From the NCBI GenBank assembly GCA_945872365.1, contig CAMBZJ010000009.1, forward strand, positions 1 to 64,000: 64,000 bases of DNA, written 5' to 3'. The number at the start of each line of letters is the position of its first letter. Position 1 is the first letter of the stretch. The notes under the pieces are model-generated. The model had not been told where the DNA came from. It searched no databases and worked only from the letters and a program-made list of their open reading frames with translations. Made by a program: the position numbers and the translations under genes. Positions 1 to 64,000 of this stretch are shown here, in pieces. Origin of the DNA: Klebsiella pneumoniae. GTDB taxonomy: Bacteria > Desulfobacterota > Binatia > UBA12015.

Positions 1-1
1 G

Positions 2-196
2 GTCGAGGAGGCGCGCCGCGAGGTGCCGTTCCTGCTGGAAGTCCGAGACGTGGACGAGGATCCGGCCCTGGCCCGCCTCTACGGCGAGGAGGTGCCGGTC
101 GTCCTGGTCGATGGCCGCAAGGCCTTCAAGTACCGGGTGGACGCCCGCCGCCTGGTGCGTCGGCTGCGGGCGCGCCGCTGGTTTGGGAGGTCCTGA
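2..196 (+). CDS. Glutaredoxin-like / thioredoxin-fold protein, C-terminal fragment (5' truncated by window edge)
   Basis: Open frame from window start to TGA at 194-196; translation ...VEEARREVPFLLEVRDVDEDPALARLYGEEVPVVLVDGRKAFKYRVDARRLVRRLRARRWFGRS resembles the C-terminal half of glutaredoxin-like (DUF836) proteins (cis-Pro region EEVPVVLVDG). Confidence 0.65.
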   Translation, partial: VEEARREVPFLLEVRDVDEDPALARLYGEEVPVVLVDGRKAFKYRVDARRLVRRLRARRWFGRS

Positions 197-199
197 GCC

Positions 200-1216
200 G
201 TGCCGCGGATCGCCGTCGACGCGATGGGGGGCGACTTTGCCCCCGACGAGGTCGTCAAGGGTGTCGCCCGGGTCTCGCTCGAGTCGGAGATCGAGGTGGT
301 GCTCGTAGGTGCCTCGGATCGCATTCAGGCGCTGCTCGACGAGGGGCCCTATAATCCGGAACTGATCTCGGTGCGCCACTGCGCGGGCGCGATCGGGATG
401 GGCGAGGACCCCTACGAGGCGCTGCGCGGCCGCCGCGACGCCTCGATCGTCGTCGCGGCGCGCATGGTCGCCGATGGCGAGGCCGATGCGCTCGTGACCG
501 CCGGCAACAGCGGGGCCGCGGTGCTCACCGCGGCGAAAAACTTCAAGCTGATCCGGGGCGTGCGCAAGGCGGCGCTCGCAAGCGTCTACCCGCGTGAAAC
601 CGAGCACCCTGGCCAGGACGTCTTCGGGTTGCTGCTCGACGTGGGCGCGACGATCCGCTGCGACGCGAACGAACTCGCGCAGTTCGCCATCATGGGCAGT
701 GCCTATGCCCGGCGCGTCTCCAAGCAGCCCGCGCCGCGGGTCGGCCTGCTCAACATGGGCCGCGAGGAGGGTAAGGGCGGCGAAGTCCTGGTCGAGGCCC
801 ATCGCAAGCTGCGCGCGCTGCCGTCGATCCACTTCGTCGGCAACGTCGAGGGCAACGACATCGCCTCGGGCCGCGCCGACGTCGTGGTCGCGGAAGGGCT
901 CGTAGGCAACGTCGTGCAGAAGCTCCTCGAGGGCCTTGGCCAGGCCGCGTCGCACCTGGCCTCACAGGCCGCCAACGACAACTGGCGGTGGCGCCTGGGC
1001 ATGGCCATGCTCGCTCCGGGCATCGAGAAGGTGCGCGACATGACCGACTTCGGCTCCTACGGCGGGTCGCCGATCCTCGGGTTCGAGCGCCTTTGCATCA
1101 AGGCCCATGGCCGTTCCTCCGAACGCGCGATCGCCAACGCGGTCAAGGTGGCCGCCAAGGCCGTGCGCGATCGCATCGCCGACGAGATCGCCGAGGCGGT
1201 CGCCGAGATCCGGTGA
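200..1216 (+). CDS. plsX: Phosphate acyltransferase PlsX
   Basis: MPRIAVDAMGGDFAPDEVVKG start; VTAGNSGAAVLTA, GNVEGNDIASGRADVVVAEGLVGNVVQKLLEG motifs typical of PlsX. Confidence 0.97.
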   Translation: MPRIAVDAMGGDFAPDEVVKGVARVSLESEIEVVLVGASDRIQALLDEGPYNPELISVRHCAGAIGMGEDPYEALRGRRDASIVVAARMVADGEADALVTAGNSGAAVLTAAKNFKLIRGVRKAALASVYPRETEHPGQDVFGLLLDVGATIRCDANELAQFAIMGSAYARRVSKQPAPRVGLLNMGREEGKGGEVLVEAHRKLRALPSIHFVGNVEGNDIASGRADVVVAEGLVGNVVQKLLEGLGQAASHLASQAANDNWRWRLGMAMLAPGIEKVRDMTDFGSYGGSPILGFERLCIKAHGRSSERAIANAVKVAAKAVRDRIADEIAEAVAEIR

Positions 1217-2289
1217 GGGGGCGCGAGGCAAGACGTGTCGACGCGCCGGACGTCCCGTCGGCCGACCCCCCGGCCGTGGTGTTCCGCTGGGACCTCGACA
1301 AGACCTACCTGCGCACCGAGTTTGAGAGTTTTCGACGCCTGGTGCTCATTCCCTTCGAGTCCGCGACCGACAAGGTGAACCTGCCGGCGGTCCCGCAACT
1401 GATGGGTGCCCTCCGGCGTGCCGCGCTCGCGCGCGGCGAGCGCCCCTGGGTATTCTTCCTCTCGGCGAGTCCGCCGCAGATCGGCGCCGAGATCCGCAAG
1501 AAGCTCGCCCTCGACGGCATCGAGTACGACGGGATCGTCTTCAAGGACCAGTTGCGCAACCTGCTCCGCGGTCGCTTCCGCACGATGCGCGAGCAGGTCG
1601 GCTACAAGCTCGGCGAACTTCTGCACGCGCGGCGCCAGGGGCCGGCGGCGCGCGAGGTGCTCTTCGGCGACGACTGGGAGAGCGACCCGATCATCTATTC
1701 GCTCTATGCCGACGTGCTCGCCGGTGCACTCGGTGGAGACCGGCTTGCCGCGCTTCTCGCCGCGCTCGCGGTGGACCGGGAGTCGATCGATCGGATTGCC
1801 GCCGACGCGGAGGTCCTGACCGCAGCGGTTCCTTCGCCCGACGTCCAGCGCATCTTCATCAACCTGGAGAGACGCACGCCGCCCGGCCGCTTCCGCGTCT
1901 TTGGTCGTCGGCTCGTGCCTGCGTTCAACTACTTCCAGACGGCGCTATCGCTCTACGAGGTGGGCCTGCTCGACGCAGTCGGACTCGGCGAGGTGGCGCG
2001 TGCGCTTCACGAGCGGGGCTTCCGCGGCGAGCGCCTGCGCAACTCGCTCGACGACCTGGTGCGCCGCGGGCACCTGGAGGCGGAGACGGCCGACCGCGCG
2101 ATCCTGGTTCTGCACCGCGACGGCCGCGACCTGCAGTCGCCGGGCGAGCGCACACTCGGGGCGCGCGCCATGGCGACCATGTTGCGGCTACGCCGGCGCA
2201 TGGCGCGGTCCGGGTCTGCGCCCGATGCGCCGACGGCGATCGATTGGGAGAAGGTGGTTTCAGAGTGGATGGCGACCCGGAAGCCCTGA
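1213..2289 (+). CDS. App1-like (DUF2183) phosphatidate phosphatase-domain protein
   Basis: GTG start overlapping the plsX stop; FRWDLDKTYLRTEF, FLSASPPQIG, FGDDWESDPIIYSLYADV match the HAD-like App1 catalytic domain pattern. Confidence 0.7.
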   Translation: MRGREARRVDAPDVPSADPPAVVFRWDLDKTYLRTEFESFRRLVLIPFESATDKVNLPAVPQLMGALRRAALARGERPWVFFLSASPPQIGAEIRKKLALDGIEYDGIVFKDQLRNLLRGRFRTMREQVGYKLGELLHARRQGPAAREVLFGDDWESDPIIYSLYADVLAGALGGDRLAALLAALAVDRESIDRIAADAEVLTAAVPSPDVQRIFINLERRTPPGRFRVFGRRLVPAFNYFQTALSLYEVGLLDAVGLGEVARALHERGFRGERLRNSLDDLVRRGHLEAETADRAILVLHRDGRDLQSPGERTLGARAMATMLRLRRRMARSGSAPDAPTAIDWEKVVSEWMATRKP

Positions 2290-2384
2290 GCGGCCGGGGC
2301 CTAACTGGTCCGCTGAAGCCGCGGGCGAGGCGCATCCAGCGCAGCGGCGAGACCGACGGACGCCCAGCTCGAATCCGCGATTCC

Positions 2385-2423
2385 GGGTGTCCCGGCGAAG
2401 CGGAGCCCTTCGCCGGGACACCC
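2385..2423. terminator. Perfect 16-bp inverted repeat (7-nt loop) between convergent genes; likely bidirectional terminator
   Basis: GGGTGTCCCGGCGAAG - CGGAGCC - CTTCGCCGGGACACCC; lies between the + gene ending 2289 and the - gene ending 2433. Confidence 0.7.
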
Positions 2424-2432
2424 CGGTATCGG

Positions 2433-2888
2433 TCAGGCCACCTGCTGGGCGGGAGCTTCGCCCCGGGCCGGCATACTCCGGCGCGAGTGGCGAACCCGGG
2501 GGGCGGTGATCTTGGAGAGGTTCGCTTCGACGCGGCGAGCGCTCGGAGCCCGCTTGCGCTCGCCCGCCTCGGCCGCGATCCCGAGCAGTCGGGCGCGCAG
2601 CCGGTCGACGTCGATCGAGAGAACGTCGCAGATGCTCTCGAAGGCGAACGGGTAGGAGGTGTCGCTGGAGCGCACCCAGCGGGCCGCTTCGACCGCGGCC
2701 ATGCGAGCCTTCGCGCTCTGGCTGCGGCCCGCGTCGAGGCACGCGATCGCGTCTTCGAGGATGGCGACGAGGAGGCCCTTCACGCCTCGCAGGGGGCTTC
2801 CCTCCGGCGAGCCGCCGAGGAACTGCTCGGGCAGGATCGTCGTCTCCGGCCAGTCGTTTCCGATGTCTTCGTGGTTCGCGGTGCGCAT
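2433..2888 (-). CDS. Conserved-looking hypothetical protein (about 151 aa)
   Basis: ATG start at 2888; MRTANHEDIGNDWPETTILPEQFLGG...GLLVAILEDAIACLDAG...WVRSSDTSYPFAFESICDVLSIDVDRLRARLLG; balanced composition unlike antisense noise. Confidence 0.65.
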   Translation of the reverse strand: MRTANHEDIGNDWPETTILPEQFLGGSPEGSPLRGVKGLLVAILEDAIACLDAGRSQSAKARMAAVEAARWVRSSDTSYPFAFESICDVLSIDVDRLRARLLGIAAEAGERKRAPSARRVEANLSKITAPRVRHSRRSMPARGEAPAQQVA

Positions 2889-3073
2889 GGGCGCTTTCCT
2901 CCTTGCAGACACTCTCGCCATTTCCGGGCCGCGGGAACATCGGGAGATACCCCCGCCGCGCATCGGGAAATTCCGCAGGCAGCGCGCCTTGGGGGAATAG
3001 ACGAGGTGGCGAAGCCGCCTCCGAGTTCTCGTCGCTTGCGCGCGTGGCGGCCTTCGGACAACGTCGGCGGGCA

Positions 3074-3110
3074 GGTCGGCCCTGCAGGACCTTTCGTCCT
3101 GCCGCCGACC
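3074..3110 (+). promoter_or_regulatory. Strong hairpin in the 5' leader of the small secreted-protein gene
   Basis: GGTCGGC-CCT-GCAGGAC-CTTTC-GTCCTGC-C-GCCGACC: two stacked 7-bp stems with a 5-nt loop ending 15 nt before ATG 3126. Confidence 0.5.
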
Positions 3111-3125
3111 CGGGGGAAGAGAAGC

Positions 3126-3359
3126 ATGAAAGCGAAGCTGATCACCGTGACGGCGGCCTTGATGATGATGGCGGTGGGTGCCTCGAGTGCCCACGCAGTC
3201 GTGTGCGCGCGCGGCTACCGCGGCGCGGGTTGCGCGGGGCCCAATGGCGCCGTGGTCGCCCGCAGGCCCGCCCCGGTCGTGGTCGCGCCACGCCGCGCCG
3301 TGGTCGTGGCCCCGGCCCATGGTTGCCGGTGGGTGAACGGGGTCAGGGTCTGTCGCTGA
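3126..3359 (+). CDS. Small secreted protein with signal peptide (CARGYRGAGCAGPNGAVV...CRWVNGVRVCR type)
   Basis: MKAKLITVTAALMMMAVGASSAHA signal peptide; mature part with paired Cys and PVVVAPRRAVVVAP repeats; preceded by GGGGGAAGAGA purine-rich RBS. Confidence 0.75.
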   Translation: MKAKLITVTAALMMMAVGASSAHAVVCARGYRGAGCAGPNGAVVARRPAPVVVAPRRAVVVAPAHGCRWVNGVRVCR

Positions 3360-3570
3360 CCCGCTCGACGCGGGGACCGCGAGGCGGGTCGCCTGCGAGG
3401 CTCTGAACGCCGCGCAGGTCCGTAGCGTAGTCGTCAGCGGGGACCGACGGATGGGTCCATCGGTCCTTGCCGGCGATTCTCGGCCGCCGGCGGCGGTCCC
3501 CCGCCCACCGGGGGCCTCCTGCGGCGCGGCCCGCATTGCTCCTCCGCCGGGCCTGTGTTTTGACGCAGCC

Positions 3571-4635
3571 ATGTCGATTTCCCGGCCGAGCATCAAGACC
3601 TTCGTCCTTCCCGAGGGAGGAATCTTCGACCGAAGCGTGCCGATCCACCGGACGCCCGGCGGCACGGAGTTCGTCCGCACGCCCGACGAGCGCTTCGCCG
3701 GACTCTCGGGCTACCCGTTCGCGCCGCACTGGGTCGAGATCGACGGCCTGCGGGTCCACTACGTCCAGGAGGGGCCCGCCGACGGCCCCTTGGTCGTGCT
3801 CGTGCACGGACAGCCGACCTGGTCCTATCTCTACCGCAAGATGATCCCGATCCTCGCTGCGGCGGGATTGCGGGTGATCGCGTGGGACAACGTCGGCTTC
3901 GGTCGCTCGGACAAGCCGATCGATCCGAAGGTCCATACCTATGCTCGGCACGTCGGCTGGTACCATGCGATCCTCAATGCTCTGGCGCTGCGCGACGTGA
4001 CGCTCTTCTGCCAGGACTGGGGCGGCGTCATCGGCTTGCGGGTCGTGGGCGACTCCCCGGAGCGCTTCGCGCGGGTCTGTGCCGCGAACACCGGGCTCGT
4101 CGTCGCACCCGACGGGAGCGGCATGACCCTTCCCGAGACGGTGCGGATGGGCACTGACCCCCGGCGATTCGGCGAGGCGGCGATGGCCGACCTGCCGACG
4201 CGCAAGGGCTTCACCGCGACGTTCCAGTGGTGGATCGACTACACGCTCGCCTCGTCGGATTTCCGTGCCGGCGACATGGTTCACGTACACACGCGCGGGA
4301 GTCTGACCCCCGAGGAACAGGCCGGCTACGACGCGCCGTATCCGTCGTACATCTACGCGATCGCCCCGCACGTCTTCCCGGCGATGGTGCCGACGATCAT
4401 CGATGACAACGTCGCCGCATGGGAGTCGCTGGGCCGGTTCGAACGGCCATTCCTCTTCCTCGGCGGAAACCTCGACCCTCTGGGATCGGTGGCGGTCCAG
4501 ACGCGCCATACCGATCACATCCCGGGCGCGCGTGGACGTTCGCACGACCGCTACGACGCAGGCCATTTCATCCAGGAGGAGATCGGCGAGGAGATGGCCG
4601 GACGGCTCCTGCGCTTCGTTCGCGAGGATCGCTAA
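3571..4635 (+). CDS. Haloalkane dehalogenase-like alpha/beta hydrolase
   Basis: HGQPTWSYLYRKM oxyanion loop, nucleophile elbow CQDWGGVIGL, FLGGNLDPLGS acid loop, DAGHFIQEE catalytic His; DhlA-like pattern. Confidence 0.88.
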   Translation: MSISRPSIKTFVLPEGGIFDRSVPIHRTPGGTEFVRTPDERFAGLSGYPFAPHWVEIDGLRVHYVQEGPADGPLVVLVHGQPTWSYLYRKMIPILAAAGLRVIAWDNVGFGRSDKPIDPKVHTYARHVGWYHAILNALALRDVTLFCQDWGGVIGLRVVGDSPERFARVCAANTGLVVAPDGSGMTLPETVRMGTDPRRFGEAAMADLPTRKGFTATFQWWIDYTLASSDFRAGDMVHVHTRGSLTPEEQAGYDAPYPSYIYAIAPHVFPAMVPTIIDDNVAAWESLGRFERPFLFLGGNLDPLGSVAVQTRHTDHIPGARGRSHDRYDAGHFIQEEIGEEMAGRLLRFVREDR

Positions 4636-4680
4636 GTGTGCCGACGCCGCGTGGAAGCGGGGGCGTTCGAGCGGGGTGCC

Positions 4681-4720
4681 GCGGGTGGCCGCCGTCGGCC
4701 GGACCCGCGACGCGCGTCGC
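4681..4720. terminator. Inverted repeats between convergent genes (putative terminator region)
   Basis: GCGGGTGGCC-GCCGTC-GGCCGGACCCGC (stem with 2-nt bulge) followed by the perfect 14-nt palindrome GCGACGCGCGTCGC at 4707-4720. Confidence 0.4.
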
Positions 4721-6157
4721 TCACGGCTTGTAGCGGATGAGCATCTCGAGCAGCTGCCGGGTCCGCGAATTGTAGGGGGGGTAGAGCATCCCGAGCATCG
4801 AGAAGCGCGGGTTCCTGAATACGGGCTTCATCTTCGTGAATTCGAGGAAGCCCTCGATGCCGTGGTAGTGCCCCATGCCGCTCGCGCCGATGCCCCCGAA
4901 GGGCATGTCGTGCTGCGCGACGTGCAGCACGCAGTTGTTGATCGTCACACCGCCGGAGATCGTCGAGTAGAGCACCTTCTCCTGTATCGCGTTGTCATTC
5001 GTGAAGAGGTAGAGGCCGAGTGGTCGATCCTTCGAGTTCACGTAAGCGATCGCCTCGTCGAGCTTCCCGTAGGTCTTCACCGGAAAGAGGGGACCGAAGA
5101 TCTCCTCCTGCATGATCCTCATCTGGTCGTTCACGTCGAGGACCAGGTGCGGCGGGATCTTGCGCAATTCGTCGTTGAAGTCGGCTCCGGGAACGAGGGG
5201 GACCAGGGTCGCGCCCTTCTGGCGGGCGTCATCGAGAGTGGCGCGCAGTCGCATGTAGGACTTCTCGTCGATGACCGAGGTGTAGCTCTGGTCGTTCGTG
5301 TCGGGATACCGCTTCGCGACGATCCGCTTCGCAGCGGCGACGAAGGCGTCGCGGCTGCGCCCGGAGACGAGCAGGTAGTCCGGGGCGAGGCAGGTTTGGC
5401 CGGCGTTCAAAAACTTCGCGTAGAGGATTCGCGAGGCCGCCTCGGCGATGTCGAAGTCGTCGCAGACGATCGTCGGCGACTTGCCGCCGAGTTCGAGCGT
5501 GACCGGTGTCAGGTTTTCGGCGGCCGACCGCATGACCGTTCGGCCGGCATCGGCGGAGCCGGTGAAGATCATGTGGTCGTAGGGCAGGGTGGAGAAGTCC
5601 TGGGCGCGAACGCCGGGCAGGATCGCGACCGTATCCTCGGGGAACACCTCGCGGAATTTGCCGTCGAGGAGACGGGCCAGGTTCTGCGAACTCGAGGCCA
5701 TCTTGACCATCGCGCGGTTACCGGCGGCGAGGATGCTCGTCAGCGGGCCGACCGTGAGGAACAGCGGATAGTTCCAGGGGGAGATCACGCCGACGACGCC
5801 CTTGGGCTGCGGAATGACCGTGTTCGATCCGCCGGCGAAGGTGACCGACACCGAGCGCTTCTGCGGGCGCATCCAATGGCCGACGTGCTTGATCGCGTGG
5901 CGGATCCCGTCGACCGAGGCGAAGACCTCTGCCATGAGCGTTTCCTCGACCGAGCGGTGGCCGAAGTCGGCGTTGATCGCCTCGGCGATCGCCTGCGCGT
6001 TCTCGCTGAGGATCTTGTCGAGCTTGCGCAGGTTCTCCTTGCGCTCGGCGAGCAAAGGGTACGGGTGCGCCATGTAGGCCTCGCGCTGCAGCGCGAAGAC
6101 CCGCTGGGCCTCGTTCTCGGAGCGGTCGACGATGCGGAGTTGTGCGGTCTGCGCCAT
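4721..6157 (-). CDS. Aldehyde dehydrogenase (coniferyl-aldehyde-dehydrogenase type)
   Basis: MAQTAQLRIVDRSENEAQRVFALQREAY...; VTLELGGKSPTIV, FLNAGQTCLAPDY active-site Cys motif, EEIFGPLFPV. Confidence 0.93.
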   Translation of the reverse strand: MAQTAQLRIVDRSENEAQRVFALQREAYMAHPYPLLAERKENLRKLDKILSENAQAIAEAINADFGHRSVEETLMAEVFASVDGIRHAIKHVGHWMRPQKRSVSVTFAGGSNTVIPQPKGVVGVISPWNYPLFLTVGPLTSILAAGNRAMVKMASSSQNLARLLDGKFREVFPEDTVAILPGVRAQDFSTLPYDHMIFTGSADAGRTVMRSAAENLTPVTLELGGKSPTIVCDDFDIAEAASRILYAKFLNAGQTCLAPDYLLVSGRSRDAFVAAAKRIVAKRYPDTNDQSYTSVIDEKSYMRLRATLDDARQKGATLVPLVPGADFNDELRKIPPHLVLDVNDQMRIMQEEIFGPLFPVKTYGKLDEAIAYVNSKDRPLGLYLFTNDNAIQEKVLYSTISGGVTINNCVLHVAQHDMPFGGIGASGMGHYHGIEGFLEFTKMKPVFRNPRFSMLGMLYPPYNSRTRQLLEMLIRYKP

Positions 6158-6422
6158 GACGGACCTCGCTTTCCAGGTTGGTCCTTCTCTTCTCTGCCAA
6201 GCGGCCCGGTGGCGCAAGGTGCCGGGGCCGGCGGGGAGGCGCTCCCGTGGGAAGGTGCTTCGGGCCCGCAGTGGCCCACCCGAGATGCGACCCTCCGTGG
6301 AGGTCTGCCTGGAGTTGCTGGGCCTCGCGGCCCGCGGCACCGAACCCTACGCCACCGCGGCAAGGACGCTGCTCCGGGACTGGGTCGCCTGGGCCGAGCG
6401 GCACATCGACGGCGCGGCCCGC

Positions 6423-7139
6423 TCACCTGGCGCGGCCGACGCTCTCCTCGACGACCACAGGTCGGGTCCCGTCGGCCGCGAGATCCTTCGCGGTGGCCTC
6501 CGCGTCCGCGCGCTGCGCGAACGGTCCGACCCGCACCCGGTAGACGGTGCCGCGGGGCGACTCCGCCGCGATGACGTAGGCGCCGGGCTTCGGGGCCGCG
6601 CGCGCGACGAGCCGGCGCCGGAAGTCCTTCGCTTCGGACTCCTCGTCGAACGCGGCGATCTGCACCGCGAAGCGCACCTCGAGACTCTCCCCGGGTGCGA
6701 CGAGGGGGTCGAGTCGTACTCGGCAGGTTCCCGGTCCGAGCATGTCGAGCTGGCGCGCCGCTTCGTGCGACAGGTCGATGGCGCGTCCCCCTACGAAGGG
6801 GCCGCGGTCGTTGATGCGGACGACCGTGGAGCGTCCGTTGTCGAGGTTGGTCACGCGCACGCGCGTCCCGAGCGGCCAGGTCGGGTGCGCCGCGGTCATT
6901 GCCTCCTGGTCGTAGATCTCGCCGCTGGTCGTCGCCTTGCCGTGAAAGCCGGGGCCGTACCAGGAGGCGACACCGGTGATCGACGAACCGGGTGCGCCGG
7001 ATTTCACGGGGTGGTGCGTCGAGCAGGCCGCGAGGAGGAGCAGCGACAGGGCGATCGCAAGGCACACCGGGTGCCACCCGCCGGCCCGACGTCCCGAGCC
7101 GGATCGTCGCACAGGAATCTCCGCACCGTACTCCGCCAC
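6423..7139 (-). CDS. rlpA: RlpA-family septal ring lytic transglycosylase lipoprotein with C-terminal SPOR domain
   Basis: Lipobox LLLLAAC; GVASWYGPGFHGKATTSGEIYDQEAMTAAHPTWPLGTRVRVTNLDNGRSTVVRINDRGPFVGGRAIDLSHEAA; SPOR-like C-terminus. Confidence 0.93.
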   Translation of the reverse strand: MAEYGAEIPVRRSGSGRRAGGWHPVCLAIALSLLLLAACSTHHPVKSGAPGSSITGVASWYGPGFHGKATTSGEIYDQEAMTAAHPTWPLGTRVRVTNLDNGRSTVVRINDRGPFVGGRAIDLSHEAARQLDMLGPGTCRVRLDPLVAPGESLEVRFAVQIAAFDEESEAKDFRRRLVARAAPKPGAYVIAAESPRGTVYRVRVGPFAQRADAEATAKDLAADGTRPVVVEESVGRAR

Positions 7140-7348
7140 CCGCTCCCCCCGTCCGAGCCCGACCCTCTGGCCCGGCGGACGCGAACCTAGTCGGCAGTTC
7201 AGGGCCCGGCAAGCAGCCCAGAGGGGCGGTGGGCGGCGCCCCGCGCTGCTGTCGTTTCGCCGTGGCTTCGCCGTCGCCGGTCACCTGTGCTAGGGAGCGG
7301 CCGGGGCGCGAGTGCGCGCCTCGGCGCGAGGCGTCGGGAGGTGAGGGG

Positions 7349-7981
7349 TTGCGCGTTCTGGGAATCGATCCGGGGTCGCACGTGACGGGCTGGGGGCTCG
7401 TCGAGGCCGTGCCGGGCGGGGCTCGCCACGTAGCGTCGGGTGTTTCCATGCCGCGCTCGCGCGGCAGCGCCCGTCGGCTCGGCGAACTCGCCGATTCCCT
7501 CGACCGGCTGCTCGACGAGTGGCGCCCGGACGCGGTCGCGATGGAGCGCGCCTTCATGGGGCGCAACGCCATGAGTGCGCTCAAGCTCGGCGAGGTGCGC
7601 GGCGCCCTGCTCGCGGTTGCCGGCCGTCGCGGGATCGACGTCGTCGACTATCCGCCGGCGACGGTGAAGGTGGCCGTCGCGGGCAGCGGACGCGCCGAGA
7701 AGGGGGCGGTCGCGATCGGAGTGCGTCACATGCTCGGCGGCCGTCACGAGGCCGGCGACTCGACCGATGCGCTCGCGGTGGCTCTTTGTCACCTCCTGCA
7801 CGCGCGTCACCGACGGCGCATGGATCTCGCGGAGGACGTCGCCGGGCACGAAGTCGTCGCGCGTCGCGGGTTGCGCGTGTCGGCCGCGCGCCACGCCGTC
7901 CCTGCCGTGCCGGACACGCCTGTGCGGGCCGCCCTGCGCCTATCTGTGCGTCGGAGCGGGCGGGGAAACCGTCTCGCATGA
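7349..7981 (+). CDS. ruvC: Holliday junction endodeoxyribonuclease RuvC
   Basis: LRVLGIDPGSHVTGWGLVE...AMERAFMGRNAMSALKLGEVRGALL...DSTDALAVALCH; TTG start inferred; stop overlaps ruvA ATG. Confidence 0.92.
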   Translation: MRVLGIDPGSHVTGWGLVEAVPGGARHVASGVSMPRSRGSARRLGELADSLDRLLDEWRPDAVAMERAFMGRNAMSALKLGEVRGALLAVAGRRGIDVVDYPPATVKVAVAGSGRAEKGAVAIGVRHMLGGRHEAGDSTDALAVALCHLLHARHRRRMDLAEDVAGHEVVARRGLRVSAARHAVPAVPDTPVRAALRLSVRRSGRGNRLA

Positions 7982-8568
7982 TCGGAGCGCTCCGCGGGCG
8001 GATCGAGTCGAAGTCGCCGGGAGTCGTCCTGGTCGACGTCGGCGGCGTCGTCTACGAGGTCTCGGTGTCGCTCCAGTCGTTTGCTCGCATGCCCGACGAA
8101 GGCGCGGCGGTACGGCTCGACGTCGTGACGCACGTGCGCGAGGACGCGTTCGTGCTCTTCGGCTTCCTCGACCGGGACGAGAAGGAGATGTTCCACTGGC
8201 TCCAGACGGTGAGCGGCGTCGGCCCGCGCCTCGCGCTGAACATCCTCTCCGGCATGCCCGCCCGCGACCTGCGCGGCGCGCTCGCCTCGGGTGACGTCGC
8301 CCGGCTCACCCGCCTGCCCGGGATCGGCCGCAAGACCTCGGAGCGGCTGATCCTCGAGCTTCGCGAGCGCTGCCAGCGTGCGGAGTCTGCGGCCCTCGAC
8401 GCGCCGGGGGCTGCACCCGAGACTGTCGGTCGCGACGAGGAGGCGGTCTCGGCGCTCGTCAATCTGGGCTACAAGCGGGCCGACGCCGAGAAGGTGCTGC
8501 GCGACATCGCACCCGACGTCAGGCTCGAGGATGCGATCCGAGAGGCGCTGCGGAGGTTCGCGCGATGA
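7978..8568 (+). CDS. ruvA: Holliday junction DNA helicase subunit RuvA
   Basis: [28 protein letters not shown]...[13 protein letters not shown]...[17 protein letters not shown]. Confidence 0.97.
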
Positions 8569-9605
8569 GCCAGCCGCGCGACCCCGCGAGCCCGGTCTCA
8601 GTGCAGGCCGGCGAGGACGAGGTCCGTTTCGAGGCGTCGCTGCGCCCCGAGAGTCTCGACGACTACGTCGGCCAGGACGCGGTTCGCAACCAGTTGCGGG
8701 TTTCCATCGCCGCGGCGCGCGAGCGTGGCGATCCGCTCGACCACGTCCTATTCAGCGGTCCACCGGGTCTCGGCAAGACATCGCTCGCGCAGATCCTCGC
8801 CCGCGAAATGGGCGTGCAGTGCCGCAAGACGCAGGGTCCGGCGATCGAACGCGGCGGAGACCTCGCAGCACTACTCTCGGACCTCGACCGCGGCGACGTG
8901 CTCTTCATCGACGAGATCCACGCGCTGCCGCGCAAGGTCGAGGAGATCCTCTACCCGGCGATGGAGGACTTCGAACTCGACCTGATCGTCGGACAGGGGC
9001 CGACCGCGCGCAGCATGCGACTCGCACTCAAGCCGTTCACGCTGGTCGGGGCGACGACCCGCGCCGGCATGCTGAACGCGCCGCTGCGCGACCGCTTCGG
9101 TACCGCCTTCCGGCTCGAGTACTACCGCAGTGAACAACTCGCCCGTATCCTCGCGCGATCCGCGCGCATCCTCGACTTGCAACTCTCGGTGGAGGGGGCC
9201 GACGAGATCGCGCGTCGTTCGCGCGGCACGCCACGCATCGCGAACCGCCATCTCAAGTGGGTTCGCGATTTCGCCCAGGTCCACCACCCCGGCAAGCCGG
9301 TCGACGCGGCGATCGCCTCTTGGGCCCTCGAACAAAACCGGGTCGATCCGGTCGGGCTCGAGCCGATGGACCATGCGATCCTGCTCGCGGTACTCGACCG
9401 CTTCGGGGGCGGACCGGTGGGCGTCGACAGCCTGGCGGCCCTGCTCGGCGAGGAGCGCGAGACGATCGAGGGGGTGTACGAACCCTTCCTGGTCCAGTCG
9501 GGGTACCTCGAGCGGACCCCCCGCGGGAGAATGGCCACCGATCTGGCCTACCGGCACTTCGGTCGGGAGGTACCGGTAGGCTCCCGGCAGGGCCGCCTGC
9601 TATGA
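8565..9605 (+). CDS. ruvB: Holliday junction DNA helicase RuvB
   Basis: [22 protein letters not shown]...[11 protein letters not shown]...[11 protein letters not shown]...[18 protein letters not shown]. Confidence 0.98.
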
Positions 9606-9820
9606 GGGATGGCATGGGACCTCTCCTGATCCGCATCGGCCTCCTCGTCGCCGCGATCGGCGTCGTCTTCGTCGTGACCGGCAAGCTCGGAGTCCCGCTC
9701 GGCCGCCTGCCGGGCGACATCGCCATCGAGCGTCCCGGTTTCTCGTTCTACTTCCCGATCACGACGTCGATCCTGGTGAGCGTGGTCCTCTCGGCGATCT
9801 TCTACCTGCTGCGACGCTGA
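9602..9820 (+). CDS. DUF2905-family small membrane protein
   Basis: [67 protein letters not shown]. Confidence 0.88.
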
Positions 9821-9841
9821 GCGAGCGGGGTCCGGAGCGAG

Positions 9842-12241
9842 ATGCGGGACGCGGACGCGTCGCAGCGGAATTCCGGGGCCTCGTCCTCGCCCGCAGGTCC
9901 GGATGCGTCCGAGTCACGCGCCTCGGACGCCAGGGTGGGCCGCGAGGAATCCTCGGCCGTCGAGCCGGTCGGGATGTCCGTCGCGGAGGACGACGCGGAA
10001 GAACGCTCCCGCCCGTTTCGTCGTCGCGAACTCGTCCTGCTCGCTGCGACCGCGCTCGCCGTAGCACTCTTCCTGCTCTTCGAGACGCGGCTGCCGCCGT
10101 TCAGCAGCGCCCAGACGCTCTCACAGAACATCGTCTTCTTCCTCCTCATCAACCTGAACATCGTCCTCATCCTCTTGGTCGTGTTCCTGCTCGGCCGCAA
10201 CATCGTGAAACTCGTCGTCGAGCGGCGGCAAAGGGTCCTGGGTTCGCACCTGCGCACCCGTCTTGTCGGCGGGTTCGTCGCGGTGGCGATCGCACCGGCG
10301 ATCTTCCTGTTCCTCGTCGCGCTCGGCTTCATACGGACCTCGATCGAGAGCTGGTTCTCGGTGCAGGTCGAGAGTGCGCTCGAAGGCTCCCTCGACATGG
10401 CCGACGCGTACTACCGGGAGTCGATGGCGGGGGCGCTGCACGAGGCGCAGATGCTCGCCGGCCGTCTGTCCGGGCCGCGGCGGCGAGAGGCCGAGGCGCT
10501 CCTCGTCGCGGAAAAGCAGGTCGAATGGAACGCAGCCGCGATCTCGGTGTACGACTCGGCCCTAGCGCCGGTCGCCACCGCTTCGGCGACCGGACTCGCA
10601 GACGGGTTTCGCAAGCCGCCCGACCGGGCGTTTCTCGAACGGGTTCGCGACGAGCGCGAGGTCTCCGCCCGCCTCGATGTCGCGGGCGGAGATCTCTTGC
10701 GCGCTGGCGCACGGATCGACGCCCCGGACGGCTCGCTGCGCGGGGTCGTGATCGTCGACGAGGTGGTTCCCGGGAGCGTCGTGCGGCGTCGCGACGAGAT
10801 CGAACAGAGCTTCCGGCAGTACAAACAGCTGAAGCTCCTGCGGCGTCCGATCATCAACAACTACGTCCTGACGCTGCTCCTGGCCTCGCTCGTCGTGGTC
10901 TTCGGCGGCACCTGGCTCGGCTTCACGCTCGCACGCAGCATCACCGGACCAATCCAACGCCTCGCCGAAGGGGCCCGGCGGGTGGCGGCCGGGAACCTGG
11001 AGGAGACGATTCCCCCGGGTGGCGGGAGCGACGAACTCTCCGCGCTCGTCGTCGACTTTAATCGCATGACCACCAACCTGCGTTCGACACGCGAGGAACT
11101 CGTCGAGCGCAGCCGGACGCTCGAGGCGATCCTCGGCGACATCTCGGCGGGCGTCCTCTCGATCGACCCTCATGGATGCATCGACACGGTGAACCCGGTC
11201 GCCCGCACCCTGCTCGGGATCGACGCCCGCGTGCGTGGCCGACCGTTCCGCGAGGTCTTCGCGGCACAGCGCTTCGCCTGGGTGAGGGAACTGCTGCTCG
11301 CGCTCGAAGCACGTTCCCGCGACGGGGTGCTGGACCGTCTCCCGGCGCAGCGCTTCTCGGTCGAGTACGACGACGAAGGTGCACTCGAGATCGTTGCGAG
11401 CGGGGTCGTGCTGCGCGGCGCATCGGGCCAGGCGATCGGGGCGCTGCTGTTCTTCGAGGACGTGACCGAACTACTCGCGGTGCAGCGCATGGAGGCCTGG
11501 CGCGAGGTCGCCCGGCGGATCGCGCACGAGATCAAGAACCCGCTCACGCCGATCCAGCTCTCGGCCCAGCGCCTGCGCAAGCGCTATGCGGCGATTCCCG
11601 ACGGGGCCGTTCTCGACGAGTGCACCCGGACGATCATTGCGCAGGTCGAGGTGCTCAAGAACCTGGTCGGCGAGTTCGCGCACTTCGCCCGGCTCCCCAG
11701 GGGTGCGCGCGTGCCGACGGATCTGAACGCCCTCGTCGAGGAGGTACTGGTCCTCTTCCGCGAGGCGCGCCCGGACGTTCGCTTCTCCTTCCGTCGCGAT
11801 ACGGGGCTGCCGCTCCTCGACGTCGATCGGGACGGCATTCGCCGGGTGCTGACGAACCTTCTCGACAATGCCGTCGCGGCAGTGCTCGGACCGGGGCGCC
11901 CTGCCGGGGTCGGCCCCGCGGACGGAGGAGGTGCCCCCGGTGAACCGCGTGGCACGGTCGAGATCCTCACCCGCCACTCACCGGACCGCGACGTGGTGCT
12001 GCTCGAGCTCGCCGACGACGGCGTCGGCATGACCCCGGAGGTCAAGGCGCGACTCTTCGAGCCCTATTTCTCGACGAAGCCCGATGGCACCGGCCTTGGC
12101 CTCGCGATCGTCTCGGCCGTGCTGGCCGACCACCAGGCCTTCGTGCGGGTGCGCGACAACCAGCCGCGCGGGAGCCGGTTCGCGATCGAGTTCCCGGTCC
12201 GCCAGCGAGCGGCCGGGTTCGCCGCGACGCTCCCGGCCTGA
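9842..12241 (+). CDS. NtrY-like membrane sensor histidine kinase (TM region, HAMP, PAS, HisKA, HATPase_c)
   Basis: N-terminal TM segments; LARSITGPIQRLAEGARRVAAGNLE (HAMP); EVARRIAHEIKNPLTPIQLSAQRL (H-box); LTNLLDNAVAAV (N-box); DDGVGMTPE...GTGLGLAIV. Confidence 0.93.
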   Translation: MRDADASQRNSGASSSPAGPDASESRASDARVGREESSAVEPVGMSVAEDDAEERSRPFRRRELVLLAATALAVALFLLFETRLPPFSSAQTLSQNIVFFLLINLNIVLILLVVFLLGRNIVKLVVERRQRVLGSHLRTRLVGGFVAVAIAPAIFLFLVALGFIRTSIESWFSVQVESALEGSLDMADAYYRESMAGALHEAQMLAGRLSGPRRREAEALLVAEKQVEWNAAAISVYDSALAPVATASATGLADGFRKPPDRAFLERVRDEREVSARLDVAGGDLLRAGARIDAPDGSLRGVVIVDEVVPGSVVRRRDEIEQSFRQYKQLKLLRRPIINNYVLTLLLASLVVVFGGTWLGFTLARSITGPIQRLAEGARRVAAGNLEETIPPGGGSDELSALVVDFNRMTTNLRSTREELVERSRTLEAILGDISAGVLSIDPHGCIDTVNPVARTLLGIDARVRGRPFREVFAAQRFAWVRELLLALEARSRDGVLDRLPAQRFSVEYDDEGALEIVASGVVLRGASGQAIGALLFFEDVTELLAVQRMEAWREVARRIAHEIKNPLTPIQLSAQRLRKRYAAIPDGAVLDECTRTIIAQVEVLKNLVGEFAHFARLPRGARVPTDLNALVEEVLVLFREARPDVRFSFRRDTGLPLLDVDRDGIRRVLTNLLDNAVAAVLGPGRPAGVGPADGGGAPGEPRGTVEILTRHSPDRDVVLLELADDGVGMTPEVKARLFEPYFSTKPDGTGLGLAIVSAVLADHQAFVRVRDNQPRGSRFAIEFPVRQRAAGFAATLPA

Positions 12242-12287
12242 ACCCGGGGCGGGGCGTCCCGCCGGCTTTCATGCTACGAGGCATCGC

Positions 12288-13568
12288 GTGAACACGGGCT
12301 CCCGACGGATCCTCGTCGTCGACGACGAGGACGAGATACGCCAGAGTCTGCGCGGCGTCCTCTCCGACGAGGGCTTCACGGTAGAGGAGGCGGGCGACGG
12401 GCGGCGTGCCTTCGAGATGCTGAGCGCGTCGCGCCCGGACCTGGTCATCCTCGACGTCTGGCTTCCCGAGATCGACGGGATCGCCCTGCTCGAGCAGATC
12501 AAGGCGCGTCATCCGGATCTCCCGGTCGTCATCATCTGCGGGCATGCGAACATCGAGGCAGCCGTGCGAGCGACGCGGCTCGGCGCGGCGGACTTCATCG
12601 AGAAGCCGTTTTCCATCGAGGCACTTCTGGGCTCAATCGAACGTGCCCTCGGTGCGCCCAACCAGCCGGTGCAGTCGGCCTCGGAAGCGATCCCGGCGCC
12701 GGGGCCGCGGAGTGGCAATCACGTTGCTCCCGCCCGGCTTCTTCCCCAGCGCACGATCGGCCGCAGCGTGGTTGCGAGCGGGCACGGGCTCCACTCGGGC
12801 GTGAAGACCGGCGTCATTCTGCACCCGATGCCGCCGGGCAGCGGCATTCTCTTCCAGAGCCTCGCGACCGAGAAGAGTGTTCCCGCGCGCGTGGAATTCG
12901 CGGATTCGACCGGTTATGCGACCACCTTGTTTCGCTCGGGCTTCGGCGCCAAGACGGTGGAACACCTGCTCGCGACCCTCCAGGGTTACGGGGTGAGCAA
13001 CCTGCTCGTGAAGATGGAAGGCGAGGTTCCGGCACTCGACGGCTCGGCTCTTGAGTTCTGCCGACTGCTCGAGGAGGCCGGCGTGGTCGAGCAGCCCGGG
13101 GCCCCGGTCGAGGTCTATGCCGTCGAGCGGATGATGGAGGTCGGCGAGAAGGGCAGCCGCCTCGTCATCGAACCCTACGACGGCTTCGCGGTCGATTACA
13201 CGCTCGACTATCCCCAGCCGGTTGGCGTGCAGCACTACGTCTACGAGCATCGCGGCCCGGAATCATTCCGCGACGAGATCGCACCGGCCCGCACGTTCGG
13301 CTTCGTACATGAATTCACGCAGCTCGCCGCGGCTGGGCTCGCCGCCGGGGGACGACTCGACAACTGCGTCCTCATCGGGGAGGACGGTGTCATCAACGGA
13401 GAGTTGCGCTTCGCGAACGAGTTCGTGCGCCACAAGATCCTCGATGTGATGGGCGATTTCGCATTGCTCGGCCAGCCGATCTGCGGTCGGATCACGGCGC
13501 GGGCGACCGGCCATCGCCACAACGTCGCGATGGTGCGGCGCATGGTCGAGGTACGCTCGGCCTCCTGA
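12288..13568 (+). CDS. lpxC: Response-regulator receiver domain fused to UDP-3-O-acyl-GlcNAc deacetylase (REC-LpxC fusion)
   Basis: Single uninterrupted ORF (GTG start). N-term RRILVVDDEDEIRQSLRGVL...LVILDVWLPEIDG...AADFIEKPF (REC); C-term QRTIGRSVVASGHGLHSG...TVEHLLATLQGYG...ARTFGFVHE...EFVRHKILDVMGD...ATGHRHN (complete LpxC). Confidence 0.95.
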   Translation: MNTGSRRILVVDDEDEIRQSLRGVLSDEGFTVEEAGDGRRAFEMLSASRPDLVILDVWLPEIDGIALLEQIKARHPDLPVVIICGHANIEAAVRATRLGAADFIEKPFSIEALLGSIERALGAPNQPVQSASEAIPAPGPRSGNHVAPARLLPQRTIGRSVVASGHGLHSGVKTGVILHPMPPGSGILFQSLATEKSVPARVEFADSTGYATTLFRSGFGAKTVEHLLATLQGYGVSNLLVKMEGEVPALDGSALEFCRLLEEAGVVEQPGAPVEVYAVERMMEVGEKGSRLVIEPYDGFAVDYTLDYPQPVGVQHYVYEHRGPESFRDEIAPARTFGFVHEFTQLAAAGLAAGGRLDNCVLIGEDGVINGELRFANEFVRHKILDVMGDFALLGQPICGRITARATGHRHNVAMVRRMVEVRSAS

Positions 13569-13596
13569 GCGTCGCGGCCCAAGGCGACGAAGCCGG

Positions 13597-13667
13597 GCCA
13601 GGCTCGTGTCGCGACCCGGGCTCGTGTCGCGATACGGCCCTGGGCGCGACCCGGCCCTGGGCCGCGA
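13597..13667. repeat. Four imperfect ~18-bp tandem units in a convergent intergenic region
   Basis: GCCAGGCTCGTGTCGCGA / CCCGGGCTCGTGTCGCGA / TACGGCCCTGGGCGCGA / CCCGGCCCTGGGCCGCGA; each ends in CGCGA. Confidence 0.6.
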
Positions 13668-13685
13668 CCCCGTGTGCCGGCCTTC

Positions 13686-14633
13686 CTAGCGCAGGAGCGG
13701 CGCCGCGAGCGTGCCCGTGAGCGTGTAGACAGGCTTCTCGCCCGGCGGCCGCTTGGGCAGGAGTGCGGTCACGATGCGCAAGGCGGGCGGTGCGTTGGGC
13801 GGAACGTCGATCGAGAGCTTGAGGTTGAGCGTGCTGAGCGCGACCGGCTCGCGCACTACGACGTCGCCGCTGCCCTCGACCGAAAGCTGGTCGCCACTCG
13901 CGCGCAATTCCTTCAACTGCAGGCGGGCGCCGTTCATCTGCGCGGCGATCGCGACGTCCCGGAAGGCGAGGTCGGGGACGGGGAAGCCGCGAACGACGAG
14001 TTCGTGGATCTCGAGTCCGCGGGCGTCGAGCCGTACGGTCCCCTCGGCGCTCTGGGTGGTGCGGCCGTCGCCGGCGAGGTCGAGTGCGAGATCTGCGCGA
14101 CCGGTGAAACGGGCGGGCGGCGGCAGCAGGGCGGCAAGAGCCCGCCCCAGGTCGGCCCCCGCGAGTGTGAGCTCGACGTGGGTCTTCGAGCCGCTGCGGG
14201 CCACATCGCCCGCGAGCGCCCCGTCCCAGACCCGTCCTTCGACGCTCCCGCTCTCGGGGTGGCCGAGCAGGAGTCCGGCGAGGGGTGTCCGGACGGTCGT
14301 CTCTTCGAATGCGATGGAGGAGCCGGGGGACTTCGGAGGGGTCAGGCGCAGGCCCTTCACCCGGTAGCCGTTGGGGAAGGCGAAGGAGACGTCGTCGAAG
14401 TCGATCGAGACGGGTGCCCCGGTGGTGCTCGTTTCGACCAGTCGGCGGGCGATCAGGTCGTGCGGCAGCGTGTAGGCGAGGCCGAGGAGGAAGGCGGCGA
14501 GCGTGAACAGCGCGTACCAGGGCCGCGAACCGAGGCGACCGCGCGGGACTCCGGGGCGGTCGCCGACACCCCCCGCGTTCGCGGGGGGCGGTGCATCGGC
14601 ACCACCGCGCAGGAAGCGCCCCGGGAGTTTCAC
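13686..14633 (-). CDS. gspN: Type II secretion system protein GspN
   Basis: GTG start overlapping gspM stop; single N-terminal TM then AFPNGYRVKGLRLTPP..., last gene of the gsp operon; GspN-like beta-rich periplasmic domain. Confidence 0.75.
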   Translation of the reverse strand: MKLPGRFLRGGADAPPPANAGGVGDRPGVPRGRLGSRPWYALFTLAAFLLGLAYTLPHDLIARRLVETSTTGAPVSIDFDDVSFAFPNGYRVKGLRLTPPKSPGSSIAFEETTVRTPLAGLLLGHPESGSVEGRVWDGALAGDVARSGSKTHVELTLAGADLGRALAALLPPPARFTGRADLALDLAGDGRTTQSAEGTVRLDARGLEIHELVVRGFPVPDLAFRDVAIAAQMNGARLQLKELRASGDQLSVEGSGDVVVREPVALSTLNLKLSIDVPPNAPPALRIVTALLPKRPPGEKPVYTLTGTLAAPLLR

Positions 14634-15223
14634 GACCCGCGCAGCCTCGACACGACCAGTGTCGCGTCCACGAGTTCGGGGTTCTTGTACTTGCGCTTGA
14701 AAGATACGCGGGCGAGATGCATCGGCTTGTCGCGTTGCTCGATCGCGTAGAGCAGGCTCACCAGCGACTTCATCTGAATGCCCTCGACCCGCATCTCCAC
14801 GGACTCCTCCGAGAGCTTGTCGCCGACGGTGCGGGTGGTCGGGTTCATCGCGGTGATCTTGTCCCGGCCGACGATCGGAACGGCGATCGACTCCAGCTGG
14901 GCGAAGGCCGAGTTGGCGCCCTGGGCGCCCGACATGGCTTCCTCCAGATGGGACACCTCGTCGCGCATCGTTCGGTAGCGGCCGGTCAACTCGCCCACGG
15001 TGACCGAATCGCGTCGCGCGGCGGCGAGTCCACGGTCGAGCCCGGCGAGGGCGTCGGTGATCGGCTCGGCGATTGCGAGCCAGGCAAAGAGGAGTGCGGC
15101 CACCGCGGCGGCGGCGAGCACCATGCGGCGCTCGCGCGGCTGCAAGCCCTCGAGCCATCCGGCGATCCGCCCCCGGGGGCCGGCTGCGAGTCGGGCGATC
15201 GCGCTGCGCAGATTCTCGATCAC
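14630..15223 (-). CDS. gspM: Type II secretion system protein GspM
   Basis: Short cytoplasmic N-term + one TM (RRMVLAAAAVAALLFAWLAI) + periplasmic domain; position between gspL and gspN. Confidence 0.75.
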   Translation of the reverse strand: MIENLRSAIARLAAGPRGRIAGWLEGLQPRERRMVLAAAAVAALLFAWLAIAEPITDALAGLDRGLAAARRDSVTVGELTGRYRTMRDEVSHLEEAMSGAQGANSAFAQLESIAVPIVGRDKITAMNPTTRTVGDKLSEESVEMRVEGIQMKSLVSLLYAIEQRDKPMHLARVSFKRKYKNPELVDATLVVSRLRGS

Positions 15224-16599
15224 GAGGCCTCCCCGTGTCCGAAATCCACCGAGGCCCGGAATTCGACACGTCCGTCGACGCCCGTCTTCACGTCCTTCAC
15301 ATCGGCGCCGTGCGCGCCGGGTAAGTCCTTCAGAGCGCGCTTGATCACGTCGACCGACTCGTAGCTGTCGGTCCGCGCATGCAGCCGCAGGCCCTCGGGG
15401 TCGAGCGTGAAGTCGTCGACCTCGAAGGGAATCCGCTCGGGGACCGCGGCCGCGATCGAGCGCATGATCTCGAGGACCGGTGGCCGGTCACCGGCCGCCC
15501 CGGTGAGGCTCTCGCGGCGCTTGGCGAGGGTGTCGATCGCCGCTTCGAGCTGGGTGCGCTCGCTGCCCGGGGCGGCCCCCGGGAGGACGCCGCTCACCTG
15601 GCGGGCGATCTCCGCGCGCAGCGCGGCGAGTTCCGCCCGCCGTGCGGCCACGATCGCTCCGAGGCTCGCGAGGGCGAGCAGTCCGGCGACCCCGGCGAGG
15701 ACCGCGGTCGAGCGGAGTTGGCGGCGGGCCTCCTCGCTGGGTGCGTGGTAGGCGAGGTCGCCGCCGCGCAGGTTCGTCCCGGTGCGCGCGACACCCGCGG
15801 CGCGTGCGGCCAGCGCGATGGCCCGCAGGTGTTCGAGTGGGGCCGAGGCGAGCCAGGCCGGCAGGTGGCGGTGCGGATCGGTCGGCCTCATGCCGGCTGC
15901 GAGCGCGATCTCGCGAGCCAGCGGGGCCCCGGGTCCGACCGCGGCGACCTCCGGGCGCTTCTCGCCGGCAATCGCGAGCAGGCCCCAGCGGATGCGGCGC
16001 CGCATCTCGTCGTCGCCGCCGCGGTCCCCGGCGTCGAGTGCATGGAGGGCCGCCAGATGGTCGTCCTGGAGCAGGGCGACCGCACCGTCCTCGCGCGCCT
16101 CCACGACCAGCAGGTCGAGGGCACGCTCGAAGAGTCCGGCGGTCGCCACGGCACCGATGTCGACGATCGCGGGGTCGAGCCCGGCGGTGCGTAAATCGTG
16201 AAGGTGCGCGCGCACCGCCTCGCGTGGGGCGATCGCCGCGAGCACGGTCGTCCCGCCGTTCGAGCGATCCAGTGGCGCGAACGAGGTGATCGCCGTCGAG
16301 AGTTCGAAGGGCACCAGGCTCTCGAGCTCGAAGGGTACGGTGGCGGCGAGCCGCGCCTGGTCGGCGAAGGGAAGACGGAGCAGGCGGAAGGTGGCCTGCC
16401 GACCCGGAAGCGCGGTCGCGACCGCATCGGGACTCGACTTGCAGTGCGTGGCGACACAGGCGCGCAACTGCTCGGAAAGTCCCATGGACGGGTCGCGTGG
16501 CTCGCGCCACGACCCGACGAGTCGAGGCGCACGGCCGGCCACCTCGACGAGGGCGAGGGACACGGCATCCTCCCCGGGATCGACTCCGAGCGCGAGCAT
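15220..16599 (-). CDS. gspL: Type II secretion system protein GspL (actin-like cytoplasmic domain)
   Basis: MLALGVDPGEDAVSLALVEVAG...; PilM/GspL-like fold, one TM (STAVLAGVAGLLALASLGAIVA), ferredoxin-like C-term. Confidence 0.8.
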   Translation of the reverse strand: MLALGVDPGEDAVSLALVEVAGRAPRLVGSWREPRDPSMGLSEQLRACVATHCKSSPDAVATALPGRQATFRLLRLPFADQARLAATVPFELESLVPFELSTAITSFAPLDRSNGGTTVLAAIAPREAVRAHLHDLRTAGLDPAIVDIGAVATAGLFERALDLLVVEAREDGAVALLQDDHLAALHALDAGDRGGDDEMRRRIRWGLLAIAGEKRPEVAAVGPGAPLAREIALAAGMRPTDPHRHLPAWLASAPLEHLRAIALAARAAGVARTGTNLRGGDLAYHAPSEEARRQLRSTAVLAGVAGLLALASLGAIVAARRAELAALRAEIARQVSGVLPGAAPGSERTQLEAAIDTLAKRRESLTGAAGDRPPVLEIMRSIAAAVPERIPFEVDDFTLDPEGLRLHARTDSYESVDVIKRALKDLPGAHGADVKDVKTGVDGRVEFRASVDFGHGEAS

Positions 16600-16603
16600 C
16601 GCT

Positions 16604-17518
16604 TCAGGGTACCCCCGGAGGGGCCAGGTCGGAAACCGGCCGCTCTCGCCAGGCGATCCGGGTCGCCCGGCGGGCATCCCGCCGGACGATCGCGGTCACC
16701 CCCTGGGTGAGGTCTCCCACCGTCCCGCTGGCGACGATCGAGAACACGCTGCTCTTGATCCGGATCATGCTGCGCGCGTCGCCTTCCGGGCATGCCTCCA
16801 CGTCGCGCGTCTGCTCGAAGCCACCGGGGGGGACGCGGAAGTCCGCTCCCACGTCGCAGCCGATCGCGCGCAGCACGAGCGGGTCGGCGGTGTTCACGTT
16901 GACGCCGACGCTCGCGCCGCGCTCGCCGTAGGCGGTCACGTAGGGACGCAGTCGCTGCATGGTGCGGTCGTCGAAGCCGCGCAGGAGTCGCAACTCCTCG
17001 ACCGTGGAGAGAGGGGCGTGCCGCGCGACGCAGGCCGGCAGCGAGCAGAAGGACTCCGCTGTCGCACCGGCAGGGGTACCGGGTGGTTCGGTCCATGCGA
17101 CGATCTCGTCGAGCAGCGCCCGGTCGAGGTCGAGTTCGTCGAAGAGCTTCTCGAGGGCCGCACGCATCCGCTTGTCGCGGACCTGATTCAGGTCGAGCTT
17201 GCCGTCCTCGTCGGTGATCTTGAGACCGACCGTGCCGTCGCCTGCTGGCACGACGATCGGCATCGCCCACAGGCCGTCGGGTGCGGTCACCGACGGGTTC
17301 TTCTTCGCGTCGTCGATGAGCAGGGCCTCGCCGGCGACCACGGCTGAGCGCGCGAGGAGCTGGGCCGCGATCGCGTTGCCGGCATTGCGGCCCAAATGCG
17401 TGTGGACCATCGCCGTGTCGGCGAGCTCGACCACGATGACCGTCAGCAGGGTCACCGCGAGCAGGGCGGAGAGCAGGGCGAGGCCGCGCTCGCGGCCGTG
17501 TGCCGGGTGGCGCCTCAA
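16604..17518 (-). CDS. gspK: Type II secretion system minor pseudopilin GspK
   Basis: GLALLSALLAVTLLTVIVVELADTAMVHTHL N-term; DEDGKLDLNQ, VNVNTADPLVLRAI motifs of GspK; TTG start overlapping gspJ stop. Confidence 0.88.
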   Translation of the reverse strand: MRRHPAHGRERGLALLSALLAVTLLTVIVVELADTAMVHTHLGRNAGNAIAAQLLARSAVVAGEALLIDDAKKNPSVTAPDGLWAMPIVVPAGDGTVGLKITDEDGKLDLNQVRDKRMRAALEKLFDELDLDRALLDEIVAWTEPPGTPAGATAESFCSLPACVARHAPLSTVEELRLLRGFDDRTMQRLRPYVTAYGERGASVGVNVNTADPLVLRAIGCDVGADFRVPPGGFEQTRDVEACPEGDARSMIRIKSSVFSIVASGTVGDLTQGVTAIVRRDARRATRIAWRERPVSDLAPPGVP

Positions 17519-18177
17519 CTGCGCGGTCCGAGCGGCAGCGTCACCGCGAGGCGGTAGGGGCTCGAGGTGCGGTCGCCCTCGTCGACCCCGATCTCGAATT
17601 CGACCGCGCGTGGCAGGTCCTCGGGCTTGCCGGTCTCGCCGCCGCTCCAGGTGGTCGCCCAGTCCGGCGTGCGTGTCGGCAGGACGCGCACCTGGAATGA
17701 CTTCACCCCCGAAAGCACGACGGCTTGCGCGGGCGGGGTGCCATCGGGTGCGACCGAGGCGAGCTGCTCCTTGACCAGGCGCCCGGAGCGTTCGCCCGCC
17801 ACGGGGGGATCGAGCCGGTAGCGGACGACCTCGATCGGGTCGCGTGGGCCCGCGCCGAGGCGCTGTGCCGACGTCGTGGTGAAGGAGATCTCGCTCGACG
17901 GTCGGTCGAGCGTGCGGTCGGACACGCTGAAGCGACGACCGCGCAGCGCGACCGCGCCGGTCACTTCCTCGGCCATCCGACCGAGCGCGATTCGGGCCGA
18001 GGTCGTCTGCTCGAGCACCTCTTCCGCGCGGTCGCGGGCCTCGATCGCGAGCCGGAACGGCGCCGCCTGCGCGATCGCGATGATCGCCGCGATCGAGAGC
18101 GCGACCAGCAACTCGAGCAGGGTGAGCCCCGCCTCGGTCCGCCGGTCGTGCGGGGGCCGCCCGCAAGCCGTCGTCAC
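17515..18177 (-). CDS. gspJ: Type II secretion system minor pseudopilin GspJ
   Basis: AGLTLLELLVALSIAAIIAI prepilin N-term; RYRLDPP; operon position. Confidence 0.85.
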   Translation of the reverse strand: MTTACGRPPHDRRTEAGLTLLELLVALSIAAIIAIAQAAPFRLAIEARDRAEEVLEQTTSARIALGRMAEEVTGAVALRGRRFSVSDRTLDRPSSEISFTTTSAQRLGAGPRDPIEVVRYRLDPPVAGERSGRLVKEQLASVAPDGTPPAQAVVLSGVKSFQVRVLPTRTPDWATTWSGGETGKPEDLPRAVEFEIGVDEGDRTSSPYRLAVTLPLGPRS

Positions 18178-18581
18178 GAGCTGCCCCCGCGCAGGAAGAA
18201 GGTCAGTTGCGCCGCGGCTCCGGGTTGCTCCGCCGGAACCACGCGGATGCGGATCTCGCGCGTCTCGGGCAGGGGCGTGTCGTTGACCTCGCGCTCCCAG
18301 GAGTAGCCCGAGTCCTGCCCGGGATGGCGCTCCTCGAAGTCCCCGTTGGACTGTCCGACCTCGGGTAGTCCGCCGAGTTCGGTCTCGGTGACGAGCGTCC
18401 GGGCGAGCAGCAGGGCGCGGGTGTAGGCGCGCTCGCGTGCGACCAGGTTCAGGCTGCGCACGTGCAGTCCGAGCATCGCCGTGAAGGCGATGGCGAGCAC
18501 CGCCATCGCGACCACGACTTCGAGTAACGTGAAGCCCTTGGCCGACGGCCCGCGGGTGCGCTGCGCCTTTCGTGGTCTCAT
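18174..18581 (-). CDS. gspI: Type II secretion system minor pseudopilin GspI
   Basis: AKGFTLLEVVVAMAVLAIAF prepilin N-term; operon position. Confidence 0.85.
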   Translation of the reverse strand: MRPRKAQRTRGPSAKGFTLLEVVVAMAVLAIAFTAMLGLHVRSLNLVARERAYTRALLLARTLVTETELGGLPEVGQSNGDFEERHPGQDSGYSWEREVNDTPLPETREIRIRVVPAEQPGAAAQLTFFLRGGSS

Positions 18582-19132
18582 CGCGAGACCAGGTCCCGGG
18601 CGTCGATCCGCCCTTCGATGACGCGGGGCCGCGAGGTCGCAGGTTCGATCGCGATCGTGAAGGCCCGGCCAGTACCGTCGTCGAGGTGAAGCACGGCCGG
18701 GTCGGCATAGCCATCGGGCGAAAAGAGGGTCGCCGGGAGCCCCTCGGCGGTGGCGACGATGCCCGGCCCCGCGATGTCGATCGCGATCGAGTCGGGCAGG
18801 CGCGTCGCGCGATAGAGCGGCGCATCGTCGTCGACGAAGCGAGCCCCGGCCGTCCCTTCGACGAGGACGGTGCCACGGTAGGTGCCGCGCGAGGGATCGA
18901 CGACCAGGCGGACCCATCGGCCGCGCAGGGCCGCATCCTCTCGCAGGAAGCGGATGTGTTGCGCGAGCTTGCGCGTGCTCGCGTCGAGCGAGACGCCGCG
19001 CAGCGCCGAGAGGCGCGGCACGACAAGTGTGGCGAGCAGTCCAATGAGGGCGAGCGTCGTCAGGATCTCGATGAGCGTGAAGCCGGCGGCCTCGGCGCAG
19101 GCGGCCCCCGGGGGCTGCGACGCCGCTCGCAT
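18578..19132 (-). CDS. gspH: Type II secretion system minor pseudopilin GspH
   Basis: AAGFTLIEILTTLALIGLLATLVVPRL prepilin N-term; GspH-like C-domain. Confidence 0.85.
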   Translation of the reverse strand: MRAASQPPGAACAEAAGFTLIEILTTLALIGLLATLVVPRLSALRGVSLDASTRKLAQHIRFLREDAALRGRWVRLVVDPSRGTYRGTVLVEGTAGARFVDDDAPLYRATRLPDSIAIDIAGPGIVATAEGLPATLFSPDGYADPAVLHLDDGTGRAFTIAIEPATSRPRVIEGRIDARDLVSR

Positions 19133-19209
19133 GTGCGAAGCGAGCGACCGCGGGCGACGGGCCGTTGGCTCGCCGCCCGGTCGCTCGCTCGCCGGGGCGG
19201 AGGGAAGGG

Positions 19210-19695
19210 TCACAGCTTCCGCGAGTCGATGTCCGCGTTCTTGCCTTCGCCGCCCTCCACGCCGTCGGCGCCGAAGGACAGGATCGAGAAGTTGTTGCCG
19301 TCGCTGCGAAAGACATAGCCCTGTCCCCAAGGGTCGACCGGCAGCTTCTCGAGGTAGCCGTCGGCGTTCCAGCGCCGCGCGGGCGGACCGGAGGTCGGCG
19401 GTGAAACCAGCGCCTGCAGGCCCTGCTCGGTCGTCGGGAAGCCGCCGTTGTCGAGCTTGTAGAGTGAGAGGGCCTGCTCGATCGACTTGATGTCGGCGGC
19501 CGCTTTGGTCTGGCGTGCCTCGTCGGTGCGACCGAGGATCCGCGGCGCCACGAGCGTGATGAGCAGCCCGAGGATGAAGACGACGACCATGATCTCGATC
19601 AGCGTGAAGCCCGCCGCCGAACGCAGCGGCCTCGGGGGCGTGCTGGCGAAGCGTCGCCGCGCGGTCGCGGGGAGGGAAAGGGCTCGGGTGTGCAT
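19210..19695 (-). CDS. gspG: Type II secretion system major pseudopilin GspG
   Basis: AAGFTLIEIMVVVFILGLLITLVAPRILGRTDEARQTKAAADIKSIEQALSLYKLDNGGFPTTEQGLQALV...WGQGYVF. Confidence 0.97.
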   Translation of the reverse strand: MHTRALSLPATARRRFASTPPRPLRSAAGFTLIEIMVVVFILGLLITLVAPRILGRTDEARQTKAAADIKSIEQALSLYKLDNGGFPTTEQGLQALVSPPTSGPPARRWNADGYLEKLPVDPWGQGYVFRSDGNNFSILSFGADGVEGGEGKNADIDSRKL

Positions 19696-19705
19696 GGCGT
19701 GTCTC

Positions 19706-20911
19706 CTAGCGTACGAGGGCATTGATCTCGAAGATCGGCAGCAGGATCGCGAGTACGATGAAGAGGACGACGCCTCCCATGACCACGATCAGGATCGGCT
19801 CGAGCACCGCGGTCGCGGTCGTGAGCGTCCCCTCGATCTCCTGTTCGTAGGCGATGGCCGCCTTGTCCAGCATCGATTCCAGCTCGCCCGAACGCTCGCC
19901 GACCGCGATCATGTGGATGAGCAGCGGCGGGAACAGCCCGGACTCCTTGAGCGGGCCGGCGAGTCCCTGACCCTCGCGGATCGCCGCGCGGGCCTGCCCG
20001 ACGGCATCGGTGAGCGCGAGGTTGCCGGTGACCTCGCCCGCGACGTCGAGAGCCGGCAGGAGGGCGATGCCGTTGGCGAGCAGGGTCGAGAGCGTGCGCG
20101 CGAAGCGCGCGACCGCGATCCGGGTCGCGACCGGTCCGACCACCGGCATCGTGAGCAGCTTGCGGTCGAGCCACAGGCGTCCGGCGGGGCGCCGCAGGGT
20201 CGCCAGCAGGGTTCCGGTCGCGGCTGCGAGGAGCAGGACGATCAGCCACCACCCGTCGGAGACGGCGTTCGAGATGCCGAGAAGGATGCGCGTGAGCAGC
20301 GGGAGTGTCTGCTTCTGCTCGGCGAAGATCCGCGTCACGCGCGGCACGACGAAGCCCAGCAGGAAGCCGACGATGCCGAGCGACACGGCGGTCATGAGGA
20401 CCGGGTAGGCGAGTGCGCCGCGGACCTTGGCGCGCACCCGTGCCTGCGACTCGGTGTAGTTCGCGAGCCGGTCGAGGACCAGGTCGAGCGCGCCGGCGGC
20501 CTCGCCTGCGCGGACCATGCCCACGTAGAGCGTCGGAAAAACCGAGGGGTGGGCCGCCATCGCGTCGGCCAGCGACTGTCCCTGGGTGACCTGGTCGCGG
20601 ACGTGTGAGAGCACCCCGGCCATGGCCGGGCGCTCGGTCTGTTCGCTCACGGCGCCGAGCGCCTCGACGACCGGCATCCCGGCACCGACCAGTGTGCCGA
20701 GCTGGCGGGAGACCAGGGCCAGGTCCGCGGGCCGGACGCGGCCACCCGGTCGCCGGATCGCCGCTCCCCGGGCGCGCTCCTCGTCGATCGAGGTCGGAAA
20801 GACTCCGTCGCGGCGCAGCCGCATCCGCGCGCCGCGCGCGCTGTCGGCGTCGATCACGCCGCGCACCGCGCGCCCGTCGGCCGTGAGTCCGCGATAGGCG
20901 AAGACGGCCAT
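19706..20911 (-). CDS. gspF: Type II secretion system inner membrane protein GspF
   Basis: MAVFAYRGLTADGRAVRGVIDADSARGARMRLRRDGVFP...; T2SSF repeats. Confidence 0.97.
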   Translation of the reverse strand: MAVFAYRGLTADGRAVRGVIDADSARGARMRLRRDGVFPTSIDEERARGAAIRRPGGRVRPADLALVSRQLGTLVGAGMPVVEALGAVSEQTERPAMAGVLSHVRDQVTQGQSLADAMAAHPSVFPTLYVGMVRAGEAAGALDLVLDRLANYTESQARVRAKVRGALAYPVLMTAVSLGIVGFLLGFVVPRVTRIFAEQKQTLPLLTRILLGISNAVSDGWWLIVLLLAAATGTLLATLRRPAGRLWLDRKLLTMPVVGPVATRIAVARFARTLSTLLANGIALLPALDVAGEVTGNLALTDAVGQARAAIREGQGLAGPLKESGLFPPLLIHMIAVGERSGELESMLDKAAIAYEQEIEGTLTTATAVLEPILIVVMGGVVLFIVLAILLPIFEINALVR

Positions 20912-20929
20912 GGCGGTCAGGCCCGAAAC

Positions 20930-22558
<1,629 letters not shown>

Positions 22559-22571
22559 GGTAGGCGTGGGC

Positions 22572-25031
22572 CTAGTTCCCCGGCAGCAGGGTGTCGGCGC
22601 GGCCCTGGGCGCCCCCTTCGGCAGGCAGAAGGACCCCGCCGTCGATCGACTCGGGTGGCGGGAGCGGACGCCGCGGGGCGAGGGACCCATGGGTTCCCGC
22701 GAAGCGGCCGTGGCCGACCATCGCTTGGCGGAAGCGGGCCTTTTCGCCCTCGCTCGCCTGCAGCATCTGGTCGGGGTTGCGCACGATGTGCGGCGTCAGC
22801 AGGATGATGAGGTTCACCTTCTCCTTCTGCCGTTCCTCGTACTTGAACAGGTTGCCGATGACCGGGATGTCGGTCAGGTAGGGCACGCCGCTCGTCCCGG
22901 AGTCGAGTCGATCGGAGATCAGTCCGCCGATCGCCACCGTTTCGGAGTCGCGCACGACCACGTTGGTGGTCGCCGAGCGGACGGTCGTCGTTGGGCCGAG
23001 CTGGAGTACCTCGGAGAGCGGCGTCTTCACGAGGGCGGAAACCTCCTCGAAGAGGAGCAGCCGGACGGTGTCGCCCTCGGAGATCTGCGGGGTGAGTCGC
23101 AACGTGATGCCGACGTCCCGGCGGTCGATCTGGCTGAAGGTGTTCGAGAGGTTGGTCTCGTTCGTGGCACGACTGGTGACGAACGGGACGTTCTGGCCGA
23201 CGACGATCTCGGCTTCCTCGTTGTCTGTGGTGAGGATCGTCGGGGCCGAGAGGACGTTCACACCGGTCTCGTTCTCGAGCGCGGTCACGACCGCGACCTC
23301 GGCCGGGATCTCCGTGCCGTCGGCGAGCACGACCTTCTGCTTGCTGATCAGAGCACCGAGAAAGCCGCCGATCGTGCTCAGGCCGCCGGTATCCCCGGTG
23401 GTGATGGCGTTGTTCAGATTGGTGATGTTCTTGAGGTTCGTGCGACCGAGCGCCACGAGGTTACCCATCTGCGCGGCCCCCTGAAGCTCGATGCCGAGTT
23501 CCCTCGCGCGGGCCATCGAGACCTCGAAGATGATCGCCTCGACGAGCACCTGGCGTCGCGCGACGTCGAGCCGTTCGATGACGTCGCGCAGGATTGCATA
23601 GTCCTGGGGCGCCGCACTGATGACGAGAGAGTTCGTCGCCGGGTCGGCGGTGATGCGCACCCCGCTCTCGAACTCGATCGCCGGCGGTCCGCTGCCGGCC
23701 GAGGCGGAGCCCGAACCATAGGGGCTGCCGCCGCCGCCGCGCGAGCCGAAGTTGCCGCCGCCGCCCCCGAGACCGCCCCCCATGCCCCCGCCCATGCCGC
23801 CGCCGCCGCCCGAACCCTGCGCGCCGGAGCCGGCCTGCTGGTTGCTGATCACGCTGCGGGGGTAGTTCCCGAAACGACCCCCCCCCTGCGTGACCGAGCG
23901 CCCGGGGAGGTTCTCCCGACGCCCGCCGAACGCCGAACTCGTACCCACGAGGTCGGAGAGGACCGCGACCATATCGGCCGCGTTGGCATGGCGCAGCGAG
24001 TAGACGTTCACGCGCCCGCTGCCGCGCGGCAGCGGGCCGTCGAGCTTTGCGACTAGCGCCCGGGCATGCCGGATGTCGAGCGCACTGCCGATGACCACGA
24101 TCGCGTTCGAGCGATCGTCGGGAACCACGCGCAGGCCGCTGCCCTCGACCCTCGGTCCGGCCGGGACGCCCGCTGCTCCGCCGCCGATGCCGGGGATCGT
24201 GCTCGAGGTTCCCGGAGCGGAACCCCCGCCCGCGGCCCCGGCGGCGCGTGCCCGCCCATCCTCGATCGAGTCGCGCAGGATGCCGGCGAGGTCGTCGGCG
24301 TTGGCGTGGCGCAGCGGGATGACCTCGACCGACCGCTCCTGGCCGGGGACGTCGAGTTCCCGGATGAGGCGTGAGAGGCGCGATAGGTTCGCCGAGGAAT
24401 CGATGACGATCAGCGAATTGGTCGGCGCGTAGGCGCTGACCAGTCCGTCGCGCGACACCAGCGGCTGGAGGACCTGCGCGGCCTGCGCCGCCTCGAGGTG
24501 GCGCAGCGGGACGAGTCGCGTGACGAAGGTTTCGCTCGGGGCGTCGTTGTCGCGTTCGATCGGCAGCCCGGCGCCCTTCACGTCCTTGGTCGGGATGATC
24601 TTCACGACCGGCCCGGTATCCACCACCGAAAAGCCTTTCACCTGGAGCACCGATTGGAACACCCGGTAGGCCTCGTCGACGGTGATGCGCGTCGGCGATA
24701 CGACCGAGACCTTGCCGCGCACCTTGTCGTCGACCACGAAGTTCTTGCCGGTGATCTCGCTCACGAACTTGATGAGCGTCGGCAGCTCGACGTCCTGGAA
24801 GTCCATCATCACCAGGTCGTCGGGACGCAGCGGCCGAGGTGCATCGTCGGGCGCGACCTCCCGGGCCGCCGGAGCGGGCCGACCGTTCTCGCCCGCAGGA
24901 GCCTCCTCGGCGCCGGGTCGGGCGGCGGTCGCCAGCAGCCCCAGCCCGCCGAGCAGGGCGAAGGCGAGCAGGGGCGTGCGGCCCGGACGTGCGCGGCGCG
25001 TGGTGGGTCGTGGGGCGCGCGGTGTTCTCAT
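22572..25031 (-). CDS. gspD: Type II secretion system secretin GspD
   Basis: N0/N1 domains (VELPTLIKFVSEITGKNFVVDDKVRGKVSV...), secretin core VDIERLDVARRQVLVEAIIFEV..., VPYLTDIPVIGNLFKY. Confidence 0.97.
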   Translation of the reverse strand: MRTPRAPRPTTRRARPGRTPLLAFALLGGLGLLATAARPGAEEAPAGENGRPAPAAREVAPDDAPRPLRPDDLVMMDFQDVELPTLIKFVSEITGKNFVVDDKVRGKVSVVSPTRITVDEAYRVFQSVLQVKGFSVVDTGPVVKIIPTKDVKGAGLPIERDNDAPSETFVTRLVPLRHLEAAQAAQVLQPLVSRDGLVSAYAPTNSLIVIDSSANLSRLSRLIRELDVPGQERSVEVIPLRHANADDLAGILRDSIEDGRARAAGAAGGGSAPGTSSTIPGIGGGAAGVPAGPRVEGSGLRVVPDDRSNAIVVIGSALDIRHARALVAKLDGPLPRGSGRVNVYSLRHANAADMVAVLSDLVGTSSAFGGRRENLPGRSVTQGGGRFGNYPRSVISNQQAGSGAQGSGGGGGMGGGMGGGLGGGGGNFGSRGGGGSPYGSGSASAGSGPPAIEFESGVRITADPATNSLVISAAPQDYAILRDVIERLDVARRQVLVEAIIFEVSMARARELGIELQGAAQMGNLVALGRTNLKNITNLNNAITTGDTGGLSTIGGFLGALISKQKVVLADGTEIPAEVAVVTALENETGVNVLSAPTILTTDNEEAEIVVGQNVPFVTSRATNETNLSNTFSQIDRRDVGITLRLTPQISEGDTVRLLLFEEVSALVKTPLSEVLQLGPTTTVRSATTNVVVRDSETVAIGGLISDRLDSGTSGVPYLTDIPVIGNLFKYEERQKEKVNLIILLTPHIVRNPDQMLQASEGEKARFRQAMVGHGRFAGTHGSLAPRRPLPPPESIDGGVLLPAEGGAQGRADTLLPGN

Positions 25032-25966
25032 CGGATCTCGTAGGTCAGGGTACGCGTCTCGCTGCCGCGCATCACGTCGACCGAGAGCTTGGTCTGCCCC
25101 TGCAGTTCTTGGAGCACGGCCATGGCCCGCGTCGGGTCGTTCAGGTCGATGCCGTTCACCCTCTGCACCACGTCGTTATTCTCCAGGCCGATCTTCTGGA
25201 ATAGGCTGCCGCGCTTGATCGCGAAGACCTTGAAGCCGTTGGTGCGTCCGCCTTCCTGATTGGGCACGGCACGCAGCTGGGTGATCAGGTCCGAGAGGTT
25301 GGCGAGGGACTCGTCGACCTCCGACTGGGCCACGAGGTAGCGGTCATCGCCGATCTTCTTCACCTGGTCGTCCGAGATGCCCCCGGGCGATACGGCCGGC
25401 GTGGCGATCGGCGCGAGGTGCGAGGCGTCGGTGATGGTCGCGGCAGGTGGATCGTCGACGGCCAGCAGCTCGTCCGCGCCGGCGCGCTGGAGGACGAGAC
25501 TTCGCCAGCCGATCCGCGAGACCTTGCCCCCGCCGAGGGAGTCCCCCGGAGACACGACCAACTGCTTGTGGGCCACGAGATCCTCGACGATCGCGAAGCG
25601 CTGGCCACCTCGCCGGCCGGTGCCGACGAGGCGCAGGGACGCCGGGGCGGTGGCGAGCGGCCCCGTGACGGCCGCCGGGCCATCGCTCGCCGGTGGGGCG
25701 GCGAAGACGTTGCGGCGGGTCATCGCCTGGTAATCCGAGAGCGGCCGTGCCGGCGCCGGCCGGGTCTCCGGGGACGTCGCGGTCCGTACCGGGCGCCCGG
25801 CGAGGGAGAGCCGGCTGCGCGCGAGGCTGGACACCAGCATGGCGGCGGAAACCGCCGCGAGTGCGAGCAGGACGAGCCGCGACGCAGCCCAGTGCGCCGG
25901 GCGGATCCGGGTGATCACTCCTTGGACGCCTATGCCAACCCCTGCTGAGGCGCAAGCGCGCGCCAT
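25028..25966 (-). CDS. gspC: Type II secretion system protein GspC with C-terminal PDZ domain (start uncertain: 25966 ATG or 25918 GTG)
   Basis: TM + HR domain (LRLVGTGRRGGQRFAIVEDL) and PDZ-like GSLFQKIGLENNDVVQRVNGIDLNDPTRAM; first gene of gsp operon. Confidence 0.88.
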   Translation of the reverse strand: MARACASAGVGIGVQGVITRIRPAHWAASRLVLLALAAVSAAMLVSSLARSRLSLAGRPVRTATSPETRPAPARPLSDYQAMTRRNVFAAPPASDGPAAVTGPLATAPASLRLVGTGRRGGQRFAIVEDLVAHKQLVVSPGDSLGGGKVSRIGWRSLVLQRAGADELLAVDDPPAATITDASHLAPIATPAVSPGGISDDQVKKIGDDRYLVAQSEVDESLANLSDLITQLRAVPNQEGGRTNGFKVFAIKRGSLFQKIGLENNDVVQRVNGIDLNDPTRAMAVLQELQGQTKLSVDVMRGSETRTLTYEIR

Positions 25967-26023
25967 CGGCGGAACCCGGGGACGCAGCGGGGCGCACCCG
26001 TGCGCGGTGGGGTGGCCGTCGAA

Positions 26024-26052
26024 TTGACCCCCGGTGCGGGCTCCTTTAGACA
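26024..26052 (+). promoter_or_regulatory. Possible sigma70-like promoter for lysS
   Basis: TTGACC then 17 nt then TAGACA in the gspC/lysS divergent region; weak -10 match. Confidence 0.22.
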
Positions 26053-26082
26053 GGGACAGCAACAGGCGGCGCGGGCGACCAC

Positions 26083-27612
26083 GTGAGCGATGACGATCTG
26101 ACGGCGACCCGCCGAGCCAAGCTGCAGGAGCTGCGGGCTGCAGGCGGAGCCTATCCGAACGATTTCCGTCCGGAACACCGCGCCTCGCGGTTGCACGCTG
26201 CCTTTGCGACCGCCGACGCGGCCGCGCTCGAAGGCGCGCGTCCGCCGGCCCGGATCGCCGGGCGGATCGTCGGCAAGCGCAGCTTCGGCCAGGCGATGTT
26301 CGTCGTCGTCGACGACGGCGAGGGTCGCATCCAGGCGTATCTGCGTCGCGACCAGCTCGAGGCGGACGCCTGGGCGATCGCCCGGTCGCTCGACCTTGGC
26401 GACCAGGTCGGCTGCGCGGGGGTCCTCTTCCGCACGAAGACCAACGAACTCACGGTCGCCGCCTCGGAGATCCGGCTGCTCGCGAAGTGCCTGCACGCTC
26501 CGCCGGAGAAGTGGCATGGTCTCGCCGACGTCGAGGTGCGCTACCGCCAGCGCTACCTCGACCTGATGTCGAACCCGGCCTCACGCGACATGTTCCGCAA
26601 GCGGGCGCGCCTCGTGGCCGGGGTGCGGCGCTTTCTCGCCGACCGCGGATTCCTCGAGGTCGAGACCCCGATCCTCCAGCAGATCGCCGGCGGCGCCGCG
26701 GCGCGACCGTTCCGAACGCACCACAACGCCCTCGGACTCGACCTCCAGATGAGGATCGCCCCGGAGCTGTTCCTCAAGCGACTGCTCGTCGGGGGCTTCG
26801 ACCGCGTCTTCGAGATCGGTCGCAACTTCCGGAACGAGGGGATCTCGACGCAGCACAACCCCGAGTTCACGATGCTGGAGTTCTACCAGGCCTATGCGAC
26901 CTTCGAAGACCTGATGCCGCTCACCGAGCAGCTGGTCTGCGCACTCGCCGAGGAAATCTCGGGTGGGCTGGTCGTGCCGTGCGGGGAGCACTCGATCGAC
27001 CTGTCGCCACCGTGGCGGCGCATCTCGCTCGTCGGCGCCGCGGCGGGTGCCGCGGGCTGCACCGAGTCCGACCTGCGCGATCCGGCGCGTGCGCGCCGCG
27101 TCGCCGAGCGGCACGGGGTGCCGATCCCGCCGGCCGCCGGCGCGGGTGGCATCGCGACCGCGATCTTCGAGCAACTGGTCGAGCCGACGTTGATCCAGCC
27201 GACCTTCGTCACCGGTTTCCCGACCGAGGTGTCGCCGCTCGCGCGGCCGAGCGACACGGATCCGTGGGTCGTGGACCGTTTCGAATTCTACGTCGTCGCC
27301 CGCGAGATGGCCAACGGCTTCTCGGAGTTGAACGATCCGGACGACCAGCGCGAGCGGTTCCTGCAGCAACTCGCGAGTCGGGCTCGCGGCGACGAGGAAG
27401 CACACCCGATGGACGAGGACTACGTGACGGCCCTCGAGTACGCGATGCCACCGGCGGCGGGCGAGGGCATCGGCATCGACCGGCTCGCGATGCTGCTCTG
27501 CGACGCGCCTTCGATCCGCGACGTGATCCTTTTCCCCCTGCTGCGGCCTGACCGGCGGACGCCGGTCAAGGAGTCCGCGCCGGAGCCGGAGGAGGGTGGG
27601 CGGCCGCGCTAG
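26083..27612 (+). CDS. lysS: Lysyl-tRNA synthetase, class II
   Basis: PEKWHGLADVEVRYRQRYLDLM, FEIGRNFRNEGISTQHNPEFTMLEFYQAYA, GIDRLAMLLCDAPSIRDVILFPLLRP. Confidence 0.97.
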   Translation: MSDDDLTATRRAKLQELRAAGGAYPNDFRPEHRASRLHAAFATADAAALEGARPPARIAGRIVGKRSFGQAMFVVVDDGEGRIQAYLRRDQLEADAWAIARSLDLGDQVGCAGVLFRTKTNELTVAASEIRLLAKCLHAPPEKWHGLADVEVRYRQRYLDLMSNPASRDMFRKRARLVAGVRRFLADRGFLEVETPILQQIAGGAAARPFRTHHNALGLDLQMRIAPELFLKRLLVGGFDRVFEIGRNFRNEGISTQHNPEFTMLEFYQAYATFEDLMPLTEQLVCALAEEISGGLVVPCGEHSIDLSPPWRRISLVGAAAGAAGCTESDLRDPARARRVAERHGVPIPPAAGAGGIATAIFEQLVEPTLIQPTFVTGFPTEVSPLARPSDTDPWVVDRFEFYVVAREMANGFSELNDPDDQRERFLQQLASRARGDEEAHPMDEDYVTALEYAMPPAAGEGIGIDRLAMLLCDAPSIRDVILFPLLRPDRRTPVKESAPEPEEGGRPR

Positions 27613-27652
27613 CGGACGCCCGCGAATCCGGCGCGTGAGCGGGCTCTCCTCG

Positions 27653-28915
27653 ATGTCGTGGGAACTCATGGTGGGCCTGCGCTACCTGCGCGCCCGCCGT
27701 CGGGAGAAGTTCGTCAGCCTGATCGCCCTCATCGCCGGCCTCGGCGTCGCGATCGGCGTCATGACCCTCTGCATCGTGATGGCGGTCATGACCGGCTTCG
27801 AGGAGGACCTGCGCGACCGGATCCTCGGGTTCAACCCGCACATCGTACTCCTGAGCCACGGCGGCACGCTCGACGACTCGCCGCAGACCCTCGAAGGGGT
27901 CGCCTCGACGCCGGGCGTCGCCGCGGCCGCGCCCTTCGTCTACAGTCAGGTGATGGCCACCACCGCCCAGGCGGTGGCGGGGGCGGTGGTGCGCGGGATC
28001 GAGCCCGAGCGGGTCGACTCGGTCATCGACGTGTCTAGCCATGTGCGCGAGGGGTCGGCCACCAACCTCGGCAAGCCGGTGAAGGTGCAGACTGTCGTCG
28101 ACGGCAAGGACGCCACGGTCGAGGTGAACCAGATCATCATCGGCTTCGAACTCGCGAAACTCCTCGGCGTCGGCGTCGGCGACTGGATCAACCTCATGTC
28201 GCCGCAGGGCACGCCGACGGCGCTCGGGTTCGTGCCGCGGGTCAAGCGCTTCGCGATCGGCGCGATCTTCGACTCGGGAATGTACGAGTACGACTCGACG
28301 ATCGTCTTCCTCGCACTCGCCGACGCCCAGAAGTTCCTCGACCTGGGCCACCGGGTCACCGGCATCGAGGTCAAAGTCGACGACGTCCAGGCCGCGAACC
28401 GGGTGGCGCGCGCGATCGAGGTCCGAGGCGGCTTCCCGCTCTTCGCCCGGGACTGGATGGAGGTGAACCGCAACCTCTTCGCCGCGTTCAAGCTCGAGAA
28501 GTTCATCCAGTTCGTCGTCCTTCTGCTGATCGTCCTCGTAGCGGCCTTCAACATCGCAGCGACCCTGATCATGGTCGTCATGGAGAAGCGGAAGGACATC
28601 GCCATCCTGAAGTCGATGGGTGCGACCAACGGGGCGATCGGCTGGATCTTCGTCTTCAAGGGGGCGGTGATCGGGGTCCTCGGCACCCTTCTGGGCATCC
28701 TGGGGGGCCTGGGCGGCGCCTGGCTGATCCAGCGATACAAGTTCATCGACCTGCCCAAGGACGTCTTCTACGTTTCGACGGTGCCGGTGCGGATCTACCC
28801 CTGGAACTTCGCGGCCGTGGCCCTGGCCTCGATCCTCATCTGCATCCTGGCGACCCTCTACCCGGCCCGACAGGCGGCGCGACTCGCCCCGGTCGAGGTG
28901 ATTCGTTACGAGTGA
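27653..28915 (+). CDS. Lipoprotein-releasing ABC transporter permease LolC/LolE
   Basis: MSWELMVGLRYLRARRREKFVSLIALIAGLGVAIGVMTLCIVMAVMTGFEEDLRDRILG...; MKSMGATNGAIGWIF-type core. Confidence 0.95.
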   Translation: MSWELMVGLRYLRARRREKFVSLIALIAGLGVAIGVMTLCIVMAVMTGFEEDLRDRILGFNPHIVLLSHGGTLDDSPQTLEGVASTPGVAAAAPFVYSQVMATTAQAVAGAVVRGIEPERVDSVIDVSSHVREGSATNLGKPVKVQTVVDGKDATVEVNQIIIGFELAKLLGVGVGDWINLMSPQGTPTALGFVPRVKRFAIGAIFDSGMYEYDSTIVFLALADAQKFLDLGHRVTGIEVKVDDVQAANRVARAIEVRGGFPLFARDWMEVNRNLFAAFKLEKFIQFVVLLLIVLVAAFNIAATLIMVVMEKRKDIAILKSMGATNGAIGWIFVFKGAVIGVLGTLLGILGGLGGAWLIQRYKFIDLPKDVFYVSTVPVRIYPWNFAAVALASILICILATLYPARQAARLAPVEVIRYE

Positions 28916-28924
28916 GGCGCGCGA

Positions 28925-29623
28925 GTGGCTGGAAAGGGAGAGGGGGGCATGCCTTACGTCGACGCGCGCGGGCTGGTGAAGGAATTCACCGACGGTCCGC
29001 GCACGGTGCGGGTGCTCTCCGGGGTGGACTTCGGCATCGCCGCGGGGGAGACGGTCGCGATCGTGGGTGAATCCGGAGTCGGCAAGAGCACTTTGCTGCA
29101 CCTGCTCGGTGGCCTCGAGAGGCCGACCGCCGGCAGCGTCGCGATCGGTGGCGTCGACCTCGCGGAGCAGAACGAACGCGAGCTCGCCCGTTTTCGCAAC
29201 CGAGAGATCGGCTTCGTCTTCCAGTTTCACCATCTCCTGCCGGACTTCACGGCGCTCGAGAACGTCGCGATGCCCGACCTGATCGCCGGCGAGTCGCAGG
29301 CTGTTGCCCACGAGCGCGCGTCGGCCGTGCTCGAGCGCGTGGGGCTCGCCGAGCGGATGACCCACCGCCCGGGAGAACTCTCCGGCGGCGAGCAGCAGCG
29401 GGTCGCGGTCGCCCGGGCCGTGGTACGCAAGCCGGGGCTCGTCCTCGCCGACGAACCCACCGGCAACCTCGACCCCGACACCGGCGACGAGGTCGAGCGC
29501 CTCCTGCTCGACCTCAATCGCGAGAACGGCACCACCTGCATCGTCGTCACCCACAGTGCCCGGCTCGCGGCAGCGATGGACACGCGTTTCCGTCTGGTAC
29601 ACGGACATCTCGAGGCCGTATGA
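28925..29623 (+). CDS. lolD: Lipoprotein-releasing ABC transporter ATPase LolD
   Basis: GESGVGKSTLLHLLGGLERPT, FVFQFHHLLPDFTALENVAMP, LSGGEQQRVAVARAV; directly after lolC/E. Confidence 0.95.
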   Translation: MAGKGEGGMPYVDARGLVKEFTDGPRTVRVLSGVDFGIAAGETVAIVGESGVGKSTLLHLLGGLERPTAGSVAIGGVDLAEQNERELARFRNREIGFVFQFHHLLPDFTALENVAMPDLIAGESQAVAHERASAVLERVGLAERMTHRPGELSGGEQQRVAVARAVVRKPGLVLADEPTGNLDPDTGDEVERLLLDLNRENGTTCIVVTHSARLAAAMDTRFRLVHGHLEAV

Positions 29624-32373
29624 GGTGCCATCCCATCGATCCCCGGCTCCGTTTCCTCGCGCTGGCGCTCGTCGCCGGAGCGCTCGTCGCCGGCTGCGCG
29701 GCGCGGACCCCGGCTGGTCGGGGCGTCCCGCAGGCTCCCGACCAGGTCTCTTCGCCGGCTTCGTCCACGGGTGCCGCGCGCGGGCTCCTCGCCCGGCTGA
29801 TGGCCCCGATCGCGAGTCGGCTGGGGTTCTCGCCATTCTCGTCCGCGTCATCAAAGAAGGACAGCGCGGCGACGACCACGACCGCAGCCTCTCCCGCGGG
29901 CGAGGCCGTCGCCACGGTCGAGCCCGCACCGCAGCGCCAGCCGATCGACCCGTCGCGCTGGCTCTCCTCCCCGCCCGGCCTGCGCAATCCGCTGCCGCTG
30001 CTGGCGGTCGTCGAGCCGGCTCGCCGCAGCACGGCCGCATCGGGCCTCGACGAGGCGGCAGCGGAAAGCGGCTTCCACGGACGGGCGCCGCGGGTGGCCG
30101 GGGATGCACCCACGATCGGCACGGTGGTCATCGAGGGCAATAAGCGCGTCGACCAGGAAGCGATCCGGGTCCACGTGAAGAGCCGCGCCGGCGAGGCCTA
30201 CGACGCCGATCGTGCGGACCAGGACCTGCGGGCGATCTGGGCGATGGGATTCTTCGACGACGTCGCGGTCGACCTTGAACAGTCGGGCGCCCGTCCCACC
30301 TTGGTCTTCCGGGTGAAGGAGCGGGCGTACATCTCCGCGGTCCGGGTCGAAGGCACCGACAACTTGAAGAAGGAAGACATCGAGACCGCCCTCAAGGTCC
30401 GGCCCCGGACGATCCACGACCCGGAAAAGGTCCGCCGCGGCATCAACGACGCGCGCAAGGTGGCCGAGGAGAAGGGCTACCTCGACGCGAAGATCACGCC
30501 GGTCCTGGAGCCGGTCCCCGGCAGCGACGAGGTCGCCCTGGTCTACAAGATCGACGAGGGGCGCAAGATCCTCATCACCGACCTGGAGTTCGCGGGCAAC
30601 GAACACTTCAGCGCGCGCAAGCTCGCGGGCGTGATGCAGACTTCGGAAAAGAACTGGATCTCGTTCCTGACCGGCTCGGGCGCGCTCAATCGCGAGATTC
30701 TCAAGACGGACGTCGAGCGCCTGACCGCGTTCTACTACGACGACGGCTACGTCGCAGTGAAAATCGACGAGCCCGAGGTCGTTCGCGAGGGCGATAAGCT
30801 CAAGGTGAAGATCCGCATCGACGAGGGCCAGCAGTTCAAGTTTGGCGACGTCGAATTCGGCGGCGACCTGGTGGCCGGTCCCGAGACCGAGGAATTGCGC
30901 AAGAAGCTCGAGTCCAAGAAGGGCGACGTCTTCCGCGCTAGCGCGCTGCGTGCCGACGTCACCAATCTCACCGACGTACTCGGCGACCAGGGCTACGCGT
31001 TCGCGAACGTGGAGCCCGACACCCTGGTCCGGCCCGAGGACAAGGTAGTCGACGTGAACTTCCGGGTGAGCAGGGGCAAGCCGGTCTCGATCGGGCAGAT
31101 CGACATCACCGGGAACACCAAGACCCGCGACAAGATCATCCGCCGCGAGCTCCGCGTCGCCGAGCAGGAGCCGTTCTCGGCAACGCAGTTGCGCAAGAGC
31201 AAGGAGGCGCTGCAGCGTCTGGGCTTCTTCTCCCAGGTGGACGTCACCACCCGCAAGGGCGCGACCGACGACCAGATCGACCTGGCGGTGGACGTGAAGG
31301 AGGGGTCGACCGGGGCCTTCAGCGCGGGCGCCGGCTACAGTTCGGGCGACCAATTCCTGTTCAACGTGCGCCTCTCGGAGAACAACCTCTTCGGGCGTGG
31401 CCAGCGCGCCGTCCTCAACGCCGACTTCGGCAGCATCCGGCGCAATATCTTCCTGTCCTACACCGAGCCGTACCTGTTCGACACCCGCCTGCTCGGGCAG
31501 TCCACGATCTTCAACACGCAACTCGACTACGGCGACTTTACGCGCTCATCGACCGGTTTCTCCGTGCGCGCCCTCTACCCCTTCGAGGAGATCGGACTGG
31601 GCGGCCTTGGCTGGTTGTCGCTGGAGGACACGAGCTTCGGCTTGGAGTACCGGCTCGAGCAGGCCCGAATCTACAACATCCGCTACAACTCGCCGCCGGC
31701 GATCTGGGCCGAGCAGGGCCAGACCTCGATCTCGGCGATCTCGCCGCAGATCCTGCGCAACACCCTGAACCACGCCTATGACCCGACGTCGGGGTCCTTT
31801 CAGGACATCTCGGTCGAGCTCGCCGGGCTTGGCGGCGACCAGAGATACTGGCTCGCCCAGGCGCGGACGCGGTTCTTCGTGCCGTTCTACCGGATCCGCG
31901 ACTTCGGCATCTTCGTCTACTCGATCGGCGGCACGGTCGCGTACGGCAAGGGCGAGGCGGGTCTGACCGGGCGCGAACTGCCGCTCGTGCAGCGGTTCTT
32001 CCCCGGCGGCATCAATACCGTGCGCGGCTATGAAACCCGGACGCTCGGCCCGCGCCAGGAGACCTACAACCCGCAGGGCATCGTCATCAACAACAAGCCG
32101 ATCGGCGGAACGAACGAACTCGTCGTGCAGAACGAAGTCATCTTCCCGATCTTCCAGCCGATGGGCATCCGCGGCGTCGTCTTCTTCGACGCCGGCAACG
32201 CCTTCCTGCAGAGCGACGGAATCGACTTCGGCAATCTCCGCTATGGCGTCGGTGCGGGCATCCGGTGGCTCTCGCCTTTCGGCCCGCTGCGCATCGAGTA
32301 CGGCATTCCGCTCAACATCAAGGACGGCGAGTCCAAGAGTTCCGTCCTGTTCTCGTTCGGCGCTCCGCTCTGA
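29620..32373 (+). CDS. bamA: Outer membrane protein assembly factor BamA with apparent lipobox and long N-terminal linker
   Basis: Five POTRA-like repeats (IGTVVIEGNKRV..., SIGQIDITGNTKTRDKIIRREL...), GGINTVRGYETRTLGP (VRGY), C-terminal barrel; N-term ...LALVAGALVAGC. Confidence 0.97.
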   Translation: MRCHPIDPRLRFLALALVAGALVAGCAARTPAGRGVPQAPDQVSSPASSTGAARGLLARLMAPIASRLGFSPFSSASSKKDSAATTTTAASPAGEAVATVEPAPQRQPIDPSRWLSSPPGLRNPLPLLAVVEPARRSTAASGLDEAAAESGFHGRAPRVAGDAPTIGTVVIEGNKRVDQEAIRVHVKSRAGEAYDADRADQDLRAIWAMGFFDDVAVDLEQSGARPTLVFRVKERAYISAVRVEGTDNLKKEDIETALKVRPRTIHDPEKVRRGINDARKVAEEKGYLDAKITPVLEPVPGSDEVALVYKIDEGRKILITDLEFAGNEHFSARKLAGVMQTSEKNWISFLTGSGALNREILKTDVERLTAFYYDDGYVAVKIDEPEVVREGDKLKVKIRIDEGQQFKFGDVEFGGDLVAGPETEELRKKLESKKGDVFRASALRADVTNLTDVLGDQGYAFANVEPDTLVRPEDKVVDVNFRVSRGKPVSIGQIDITGNTKTRDKIIRRELRVAEQEPFSATQLRKSKEALQRLGFFSQVDVTTRKGATDDQIDLAVDVKEGSTGAFSAGAGYSSGDQFLFNVRLSENNLFGRGQRAVLNADFGSIRRNIFLSYTEPYLFDTRLLGQSTIFNTQLDYGDFTRSSTGFSVRALYPFEEIGLGGLGWLSLEDTSFGLEYRLEQARIYNIRYNSPPAIWAEQGQTSISAISPQILRNTLNHAYDPTSGSFQDISVELAGLGGDQRYWLAQARTRFFVPFYRIRDFGIFVYSIGGTVAYGKGEAGLTGRELPLVQRFFPGGINTVRGYETRTLGPRQETYNPQGIVINNKPIGGTNELVVQNEVIFPIFQPMGIRGVVFFDAGNAFLQSDGIDFGNLRYGVGAGIRWLSPFGPLRIEYGIPLNIKDGESKSSVLFSFGAPL

Positions 32374-32412
32374 CGCGGCGCCGCTTCTCGTTCTCTGAAG
32401 GGAGAAAAGTTC

Positions 32413-32943
32413 ATGAAGGCAGTCGGTTCGGTCCGCGTCGCGGCAGTCGCTCTACTCGTGGTTGCCTCGTTGCCCCTCGTCGCTCGGGCGGCGGACGTGA
32501 AGATCGCGGTCGTCGATCTCCAGCGCGCTCTCAACGAGTCGGAGCAGGGCAAGCGCGCCAAGGCGGACTTCAAGGCCCGGGTCGATCGCCTCGAGGGCCA
32601 ACTGAAGGGCCAGAAGGACGAACTCGACCGCCTCAAGTCGGAGCTCGAGGCCAAGCAGGCGGTCCTCAAGGACGAAGAGCGCCGCAAGCTCGGAACCGAG
32701 TACGAGAAGAAGCGGCTGGACCTCAAGGGCAAGTTCGAGGAGGCGCAGGGGGAACTCGCCAAGAAGGACCAGGAACTGACCGGTGATATCATCCGCGGGC
32801 TGCAGGCGACGATCAAGCAGATCGCGGAGGTCGAGGGCTACACGCTCGTGCTCGAGACGAATTCGGCGGGTGTCGTCTACCACGTTCCCAGCATCGACCT
32901 GACCGATCGGGTGCTCGCCGCCTTCAACGGCAAGGGCCGCTGA
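32413..32943 (+). CDS. OmpH/Skp-family periplasmic chaperone
   Basis: Signal peptide, KIAVVDLQRALNESEQGKRAKADFKARVDRLEGQLKGQKDELDRLKSELE coiled coil, downstream of bamA. Confidence 0.93.
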   Translation: MKAVGSVRVAAVALLVVASLPLVARAADVKIAVVDLQRALNESEQGKRAKADFKARVDRLEGQLKGQKDELDRLKSELEAKQAVLKDEERRKLGTEYEKKRLDLKGKFEEAQGELAKKDQELTGDIIRGLQATIKQIAEVEGYTLVLETNSAGVVYHVPSIDLTDRVLAAFNGKGR

Positions 32944-32965
32944 GGACGGAGCCGCCGGGAGCGTC

Positions 32966-34234
32966 GTGTCGGACGGAAACGAGATCACGCGGCTGCTCCC
33001 GCATCGCCACCCGTTCCTGTTCGTGGACCGGGTGCTGGAGTTCGAGCCCGACCGCCGCCTCGTCGCCCTGAAGAACGTCACCGCGAGCGAGCCGCAATTC
33101 GCTGGACACTTTCCCGAGCGCGCCATCATGCCCGGGGTCCTCGTGTGCGAGGCGATGGCGCAGGCCGGCGGGCTCCTCGTCCACGGGACGGTCAACGGCG
33201 ACCTCTCGGTGGACCGTCCGGACATGGAGCGCCTCTTTTTGGTGCTCTCCGGGATCGACGACGCCCGCTTTCGGCGGCCGATCGTCCCCGGTGACCAGTT
33301 GCGGCTCGACATCGACCTCGTGCGCAAGCGCCGACCGCTCTGGAAGATGCGCGGCGTCGCGACCGTCGACGGCCAGGTCGCCGCGGAGGCCTCGTTCTCG
33401 ATGGTCGAGGTCGAGGGGCCTGCGGGTGTGCGCGCCGGCGACCGGTCATCGCCGGGCACTCGGATCCATCCGACCGCGATCGTCGAACACGGTGCGGAGA
33501 TCGACTCGGATGTCGAGATTGGCGCCTATGCCACGATCGGCTGCGAGGTCCGGATCGGACGGGGCACTCGGATCGGGTCCCACTCCTCGATCCAGGGGCG
33601 AACGACGCTCGGCGCGGACAACCGGGTGTTTTCCTTCGCGACGGTGGGATGCTCGCCGCAGGATCTCAAGTTCCGGGGGGAACCCGGCCGTCTCGAGATC
33701 GGCGACCGCAACCTGGTCCGCGAGTACGCCTCCCTGTCCATTGGCACCGAGGGTGGCGGTCTGGTGACCCGCGTCGGACACGACAACCTGTTCATGAACT
33801 ACTCCCACCTCGGCCACGACTGCACGGTCGAGGACCACGTCCACCTCGTGAACGGGGTCGCGATCGCGGGTCACGTCTTCCTCGGGAGCCACGCCATCGT
33901 CTCCGGCCTCGCAGCCGTCGCCCAATTCGTGCGCATCGGGGAAGGTGCCTTCGTCGGCGGCGGGTCGATGGTCGTGATGGACGTCCCGCCGTTCTGCATG
34001 GCCAACGGCGACCGCGCACGCCTCGTCGGCCTGAACGCGGTGGGGCTGGAGCGCCGCGGCCTCGCGGCCGAGCAGGTCGCCGTCCTGCGTCGTGCCTACA
34101 AGATTCTCTTCCAGTCGAAGCTCCTCGCCCGCGATGCAGTGGAACGCATCCGCAGCGAGTTCGCCGATTCGCCGCACGCCCTGGCACTCGCCGAGTTCGT
34201 GGCGGGCAGCGAGCGCGGCGTGACGCGGCCCTGA
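32966..34234 (+). CDS. FabZ-LpxA fusion: 3-hydroxyacyl-ACP dehydratase domain + UDP-GlcNAc acyltransferase domain
   Basis: FabZ: LLPHRHPFLFVDRVLEFEP...GHFPERAIMPGVLVCEAMAQAGG. LpxA: IHPTAIVEHGAEIDSDVEIGAYATIG...PQDLKFRGEPGRLEIGDRN...FMNYSHLGHDCTVEDHVHLVNGVAIAGHV...GLNAVGLERRG; one uninterrupted ORF. Confidence 0.95.
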   Translation: MSDGNEITRLLPHRHPFLFVDRVLEFEPDRRLVALKNVTASEPQFAGHFPERAIMPGVLVCEAMAQAGGLLVHGTVNGDLSVDRPDMERLFLVLSGIDDARFRRPIVPGDQLRLDIDLVRKRRPLWKMRGVATVDGQVAAEASFSMVEVEGPAGVRAGDRSSPGTRIHPTAIVEHGAEIDSDVEIGAYATIGCEVRIGRGTRIGSHSSIQGRTTLGADNRVFSFATVGCSPQDLKFRGEPGRLEIGDRNLVREYASLSIGTEGGGLVTRVGHDNLFMNYSHLGHDCTVEDHVHLVNGVAIAGHVFLGSHAIVSGLAAVAQFVRIGEGAFVGGGSMVVMDVPPFCMANGDRARLVGLNAVGLERRGLAAEQVAVLRRAYKILFQSKLLARDAVERIRSEFADSPHALALAEFVAGSERGVTRP

Positions 34235-34248
34235 AGGCGGGCGACCGG

Positions 34249-35100
34249 ATGGAGGAGAGGCGCGGCGGCGGACGGCTCGGACTCATCGCGGGCAACGGGA
34301 TCTTCCCCTTGCTGGTCGCCCGCGGTGCGCGCGAGGCGGGCGTCGAGGTGGTGGCCTGCGCCCACGTCGGAGAGACCGACCCCGCGCTGGCGCAGGAGGT
34401 GTCGTCCTTCACCTGGGTGCGGGTCGGCGAACTCGGCAAGATCATCCGCACCTTCAAGGATGCCGGCTGCAGCAGTGCGGTCATGGCGGGCGGGATCACG
34501 AAGGTGCGGCTCTTCTCCGGGTTTCGCCCGGACCTGCGCGGTGCCGCCTTCTTGGCCCGCATGCGCACCCTGCACGACGACAAGCTGCTCACCGGCATCG
34601 CCGACGAACTCACGTCGGAGGGGATCCCGGTGGTCGCCTCGACCCTCTACCTGCCCCGGCTCGTCCCGGCGCCCGGCGTGCTCGGCCGGCGTGCGCCGAA
34701 GTCGCGCGAGCGCGAGGACATCCGCTTCGGGCTGCGTGTCGCCAAGGCGATCGGGTCGTTCGAGATCGGGCAGACGGTCGTCGTGAAGGACGGCCTCGTG
34801 CTCGCGATCGAGGCCGTCGAGGGTACGGACGCGGCGATCCGACGCGGCGCCGAACTCGCGCGACGCGGGGCGGTCGTGGTGAAGGTCGCCAAGCCCGGGC
34901 AGGACCTGCGCTTCGATGTACCGGCGGTGGGCCCGGGCACGATCCGGTTGATGGCCGAGACGCACGCCGCGGTGCTCGCACTCGAAGCCGGGCGCACGCT
35001 CGTACTCGAGCGCGAGAGCACGATCTCGCTGGCCGACATGGCGGGCATCGCGGTCGTCGCCATCGAGGCGGAACCCGAGGCCTCGGGCGTCCTCGCGTGA
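34249..35100 (+). CDS. lpxI: UDP-2,3-diacylglucosamine pyrophosphatase LpxI (DUF1009)
   Basis: LGLIAGNGIFPLLVARGAREAG...AVMAGGITKVRLFSGFRPD...MRTLHDDKLLTGIADELTSEG...VVKVAKPGQDLRFDVPAVGPGTI. Confidence 0.93.
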   Translation: MEERRGGGRLGLIAGNGIFPLLVARGAREAGVEVVACAHVGETDPALAQEVSSFTWVRVGELGKIIRTFKDAGCSSAVMAGGITKVRLFSGFRPDLRGAAFLARMRTLHDDKLLTGIADELTSEGIPVVASTLYLPRLVPAPGVLGRRAPKSREREDIRFGLRVAKAIGSFEIGQTVVVKDGLVLAIEAVEGTDAAIRRGAELARRGAVVVKVAKPGQDLRFDVPAVGPGTIRLMAETHAAVLALEAGRTLVLERESTISLADMAGIAVVAIEAEPEASGVLA

Positions 35101-36056
35101 GCAGCGTTCCCGACCGGAGGCCTGGCGAGCCGCTTCGGGCGGCGGTCGTCGGGGCCGGCTACCTCGGCACGTTCCACGCCGAGAAGTACGCTCGCGCGGC
35201 GGGCTGTCGGCTGGTCGCGGTCGCCGACGTCGACCTGCCCCGTGCGGAGGCGCTCGCCGCACGGCTGGGTTGCCGCGCGGTCGCCGACTTCCGCACGCTC
35301 GTCGGCGAGATCGACTGCGCGAGCGTGGTCGTTCCGACGCAGCATCATCGCGAGGTCGGCGGTGCGCTGCTCGAAGCGGGTATCGACTGTCTCGTCGAGA
35401 AGCCGCTTGCGGCGGACTCGGCCGATGCAGCCGAGCTCGTCGCGATCGCGCGGGCCGGAGGACGCATCCTGCAGGTCGGGCACCTCGAACGCTTCAACCC
35501 GGCACTCACGCGGCTCGCCTTCGTGATCGACCGGCCACGTTTCATCGAGTGTCACCGGCTGGCGCCCTTCACGATGCGGGGCGCCGACGTGGACGTGGTG
35601 CGCGACCTGATGATCCACGACCTCGACCTCGTCCGGCTGCTCGTTCCGGAGGAGGTCGTCTCGATCGAGGCCGTCGGCGTCCCCGTGGTGACGCCGCGGT
35701 GCGACATCGCCAACGCAAGGCTGCGCTTCGCGGGGGGGTGCATTGCCAACGTCACGGCGAGCCGGGTCTCGGCGAAGCGGGAACGCAAGTTCCGGCTGTT
35801 CCAGCCCGACCTGTACGCGGCGATCGACCTCGGCGAGCGCTCGGTGCGGATCTGCCGACGACACCTCGACGAGAAGGGTGTTCCCGAGATCGAGTGGGAG
35901 CAGGTCGACCTCGGCGAGGCCGATGCGCTCGAGCGCGAGATCGCGGCGTTCCTCGCCTCGGTTCGCACCCGGGCGCGGCCGGCCGTGACCGGCGAGGACG
36001 GGCTCGCGGCGATGGACCTAGCCGAGCGGATCCTCGCCGTGATGGAGGGGACCTGA
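35097..36056 (+). CDS. Gfo/Idh/MocA-family NAD-dependent oxidoreductase (GnnA-like by context)
   Basis: AAVVGAGYLGTFHAEKYAR Rossmann, CLVEKPLAADSADA, QVGHLERFNPAL; embedded between lpxI and lpxB. Confidence 0.88.
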   Translation: MSSVPDRRPGEPLRAAVVGAGYLGTFHAEKYARAAGCRLVAVADVDLPRAEALAARLGCRAVADFRTLVGEIDCASVVVPTQHHREVGGALLEAGIDCLVEKPLAADSADAAELVAIARAGGRILQVGHLERFNPALTRLAFVIDRPRFIECHRLAPFTMRGADVDVVRDLMIHDLDLVRLLVPEEVVSIEAVGVPVVTPRCDIANARLRFAGGCIANVTASRVSAKRERKFRLFQPDLYAAIDLGERSVRICRRHLDEKGVPEIEWEQVDLGEADALEREIAAFLASVRTRARPAVTGEDGLAAMDLAERILAVMEGT

Positions 36057-37294
36057 TGTCGCTTCCACCGCGGGGCCGCTCCGCGGCGGCGATCCTCGAC
36101 GCCCTCGACGGGCTCTCCCGTGCGGACGTGGACTGGCGTTCGGGTCGGGCTTTCAGCCTCGCCTATTACGCGGGGCCCGACGTGGCGGCCCTCGCGGATC
36201 TGGCCCATGCCCGGTTCCAGGCGACGAATCTGTTGAACGTCGCGGCCTTTCCGAGCCTGCGCGTGCTCCAGGCGGAGATCATCGAGATGGTGTCGGGCCT
36301 GCTCCATGGCGGCCCCGGGGCCGCGGGCTCGATCACATCGGGCGGCACCGAGAGCCTCCTGCTCGCGGTCAAGGCCGCGCGCGGCTGGGGCCGTGCCGAG
36401 CGCGGTATCGAGCGGCCGCAGATGGTGTTGCCGACGAGCGCGCACGCGGCCTTCGAGAAGGCTGCCCGCGACTACGGCGTGGAGAGCGTGCGGGTGGCAG
36501 TGCGCGAGGACTTCCGCGCTGACCCCGCGGCGATCGCGGCGGCGATCCGGCCGGAAACGGTGCTCGTCGCCTGCTCGGCGCCTTCCTACCCGCAAGGGGT
36601 CGTCGACCCGGTCTCCGAGATCGCCGCGATCGCGTCCGCGCGCGGCATTCCCTGCCACGTCGACGCCTGCATGGGCGGGATCACGTTGCCGATGCTTGAG
36701 CGTATCGGCGAGTCCGTGCGGCCCTTCGACTTTCGGGTGCCCGGTGTCACCTCGATGTCGGTCGACCTCCACAAGTACGGGTACACGGCCAAGGGCGCAT
36801 CGGTGCTTCTGCACCGCGACAAGCATCGACGCGCCCACCAGGCTTTCGCGACCGATGACTGGCTCGGCGGCTTCTACGGCAGTCTCGGCATCCTCGGGAC
36901 GCGCGGCGGCGGGCCGGTCGCGGCGGCATGGGCGGTCATGAACCACCTCGGCGAGGACGGCTACCTGCGGCTCACCCGCGCGGCGCGCACCGCGACGCTG
37001 CAACTCGCCGAGGGGCTGCGCTCCCGGCCGGGCGTCCGCCTCCTGGTCCCGCCCGATGCGACCCTGCTCGCGTTTGGGTTCGCCGACGCCGACGCCCCGG
37101 CGGTGGGAAAGGCGCTCGCGAGGCGCGGCTGGTGGGTCGACGACCAGGGGCCACCGCCGAGCCTGCACTGCACCGTGAACGCGGTCCATGGGCCGGTGGT
37201 GGAGGCGTTCCTCGAGGCGCTCGACGAGGCACTCGTCGAGGTGCGTGCGGCCGGCGCCACGGCCGACGCGAGGGGCTATGGCCGGGCCGAGTGA
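36056..37294 (+). CDS. PLP-dependent sphingosine-1-phosphate lyase-like / group II decarboxylase-family enzyme
   Basis: GSITSGGTESLLLAVKAAR, TSAHAAFEKAARDYGVESVRV, HVDACMGG, FDFRVPGVTSMSVDLHKYGYTAKGASVLLHRD (PLP Lys), DDWLGGFYGSLGILGTRGGGPVAAAWAVMNHLGEDGY. Confidence 0.85.
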   Translation: MSLPPRGRSAAAILDALDGLSRADVDWRSGRAFSLAYYAGPDVAALADLAHARFQATNLLNVAAFPSLRVLQAEIIEMVSGLLHGGPGAAGSITSGGTESLLLAVKAARGWGRAERGIERPQMVLPTSAHAAFEKAARDYGVESVRVAVREDFRADPAAIAAAIRPETVLVACSAPSYPQGVVDPVSEIAAIASARGIPCHVDACMGGITLPMLERIGESVRPFDFRVPGVTSMSVDLHKYGYTAKGASVLLHRDKHRRAHQAFATDDWLGGFYGSLGILGTRGGGPVAAAWAVMNHLGEDGYLRLTRAARTATLQLAEGLRSRPGVRLLVPPDATLLAFGFADADAPAVGKALARRGWWVDDQGPPPSLHCTVNAVHGPVVEAFLEALDEALVEVRAAGATADARGYGRAE

Positions 37295-38462
37295 AGCCCG
37301 GTCCCCGCTCCGCGTGCCGACCGTGCTCGTCGTAGCGGGAGAGGCATCGGGGGACCTGCGCGGTGCGGAACTCGTCCGCGAGTTGCGCGCGCTCGTCCCC
37401 GACGTCCGCGTCACCGGTGTCGGCGGTGAACGCCTGCGCGCCGAGGGGCAGGACGCAATCGTCGACGCGGAGGAGATCTCGACGATGGGCCTCACCGAGG
37501 TCTTCTCGAGCCTCGGCCGGATCCTCGGCGCCTTTCGCCGGGTACGCGAGGCGATCGAGGGAGGCGGCGATGGAGTCCGCCCCGACCTGCTGATCCTGAT
37601 CGACCTGCCGGACTTCAACCTCCGCCTCGCCCCGGTGGCGAAGCGCGCGGGTGTTCCGGTGCTCTACTACGTGAGCCCGCAGGTCTGGGCCTGGCGACGG
37701 TGGCGCGTCCGACAACTCGCGCGCAACGTCGACCGGCTCGCGGTCGTCTTCCCGTTCGAGCGGGAGATCTACCGTGGCCTGACACGAGTCGAGTTCGTCG
37801 GGCACCCGGCGCTGGAAACCGTTCGCGCGACACGGACACCGCAGGAGACGCGCGCGCGTCTGGGCCTCACGGGGGCGCGCCCGCTTGTGGCGCTCCTGCC
37901 CGGCAGCCGCGCGACGGAGGTGCGCTCGCTGCTGCCGGAGATGCTGCGTTCGATCGACGTCCTGCGGGCCGACGTCGAGGTGGACGCGGTTCTGGCGCTC
38001 GCCCACGAGGGATTGCGGCCGCTCGCGAGCCCCCTCGTCGGCAGCATGCCGGTGGTCTCGGGCGAGACCTGGGACATCGTCGCCGCTGCCGACCTGGTGC
38101 TGTGCGCATCGGGCAGCGCGACCCTCGAGACGGCGCTCCTCGAGCGCCCGATGGTCGTCATGTACCGGCTCGCACCGGTCACCTACGCGGTGGCGCGACT
38201 CCTCGTGCGGGTTCCGTTCATCGGCATGCCGAACCTGATCCTCGGCAAGCGCGCGGTCCCCGAACTCGTGCAGCACGAGGTGACCGCCGGACGCATCGCA
38301 GCCGAGGCCCGCGCGATCCTGCTCGATCCCCTGCGAGCCGCCGCGATCCGAGCCGATCTCGCGCGCGTCCGCGCTTCGCTCGGGCAGGGCGGAGCGGCGC
38401 GACGAGCGGCGGCGATCGCTGCGGAGATGCTGGGCGGCGAATCCGGTTCGCGACGCGTGTGA
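37278..38462 (+). CDS. lpxB: Lipid-A-disaccharide synthase LpxB
   Basis: LVVAGEASGDLRGAELVRELR, YYVSPQVWAWRRWRVRQLARNVDRLAVVFPFE, LLPGSRATEVRSLLPEML, VPFIGMPNLILGKRAVPELVQ. Confidence 0.97.
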   Translation: MAGPSEARSPLRVPTVLVVAGEASGDLRGAELVRELRALVPDVRVTGVGGERLRAEGQDAIVDAEEISTMGLTEVFSSLGRILGAFRRVREAIEGGGDGVRPDLLILIDLPDFNLRLAPVAKRAGVPVLYYVSPQVWAWRRWRVRQLARNVDRLAVVFPFEREIYRGLTRVEFVGHPALETVRATRTPQETRARLGLTGARPLVALLPGSRATEVRSLLPEMLRSIDVLRADVEVDAVLALAHEGLRPLASPLVGSMPVVSGETWDIVAAADLVLCASGSATLETALLERPMVVMYRLAPVTYAVARLLVRVPFIGMPNLILGKRAVPELVQHEVTAGRIAAEARAILLDPLRAAAIRADLARVRASLGQGGAARRAAAIAAEMLGGESGSRRV

Positions 38463-38521
38463 GGTGGTCGACGAGCCGTGGTTTGTCGGCGGTGCGCGAC
38501 TTCGCTACCGATCCGGTGGGC

Positions 38522-40351
38522 ATGGCCTCCACGGGGATCTACGGCAGGCTCTTGGGCTATATGCGCCCCTACGTCTGGCCGCGCTTCGTGGCCGCGATCG
38601 CCTGCATGCTCGTCTTCAGCTCGACGAACGGCGTCCTGCCGTTCATCGTCGAGCGCGTGTTCGACGACGTCTTCGCGCGTCACGACCTGGCGATGCTAGC
38701 CGGGCTTCCGGCCGCTGTCATCGTGCTCTTCACCGTCAGGGCCTTCGCCAACTACGGCAACAACTACCTGATGGAGTGGGTGGCGCAGCGGGTGGCGACC
38801 GACATCCGCAACGACGTGAACACGCACGTGCAGGAACTCCCGCTCTCGTTTTTCAATCGTACGCCGACCGGGGCGATCATCTCCCGGGTGTCGAGCGACG
38901 TTTACCAGTTGCGCGCGTCCCTGGTGGACGCCACCGTGTCGATCGTACGCGACTCGACCTCGCTCGTCGTGCTGCTCGTCTACGCCTTCTGGAAGGATAC
39001 CGTTCTCGCCCTGATCGCCTTCGTCGCATTTCCGCTGGTGGTGGCCCCGGTTCTCACCCTGTCGCGCCGCCTCCGCAAGTTCTCGCGCAGCGGGCAGAAC
39101 ACCCTCGGCACCCTGACGGCGCTCCTGCAGGAAACCGTGCAGGGCAACCGGATCGTGAAGGCCTTCGGCATGGAGGCCTACGAGCGCCAGCGCTTCGACG
39201 CGGAGAGCCAGCGCCTCTTCCGCACGCACATGAAGGCGTCGCAGGCGAAGGCGCTCATCCAGCCGCTCATGGAACTGATCGGAGCGGTCGGGATCGCCGG
39301 CGTGGTCTGGTACGGCGGCTACAGCGTGATCGTCGGCGGGCGCACCCAGGGTGCGTTCTTCGCCTTCATGGCAACGCTGCTCCTGGTCTACGATCCGTTC
39401 AAGGGGCTCGCGAAGACCAACGGAGCCGTCCAGCAGGGACTCGCTTCGGCCGAGCGCATCTTCGAGTTGCTCGACGAACCGACCGAAATCGTCGACCGGC
39501 CGGGGGCGGTCGAAATCGGGCCCCTACGCCAGGCGATCCGGTTCGAGGCCGTGGATTTCCGCTATCCGCCGCGGGTGGGCGAGGGCAGCGGCCCGGTGAC
39601 GACCGGACCGGATGGCGGGCCGCCGAAGGACGGCTTCGCGCTGCGAGAGGTCGACCTGGTCTTGCGCCGCGGGGAGGTCGTCGCGCTGGTCGGTTCGAGT
39701 GGCGGCGGCAAGTCGACGATCGCGGACCTGATTCCGCGCTTCTACGACCCGACGGCCGGGCGGATCTCGATCGACGGCCTCGACATCCGCGATGCGACGC
39801 TCGCTTCGCTGCGGCGGCAGATCGGGATCGTCACGCAGTTCACGTTCCTGTTCAACGACACGGTCGGTGCAAACATCTCCTACGGCGACCCGGCCATGTC
39901 GCAGGCCGAGGTCGAGGCAGCGGCACGCGCCGCCCACGCCGACGAGTTCATCTGCGGCCTGCCCCGGGGCTACGACACGATGGTGGGGGAACTCGGGGTC
40001 ACGCTCTCCGGCGGCCAGCGGCAGCGGCTCGCGATCGCGCGCGCCCTGCTGAAGAACGCACCGATCCTGATTCTGGACGAGGCCACCTCGGCGCTCGATT
40101 CGGAGTCCGAGCGTCTCGTCCAGGAGGCGATCGACCGTCTCATGGAGGGCCGCACGGCCTTGGTCATCGCGCATCGACTCGCGACCATCCGGCGCGCCGA
40201 CCGGATCGCGGTGGTCGTCGACGGACGCATCATCGACGAGGGATGCCATGACGAACTCTATCTTCGTGGCGGTGTCTACAGGAGGCTCTGTGACCAGCAG
40301 ATGTCGCCGGGGGCGCCGGTTCCGGAGCAACTCGAAACAGCATCATCATGA
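38522..40351 (+). CDS. msbA: MsbA-like lipid A ABC exporter
   Basis: ABC TM domain, VALVGSSGGGKSTIADLIPRFYDPTAG, TLSGGQRQRLAIARALLKNAPILILDEATSALDSESE; directly follows lpxB. Confidence 0.92.
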   Translation: MASTGIYGRLLGYMRPYVWPRFVAAIACMLVFSSTNGVLPFIVERVFDDVFARHDLAMLAGLPAAVIVLFTVRAFANYGNNYLMEWVAQRVATDIRNDVNTHVQELPLSFFNRTPTGAIISRVSSDVYQLRASLVDATVSIVRDSTSLVVLLVYAFWKDTVLALIAFVAFPLVVAPVLTLSRRLRKFSRSGQNTLGTLTALLQETVQGNRIVKAFGMEAYERQRFDAESQRLFRTHMKASQAKALIQPLMELIGAVGIAGVVWYGGYSVIVGGRTQGAFFAFMATLLLVYDPFKGLAKTNGAVQQGLASAERIFELLDEPTEIVDRPGAVEIGPLRQAIRFEAVDFRYPPRVGEGSGPVTTGPDGGPPKDGFALREVDLVLRRGEVVALVGSSGGGKSTIADLIPRFYDPTAGRISIDGLDIRDATLASLRRQIGIVTQFTFLFNDTVGANISYGDPAMSQAEVEAAARAAHADEFICGLPRGYDTMVGELGVTLSGGQRQRLAIARALLKNAPILILDEATSALDSESERLVQEAIDRLMEGRTALVIAHRLATIRRADRIAVVVDGRIIDEGCHDELYLRGGVYRRLCDQQMSPGAPVPEQLETASS

Positions 40352-41109
40352 GCGTAGACGCGACTGCGGCGCCGCAGCCGCCGGCCCCGCGGCGGCGCTT
40401 TCGTGACGGGGAGTTCGCGCTTTCGACGGGTGGCTTCGCGATCTATGCCGTGCTCCGCCTGCTCGGCAGGACGGTGCGCCAGCGCTATTTTGACGAGGGC
40501 GGGCTGCTGGCGCGCTTCGCCCGGGGCGAGCCGGTGATCCTCTGTTTCTGGCACGGGCGCATGATCATGATGCCGTTCGCCTACCGCGGTCGCGGCGCCT
40601 GCATCATGAACAGCCGGCACCGCGACGGAGAACTGATCAGCCGGGCGATCCGGCGCCTCGGCTTCGAGGTGGTGCGCGGGTCGTCTACGCGCGGCTGGGT
40701 CAGTGGCATGAAGGGCCTGCTCGAGGCGCATCGTCGCGGGCTCGACGTGATCATGGTCCCCGACGGGCCGCGCGGGCCGCGCTGTCGCGCCAAGACCGGA
40801 GCCCTCCAACTGGCCCGCCTGACCGGGGCCCCGGTCTTCCCGGTGTCGTACGCCGCAAGTCGGGCGGCTGTCGTGAGCGGAAGCTGGGACCGGCTCCTGA
40901 TCCCGTTCCCGTTCTCCCGGGTCGCTTTCGTCGCGACGGAGCCGATCGCGGTGCCGCGCGACGCCTCGGCAGAGCAATTGGAGTCGTTGCGCGAGGAACT
41001 CGAACGCCGCTTGATCGCGGCGACGTCGCGCGCGGGCGAGGAAGTCGGTGCCGATCGCGCGGAGACTGCACGCTTTCTCGGCGGGGTTGCGAGGGTGCGC
41101 AAATCGTGA
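40348..41109 (+). CDS. DUF374 lysophospholipid acyltransferase-family protein
   Basis: VILCFWHGRMIMMPF, SRHRDGELISRAIRRLGFEVVRGSSTRG, MVPDGPRGPR. Confidence 0.9.
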   Translation: MSVDATAAPQPPAPRRRFRDGEFALSTGGFAIYAVLRLLGRTVRQRYFDEGGLLARFARGEPVILCFWHGRMIMMPFAYRGRGACIMNSRHRDGELISRAIRRLGFEVVRGSSTRGWVSGMKGLLEAHRRGLDVIMVPDGPRGPRCRAKTGALQLARLTGAPVFPVSYAASRAAVVSGSWDRLLIPFPFSRVAFVATEPIAVPRDASAEQLESLREELERRLIAATSRAGEEVGADRAETARFLGGVARVRKS

Positions 41110-41218
41110 CACGCCTCGAAATCCGGCGACGTTCCGGCGGGAGTGGCGGCGGGATCACCCGGCCCCCCGGCCGGCTCCTGTGCGCGGTCGCCGGGCGCGT
41201 TCGAGGGGAGGTTGGACC

Positions 41219-41755
41219 ATGACGAGGTTGGTCGGTGTTGCCATGGCCACGGCGATCGTGCTCTCGCCGATGCCGCGCGCATGGGCGGGCCCCGGTGGCG
41301 TCTCGATCGCCATCGAGCCCCCGTCTCCGGAGTACGAGGCGGAGAAGGCAGGGCGCGACGCGCAGGCCACCCATGCCTCCGGCAAGGCCGCCGCTTCGAC
41401 GGTCCCTGCCGGGGCGAAGCTCGAGGGACTCCAGCGGAGCTTCGGGGCCTTCTGCGTGCAATGGGGCGACAAGCTGCGCCAGCGCCAGAAGGACAACCTA
41501 GCGCAGGTAAAGTGGCAGACTTCCGCGGATGGTTCGTTGTTTGCCGAGTACGTCGGCTACGACCTCGACCACCTCGGGCCGCAGACGGTCTCCCACCCGG
41601 ACACGACACCGATCGGAAAGATGGTCTACGTCGAGCAGCGGCTGCGCTGCAGCGGTCGATCGAAGGACGAAGCGCTTGCGGCGCCACCGGCGGTCGTCGA
41701 GCAGACCGAGGTGACGGAACTCTTCCGCTACGACGGCCGGGCTTGGGTGTACTGA
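41219..41755 (+). CDS. Secreted hypothetical protein in LPS cluster
   Basis: Signal peptide MTRLVGVAMATAIVLSPMPRAWA; FCVQWGDKLRQRQKDNLAQVKWQTSADGSLFAEYVGYD...PIGKMVYVEQRLRCSG...FRYDGRAWVY. Confidence 0.7.
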   Translation: MTRLVGVAMATAIVLSPMPRAWAGPGGVSIAIEPPSPEYEAEKAGRDAQATHASGKAAASTVPAGAKLEGLQRSFGAFCVQWGDKLRQRQKDNLAQVKWQTSADGSLFAEYVGYDLDHLGPQTVSHPDTTPIGKMVYVEQRLRCSGRSKDEALAAPPAVVEQTEVTELFRYDGRAWVY

Positions 41756-43077
41756 GCGGCAAGCCCGGCGCGCCTCGCGCGCGACGTCTCCGCCCGCTGC
41801 GGACGTACAACGCCCTGCTGCTCGCCGCGGGCTTTGCAGTCGCCCCGGCCGCCGGCGCGCTGGCGCTCGTTCGGCCTTCCTGGCGGCGGGGACTCGGTGA
41901 GCGCTTCGGGAGGGGCTGGCACCGACCGGACGGATCGCCGGTCCTCTGGGTCCACGCCGCGTCGGTCGGCGAGGTCGAGGGTATCGCCCCCCTGGTCCGG
42001 CGGTGGAGCGCGGAATACCCCTCGGGGGGCGTGATCGTGTCGGCGCTCAGCGCGACCGGGTGCGATGCCGCGCGGCGCCTGTTGCCCGGGGCGATCGTCA
42101 GGACGTTTCCCCTCGACGCCCCGTGGCTCGCGCGGGCGGTGGTGCGGCGCATCTCTCCCGACTTGTTCCTCTTCAGCGAGAACGAGTTGTGGCCGAACAC
42201 GCTCGACGAACTCGCGCGCATGGGCTGCCCGACGGTCCAGGTGAGCGGGCGCATGTCGGAGCGGAGTGCACGTTTGCTTGCGCGATTTCCGGGGTTCGCG
42301 CCCCGGGTACTCGACTGCGTGACCCGCTTCTGCGTGCAGTCCGACGACCATCGCCGACGCCTGCAGGCGCTCGGCGTGGACGACGCGCGGATCGTCGTCA
42401 CCGGTTCGCTCAAGGGCGATCGCATTCCGGCCGAGCCGGCCTGGTTCGTGCCCGGCCTGCGCGAGGCCGGCCGCCCGGTTCTGGTCGCCGGCTCCACCCG
42501 CGAGGGCGAGGAAGCGGCGGTCCTCGATGCACTCGCGAGGCTCGGTTCGGACGCGCCATTCCTCGTCCTGGCGCCCCGGCACCCGGAACGCTTCGCGCAG
42601 GTCGCGTCGCTGCTCGAACGCAGCGGTCTCCGATTCGAGCGTCGCAGTTCGCTCGTGGAGGGCGGGTCGTCCCGCTTCGCGGCTGTCGACGTGCTCCTGC
42701 TCGACTCCCTCGGCGAACTCGCCGGGTGTTACACCGGCGCGGACATCGCCTTCGTGGGCGGCACGCTCGTGCCGGTCGGGGGCCACAACCTGCTCGAGCC
42801 CGCGCGCTGCGGGGTTCCGGTCCTCCTGGGGCCGCATCGCGACACCGTGCGCGCCTTTGCCGACCGGCTTGTCGAGGGGCATGCGGGCGCCGTGGTCGAA
42901 GACGCCGAAGGGCTCGCCGCGGCGTTGCGAACCCTGCTCGACCCGGCGGTGCGCGCACGGGCGGGCGCCTCGGCCCGGGCTCTGGCGCTCGAGGAGTCGG
43001 GAGGACTCGAGGCGACCTGGCGGGTCATCGCCGACCTTGACGGTCGCCCCGGTGCGGCCCGGGTGGCCCCGGCATGA
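41743..43077 (+). CDS. waaA: 3-deoxy-D-manno-octulosonic acid transferase (start uncertain)
   Basis: LWVHAASVGEVEGIAPLV, SENELWPNTLDELARMGCPTVQVSGRMSERS, VAGSTREGEEAAVLDA, VGGTLVPVGGHNLLEPARCGVPVLLGPH. Confidence 0.95.
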   Translation: MGVLSGKPGAPRARRLRPLRTYNALLLAAGFAVAPAAGALALVRPSWRRGLGERFGRGWHRPDGSPVLWVHAASVGEVEGIAPLVRRWSAEYPSGGVIVSALSATGCDAARRLLPGAIVRTFPLDAPWLARAVVRRISPDLFLFSENELWPNTLDELARMGCPTVQVSGRMSERSARLLARFPGFAPRVLDCVTRFCVQSDDHRRRLQALGVDDARIVVTGSLKGDRIPAEPAWFVPGLREAGRPVLVAGSTREGEEAAVLDALARLGSDAPFLVLAPRHPERFAQVASLLERSGLRFERRSSLVEGGSSRFAAVDVLLLDSLGELAGCYTGADIAFVGGTLVPVGGHNLLEPARCGVPVLLGPHRDTVRAFADRLVEGHAGAVVEDAEGLAAALRTLLDPAVRARAGASARALALEESGGLEATWRVIADLDGRPGAARVAPA

Positions 43078-44255
43078 ATGCGGCCGGCGACCGGCACCGC
43101 GTGACGGGGCCCGCGGTGGTGCCCTGGGAGCGCGGCGGTTTCGCGCCGTGGATGCTCGCCCCGCTCGGGCGCCTCTGGGGCGGGGTGATGCGGCTGCGCA
43201 GCGCCGCCTACGACGCCGGCGTGCTGCGGGCGACGCGCATGTCGGTGCCGGTCGTCTCCATCGGCAATCTGAGCGTGGGCGGGACCGGAAAGACGCCTGC
43301 TTCGCTCTGGTTAGGCGATCGCCTTCGGAACCTCGGACTCGCCCCCGCCATCGTCACCCGCGGATACGGCGGCGACCTCGGCGGCCGCATCCTGCGCGCC
43401 GCGCCCTCGGCGAGGCCCGCGCTCGCGGGCGAGGGTGCGGTTTCGCAGGTGGGCGACGAGGCGGTCCTGCTCGCGGATCGATTTCCCGGGCCGGTGGTGT
43501 GCGGCGTCGACCGGGTCGCGGCAGCCCGACATGCGATCGGGGAGTGGGGAGCGGACGTCGTCGTGCTCGACGATGGCTTCCAGCACCGCGCGCTCGGGCG
43601 TTGCTTCGATCTCGTGCTGGTCGACGCCGGGGCCGGATTCGGCAACGGTGCGGTGCTTCCCGCGGGGCCGCTGCGCGAGCCCCTCTCGGCGCTGTGTCGC
43701 GCCGGTGCGATCGTCGTGACCAAGTGCGAAGCGATCCCGCCGGAGATCGCCACGCGACTCGACCGCCACGCGCCGGGGGTCCCGGTCTGCGCAGCGGCGC
43801 TCGAGCCGCGCTGTCTCGTCTCGGCGCATGGCGAGCACACCTTCGAGAGCCCGCTCGCGGACCTCGCCGGCCGGCGGGTCGTCGCGGTGTCGGGCCTCGC
43901 TCGACCGACGTCGTTCTACGAGGTGCTGGATCGTCTCGGCGCGAAGCTGGTCGAGGTGCTCGAATTCCGCGACCACCACGCCTATGGTCCGGCCGACTGG
44001 CAGCGGATCGGCCAAGCGGCGCGCCGAGCCGACCTCGTCGTCTGCACCGAAAAGGACCTCGTCAAGCTGCGACGTTTTCCCTTCGCCCGAGGCCACCTCT
44101 TCGCCGTCCGGGTCGATTTCGCACTCGCCGCGGCCGACGAGGCGGCGCTGCTCGACCGGATCGTCGGGGCGGCCGGGATCGGTCGGTTGCTGCGGGACGG
44201 CTCGGGCCGTGCTACGCTTGGGGGTCGGACGCCCGCACCGGAGGCGGTGGGGTGA
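43074..44255 (+). CDS. lpxK: Tetraacyldisaccharide 4'-kinase LpxK
   Basis: VPVVSIGNLSVGGTGKTP, TRGYGGDLGG, VGDEAVLLADRF, VVLDDGFQHRALGRCFDLVLVDA. Confidence 0.96.
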   Translation: MNAAGDRHRVTGPAVVPWERGGFAPWMLAPLGRLWGGVMRLRSAAYDAGVLRATRMSVPVVSIGNLSVGGTGKTPASLWLGDRLRNLGLAPAIVTRGYGGDLGGRILRAAPSARPALAGEGAVSQVGDEAVLLADRFPGPVVCGVDRVAAARHAIGEWGADVVVLDDGFQHRALGRCFDLVLVDAGAGFGNGAVLPAGPLREPLSALCRAGAIVVTKCEAIPPEIATRLDRHAPGVPVCAAALEPRCLVSAHGEHTFESPLADLAGRRVVAVSGLARPTSFYEVLDRLGAKLVEVLEFRDHHAYGPADWQRIGQAARRADLVVCTEKDLVKLRRFPFARGHLFAVRVDFALAAADEAALLDRIVGAAGIGRLLRDGSGRATLGGRTPAPEAVG

Positions 44256-44317
44256 ACTCGGTTGCCCGATCCGGACGCCCGGCGTCGCGGAATCCGGTGA
44301 CGAGGAAAGGTGGATCG

Positions 44318-45268
44318 GTGCAGGTTCTTGTGACCGGCGCGGCGGGCTTCGTCGGCTCGAATGCGGTCGATGCCTTGCTGGCGCGGGGCGATGTCGTGCG
44401 CGGCGTGGATTGTTTTCTGGATTACTATCCGCGTGCCGCCAAGGAGCGGAACCTCTCCGCGGCGCGTACGAACCCGCGCTTCGAATTCGTCGAGACCGAC
44501 CTCGTCACCGGCGCCCTCGAACGTCTCCTCGACGGGGTGGACGCGGTGCTCCACTTCGCGGCGCAGGCCGGGGTGCGGGCGAGTTGGGGCCGCGACTTCC
44601 GGATCTATGCCGACGTGAACGTCCTCGGCACCCAGAGGCTGCTCGAGGCGTGCGCCGCTCGGCACCCGCGTTTCGTCTACTCCTCGTCGTCCTCGATCTA
44701 CGGCGATGCGCCCGACCTCCCCACCGTCGAGACCACGTTGCCTCGGCCGGTTTCGCCCTATGGTGTGACCAAACTCGCGGGCGAACACCTCTGCCGGCTC
44801 TACGCGCAGTCCGCCGGGGTGCCGACGGTCTCGCTGCGCTACTTCACGGTCTACGGCCCGCGTCAGCGTCCGGACATGGCGTTTCACCGCTTCGTGCGCG
44901 CGCATCTCGTCGGCCACCCGGTCACTGTCTACGACGACGGCGACCAGACCCGTGACTTCACGTTCGTCGGCGATGCGGTGGCGGCGAACCTGCTCGCGAT
45001 CGACCGAGGCGTACCTGGTGGGGTTTATAACGTCGGCGGCGGCTCGCGGGTGAGCGTCAACGACGTCCTCGGGATCATCGGCGAGATCACCGGCCGCCCG
45101 GTCGTCGTGCGCCGCGAGGAGCGGCAGCGCGGCGACGTACGCGACACCCACGCGTCGACGGAGCTCGCCCGGAGCGAACTCGGCTGGGAGCCGCGCACGG
45201 GCTTGCGTGAGGGCCTTGCGGCCGAGATCGACTGGGTTCGAGGCGAGATCGAGTTCTCGCGCACCTGA
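44318..45268 (+). CDS. NAD-dependent epimerase/dehydratase (extended SDR, nucleotide-sugar epimerase)
   Basis: VLVTGAAGFVGSNAVDALLARG, HFAAQAGVRASW, SPYGVTKLAGEHLCRLY, RQRPDMAFHRFV; GTG start with upstream GAAAGG. Confidence 0.93.
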   Translation: MQVLVTGAAGFVGSNAVDALLARGDVVRGVDCFLDYYPRAAKERNLSAARTNPRFEFVETDLVTGALERLLDGVDAVLHFAAQAGVRASWGRDFRIYADVNVLGTQRLLEACAARHPRFVYSSSSSIYGDAPDLPTVETTLPRPVSPYGVTKLAGEHLCRLYAQSAGVPTVSLRYFTVYGPRQRPDMAFHRFVRAHLVGHPVTVYDDGDQTRDFTFVGDAVAANLLAIDRGVPGGVYNVGGGSRVSVNDVLGIIGEITGRPVVVRREERQRGDVRDTHASTELARSELGWEPRTGLREGLAAEIDWVRGEIEFSRT

Positions 45269-45278
45269 GGAGGATGGC

Positions 45279-45461
45279 ATGTCCGTCAGTCCCGATTTGC
45301 TCGAGATCCTGCGCTGCCCGAAGTGTCGTCGCGAGGGCCGCGAGGGAACCCTCGTCCAGGCCCCCGCGGGCGACTCGCTGGAGTGCCCGGCGTGTCGGCT
45401 CCGTTATGCCGTGACCGAGGGGATCCCGGACATGATCATCGAGGAGGCGGCCCCGTTCTGA
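45279..45461 (+). CDS. Trm112 family / UPF0434-like small zinc protein
   Basis: LLEILRCPKCRREGREGTLVQAPAGDSLECPACRLRYAVTEGIPDMIIEEA; SD AGGAGG. Confidence 0.93.
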   Translation: MSVSPDLLEILRCPKCRREGREGTLVQAPAGDSLECPACRLRYAVTEGIPDMIIEEAAPF

Positions 45462-45481
45462 AGGGCCGGGGCTCTGCGGCC

Positions 45482-46576
45482 GTGCATCCACCGCGCCGCA
45501 TCCTGCTCGCGCAGACGAGCTTCCTCGGCGACGTCGTCCTGACGACACCGCTCGCGCGTGTCCTCGCCGAGGGCCTTGCGAACGTCGAGATCTGGTGGCT
45601 CGTTCGCCCGGATGCGCAAGCCCTGATTGCACCGCTCGCCGGCCGGGAGCGGGTTCTGATATTCGACAAGCGCGGTCGCGCGTCCGGACCGCGCGGGCTG
45701 TGGCGCAGCGCCTGCGAGCTGCGCGCGATCGGTTTCGACGCCTCGATCGCCGTGCAGCGCTCGACGCGCACGGCACTCCTGCTCGCTCTCGCCGGCATAC
45801 CGCTGCGCGTCGGGTTCGCCGGTGCGCCGGCCGCGCGGCTCTACCACCGGCAGGTGGCGCCGCGCGGCGCCCACGCCCGCGATCGACTGCTCGCGCTGGC
45901 GGCCGGGCTCGGGCTCGTCGTGCCCGATCCTCCTCCGGATCCCGAACTCCGGGTCGACGAGGACGCGGCCGGCCGTGTCGCGCAGTCCCTGCGCGCGGCC
46001 GGCATGGCGGACGATGCACGACTACTGGTGGTTGCGCCGGGCTCGGCTTGGGCGACCAAGCGCTGGCCGGCGCGTGGTTTCGCCGCGGCGTCGGCGGCGC
46101 TGGCTCCGGAGATCGACGCTGTCGTGGTCGTGGGCGGCCCGGGGGATGCGGCACTCGCCCGAGAGATCGGCGCCGACCTTGCGGGGCGGCGAAGCGGACT
46201 CCCGGAGGTGGTGGACCTCTGCGGTCGCACGGACACGGCGGGCCTGGTCGCAGCGATCGCGAGGGCTCGTTTGGTCATCGCCAACGACAGTGCGCCGGGA
46301 CACGTCGCGGCGGCACTCGGCAGGCCGCTCGTCTCGATCTTCGGCCCGACCGTCCCCGCCTTCGGCTTCGCGCCGCTCGGGCCGCTGGTGTGTGTTGTCG
46401 AGCGCGATCTCGACTGTCGGCCTTGCGCGCGGCACGGCGGTGACGCCTGCCCGATCCGCACGCACGCGTGCATGGAGTCGATCGAGGTCGCGTCGGTCGC
46501 CGACGCGGCGCGTGAGGTTCTCGCGCGCGCCGACCGCGCTCGGGCGGCGGATCGTGACGCGGCGAGGAGTCCCTGA
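45482..46576 (+). CDS. Glycosyltransferase family 9, LPS heptosyltransferase II-like
   Basis: RRILLAQTSFLGDVVLTTPLARVL, VVAPGSAWATKRWPARGFA, NDSAPGHVAAALGRPLVSIFGPTVPAFGF, CRPCARHGGDACPIRTHACM. Confidence 0.9.
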   Translation: MHPPRRILLAQTSFLGDVVLTTPLARVLAEGLANVEIWWLVRPDAQALIAPLAGRERVLIFDKRGRASGPRGLWRSACELRAIGFDASIAVQRSTRTALLLALAGIPLRVGFAGAPAARLYHRQVAPRGAHARDRLLALAAGLGLVVPDPPPDPELRVDEDAAGRVAQSLRAAGMADDARLLVVAPGSAWATKRWPARGFAAASAALAPEIDAVVVVGGPGDAALAREIGADLAGRRSGLPEVVDLCGRTDTAGLVAAIARARLVIANDSAPGHVAAALGRPLVSIFGPTVPAFGFAPLGPLVCVVERDLDCRPCARHGGDACPIRTHACMESIEVASVADAAREVLARADRARAADRDAARSP

Positions 46577-47220
46577 TGCGTCCGCCGCTGGTGGCGATTC
46601 TCGCGGGTGCGCCGGCTCCGGCGTCGCCGCTGCGGCCGTTGGACCTCGCGGAGCGGGTCGTGCCGCTCGATGCCGAGGTCGACCTCGATGCCCTGCGTGG
46701 AATCGCTGCGGATTGCGACCTGCTTTGGCTTCCTTCGTGGGTGGTGCTCGACGACGACTTCGCGCGCGCCGTCGCGGCTTGGCGCGCGGAGGCACCCGCC
46801 GTCGCACGGGTCACGCCCATTTTGCGCGACAGCGATTGTGCGATCCGCTTGCCGCGCGCCGTCGTGGGCCTACCGGCCGCGACGGCGGAGATCTGCGGCG
46901 CCGCCCCCACGCCTCGGCCAGGCACCCGCACCATCGAATTCGCCGGCCCGCTCGTGCTTCACCCACCGACACTCTCCGAGCATCTCCGCGACCTCGATCG
47001 GCGCAGCGCGACCGCTGCACGACTGCTCGACGCGGCGGGCCAGCGGTCGGGGATCGCGGCGCTGGCGCTGCGACCGCTCGGGCAGCTTGCGCGCGCCATG
47101 GTCGGCGCCTCGGGCGACCGGCGCGCGGCGCTCGCCCGCGCGACGCTCGAGTCGTACGGGGCGGTACTGGTCCAGGCGAAACTGTGGGAGCGTCGCCAGG
47201 TGGGAACGGGGTCCGCGTGA
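46576..47220 (+). CDS. Hypothetical protein; apparent degenerate WaaE-like GT2 (pseudo-glycosyltransferase)
   Basis: C-terminal half FAGPLVLHPPTLSEHLRDLDRRSATAARLL...LRPLGQLARAMV...VLVQAKLWER parallels WaaE-like GT2 C-termini; lacks N-terminal GT-A nucleotide-binding part and DxD. Confidence 0.55.
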   Translation: MRPPLVAILAGAPAPASPLRPLDLAERVVPLDAEVDLDALRGIAADCDLLWLPSWVVLDDDFARAVAAWRAEAPAVARVTPILRDSDCAIRLPRAVVGLPAATAEICGAAPTPRPGTRTIEFAGPLVLHPPTLSEHLRDLDRRSATAARLLDAAGQRSGIAALALRPLGQLARAMVGASGDRRAALARATLESYGAVLVQAKLWERRQVGTGSA

Positions 47221-47951
47221 CGCCGGCGGGATTTCCGGGGTTTGCCGCGGCGGGCGAGGGCGTGCTCGTGCGCCGCGGTTTCGAGTCCGAGGCCCGGGCG
47301 TGGCGGGCGGCCCTCGACGCTCCGGCCCCGGCCCGGGAGCCCGGTTCCGCCGGGCGTGGCGGGGCCCGGGCTCTGCCGATCGCCCCGGGTGGCCGGGCGT
47401 GGCTCAAGATCTATCGCCACGGGGGACTCCTCGGCAGGCTGCTCGGCGAAGTGTACTGGGATCACCCGTCGCGCCCCCTGCGGGAACTTGCCGCGACCGA
47501 GGCCGCGCGCGCCTGCGGGGTGGTCGCTCCCGAGGTTCTGGCGGCGATCGTCCTACCGGTCGGACGACCCTTCACCGGGTTCTACCGCGCAGCGCTGGTG
47601 ACGCGCGAGATCGCCGGGCGCCGGTCGCTCGCCGACGCGCTTCGTAGCGACCCGGACGAGCGGGAGCGCGCCGATCGGATCGGCCGTTGCTGGGACGTGC
47701 TGCGCCGACTGCACCGCTGCGGCATCCGCCATCGCGACGCGAACGCGACGAACTTCCTCTGTGGCGCGGCGGGCGAGGAACCCGCGCTCATCGACTTCGA
47801 CGGAGCCGTGGTCGGGACCGCACCGGTCGGTCGGATCGGCCGATCCTTCGCGCGTCGCCGGCTCGCGCGATCGATCGGCAAGCTCGGTCTCGCGGGCTTC
47901 GATCGCGGCCGCGTTGCGACTCTGCTCGACGCGAGGGAGGCGTCGGCATGA
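47217..47951 (+). CDS. Lipopolysaccharide (Kdo/heptose) kinase family protein
   Basis: WLKIYRHGGLLGRLLGEVYWDHPSRPLRELAATEAARACGVVAPEVLA, LHRCGIRHRDANATNFL, ALIDFDGA. Confidence 0.88.
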   Translation: MTPAGFPGFAAAGEGVLVRRGFESEARAWRAALDAPAPAREPGSAGRGGARALPIAPGGRAWLKIYRHGGLLGRLLGEVYWDHPSRPLRELAATEAARACGVVAPEVLAAIVLPVGRPFTGFYRAALVTREIAGRRSLADALRSDPDERERADRIGRCWDVLRRLHRCGIRHRDANATNFLCGAAGEEPALIDFDGAVVGTAPVGRIGRSFARRRLARSIGKLGLAGFDRGRVATLLDAREASA

Positions 47952-49495
47952 ACGGCCGGCCGACATGGGATGCCGCCGCTGCGGTCGAGGCCGCTCTCGC
48001 CATGGCGTCGGGTGGCGAAGGCGTCGGGCGTGTTCTGAAGCAGGGACGTCGCGGTTCGGTCGTGTGGCTCGACGACGCCGGCCCCGAGGGCGTCGCGGTC
48101 GTGGTAAAGACGGTGGTGTCGCGCGGCCTGCAGTGGCCCGGGGCCCACCGGTTCGGGTCGCCGGCGCAACGCCAGTTCCGCGCCGCGCGCCTGCTCCGCG
48201 ATGCGGGGGTCGGGACGCCCGAGCCTTTGGGGGCCGTTGACCGCGCCGACGGCAGCCGGACGAGCAGTTTCGTCGCCCGGGCGGAAGTCGAGGGCGAGCC
48301 GCTCGATGCGTTTCTGCCGGGAGTCTCGGGCGCCGACCGCCGGGTGTTCGCGCGTGCGCTCGGCCGCTTCCTCGCGGCCGTCCATCGGAGCGGAATCTAC
48401 GTCCCCGACCTGCGCGACAAGAACCTGCTCGCGGCACGCCTTCCCGGCGGCGGCTTCCGCTTCTCGATCGTCGACCTCGACCGGGTGCGCCGTCCCCTGG
48501 GCGGCCTTTCCTGGCGCCGCCGCCGCCAGAACCTGGTCCAGCTCGACCGGACGCTCGGCTGGATCGCGAGCGAGCGGGAACGGCTCGCGACGATCGTCGC
48601 CTACTGGCGCGCGTCGCCACGTCCGCGTCCGCCGCTTGGCAGGATGGTCGCCGAGGTGGACAAGGTGCGGCGGCGCAAGGACCGACGGGTCGCGCGTCGC
48701 CGGGCCCGGGCCGGGATCGTCCCGGAGGAGCGCCAGAAGCTCTCTTGCATCGTCGTCGCCGGCAACGAGATCGCGCACATCCGGGGCTGCATGGAGAGCG
48801 TCGCCTTTGCGGACGAGATCGTCGTGGTCGACTCCTTTTCGACCGACGGCACCTTCGAGGTGTGCCACGAGTACACGTCGCGGGTGCTTCGCCGTGCCTG
48901 GACCGGGTACCGGGACCAGAAGGCCTATGCACTCTCGCAGTCGTCGCATCCGTGGATCCTCAACGTGGACGCCGACGAACGCGTGTCACCCGAGTTGCGC
49001 GCCGCGATCGACCGGGTGCTGACGAGCGACGGAAGCGGCTGGGACGGTTTCGAGATCCCCCGGCTCGTCCACTACCTAGGTCGCTGGTGGCGTTACGGCG
49101 GTTGGTACCCCGACCTCCGGCTGCGACTCTTCCGACGGGAGCGAGCGACCTGGGGCGGGACCGACCCGCATGAGCACGTGATCCTGCGCGGACGGATCGG
49201 TCGGCTAGACTCGCCGCTCTGGCACTTCACCTACGACGACGTTTCCGACCATGTCGCCACGATCGACCGCTTCACGACGATCGCGAGCCGCAGCGGCCGC
49301 AAGCCGCCGCGCCGCGCTTCCTGGTCGCAGTTGCTGCTGCGGCCCGCCGGGCGATTCCTGCGCTTCTACGTCCTGCGCGGGGGCTTCCGGATGGGATTCC
49401 CCGGGCTCTTCGCCGGCATTTCGGCAGCGGTCTACGGGCACCTGAAGTACGCCAAGCGCGACGCGCGCGCGCGCGGCCGCGAGGTGGCACCGTGA
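47948..49495 (+). CDS. LPS kinase-like domain fused to WaaE-like family 2 glycosyltransferase
   Basis: N-term kinase: VVVKTVVSRGLQWPGAHRFGSPAQRQFRAARLL...LAAVHRSGIYVPDLRDKNLLA...SIVDLDRVRR; C-term GT2: LSCIVVAGNEIAHIRGCMESVAFADEIVVVDSFSTDGTFEV...LNVDADERVSPELR...GRWWRYGGWYPDLRLRLFRR; single ORF. Confidence 0.9.
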   Translation: MNGRPTWDAAAAVEAALAMASGGEGVGRVLKQGRRGSVVWLDDAGPEGVAVVVKTVVSRGLQWPGAHRFGSPAQRQFRAARLLRDAGVGTPEPLGAVDRADGSRTSSFVARAEVEGEPLDAFLPGVSGADRRVFARALGRFLAAVHRSGIYVPDLRDKNLLAARLPGGGFRFSIVDLDRVRRPLGGLSWRRRRQNLVQLDRTLGWIASERERLATIVAYWRASPRPRPPLGRMVAEVDKVRRRKDRRVARRRARAGIVPEERQKLSCIVVAGNEIAHIRGCMESVAFADEIVVVDSFSTDGTFEVCHEYTSRVLRRAWTGYRDQKAYALSQSSHPWILNVDADERVSPELRAAIDRVLTSDGSGWDGFEIPRLVHYLGRWWRYGGWYPDLRLRLFRRERATWGGTDPHEHVILRGRIGRLDSPLWHFTYDDVSDHVATIDRFTTIASRSGRKPPRRASWSQLLLRPAGRFLRFYVLRGGFRMGFPGLFAGISAAVYGHLKYAKRDARARGREVAP

Positions 49496-50595
49496 CGCCG
49501 CGGATGGCGGTGCTGCACGTCGACCCGGAGCGCGGCTTCAGCGGCGGCGAGACCCAGGTACTGGCACTGGCCCGCGAACTCCGCGACGCGGGCCACCGCA
49601 ACGTCGTCGCCTGTCACCCTGGTGGCGAACTGGAGCGCCGGGCGATCGCGTCCGGGCTCGAGTGCGTCGCGCTCGGGGTCCGCCGCGGCCACGATCCCGG
49701 GGCCGGGCTCCGGCTGCGCGAACACGTGCGGACGCTGCATCCCGACATCGTGCACTTCCACACGGCGCGTGCCCTGACGCTCGCGCCCTTCCTCCCGCGC
49801 GGAACGGCCCGGGTGGTCACCCGTCGCATGGACCAGGCGCCGCGCGGGGCCGGCGCCTACGTTCGCTGGCTCTACCGGTCGGTCGACGGCGTCATCGCGA
49901 TCTCCCGGGCGGCCCGCGTCGGTCTCGCGTCGCGCGGGGTGGCGGTCTCGGACGTCGATCTGGTGCCGAGCGGCGTGGACATCGCCCATTTTGCCGGAGC
50001 GCCGGGGCGCGACCCGGCGGCGCGCGCCGTGCTCTCGATCCCAGCCGGTCGTTCGGTGGTCGCGATCGTGGCGTCGCTGCACCGGCGCAAGGGGCACGAC
50101 GTGCTGCTCCGGTCCCTCGCAGGGCTCGCCCGAGAGGGCGGCGGCCCGATCTGCCTCGCCGCCGGAACCGGACCGGAGGGCGATGCGCTTCTCGACCTGG
50201 CGCATGGTCTCGGGGTCTCGGGAGACGTCCGGTGGCTCGGCCAGGTGGCCGACGTGCGGCCGATCTACCGGGCGGCCGACGTGGTGGCGATGCCGTCGCG
50301 CGCCGAAGGGCTCGGCGTGGCCGCGATCGAGGCCCTGGCGTCCGCGCGTCCGGTCGCGGCGAGCGCGGTGGGCGGGCTTCCGGAGATCGTGCGCGACGGG
50401 GTCGAAGGATACCTCGTCCCGGTCGAGGACGACGCGGCCCTCGCGCGTGTCCTGGGGGCCTGTCTCGCCGACGAGGGCCGGTGCGCACGGCTCGGGGAGG
50501 CCGCGACGCGCCGCGCGAGCGGGTTCTCGGTCGCGGCGATGGCGCGCGGCACCGGGGCGGTGTACGAACGCATCCTCGCACGGCGCGAACGCTAG
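49492..50595 (+). CDS. Glycosyltransferase family 4 (GT-B)
   Basis: GFSGGETQVLALARELRDAGH, VPSGVDIAHF, VASLHRRKGHDVLLRSL, MPSRAEGLGVAAIEALASARPVAASAVGGLPEIVRDGVEGYLV. Confidence 0.93.
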   Translation: MTPRMAVLHVDPERGFSGGETQVLALARELRDAGHRNVVACHPGGELERRAIASGLECVALGVRRGHDPGAGLRLREHVRTLHPDIVHFHTARALTLAPFLPRGTARVVTRRMDQAPRGAGAYVRWLYRSVDGVIAISRAARVGLASRGVAVSDVDLVPSGVDIAHFAGAPGRDPAARAVLSIPAGRSVVAIVASLHRRKGHDVLLRSLAGLAREGGGPICLAAGTGPEGDALLDLAHGLGVSGDVRWLGQVADVRPIYRAADVVAMPSRAEGLGVAAIEALASARPVAASAVGGLPEIVRDGVEGYLVPVEDDAALARVLGACLADEGRCARLGEAATRRASGFSVAAMARGTGAVYERILARRER

Positions 50596-50676
50596 CGCTC
50601 CGGCCGGGCGCGACGGGCCGTGGCCCGCGCGGGACCGTGCCGGCACGACCGGCCGGCCGCGCGCCCTGCGCCGACG

Positions 50677-51819
50677 ATGACGATGCGCCGAACCCAGACA
50701 CGCCGCGCGACGCCGCGACGAAACGCGACTCCGACCCCGACCGCGCCGGCCTTCGATGCGGGCCGCCGGGCCGCACGCCTGCGGCTCGGGCGGCTCGTCG
50801 ATCGTTTCGCGGGTGCCCGTGTTCTCGTCGTCGGCGACCTGATGCTCGACCGCTTCATCCGCGGCGACGTGTGGCGGATCTCGCCGGAGGCCCCGGTGCC
50901 GGTCGTTCAAGTGCGCTCCGAGGACGTTCATCCCGGGGGCGCCGGCAACGTCGTGGCGAACCTGGCGGCGCTCGGTGCGCGCCCGACGGTCGTGGGCTGG
51001 GTGGGGCGGGATGCCGCCGGGCGGGAACTCCGCTCGCTGCTCGGTGCGCTCGGCGCCGATGCGGGAGGGCTGGTCGTGGCGGGGTCAATCGTGACCATCG
51101 AGAAGACCCGCATCGTCGCGCACGCCCAGCAGATGGTGCGGCTGGATCGCGAGCCGGCGCGGCCGGGCCCGGCCATCGAGCGGGCGCTCGTCGACCGGAT
51201 GACCCGCGCGCTTCCGCGCGCCGAGGCGGTCGTGGTCTCCGACTACGGCAAGGGGACGATCACGGCGGGATTGCTCGACCGGCTCGCCGCCTACCGGGCG
51301 GCCACCGGGCGACCCTACCTGATCGACCCGAAGCAGACGAACTTCGCCCACTACCGGGGCGCCACGCTGGTCAAGCCGAATACCCTCGAGGCGCGTGAAG
51401 CGACCGGTATCGCGATCGCCGACGACGCGTCGCTCGAGGCGGCCGGCGCGGCGCTCCTCGAACGCTGGGGCAGCGAGTCGGTGCTGCTCTCCCGGGGCGA
51501 GCATGGAATGTCGCTTTTCCGGCGCGACCGCAGGTCGAGCCACTTCGCCACCGCCGCCCGGGAGGTATTCGACGTGACCGGAGCCGGCGATACCGTGATC
51601 GCCGTTGCGGCGCTGGCGCTCGCGCGCGGTGGCTCGTCGGAGGACGCTGCGTGGCTGGCCAACGTCGCGGCGGGTGTCGTGGTGGGGAAGGTCGGCACCG
51701 CCACGCTCGACGCGGGCGAGTTACAGGTGGCCGTCGACCTCGCCTTCGCGGCGGGTGTCGTCGTGCCGCCGGCGGAAACCCCGCCCGCGGCCCGCCGGGG
51801 TACCAGGAGGCAGCCGTGA
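50677..51819 (+). CDS. rfaE1: D-glycero-beta-D-manno-heptose-7-phosphate kinase (RfaE domain I)
   Basis: VLVVGDLMLDRFIRGDVWRISPEAPVPVVQV, HPGGAGNVVANLAALGA, VFDVTGAGDTVIAVAALALARG. Confidence 0.95.
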   Translation: MTMRRTQTRRATPRRNATPTPTAPAFDAGRRAARLRLGRLVDRFAGARVLVVGDLMLDRFIRGDVWRISPEAPVPVVQVRSEDVHPGGAGNVVANLAALGARPTVVGWVGRDAAGRELRSLLGALGADAGGLVVAGSIVTIEKTRIVAHAQQMVRLDREPARPGPAIERALVDRMTRALPRAEAVVVSDYGKGTITAGLLDRLAAYRAATGRPYLIDPKQTNFAHYRGATLVKPNTLEAREATGIAIADDASLEAAGAALLERWGSESVLLSRGEHGMSLFRRDRRSSHFATAAREVFDVTGAGDTVIAVAALALARGGSSEDAAWLANVAAGVVVGKVGTATLDAGELQVAVDLAFAAGVVVPPAETPPAARRGTRRQP

Positions 51820-52694
51820 AGAGCATGACCGGATTCGGCGCGGCGAGCGCCCCCATCGAGGGCGGACGCATGGTCGTCGAGGTGCGCAGCGTGAACGCCC
51901 GGTTTCTCGACCTCAAGATCTCGCTGCCGCGCGAGCACCAGGCGGTCGAGGGCGAGGTTCGCGAGGCGACCCAGGGCGCGATCGAGCGGGGCCGGGTGGA
52001 GGTGTCGGTGCGGCGCGAGGGGCCGGTGCGCCGCCGCCCGAAGGTCGAGATCGACCTGGAACTCGCCCGCGCCCATGCCGAGGCGTGGCGCAAGGTGAAG
52101 AAGGCGCTCGACCTCGACGGCGACGTGGATCTCGGGCTGCTGCGCGGGAGTTCGGGCGACATCGTGCGCATCGTCGATGCCCCGGTTGATCCGTCCGACG
52201 AGCAGCCGGGCTTGCGCCGCGCCCTCGCCAAGGCACTCGTGGCCCATGCGAAGGACCGCTCGCGCGAGGGATCGCACCTGCGCGACGACATGAAGAAGCG
52301 GCTCGACACGCTGGACTCGCTGCGGGCCGACTGCGTGCGCGAGGCGGGCGAGATGCGCGGCGTCCTCGCCGAGCGCCTCGCCGCGCGCATCACGAGCATC
52401 CTCGGCGGGCAGGCTCCCGATCCTGTGCGGATCGTGCAGGAGGTCGCGATCGCGATCGAACGCAGCGACTTCACCGAGGAGATCACCCGGCTCGCCAGTC
52501 ACGTCGCCGCCTTCCGGAAGCTCCTTCGCGAGGCCGCGCCCGCCGGAAAACGCATCGAATTCCTTCTCCAGGAGATGCTGCGCGAGGTGAACACGATCGG
52601 CTCGAAGGCCGGCCACCTCCCGGTGACCCAGGCGGTCCTCGCGGCGAAGAGCGAGCTCGAGAAGCTGCGCGAGCAGGCGGCGAACGTCGAATGA
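51816..52694 (+). CDS. YicC family endoribonuclease-like protein
   Basis: VKSMTGFGAASAPIEGGRMVVEVRSVNARFLDLKISLPR...GKRIEFLLQEMLREVNTIGSKA. Confidence 0.95.
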   Translation: MKSMTGFGAASAPIEGGRMVVEVRSVNARFLDLKISLPREHQAVEGEVREATQGAIERGRVEVSVRREGPVRRRPKVEIDLELARAHAEAWRKVKKALDLDGDVDLGLLRGSSGDIVRIVDAPVDPSDEQPGLRRALAKALVAHAKDRSREGSHLRDDMKKRLDTLDSLRADCVREAGEMRGVLAERLAARITSILGGQAPDPVRIVQEVAIAIERSDFTEEITRLASHVAAFRKLLREAAPAGKRIEFLLQEMLREVNTIGSKAGHLPVTQAVLAAKSELEKLREQAANVE

Positions 52695-53308
52695 GCATGC
52701 TGCGGGAAGCGCGGGTCGACCGCAGGGGAATCCTGTTCGTGGTCTCGGCACCTTCGGGTGCGGGAAAGACCACCCTCACCCGGTCGACCTTCGAGGCGTT
52801 CCCCGACCTGTCGCCCTCGGTGTCGTGCACCACGCGACGACCGCGGGTCGGCGAGGTCGACGGCCGCGACTACTTCTTCGTCGAGCCGGTGGAATTCGAT
52901 CGCCGTCGGGATGGCGGCGAATTCGTCGAATGGGCCTCGGTCTTCGATCACTCCTACGCGACGCCGCGGGCGCCGCTCGACGCGGCCGTCGAGGGTGGCC
53001 GCGACGTACTCCTCGACGTGGATATCCAGGGGGCACGCTCGCTCAAGCAGGCCTATCCGCGCGACGCCGTCGGGATCTTCGTGGTGCCCCCGTCTCTCGA
53101 GGAGCTCGAAGCCCGGCTGCACGCCCGTGGCACCGACGGCGCGCCGGAGATCCGCCGCCGTCTCGATCGCGCCCGCCTCGAACTGAGTGCCCTCGAGGAG
53201 CCGGGGGTCTACGACTACCGGATCGTCAACCGGGTTCTCGATCGCGCAGCCGAGCAGCTGCGGGCCATCATCGAGGCCGAGCGCTGCCGCAACCCTCGCG
53301 CCCGCTGA
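52691..53308 (+). CDS. gmk: Guanylate kinase
   Basis: GILFVVSAPSGAGKTTLTRSTFEAFPDLSPSVSCTTRRPRVGEVDGRDYFFV. Confidence 0.97.
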   Translation: MSMLREARVDRRGILFVVSAPSGAGKTTLTRSTFEAFPDLSPSVSCTTRRPRVGEVDGRDYFFVEPVEFDRRRDGGEFVEWASVFDHSYATPRAPLDAAVEGGRDVLLDVDIQGARSLKQAYPRDAVGIFVVPPSLEELEARLHARGTDGAPEIRRRLDRARLELSALEEPGVYDYRIVNRVLDRAAEQLRAIIEAERCRNPRAR

Positions 53309-53369
53309 GTCGGGTTCGCCGGCGCCCCGCGCTTGCGGGTCGGCGGGAGCGGCCCTAGGCTCGAAGTGC

Positions 53370-55514
53370 GTGCGCATCGACGAACTCTGCAGGAAGGTGC
53401 AGGACTACCTGCCGGCCGCCCCGGTCGAGGTGATCCGGCGCGCCTACGAGTTCTCGGCCGAGAAGCACAAGAAGCAGCGCCGTGCCTCGGGCGAGCCCTA
53501 CGTCTCGCACCCGATCGAAGTCGCGCACATCATCGCCGACCTTCGCCTCGACGTCCCGAGCATCGCCTCGGGACTGCTCCACGACACGGTCGAGGACACG
53601 CTCACGACAGTCGCCCACCTGCAGGCCGACTTCGGGGCCGAGATCGCGACGCTCGTCGATGGCGTCACCAAGATCAGCAAGATCAACTTCGCAAGCCGCG
53701 AGGAGCACCAGGCGGAGAACTTCCGCAAGATGATCCTCGCGATGGCGCAGGACATCAGGGTCATCCTGATCAAGCTGGCCGACCGCACCCACAACATGCG
53801 GACGCTGCATGGGCTCCCGCAGGCTAGGCAGGAAGCCGTCGCCCAGGAGACGCTCGACGTCTACGCGCCGCTCGCACACCGCCTCGGCATCCAGTGGATG
53901 AAGACCGAGATGGAGGATGCCGCGCTGCGCGCGCTCCACCCGGAGGTCTACTACCAGCTCAAGCGTGCAGTCGCGAAGAAGAAGGCCGAGCGGGAGCGCT
54001 ACATCCGGGACACTCAGGCGATTCTCAAGCGCCAGTTCGACGCTGCGGAAATCGATGCCGACATCACCGGTCGCCCCAAGAACTTCTATTCGATCTACCA
54101 GAAGATGCGCGCCCAGAACCTGCTCTACGAGCAGGTGAATGACCTGATCGCGTTCCGCGTGATCGTCGACTCGGTGCGCGATTGCTACGAGACGCTCGGC
54201 GTCGTTCACCAGAACTGGAAGCCGGTGCCGGGGCGCTTCAAGGACTACGTCGCGCTCCCGAAGGCGAACATGTACCAGTCGCTGCACACGACGGTCATCG
54301 GCCCGCGCGGGGAGCGCATCGAGGTGCAGATCCGCACCCGCGAGATGCACCGCATCGCCGAGGATGGCGTCGCAGCGCACTGGAAGTACAAGAGCGGGTC
54401 CGACATCGACCTGGGCGACGTGCAGCGCTTCCAGTGGCTGCGCCAGATGCTCGAGTGGCAGCAGCAGGTGAAGGATCCGCAGGAGTTCCTCCACGGCTTC
54501 AAGGAGGACCTCTTCACCGACGAGGTCTACGTATTCACCCCCAAGGGCGACCTGCTCAACTTCCCGGCCGGTGCGACCGTGATCGACTTCGCCTACCGGA
54601 TCCACACGCAGGTGGGCCACCAGTGCACGGGGGCCCGGGTCGGCGGTCGGATCGTGCCGCTGCGCTACCAGATCCAGAGCGGCGACACGATCGAGATCAT
54701 CACCACCCAGAAGCAGACCCCGAGCCGGGACTGGATCAAGATCGTCAAGACCGTCCGCGCGAAGCAGAAGATCCGCGCCTGGGTGAAACAGCAGCAGGCG
54801 ACCCGCAGCATGGCGGTCGGTCGCGAGATCCTGGCGCGCGACTTCGCCCGTTTCGGTCTCGATCTCGGGAAGCTCCAGAAGGACGGCTCGTTCGAGAAGG
54901 CGGCCTACCAGATCGGCTCGCGCACGGTCGACGCGCTGATCGCCGATGTGGGATACGGCAAGGTGGCTGCGCGCCAGGTGATCGAGGCGGTCGCGCCGGG
55001 AGCGGTGGACCGCCGCAGTGGCGAAAAGGAAGGCGCCCTGCAGCGCCTGTTCCGTGCGGTCGCCCGGCGTCCAGGCACCGGCATCCGGGTGAGCGGCATC
55101 GACGACGTGCTCCTCCGCTTCGCCCGGTGCTGCGACCCGCTCCCCGGGGAACGCATCACCGGTTTCATCACGCGCGGCCGCGGTGTCACCGTGCACGCGA
55201 TGGACTGCGTCAAGGTGCTCGAGTCGGATCCGCAGCGACGGGTCGACTGTGTTTGGGACGCCGACGGGCGGTCGCCGCGCCCCATCCGGCTCGAGGTCAC
55301 GAGCGTCGACGAACCCGGGCAACTCGCCGCGATCACCAAGGCGATCGCCCAGACCGGCATCAACATCGCCAAGGCGGAGGTGCGCGGCATCCCCGACCGC
55401 AAGGCGCTGCACGCCTTCGAACTGATGGTCGCGAACGTCGATGACCTCTCGCGGCTCATGCGAAGCCTGACCAGGGTACGCGGCGTCATGCGCGTCGAGC
55501 GCCTGCGGGCCTGA
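53370..55514 (+). CDS. RelA/SpoT bifunctional (p)ppGpp synthase/hydrolase
   Basis: [34 protein letters not shown]; synthetase: [50 protein letters not shown]-term ACT. Confidence 0.97.
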
Positions 55515-55528
55515 GCCGACGGGTTGCC

Positions 55529-55957
55529 GTGGCGACGCGAGAGGAGGGACGACTCGTGGTGGAAGAAGCAGCGGCCTTCTGTCCGGTAGCGACCGACCGC
55601 GCCCCGGCGGCGATCGGACCCTACTCGCAGGGCGTGGTGGCGGGGGACCTGGTGTTCTGCTCCGGGCAGATCGGACTCGCCCCGGCGACCGGCGTTCTGG
55701 TGGCCGGCGGAATCGAGGCGGAGACCCGGCGCGTGCTGGAGAATCTCGGCGCGGTCCTCGCCGCCGCGGGGGCCCGTCCGGGCGACGTCGTCCGGGCGAC
55801 GATCTTCCTCGTCGACCTCGCGGATTTCACGGTCGTCAACGAGATCTACGGGAAATGGGTCGGTACGCCGGCCCCGGCGCGGTCGACCGTCGGCGTCGCC
55901 GCCCTCCCGCGCGGTGCCCGGGTCGAGATCGACGCGATCGCCCGCCGGGCCCGTTGA
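55529..55957 (+). CDS. RidA family reactive intermediate/imine deaminase
   Basis: [26 protein letters not shown]...[30 protein letters not shown]...[23 protein letters not shown]. Confidence 0.95.
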
Positions 55958-56079
55958 GGCCGGGGGCGAGACGCGGCTTTACAAGGGCGCCTCAGACCGT
56001 TACCCGCCATCCTTCATCGATCGGTCGGCACCCTGCGCGGAGTGGGTTACGCGGGCCGGTCCCCCCGGAGAAGAGATTC

Positions 56080-56301
56080 ATGGCGCGCGCGTGCAAGATC
56101 TGCGGCAAGATCCGTTCGTCGGGTAACAACGTGAGCCACGCGAACAACAAGACGAAGCGCGTCTGGCGTCCCAACCTCCAATCAGCCCGGGCGACGATCG
56201 AGGGCACGGTGCGGCGGATCCTGGTGTGCACCCGCTGCCTGCGGTCGGGCAGGGTCGCCAAGGTCACCGGGTCGAGGACGAGGGCCGTCGCGACGGCCTG
56301 A
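56080..56301 (+). CDS. rpmB: 50S ribosomal protein L28 (Cys4 zinc-type)
   Basis: [34 protein letters not shown]...[15 protein letters not shown]. Confidence 0.96.
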
Positions 56302-56860
56302 GCTGCTTCCGCGACCGCTCGGCGGCGTCCGGTGCGGCCGCCGTGCGTCTGGCCGGTGCCTCGTCGCCGCGCGACCTGGCCACGAGCCGGGTGGTCGATT
56401 GTCCGGCCACGAGCCCGATCCGCAGTACGCGGCCGCCGCGTGCCTGCACTTCGTGGCCGCCGACGATCTCCTCGGCCTTCCAGTCGGCGCCCTTCACGAG
56501 TACGTCGGGGCGCAGGGCGAGGATCGCCTCGATCGGCGTGTCGTCGTGGAAGGTGACGACGAGATCGACCGCCTCGAGCGCGGCGAGCACCTCGGCGCGT
56601 GCCGCCTGGGGCTGTACGGGGCGACCGGGACCCTTCAGGCGACGTACCGAGCGGTCGCCGTTGATCGCGACCACGAGCAGGTCGCCGGCCGTGCGCGCGG
56701 CCGCCAGATAGCGAACGTGTCCAGGGTGAAGCAGGTCGAAGCAGCCGTTGGTGAACACCACCCGCAGCCCGCGGCGCTGCGCCGCACGGCAGATCCGACG
56801 AGCGCTTTCGAGCGTCGTCACCTTCGCCCGGTAGCCCCGGGCCCCCGCGATCTTCGCCAT
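56264..56860 (-). CDS. rfaE2: D-glycero-beta-D-manno-heptose 1-phosphate adenylyltransferase (RfaE domain II)
   Basis: [50 protein letters not shown]...[17 protein letters not shown]. Confidence 0.95.
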
Positions 56861-56918
56861 CGCCGCCGAGACTAGCGATGTTTTGCGGCACGCGCAGCCG
56901 GTGATACCAACCACCGCG

Positions 56919-58868
56919 ATGGCGGCGGGCGCAGGCGACGCGAGCAGGGGTGGCGGGACCTCGCCCCCCGCGGTCGAGGACGACCGCATCGCGATCCTCG
57001 ATCCGCTCGTGGCGGACCAGATCGCCGCCGGTGAGGTCGTCGAGCGGCCCGCCTCGGTGGTGAAGGAACTGGTCGAGAACTCGCTCGACGCGGGGGCCAG
57101 TGAGATCGAGGTCGAACTGCGCGACGGCGGACGCGAGTGGATCTCGGTGCGCGACGACGGCTTCGGCATGACCGCCGGGGATGCCCGTCGGGCCTGCCTG
57201 CGCCATGCGACCAGCAAGCTGCGCAAGCTCGACGACCTGCTGTCCATCGAGAGCCAGGGGTTCCGCGGCGAGGCCCTGGCGAGCATCGCGGCGGTGGCCG
57301 AGGTGGTTCTCGTGACCCGCGCGAAGGGGAGCGATGTGGGCGTGCGGATCGCAGTGCGCGACGGCCGGGTGGGGGAGGCGGAGCCGACCGGGGCCCCGGT
57401 CGGGACGACGATCGAGGTGCGCGGACTGTTTGCGTCGCTCCCGGTCCGGCGCAAGTTCCTGCGCGCCCCGGCCACCGAGACCGGGCACATCACCGAGATG
57501 CTCCAGCGACTCGCGCTGGTGCGGCCAGACGTGGGTTTCGCCTGTCGGCAGGGAGGCCGCGACCTGTTGCGCCATCCGCGGGTCGCGCGCTCCGAGGAGC
57601 GGCTGCGCCAGGTACTCGGTGCGGAGCGCTCGCGCACGATGCTCCCCTGCGAGGCGCGCGACGGCGAGATCGCCGTACGCGGCTTCGTGTCGCCGCCGGG
57701 CGAGAGCGTCGCGCAGGCCCGATCGACGCTCACCTGGGTGAACCGCCGCCTGGTGCGCGACCGGCTTCTCCTGCGTGCGATCCTCGACGCCTACCGGGGC
57801 GTGCTGCCGCAAGGCCGCTATCCGATCGCGGTGCTCGAAATCGACTTGCCGGGTTCGCTCGTCGACGTGAACGTCCACCCGACGAAGTCCGAGGTCCGCT
57901 TCGCGCGCGGCGACGCCGTCTACTCGATCGTGCTGCGCGCGGTGCGCTCGACCCTCGTTGCCGGGACGGTTGCGCAGTCCGCCGGGACGGGGCGGGGCGC
58001 GGTCCTTGTCGCGGGCTTGCCGCCCGCGGGCGCACCGGTCCGGGGAGCACCCGCGGCGACGACCGTCGTGTCCGGTGGCCCGGCGCGCGTCGAGGAGGCG
58101 CTCTTCCGCTACTCGGTGCGGTCCCCGGCAACCGTCCGACCCGATGGAGTCCGCGCGTGGGGCGGCTCCGCGCCCGCGTCGGCCGCGGTTGCCGGGCGGG
58201 AGGCACCGGCCGGCCTCGCTGGTGCGTCGGGCGGCGCGTCGGTGGAGTCGCTCCCGGAGAGTGCGCCGGCTGCGCCCTTCGGCGCGCTCCGGGTGGTCGG
58301 GCAGGCGTTCCAGACCTACATCGTCTGCGAAGCCTCCGACCGGCTCGTGCTGGTCGACCAGCACGCGGCGCACGAGAGGGTGCGCTTCGAGCGGTTGCGC
58401 CGAGCGGACCGGGCGCCAGGCGGCTCCTTGCCCCCGGCGCAAGGGCTCCTCGTGCCGCGCGCCTTCGAATTCGACGCGGCGACCTGTGTGCGCCTGCTCG
58501 ACCTAGCGCCGGTCCTCGGCGCGGCCGGCTTCGAGATCGAGCGCTTCGGCGACCGCTCTCTGCTGGTGCGCTCGCTGCCGGCGGCGCTCGATGCGGCGAC
58601 CGATCCCGAGGTGCTGCTCGCGGAGTTCGCAGGCGACATGCTCGAGATCGGTGCGAGCGACCGCCTCGAGGCGGCCCGGGACGCGCTGCTCGCGCGCATC
58701 GCCTGCCATGGCGCGGTGCGCGCCGGTGCACAGCTCCCGCGCGAGGCGATGGCCGCGATCCTCTCGGATCTCGACACCATCCCCTACGCGGCGACCTGTC
58801 CGCACGGCCGTCCGGTGATGATCGAGTGGTCGCGCGGAGAGATCGCGCGCGGCGTGCGGCGGAACTGA
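56919..58868 (+). CDS. mutL: DNA mismatch repair protein MutL
   Basis: [97 protein letters not shown]. Confidence 0.97.
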
Positions 58869-58874
58869 GAGGCC

Positions 58875-59816
58875 GTGCTCCGTCCCCGCCTGATCGCACT
58901 GGTCGGCCCGACCGCCGCCGGCAAGACCGCGACGGCGCTCGCCCTCGCCCCGGAACTCGGCGCCGAGATCGTATCGGTTGATTCCCGCCAGGTGTTCCGC
59001 GGACTCGACGTCGGTACCGCAAAGCCGACCCGGCTGGAACGCGCGGCGGTGACACATCACCTCCTCGACATGGTCGGCCCGCAGGAACTCTACGATGCCG
59101 CACGCTTCGCCGAGGACGGCCGCCGGGCGATCACCGGGATACTCGCCCGCGGACGCACGGCCCTGCTCTGCGGGGGGAGCGGGCTCTACCTGCGAGCCCT
59201 CACCGCGGGGCTCTGCCCGGCGCCGCCGGCGGATCCGGCCGTGCGCGCCGCCATCGAGCGAGCCATCGACGAGCGCGGCCTCGAGGCTCTGCGGCGCGAA
59301 CTCGCGGCCGACGACCCGGAGGCCGTGCTGCGCATCGCATCCCGGGACCGGCTGCGACTGGTGCGCGCGCTCGAGGTGTTGCGCCTCACCGGCCGGCCGA
59401 TCTCCGCCTGGCAGGCGGAGCACCGCTTCGCCGACCGCCCCTGGGAGGTCGCCACGTTCGTGCTTTCTCCGCCGACCGGCGAACTCGACGAGCGCATCCG
59501 CCGGCGAACCGTGGCGATGTTCGCGGGCGGAATCCTCGAAGAAACCCGTGCGTCGCTCGACGCCGGCGTGCCCGGTGCGGCGTCCTCGCTTCAGTCGATC
59601 GGGTACCGCGAGGCCCAACTCGTCCTGCGCGGCGAGTGGCCGCTCGACGACGCGGTCGCGGCCGCCACGTTCGCCACCCGGCGCTACGCGAAGCGCCAGC
59701 GCACCTGGTTCCGCGGCCTCGCGGACGCTCGTTGGCTCGATCCCGTCGATCCGCTCCCCGAACTTCGCCGGGACGGGCTGCGTTTTCTCGAGGGCGGAGG
59801 ACTCCATGCCGCGTAG
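58875..59816 (+). CDS. miaA: tRNA dimethylallyltransferase MiaA
   Basis: LIALVGPTAAGKTATALALA, EIVSVDSRQVFRGLDVGTAKPT, GGSGLYLRAL, SLQSIGYREA, RRYAKRQRTWFRG. Confidence 0.96.
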   Translation: MLRPRLIALVGPTAAGKTATALALAPELGAEIVSVDSRQVFRGLDVGTAKPTRLERAAVTHHLLDMVGPQELYDAARFAEDGRRAITGILARGRTALLCGGSGLYLRALTAGLCPAPPADPAVRAAIERAIDERGLEALRRELAADDPEAVLRIASRDRLRLVRALEVLRLTGRPISAWQAEHRFADRPWEVATFVLSPPTGELDERIRRRTVAMFAGGILEETRASLDAGVPGAASSLQSIGYREAQLVLRGEWPLDDAVAAATFATRRYAKRQRTWFRGLADARWLDPVDPLPELRRDGLRFLEGGGLHAA

Positions 59817-60762
59817 CTATCTCGACTTCGAGGAGCCGCTGCGCCTGCTCGACCTCGAACGCGAGGCGGCGCTGCTGCGGGGCGACGACGATGCGCTGGC
59901 GCGGATCGATCGCGAGACGGTGGACCGCGCTCGCAAGGTCGCCGCCGGGCTCACGCCCTGGCAACGTCTGCAGGTCGCCCGGCACCCCGATCGTCCCTAT
60001 GCAATCGAGGCCGCCGGTGCGCTGTGCACCGATTTCGTCGAGCTGCACGGGGACCGCTGCTTCGGTGACGACCCGGCCGTGGTCGCGGGTCTCGCTTGGC
60101 GGGGAGCGCGGCCACTCGCGATCGTCGGCCACCAGCGCGGCCGCGACGCGTCGGACCGGGTTCGGCGCAACTTCGGCATGGCGCGGCCCGAGGGCTTCCG
60201 CAAGGCGCGTCGCATCTTCGAACTCGCCGGGCGGATGGGCCTGCCAATCCTGACCCTCATCGACACCCAGGGCGCCTATCCCGGCGCCGAGAGCGAGGCG
60301 CGGGGCATCGCGGAATCGATCGCCGGGTGCCTCGCGGCGCTCGCGGCGGCCCCGGTACCGGTGGTCGCGGCCATCCTCGGCGAGGGCGGAAGCGGCGGTG
60401 CGCTCGCGTTCGCCGTTGCCGACGAAGTCGTCGCGCTCGAACACGGCTGCCTCTCGGTCATCACGCCTGAGGGCTGCGCTTCGATCCTCGAGCGCCAGCG
60501 CACCCCGGAAGGGGTGGCCCGGGCGGCCGAGGCGCTGCGCATGGGCGCGCCCGACCTGCTCCGGCTCGGGCTCGTCGATGTGGTGGTCGACGAGCCGCCG
60601 GGAGGCGCGCATCGCGATCCCGACGCGGCGATCCAGGCGCTCGGCGCGGAGATCGATCGCGCCTTCGGCCGGCTCGAAGGGTTGTCGCCGGAGGCTCTGC
60701 GTGCCCGGCGCGACGCCCGCCTGCGCCGACTCGGGCGCGCCGAGACGTTCGTGATTGGTTGA
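59806..60762 (+). CDS. accA: Acetyl-CoA carboxylase carboxyltransferase subunit alpha
   Basis: LDFEEPLRLLDLE..., LHGDRCFGDDPAVVAGLAW, NFGMARPEGFRKA, LIDTQGAYPGAESEARGIAESIA, GEGGSGGALAFAVADEV. Confidence 0.96.
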   Translation: MPRSYLDFEEPLRLLDLEREAALLRGDDDALARIDRETVDRARKVAAGLTPWQRLQVARHPDRPYAIEAAGALCTDFVELHGDRCFGDDPAVVAGLAWRGARPLAIVGHQRGRDASDRVRRNFGMARPEGFRKARRIFELAGRMGLPILTLIDTQGAYPGAESEARGIAESIAGCLAALAAAPVPVVAAILGEGGSGGALAFAVADEVVALEHGCLSVITPEGCASILERQRTPEGVARAAEALRMGAPDLLRLGLVDVVVDEPPGGAHRDPDAAIQALGAEIDRAFGRLEGLSPEALRARRDARLRRLGRAETFVIG

Positions 60763-60774
60763 GGTCGGACGCAT

Positions 60775-61935
60775 GTGCTAGCGACCGGCGTCGTGGCGAA
60801 TCCGTCGACGAGGCCGGCGCGCCGGGCCGCGGGCCGACCCGCGCGCGGCCGCGCGGCGCTCGATGCCCTGCGCGCGCGCATCGACCGTATCGACGGCGAC
60901 ATTCTGGATCTGCTCGTCGAGCGCTTCCGGGTCGTCGAGGAGGTCCTGCAGGCCAAGCAGCGCAGTGGAGACGGCGTCTACCGGCCGCTGCGCGAGCGCG
61001 CTCAACTGGAACGGCTCGAACGCCTCGCCTCGGCCGCACAGGGCCCTTTGTCCGGCGACGCGGTGCGCGCCGTCTTCGGCGAGATCCTCTCGGCCTCGCG
61101 TGCGCTTCAGGGAGCGCCCTCGGTCGCCTACCTCGGACCGGAGGGAACCTTCTCGGAGCGAGCCGCTCGCGCGCACTTCGGCGGCGCGGCGGACCTCGTG
61201 CCCGTCGCGACGATCCACGAGGTCTTCGCAGCGGTCGAGCGGGGACGGGCGCGGCTCGGCATCGTCCCGATCGAGAACTCGACCGAGGGGATGGTCGGCC
61301 CGACCCTCGACGCGCTCGTCGCCAGTCCGCTGCGGATCGTCGCCGAGCGGCGGGTGCTGGTGCGTCAGGCGCTCCTCTCGCGTGCAGCCCACCTCTCCGA
61401 CGTCCGCCGCCTGGTCTCCCATCCGCAGTCGCTCGCGCAGTGCCGCGAGTGGATCGCGCGCCGCCTGCCCGAAGTGCCGGCGATCGAGGTGGCGAGCAAC
61501 GCCCTGGCGGCGGCACGGGCCGCGCGCTCGCCAAGCACCGCGGCCATCGCCTCGCGCGATGCCGCCGGGCGCTACGGGCTGCGGGTACTCGCGGAGGATA
61601 TCCAGGACGCGGCGAACAACGTGACCCGCTTCGTCGTGCTCTCGCCCGCCGGTGGGCCGACCGAATCCGGGGCGGACAAGATGTCGGTTCTTTTCTCCGT
61701 GCGAAACCGGCCGGGTGCGCTCTTCCGCGCCCTGGAGCCCCTCGCTCGCGAGCGAGTCGACCTGTGCAAGCTGGAGTCGCGTCCGATGCGCGGCCGCACC
61801 TGGGAGTACCTCTTCTTCATCGACCTCCGCGGACCGATCGAAGGGGCGAAGGTCACTCGCGCGCTCGCGGCGATGGAGCGCGAGTGCATCCTCTTCAAGA
61901 TCCTCGGCGCCTACGCGGAAGCGCGGACGGCGTGA
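60775..61935 (+). CDS. pheA: Bifunctional chorismate mutase / prephenate dehydratase (P-protein) with ACT domain
   Basis: LRARIDRIDGDILDLLVERF (CM), VAYLGPEGTFSERAA, GIVPIENSTEGMVGPTLD, NNVTRFVVL, ACT KMSVLFSVRNRPGALFRALEPLARERVDLCKLESRP. Confidence 0.95.
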   Translation: MLATGVVANPSTRPARRAAGRPARGRAALDALRARIDRIDGDILDLLVERFRVVEEVLQAKQRSGDGVYRPLRERAQLERLERLASAAQGPLSGDAVRAVFGEILSASRALQGAPSVAYLGPEGTFSERAARAHFGGAADLVPVATIHEVFAAVERGRARLGIVPIENSTEGMVGPTLDALVASPLRIVAERRVLVRQALLSRAAHLSDVRRLVSHPQSLAQCREWIARRLPEVPAIEVASNALAAARAARSPSTAAIASRDAAGRYGLRVLAEDIQDAANNVTRFVVLSPAGGPTESGADKMSVLFSVRNRPGALFRALEPLARERVDLCKLESRPMRGRTWEYLFFIDLRGPIEGAKVTRALAAMERECILFKILGAYAEARTA

Positions 61936-61966
61936 GGACCTCGGGGAACTCCGCTCGGGCGGTCCG

Positions 61967-64000
61967 ATGGCGATGATCGAGCGGCTCGGCATCGCCGGCG
62001 TCGGCCTGATCGGGGGCTCGCTCGCACTCGCCGCACGTCGCGCCGGCGTCGCGCGCGAGATCGTCGGTCTCGGTCGCACCCGAGCGAACCTCGACTTGGC
62101 GCTCGCGCGCGGCATCCTAGACCGCGCGGACGTCACCCCCGACATCCTCGCCGGTGCCGATCTGGTACTCCTGGCGACGCCAATCGGCCTCCTCGCGGCG
62201 ACCGCGCAGGCGATCGCGCCACACTTGGCTCCCGGCGCGATCGTCACCGACGCGGGCAGCGTAAAGGCAAATGTCGTCCGCGACGTGACGGCGGCGCTGG
62301 GTCCGGGACTGCGTTTCGTCGGCGGACACCCGATCGCCGGGACCGAGGATTCGGGTGCGGTCGCGGCCGATCCCGACCTCTTCCGCGGCGCGCGTTGCGT
62401 GCTCACGCCGGTCGCCGCGAGCGATCGTGCCGCGGTCGCCCGGGTACGCGCGTTGTGGGAAGCGGTCGGCATGGAGGTCGTCGAGATGGCGCCGGCACAC
62501 CACGACGACCTGCTGGCACTGACGAGTCACCTCCCCCACGTGTTGGCCTTTGCGCTTGCGCTCGCCGCGGGCGGATCCAAGGCATCGCCCGGCACCGAAG
62601 CGCTCGAGTTCGCCGGCCCATCGTTCCGCAGCGCCACCCGGGTCGCTTCGAGTCTGCCCGAGACCTGGCGCGACATTCTGGTCGCCAACGCCGACGCGGT
62701 CGAGCGCGCGCTCGCATCGCTGCGGGTCCGCATCCAGGAGATCGTCGGGGCGGCGCGGTCGGACCCCTCCGGGCTCGAGGCCCTGCTGGCCGAAGGGCGC
62801 GGCGTGCGCCGTTCGCTCGGGCAGGACACCCGGTCGCCTAGCGCGGTGGCTACGGACACGGGCCCCGCGCTTGCGGCCGTCGCGCCGGCCAGGGGCCCGC
62901 TCTCGGGCGAGGTTCGCGTGCCCGGTGACAAGTCGATCGCACACCGCGCGCTCCTGTTCGGCGGAGTCGCCCACGGCACGACGGTCGTCCGCGGTGTCGG
63001 GGGCGGGGAGGATAACGCCTCGACGATCAGCGTTTTGCGCGCACTCGGCGTCCGCGTCGAGCGCGCGGGCTCGACGGTGCGAATCGAGGGGCGCGGCTTC
63101 GAGGGCCTCGAGGCCCCGCGCGATGTCCTCGACTGCGGCAACTCCGGCACGACGATGCGGCTCATGGCGGGCCTGCTCGCCGCCCGGCCGTTCGTCTCCC
63201 GACTCGACGGCGATGCGTCGCTGCGCCGTCGGCCGATGCGCCGGGTGATGGAGCCGCTCGAGCGCATGGGGGCGCGCTTCGCGAGCGCCGACGGCCGTCC
63301 GCCGATCGAAGTGCACGGTGGCTCGCTTGCCCCGGCGAGGTTCGAACTGGCAATCCCGAGCGCACAGGTGAAGACGGCGCTCGTGCTGGCGGGACTCCAG
63401 GCGGCGGGAGAGACGGTCGTGCGCGAGCCGGCGCTCTCGCGCGACCACACCGAGCGCCTGCTCGGGGCCTTCGGCGGCGTGGTCGAGCGCCGCTCGCCGG
63501 TCGAGATCGCCGTCCGAGGGCCGCAGTCGCTGCGGGGAGCCTCGATCGACGTACCCGGGGATCCCAGCGCGGCGGCGTTTTGGCTGGTCGCGGGATCGAT
63601 CGTGCCGGGGTCCCGGCTGGTGGTTCGCGAAGTCTGCGTCAACCCGACCCGTACCGGGGCGATCGACGTCCTCCGTTCCATGGGAGCCCGCCTGCGGCTG
63701 GTCGAGCGGCCTCCGGTCGGCGAGGAGCCGGTGGCGGACGTCGAGGTCGAGGCGTCGCCGCTGCGCTCGGTCTCGATCGGTGGAGAGACGATGCTCCGTG
63801 CGATCGACGAGTTCCCGGTCCTCGCGGTCGCCGCCGCACTCGCGTCGGGCGAGACGCGCTTCACCGACGCGGGCGAACTGCGCGTGAAGGAGAGCGACCG
63901 GATCGCCGCGATGGCCACGGGACTGCGCACGCTCGGTGCCGAGGTCGAGGAGTCGCCCGACGGACTCGCGGTCCGCGGTCCCACGGTTCTCTCGGGTGGC
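61967..64000 (+). CDS. Prephenate dehydrogenase :: EPSP synthase fusion (TyrA-AroA), 3' truncated by window edge
   Basis: My frame reading: MAMIERLGIAGVGLIGGSLALAARRAG...GGHPIAGTEDSGA...(TyrA) continuing without stop through LGQDTRSPSAVATDTGPALAAVAPARGPLSGEVRVPGDKSIAHRALLFGG...DCGNSGTTMRLMAGLLA (AroA). Absent from the supplied ORF track because no stop falls inside the window. Confidence 0.92.
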   Translation, partial: MAMIERLGIAGVGLIGGSLALAARRAGVAREIVGLGRTRANLDLALARGILDRADVTPDILAGADLVLLATPIGLLAATAQAIAPHLAPGAIVTDAGSVKANVVRDVTAALGPGLRFVGGHPIAGTEDSGAVAADPDLFRGARCVLTPVAASDRAAVARVRALWEAVGMEVVEMAPAHHDDLLALTSHLPHVLAFALALAAGGSKASPGTEALEFAGPSFRSATRVASSLPETWRDILVANADAVERALASLRVRIQEIVGAARSDPSGLEALLAEGRGVRRSLGQDTRSPSAVATDTGPALAAVAPARGPLSGEVRVPGDKSIAHRALLFGGVAHGTTVVRGVGGGEDNASTISVLRALGVRVERAGSTVRIEGRGFEGLEAPRDVLDCGNSGTTMRLMAGLLAARPFVSRLDGDASLRRRPMRRVMEPLERMGARFASADGRPPIEVHGGSLAPARFELAIPSAQVKTALVLAGLQAAGETVVREPALSRDHTERLLGAFGGVVERRSPVEIAVRGPQSLRGASIDVPGDPSAAAFWLVAGSIVPGSRLVVREVCVNPTRTGAIDVLRSMGARLRLVERPPVGEEPVADVEVEASPLRSVSIGGETMLRAIDEFPVLAVAAALASGETRFTDAGELRVKESDRIAAMATGLRTLGAEVEESPDGLAVRGPTVLSGG

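Follow-up and report, generated by a model that had tools for sequence, protein, structure and literature searches.

The lpxC gene in the stretch of DNA analysed here (the window, 64,000 nucleotides) is fused to a response regulator receiver domain, such that one frame encodes an NtrX-type receiver, a linker, and a complete LpxC. LpxC commits the cell to the synthesis of lipid A, the outer-membrane anchor of LPS. LPS synthesis is governed mainly at this step, and the enzyme is also an antibiotic target; its known control operates through proteolysis, protein partners, and transcription. Judging from sequence, we consider it likely that in this protein LpxC is under the control of the NtrX receiver, with NtrY, encoded directly upstream, as the probable kinase; a membrane sensor would then probably control LPS synthesis directly and not via gene expression. 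If true, the built-in receiver would provide direct, fast, sensor-driven control of outer-membrane synthesis.

The fusion frame starts with GTG at 12288 and ends with TGA at 13566-13568, without an internal stop, and encodes 426 aa, which bears out the original prediction that REC and LpxC share a single uninterrupted frame. The motifs quoted in that prediction (VVDDEDE, LVILDVW, FIEKP, TVEHL, FVRHKILDVMGD, and TGHRHN) are likewise all found in the protein. The Pfam matches span residues 8-117 for Response_reg (110 bits, E 8e-32) and 154-420 for LpxC (270 bits, E 2.3e-80). Because both matches are far above cut-off, chance similarity of either domain (E 2e-80 for LpxC, 8e-32 for the receiver) is ruled out. 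The linker, originally put at ~45 aa, is shorter, about 22-28 aa (residues ~123-150, of which 124-145 are predicted to be disordered). The AlphaFold model that had been proposed as a check shows both domains well folded (mean pLDDT 90.8), with residues 124-145 disordered. Its pTM of 0.88, versus 0.73 for a Brachyspira fusion, hints weakly that the window protein may have a defined domain arrangement, although this difference does not establish docking.

As a member of the LpxC family the C-terminal half is unambiguous: it scores 270 bits against PF03331 (cut-off 27 bits) and 223 bits against TIGR00325 (cut-off 187 bits), and its predicted fold matches LpxC crystal structures (Foldseek). Equivalents of E. 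coli E78, H79, T191, H238, D242, D246, and H265 are all present (Table 1). The fusion is the sole LpxC match in the window genome, which is 97% complete, and this makes deacetylase activity of the fusion likely.

Table 1. Features of the fusion gene and of the genes upstream of it in the window
Feature	Position	Strand	Remarks
ruvA, ruvB, small membrane protein	7978..9820	+	upstream of ntrY, same direction
NtrY-type membrane histidine kinase, 799 aa	9842..12241	+	NtrY_N, HAMP, PAS, HisKA, HATPase_c
Phospho-donor His562, HEIKNP H-box of kinase	11525..11527	+	
REC-LpxC fusion gene	12288..13568	+	426 aa; genome's only LpxC
NtrX-type receiver domain, residues 7-123	12306..12656	+	PF00072; NF051870; nearest structures 4d6x/5m7n
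Acidic pair D12-D13	12321..12326	+	in fused receivers, D13 105/105; D12 102/105, E in 3
Phospho-acceptor Asp56	12453..12455	+	kept in 105/105 fused receivers
Cys84 at Ser/Thr switch position	12537..12539	+	C in window and L002-L004; S/T in other 101
Lys106	12603..12605	+	kept in 105/105 fused receivers
Disordered Ala/Pro-rich linker, drifting	12657..12737	+	residues 124-150; pLDDT <50 at 124-145
Complete LpxC domain, residues 151-426, short C-terminal tail	12738..13565	+	PF03331, TIGR00325, fold match
Glu225-His226	12960..12965	+	E. coli E78 general base, H79 Zn ligand
Thr336	13293..13295	+	E. coli T191
His382...Asp386 Zn ligands	13431..13445	+	E. coli H238, D242
His409	13512..13514	+	E. coli H265

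The receiver half is closest to NtrX both by profile and by solved structure, with a margin of about 15 bits or more. Its best NCBIfam receiver model is that of NtrX (NF051870, 134.7 bits, residues 7-123, matching the receiver part only), and the nearest solved receivers are chains 4d6x (108.8 bits) and 5m7n (104.7 bits), the next best scoring 88. (We take these two to be Brucella NtrX; their PDB titles read just 'Fis family protein' and 'Nitrogen assimilation regulatory protein'.) A true NtrX consists of REC, AAA+, and a Fis-type HTH and reaches the NF051870 cut-off of 600 bits; at 134.7 bits, from the receiver only, the window protein is NtrX-derived, not NtrX. Nor is it a sigma-54 activator (bEBP), as it lacks the AAA+ domain, with its GAFTGA loop, that such activators have. 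Of the residues expected in a response regulator, the acidic pair, the phospho-acceptor Asp, and the Lys are present; the Ser/Thr switch residue is replaced by Cys84. This substitution may weaken canonical signalling in the window's family, which counts against the main reading. (The switch Cys, within a CGHA motif, occurs in every sampled member of that family, i.e. the window, L002-L004, L245-L247, and L249-L253, and is absent from all other sampled lineages, which have Ser/Thr.)

The candidate kinase, which the original prediction had not mentioned, lies 46 nt upstream of the fusion in the same direction. All five of its domains score above their Pfam cut-offs, and a TM scan finds four hydrophobic transmembrane segments. 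The order ruvA-ruvB-small protein-ntrY-REC-lpxC is common to the window, L003, and L004, and the same 64 kb encode a BamA-like Omp85 protein, a FabZ-LpxA frame, and LpxK, so that more of the lipid A pathway lies close by. In the proposed mechanism, the membrane-embedded envelope sensor NtrY would autophosphorylate at His562 and, as the putative donor, transfer its phosphoryl group to Asp56 in the receiver, which would alter LpxC output. By analogy with CheB, the unphosphorylated receiver would restrain LpxC and phosphorylation would free it; whether phosphorylation relieves inhibition or imposes it is nearly an even call, tipping only slightly toward relief. The question of which envelope signal NtrY responds to would become testable by a simple enzyme assay. 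One could suppose instead that the receiver chiefly acts on NtrY, as a sink for phosphate or as a feedback input, and that LpxC is a passenger and another NtrC-family regulator handles transcription. Several such regulators are encoded in the genome, but the best of them scores 388 bits against NtrX, short of the cut-off of 600 bits, and this scheme, which we regard as improbable, leaves unexplained why the fusion is retained as the sole LpxC across whole lineages.

The fusion is characteristic of the window's class. To survey the distribution, whole genomes were searched for LpxC family matches and the surrounding open frame was measured; in Binatia it reaches at least 410 aa for 131 of 139 matches, and LpxC elsewhere in the phylum is mostly ordinary (280-390 aa). 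A receiver is present in 29 of 30 fetched Binatia loci, the exception being an additional LpxC copy, whose genome has a 433-aa frame as well. Among 24 further loci from additional families, 22 carry receiver and LpxC in one frame; the two exceptions are a locus truncated where its contig ends and L251 (G300:C100), in which one in-frame TGA interrupts the LpxC part of the fusion, by sequencing error or in a pseudogene. The receiver was confirmed in every sampled Binatia family, and an NtrY-type kinase is encoded no more than ~140 nt upstream in every class locus with upstream sequence (28/28 and 22/22), sets in which a few genomes are the same as L003-L005. An assembly chimera is ruled out by the recurrence of the fusion in many independent assemblies, including L002-L004 at 84%, 75%, and 68% protein identity, and in class members assembled as a single contig (G336:C1, G256:C1). 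A second, canonical LpxC was also sought and was found neither in the window genome nor in 18/18 fusion-bearing genomes.

Outside Binatia the fusion takes a long and a short form. Of the 65 LpxC matches in Nitrospinota, 63 have frames of at least 460 aa, mostly 670-800 aa, in which Pfam recognises REC, a sigma-54-type AAA+ domain, the AAA+ lid, sometimes HTH_8, and then LpxC. The long form is also present in 17 of 39 genomes of a class that contains the Syntrophaceae and in 12 of 16 genomes of another class of Thermodesulfobacteriota. Among 86 Spirochaetota genomes with an LpxC, 27, those of Brachyspira and its relatives, have frames of 427-452 aa, with the receiver of the short REC-LpxC form confirmed in the fetched Brachyspira-type loci; this form is found, too, in nearly all of the class around SZUA-149 and in a few Acidobacteriota (L007, L217, L219). 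The fusion is the only LpxC in all 18 fusion-bearing genomes. Entire lineages, the cultured genus Brachyspira among them, have fixed this architecture; far from an isolated oddity, it is ancient, lineage-wide, and derived from NtrX. (Other long LpxC frames of Acidobacteriota, L214-L216, L218, and L220-L223, were left out, as no receiver was found in them; they are 420-706 aa long, Pfam finds LpxC only in L214, L222, and L223, and the extra length may be non-coding or hold unknown domains. Nitrospira, L029 and others, was rejected as well, the receiver match there being a separate gene near lpxC.)

Against the main reading, no kinase was found adjoining the fusion in Brachyspira, in most sampled Nitrospinota, or in the SZUA-149 class. 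These orphan fusions also bear on one of the two main rivals, according to which the receiver is a tether: by docking on NtrY it would hold LpxC at the inner membrane, and phosphorylation would either release or retain the enzyme. The adjoining NtrY is indeed a multi-pass membrane kinase, and localisation of LpxC to the inner membrane by Ght in Neisseria has been proposed to be regulatory (PMC12444477). Nevertheless, we judge tethering unlikely, as the orphan fusions have no adjacent NtrY and as the idea by itself leaves unexplained why the phosphorylation residues are invariant.

A tree of 99 LpxC domains (a quick search with no receiver columns and no bootstrap, unrooted) contains one branch with all 63 fused sequences on one side and all 36 unfused ones on the other (SH-aLRT 99). 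Because all fused LpxCs fall on one side of this branch, a single fusion event, spread by transfer or by deep descent, is likely and is the simplest reading. A tree of the receiver had too few columns, and it did not resolve the order of events. The arrangement that apparently preceded the fusion is seen in Desulfuromonadales-type loci (L026, L033, L041, L057), where an unfused lpxC is followed by an NtrY kinase and then by an NtrX-type regulator with an intact GAFTGA loop. (In L026 this lpxC-ntrY-ntrX cluster, which is conserved, lies at 7956-12706.) A similar order, with GAFTGA missing, is found in three Desulfobacterales loci. In such a history, lpxC-ntrY-ntrX, with NtrX a sigma-54 activator, would have become ntrY followed by ntrX-lpxC by fusion, and the fused NtrX would then have lost sigma-54 contact and often HTH and AAA+, to yield REC-LpxC.

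Forms that fit such a course have survived. REC-AAA+-HTH-LpxC is present in L010, REC-AAA+-LpxC without a recognisable HTH in L019 and L020, and REC-LpxC within Nitrospinota itself in L163 and L164; L166 (716-2257), with REC, a borderline Fis-type HTH, and LpxC but no AAA+, looks like a step on the way to losing the NtrX domains. All 39 AAA+-bearing fusions lack GAFTGA, while their Walker A motif is mostly kept. The absence of GAFTGA from the three unfused NtrX proteins near lpxC means, however, that this loss is not specific to the fusion, which counts against the main reading. The Fis-type HTH kept in L010 and L011, and borderline in L166, might suggest that full-length fusions are still DNA-binding repressors in which LpxC moonlights as a reporter of lipid A flux. 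We hold this to be quite improbable: the idea is inapplicable to the window protein and to other HTH-less fusions, and the sigma-54 contact motif is gone in all fusions. The series preserved here is that of a transcription factor which sheds its DNA-side output and retains its switch.

D13, D56, and K106 are invariant in 105 of 105 fused receivers, the LpxC catalytic residues are intact, and dN/dS between the window and L002 is 0.11 for the receiver, 0.10 for LpxC, and 0.82 for the linker; receiver and LpxC are under equal purifying selection and the linker drifts. We argue that the switch acts on LpxC chiefly because it has been kept while the transcription half has decayed. It is conceivable that the receiver is left over from the ancestor and does not affect LpxC, since fusions of neighbouring genes can be neutral and the AAA+ and HTH domains did erode. 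We give such neutrality very little credence, given that the receiver alone was spared, with three invariant residues and a dN/dS as low as that of the catalytic domain, next to a linker that is free to drift. The original claim of an unusual response regulator-LpxC fusion with probable direct control by phosphorylation is well supported by evolutionary evidence: the invariant phosphorylation site, the adjoining cognate-type kinase, the lost transcription output, and the purifying selection on the receiver.

The other main rival is control of stability, in which the phosphorylation state of the receiver decides LpxC proteolysis and replaces the C-terminal FtsH degron of E. coli. Almost all fused LpxCs lack a C-terminal tail: after H265 the median is 16 residues, versus 44 in unfused LpxCs, in a comparison whose sampled sequences are mutually related. 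The level of LpxC is, moreover, the classical control point (PMC12444477). Yet equally short tails occur in some unfused, receiver-less LpxCs (L180, L181, L184-L189), the degron is missing in Alphaproteobacteria as well (PMC12444477), and no protease link was found, so that we consider this explanation possible but doubtful. For direct control as a general principle our confidence is a little above the midpoint: lipid A synthesis would be a direct output of a two-component phosphorelay in Binatia, Nitrospinota, and Brachyspira and relatives, a sigma-54-type transcription factor having turned into an allosteric biosynthetic enzyme via preserved intermediates, and the switch Cys of the window's family may add a redox or altered-lifetime input.

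Several known systems invite comparison. CheB, a response regulator with an enzymatic output, has a receiver-linker-enzyme layout; the fusion has the same layout, and by this analogy phosphorylation would be expected to act on the enzyme. The known enzymatic outputs of response regulators are mostly signalling or modification enzymes, whereas the output of the fusion, LpxC, is a committed biosynthetic enzyme. With NtrX of the NtrYX system the fusion shares the receiver type, the position of its gene after an NtrY-type kinase, and long relatives with AAA+ and sometimes HTH; it differs in that the window protein has LpxC as its output in place of AAA+ and HTH, and in that GAFTGA is missing from the AAA+-bearing fusions. 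With an ordinary LpxC it has in common the complete domain, the Zn and catalytic residues, the fold, and its status as sole copy, but it is set apart by the N-terminal receiver, the short C-terminal tail, and a separate branch of the tree. We regard the fusion as a variant within the enzymatic-output response regulators, a lineage-wide LpxC of probably single origin under putative receiver control.

A link between two-component regulators and LpxC exists without any fusion. In Rhodobacter sphaeroides, deletion of NtrYX raises the lpxC transcript 8.8-fold and doubles LPS, and there is no NtrX site at lpxC (PMC7240162); in Caulobacter, NtrYX lowers lpxC transcription, according to a 2025 review of lipid A regulation (PMC12444477). 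The connection of NtrYX with the LpxC pathway is therefore there even without a fusion, which favours the main reading. In Desulfovibrio, the sole target of the response regulator DVU2934 is lpxC (PMC3333781). These cases resemble the present one in that the same sensor family, or a two-component regulator, acts on LpxC, but they involve separate proteins and transcriptional control (indirect in Rhodobacter). The only LpxC fusion that we found described in the open literature is the bifunctional LpxC-FabZ of Chlorobium and Bacteroidetes (PMC516016, PMC3087551); there, too, LpxC is joined to a functionally linked neighbour gene, although the partner is a metabolic enzyme and here it is a signalling receiver. 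No published description of REC-LpxC was found in the open literature, and it may be listed in subscription papers or domain databases. The text of the 2025 review contains neither 'receiver' nor 'fusion' (PMC12444477), and passages of the Brachyspira genome paper that list lpxC do so without comment (PMC2650404).

Some further features were observed in passing. Matches to the LapB Zn-ribbon model, which occur even in Bacillus, lie mostly in frames of ~430-530 aa and are probably a different protein with a similar Zn ribbon, e.g. RadA. In the window, Type II secretion genes F, E, and D (Pfam) are found at 13686-25175 on the minus strand, where other frames are T2SS-like by eye. On the plus strand, 27527-32370 encodes an FtsX/MacB-type (LolE-like) permease and the BamA-like Omp85 protein, which has 5 POTRA repeats; this region precedes the FabZ-LpxA frame and forms an outer-membrane biogenesis island without lpxC. 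The latter frame (32903-34231, plus strand) encodes a FabZ-type dehydratase (residues 32-163) and then LpxA, with its hexapeptides and C-terminal domain, and is apparently a FabZ-LpxA fusion, the second fusion in the lipid A pathway.
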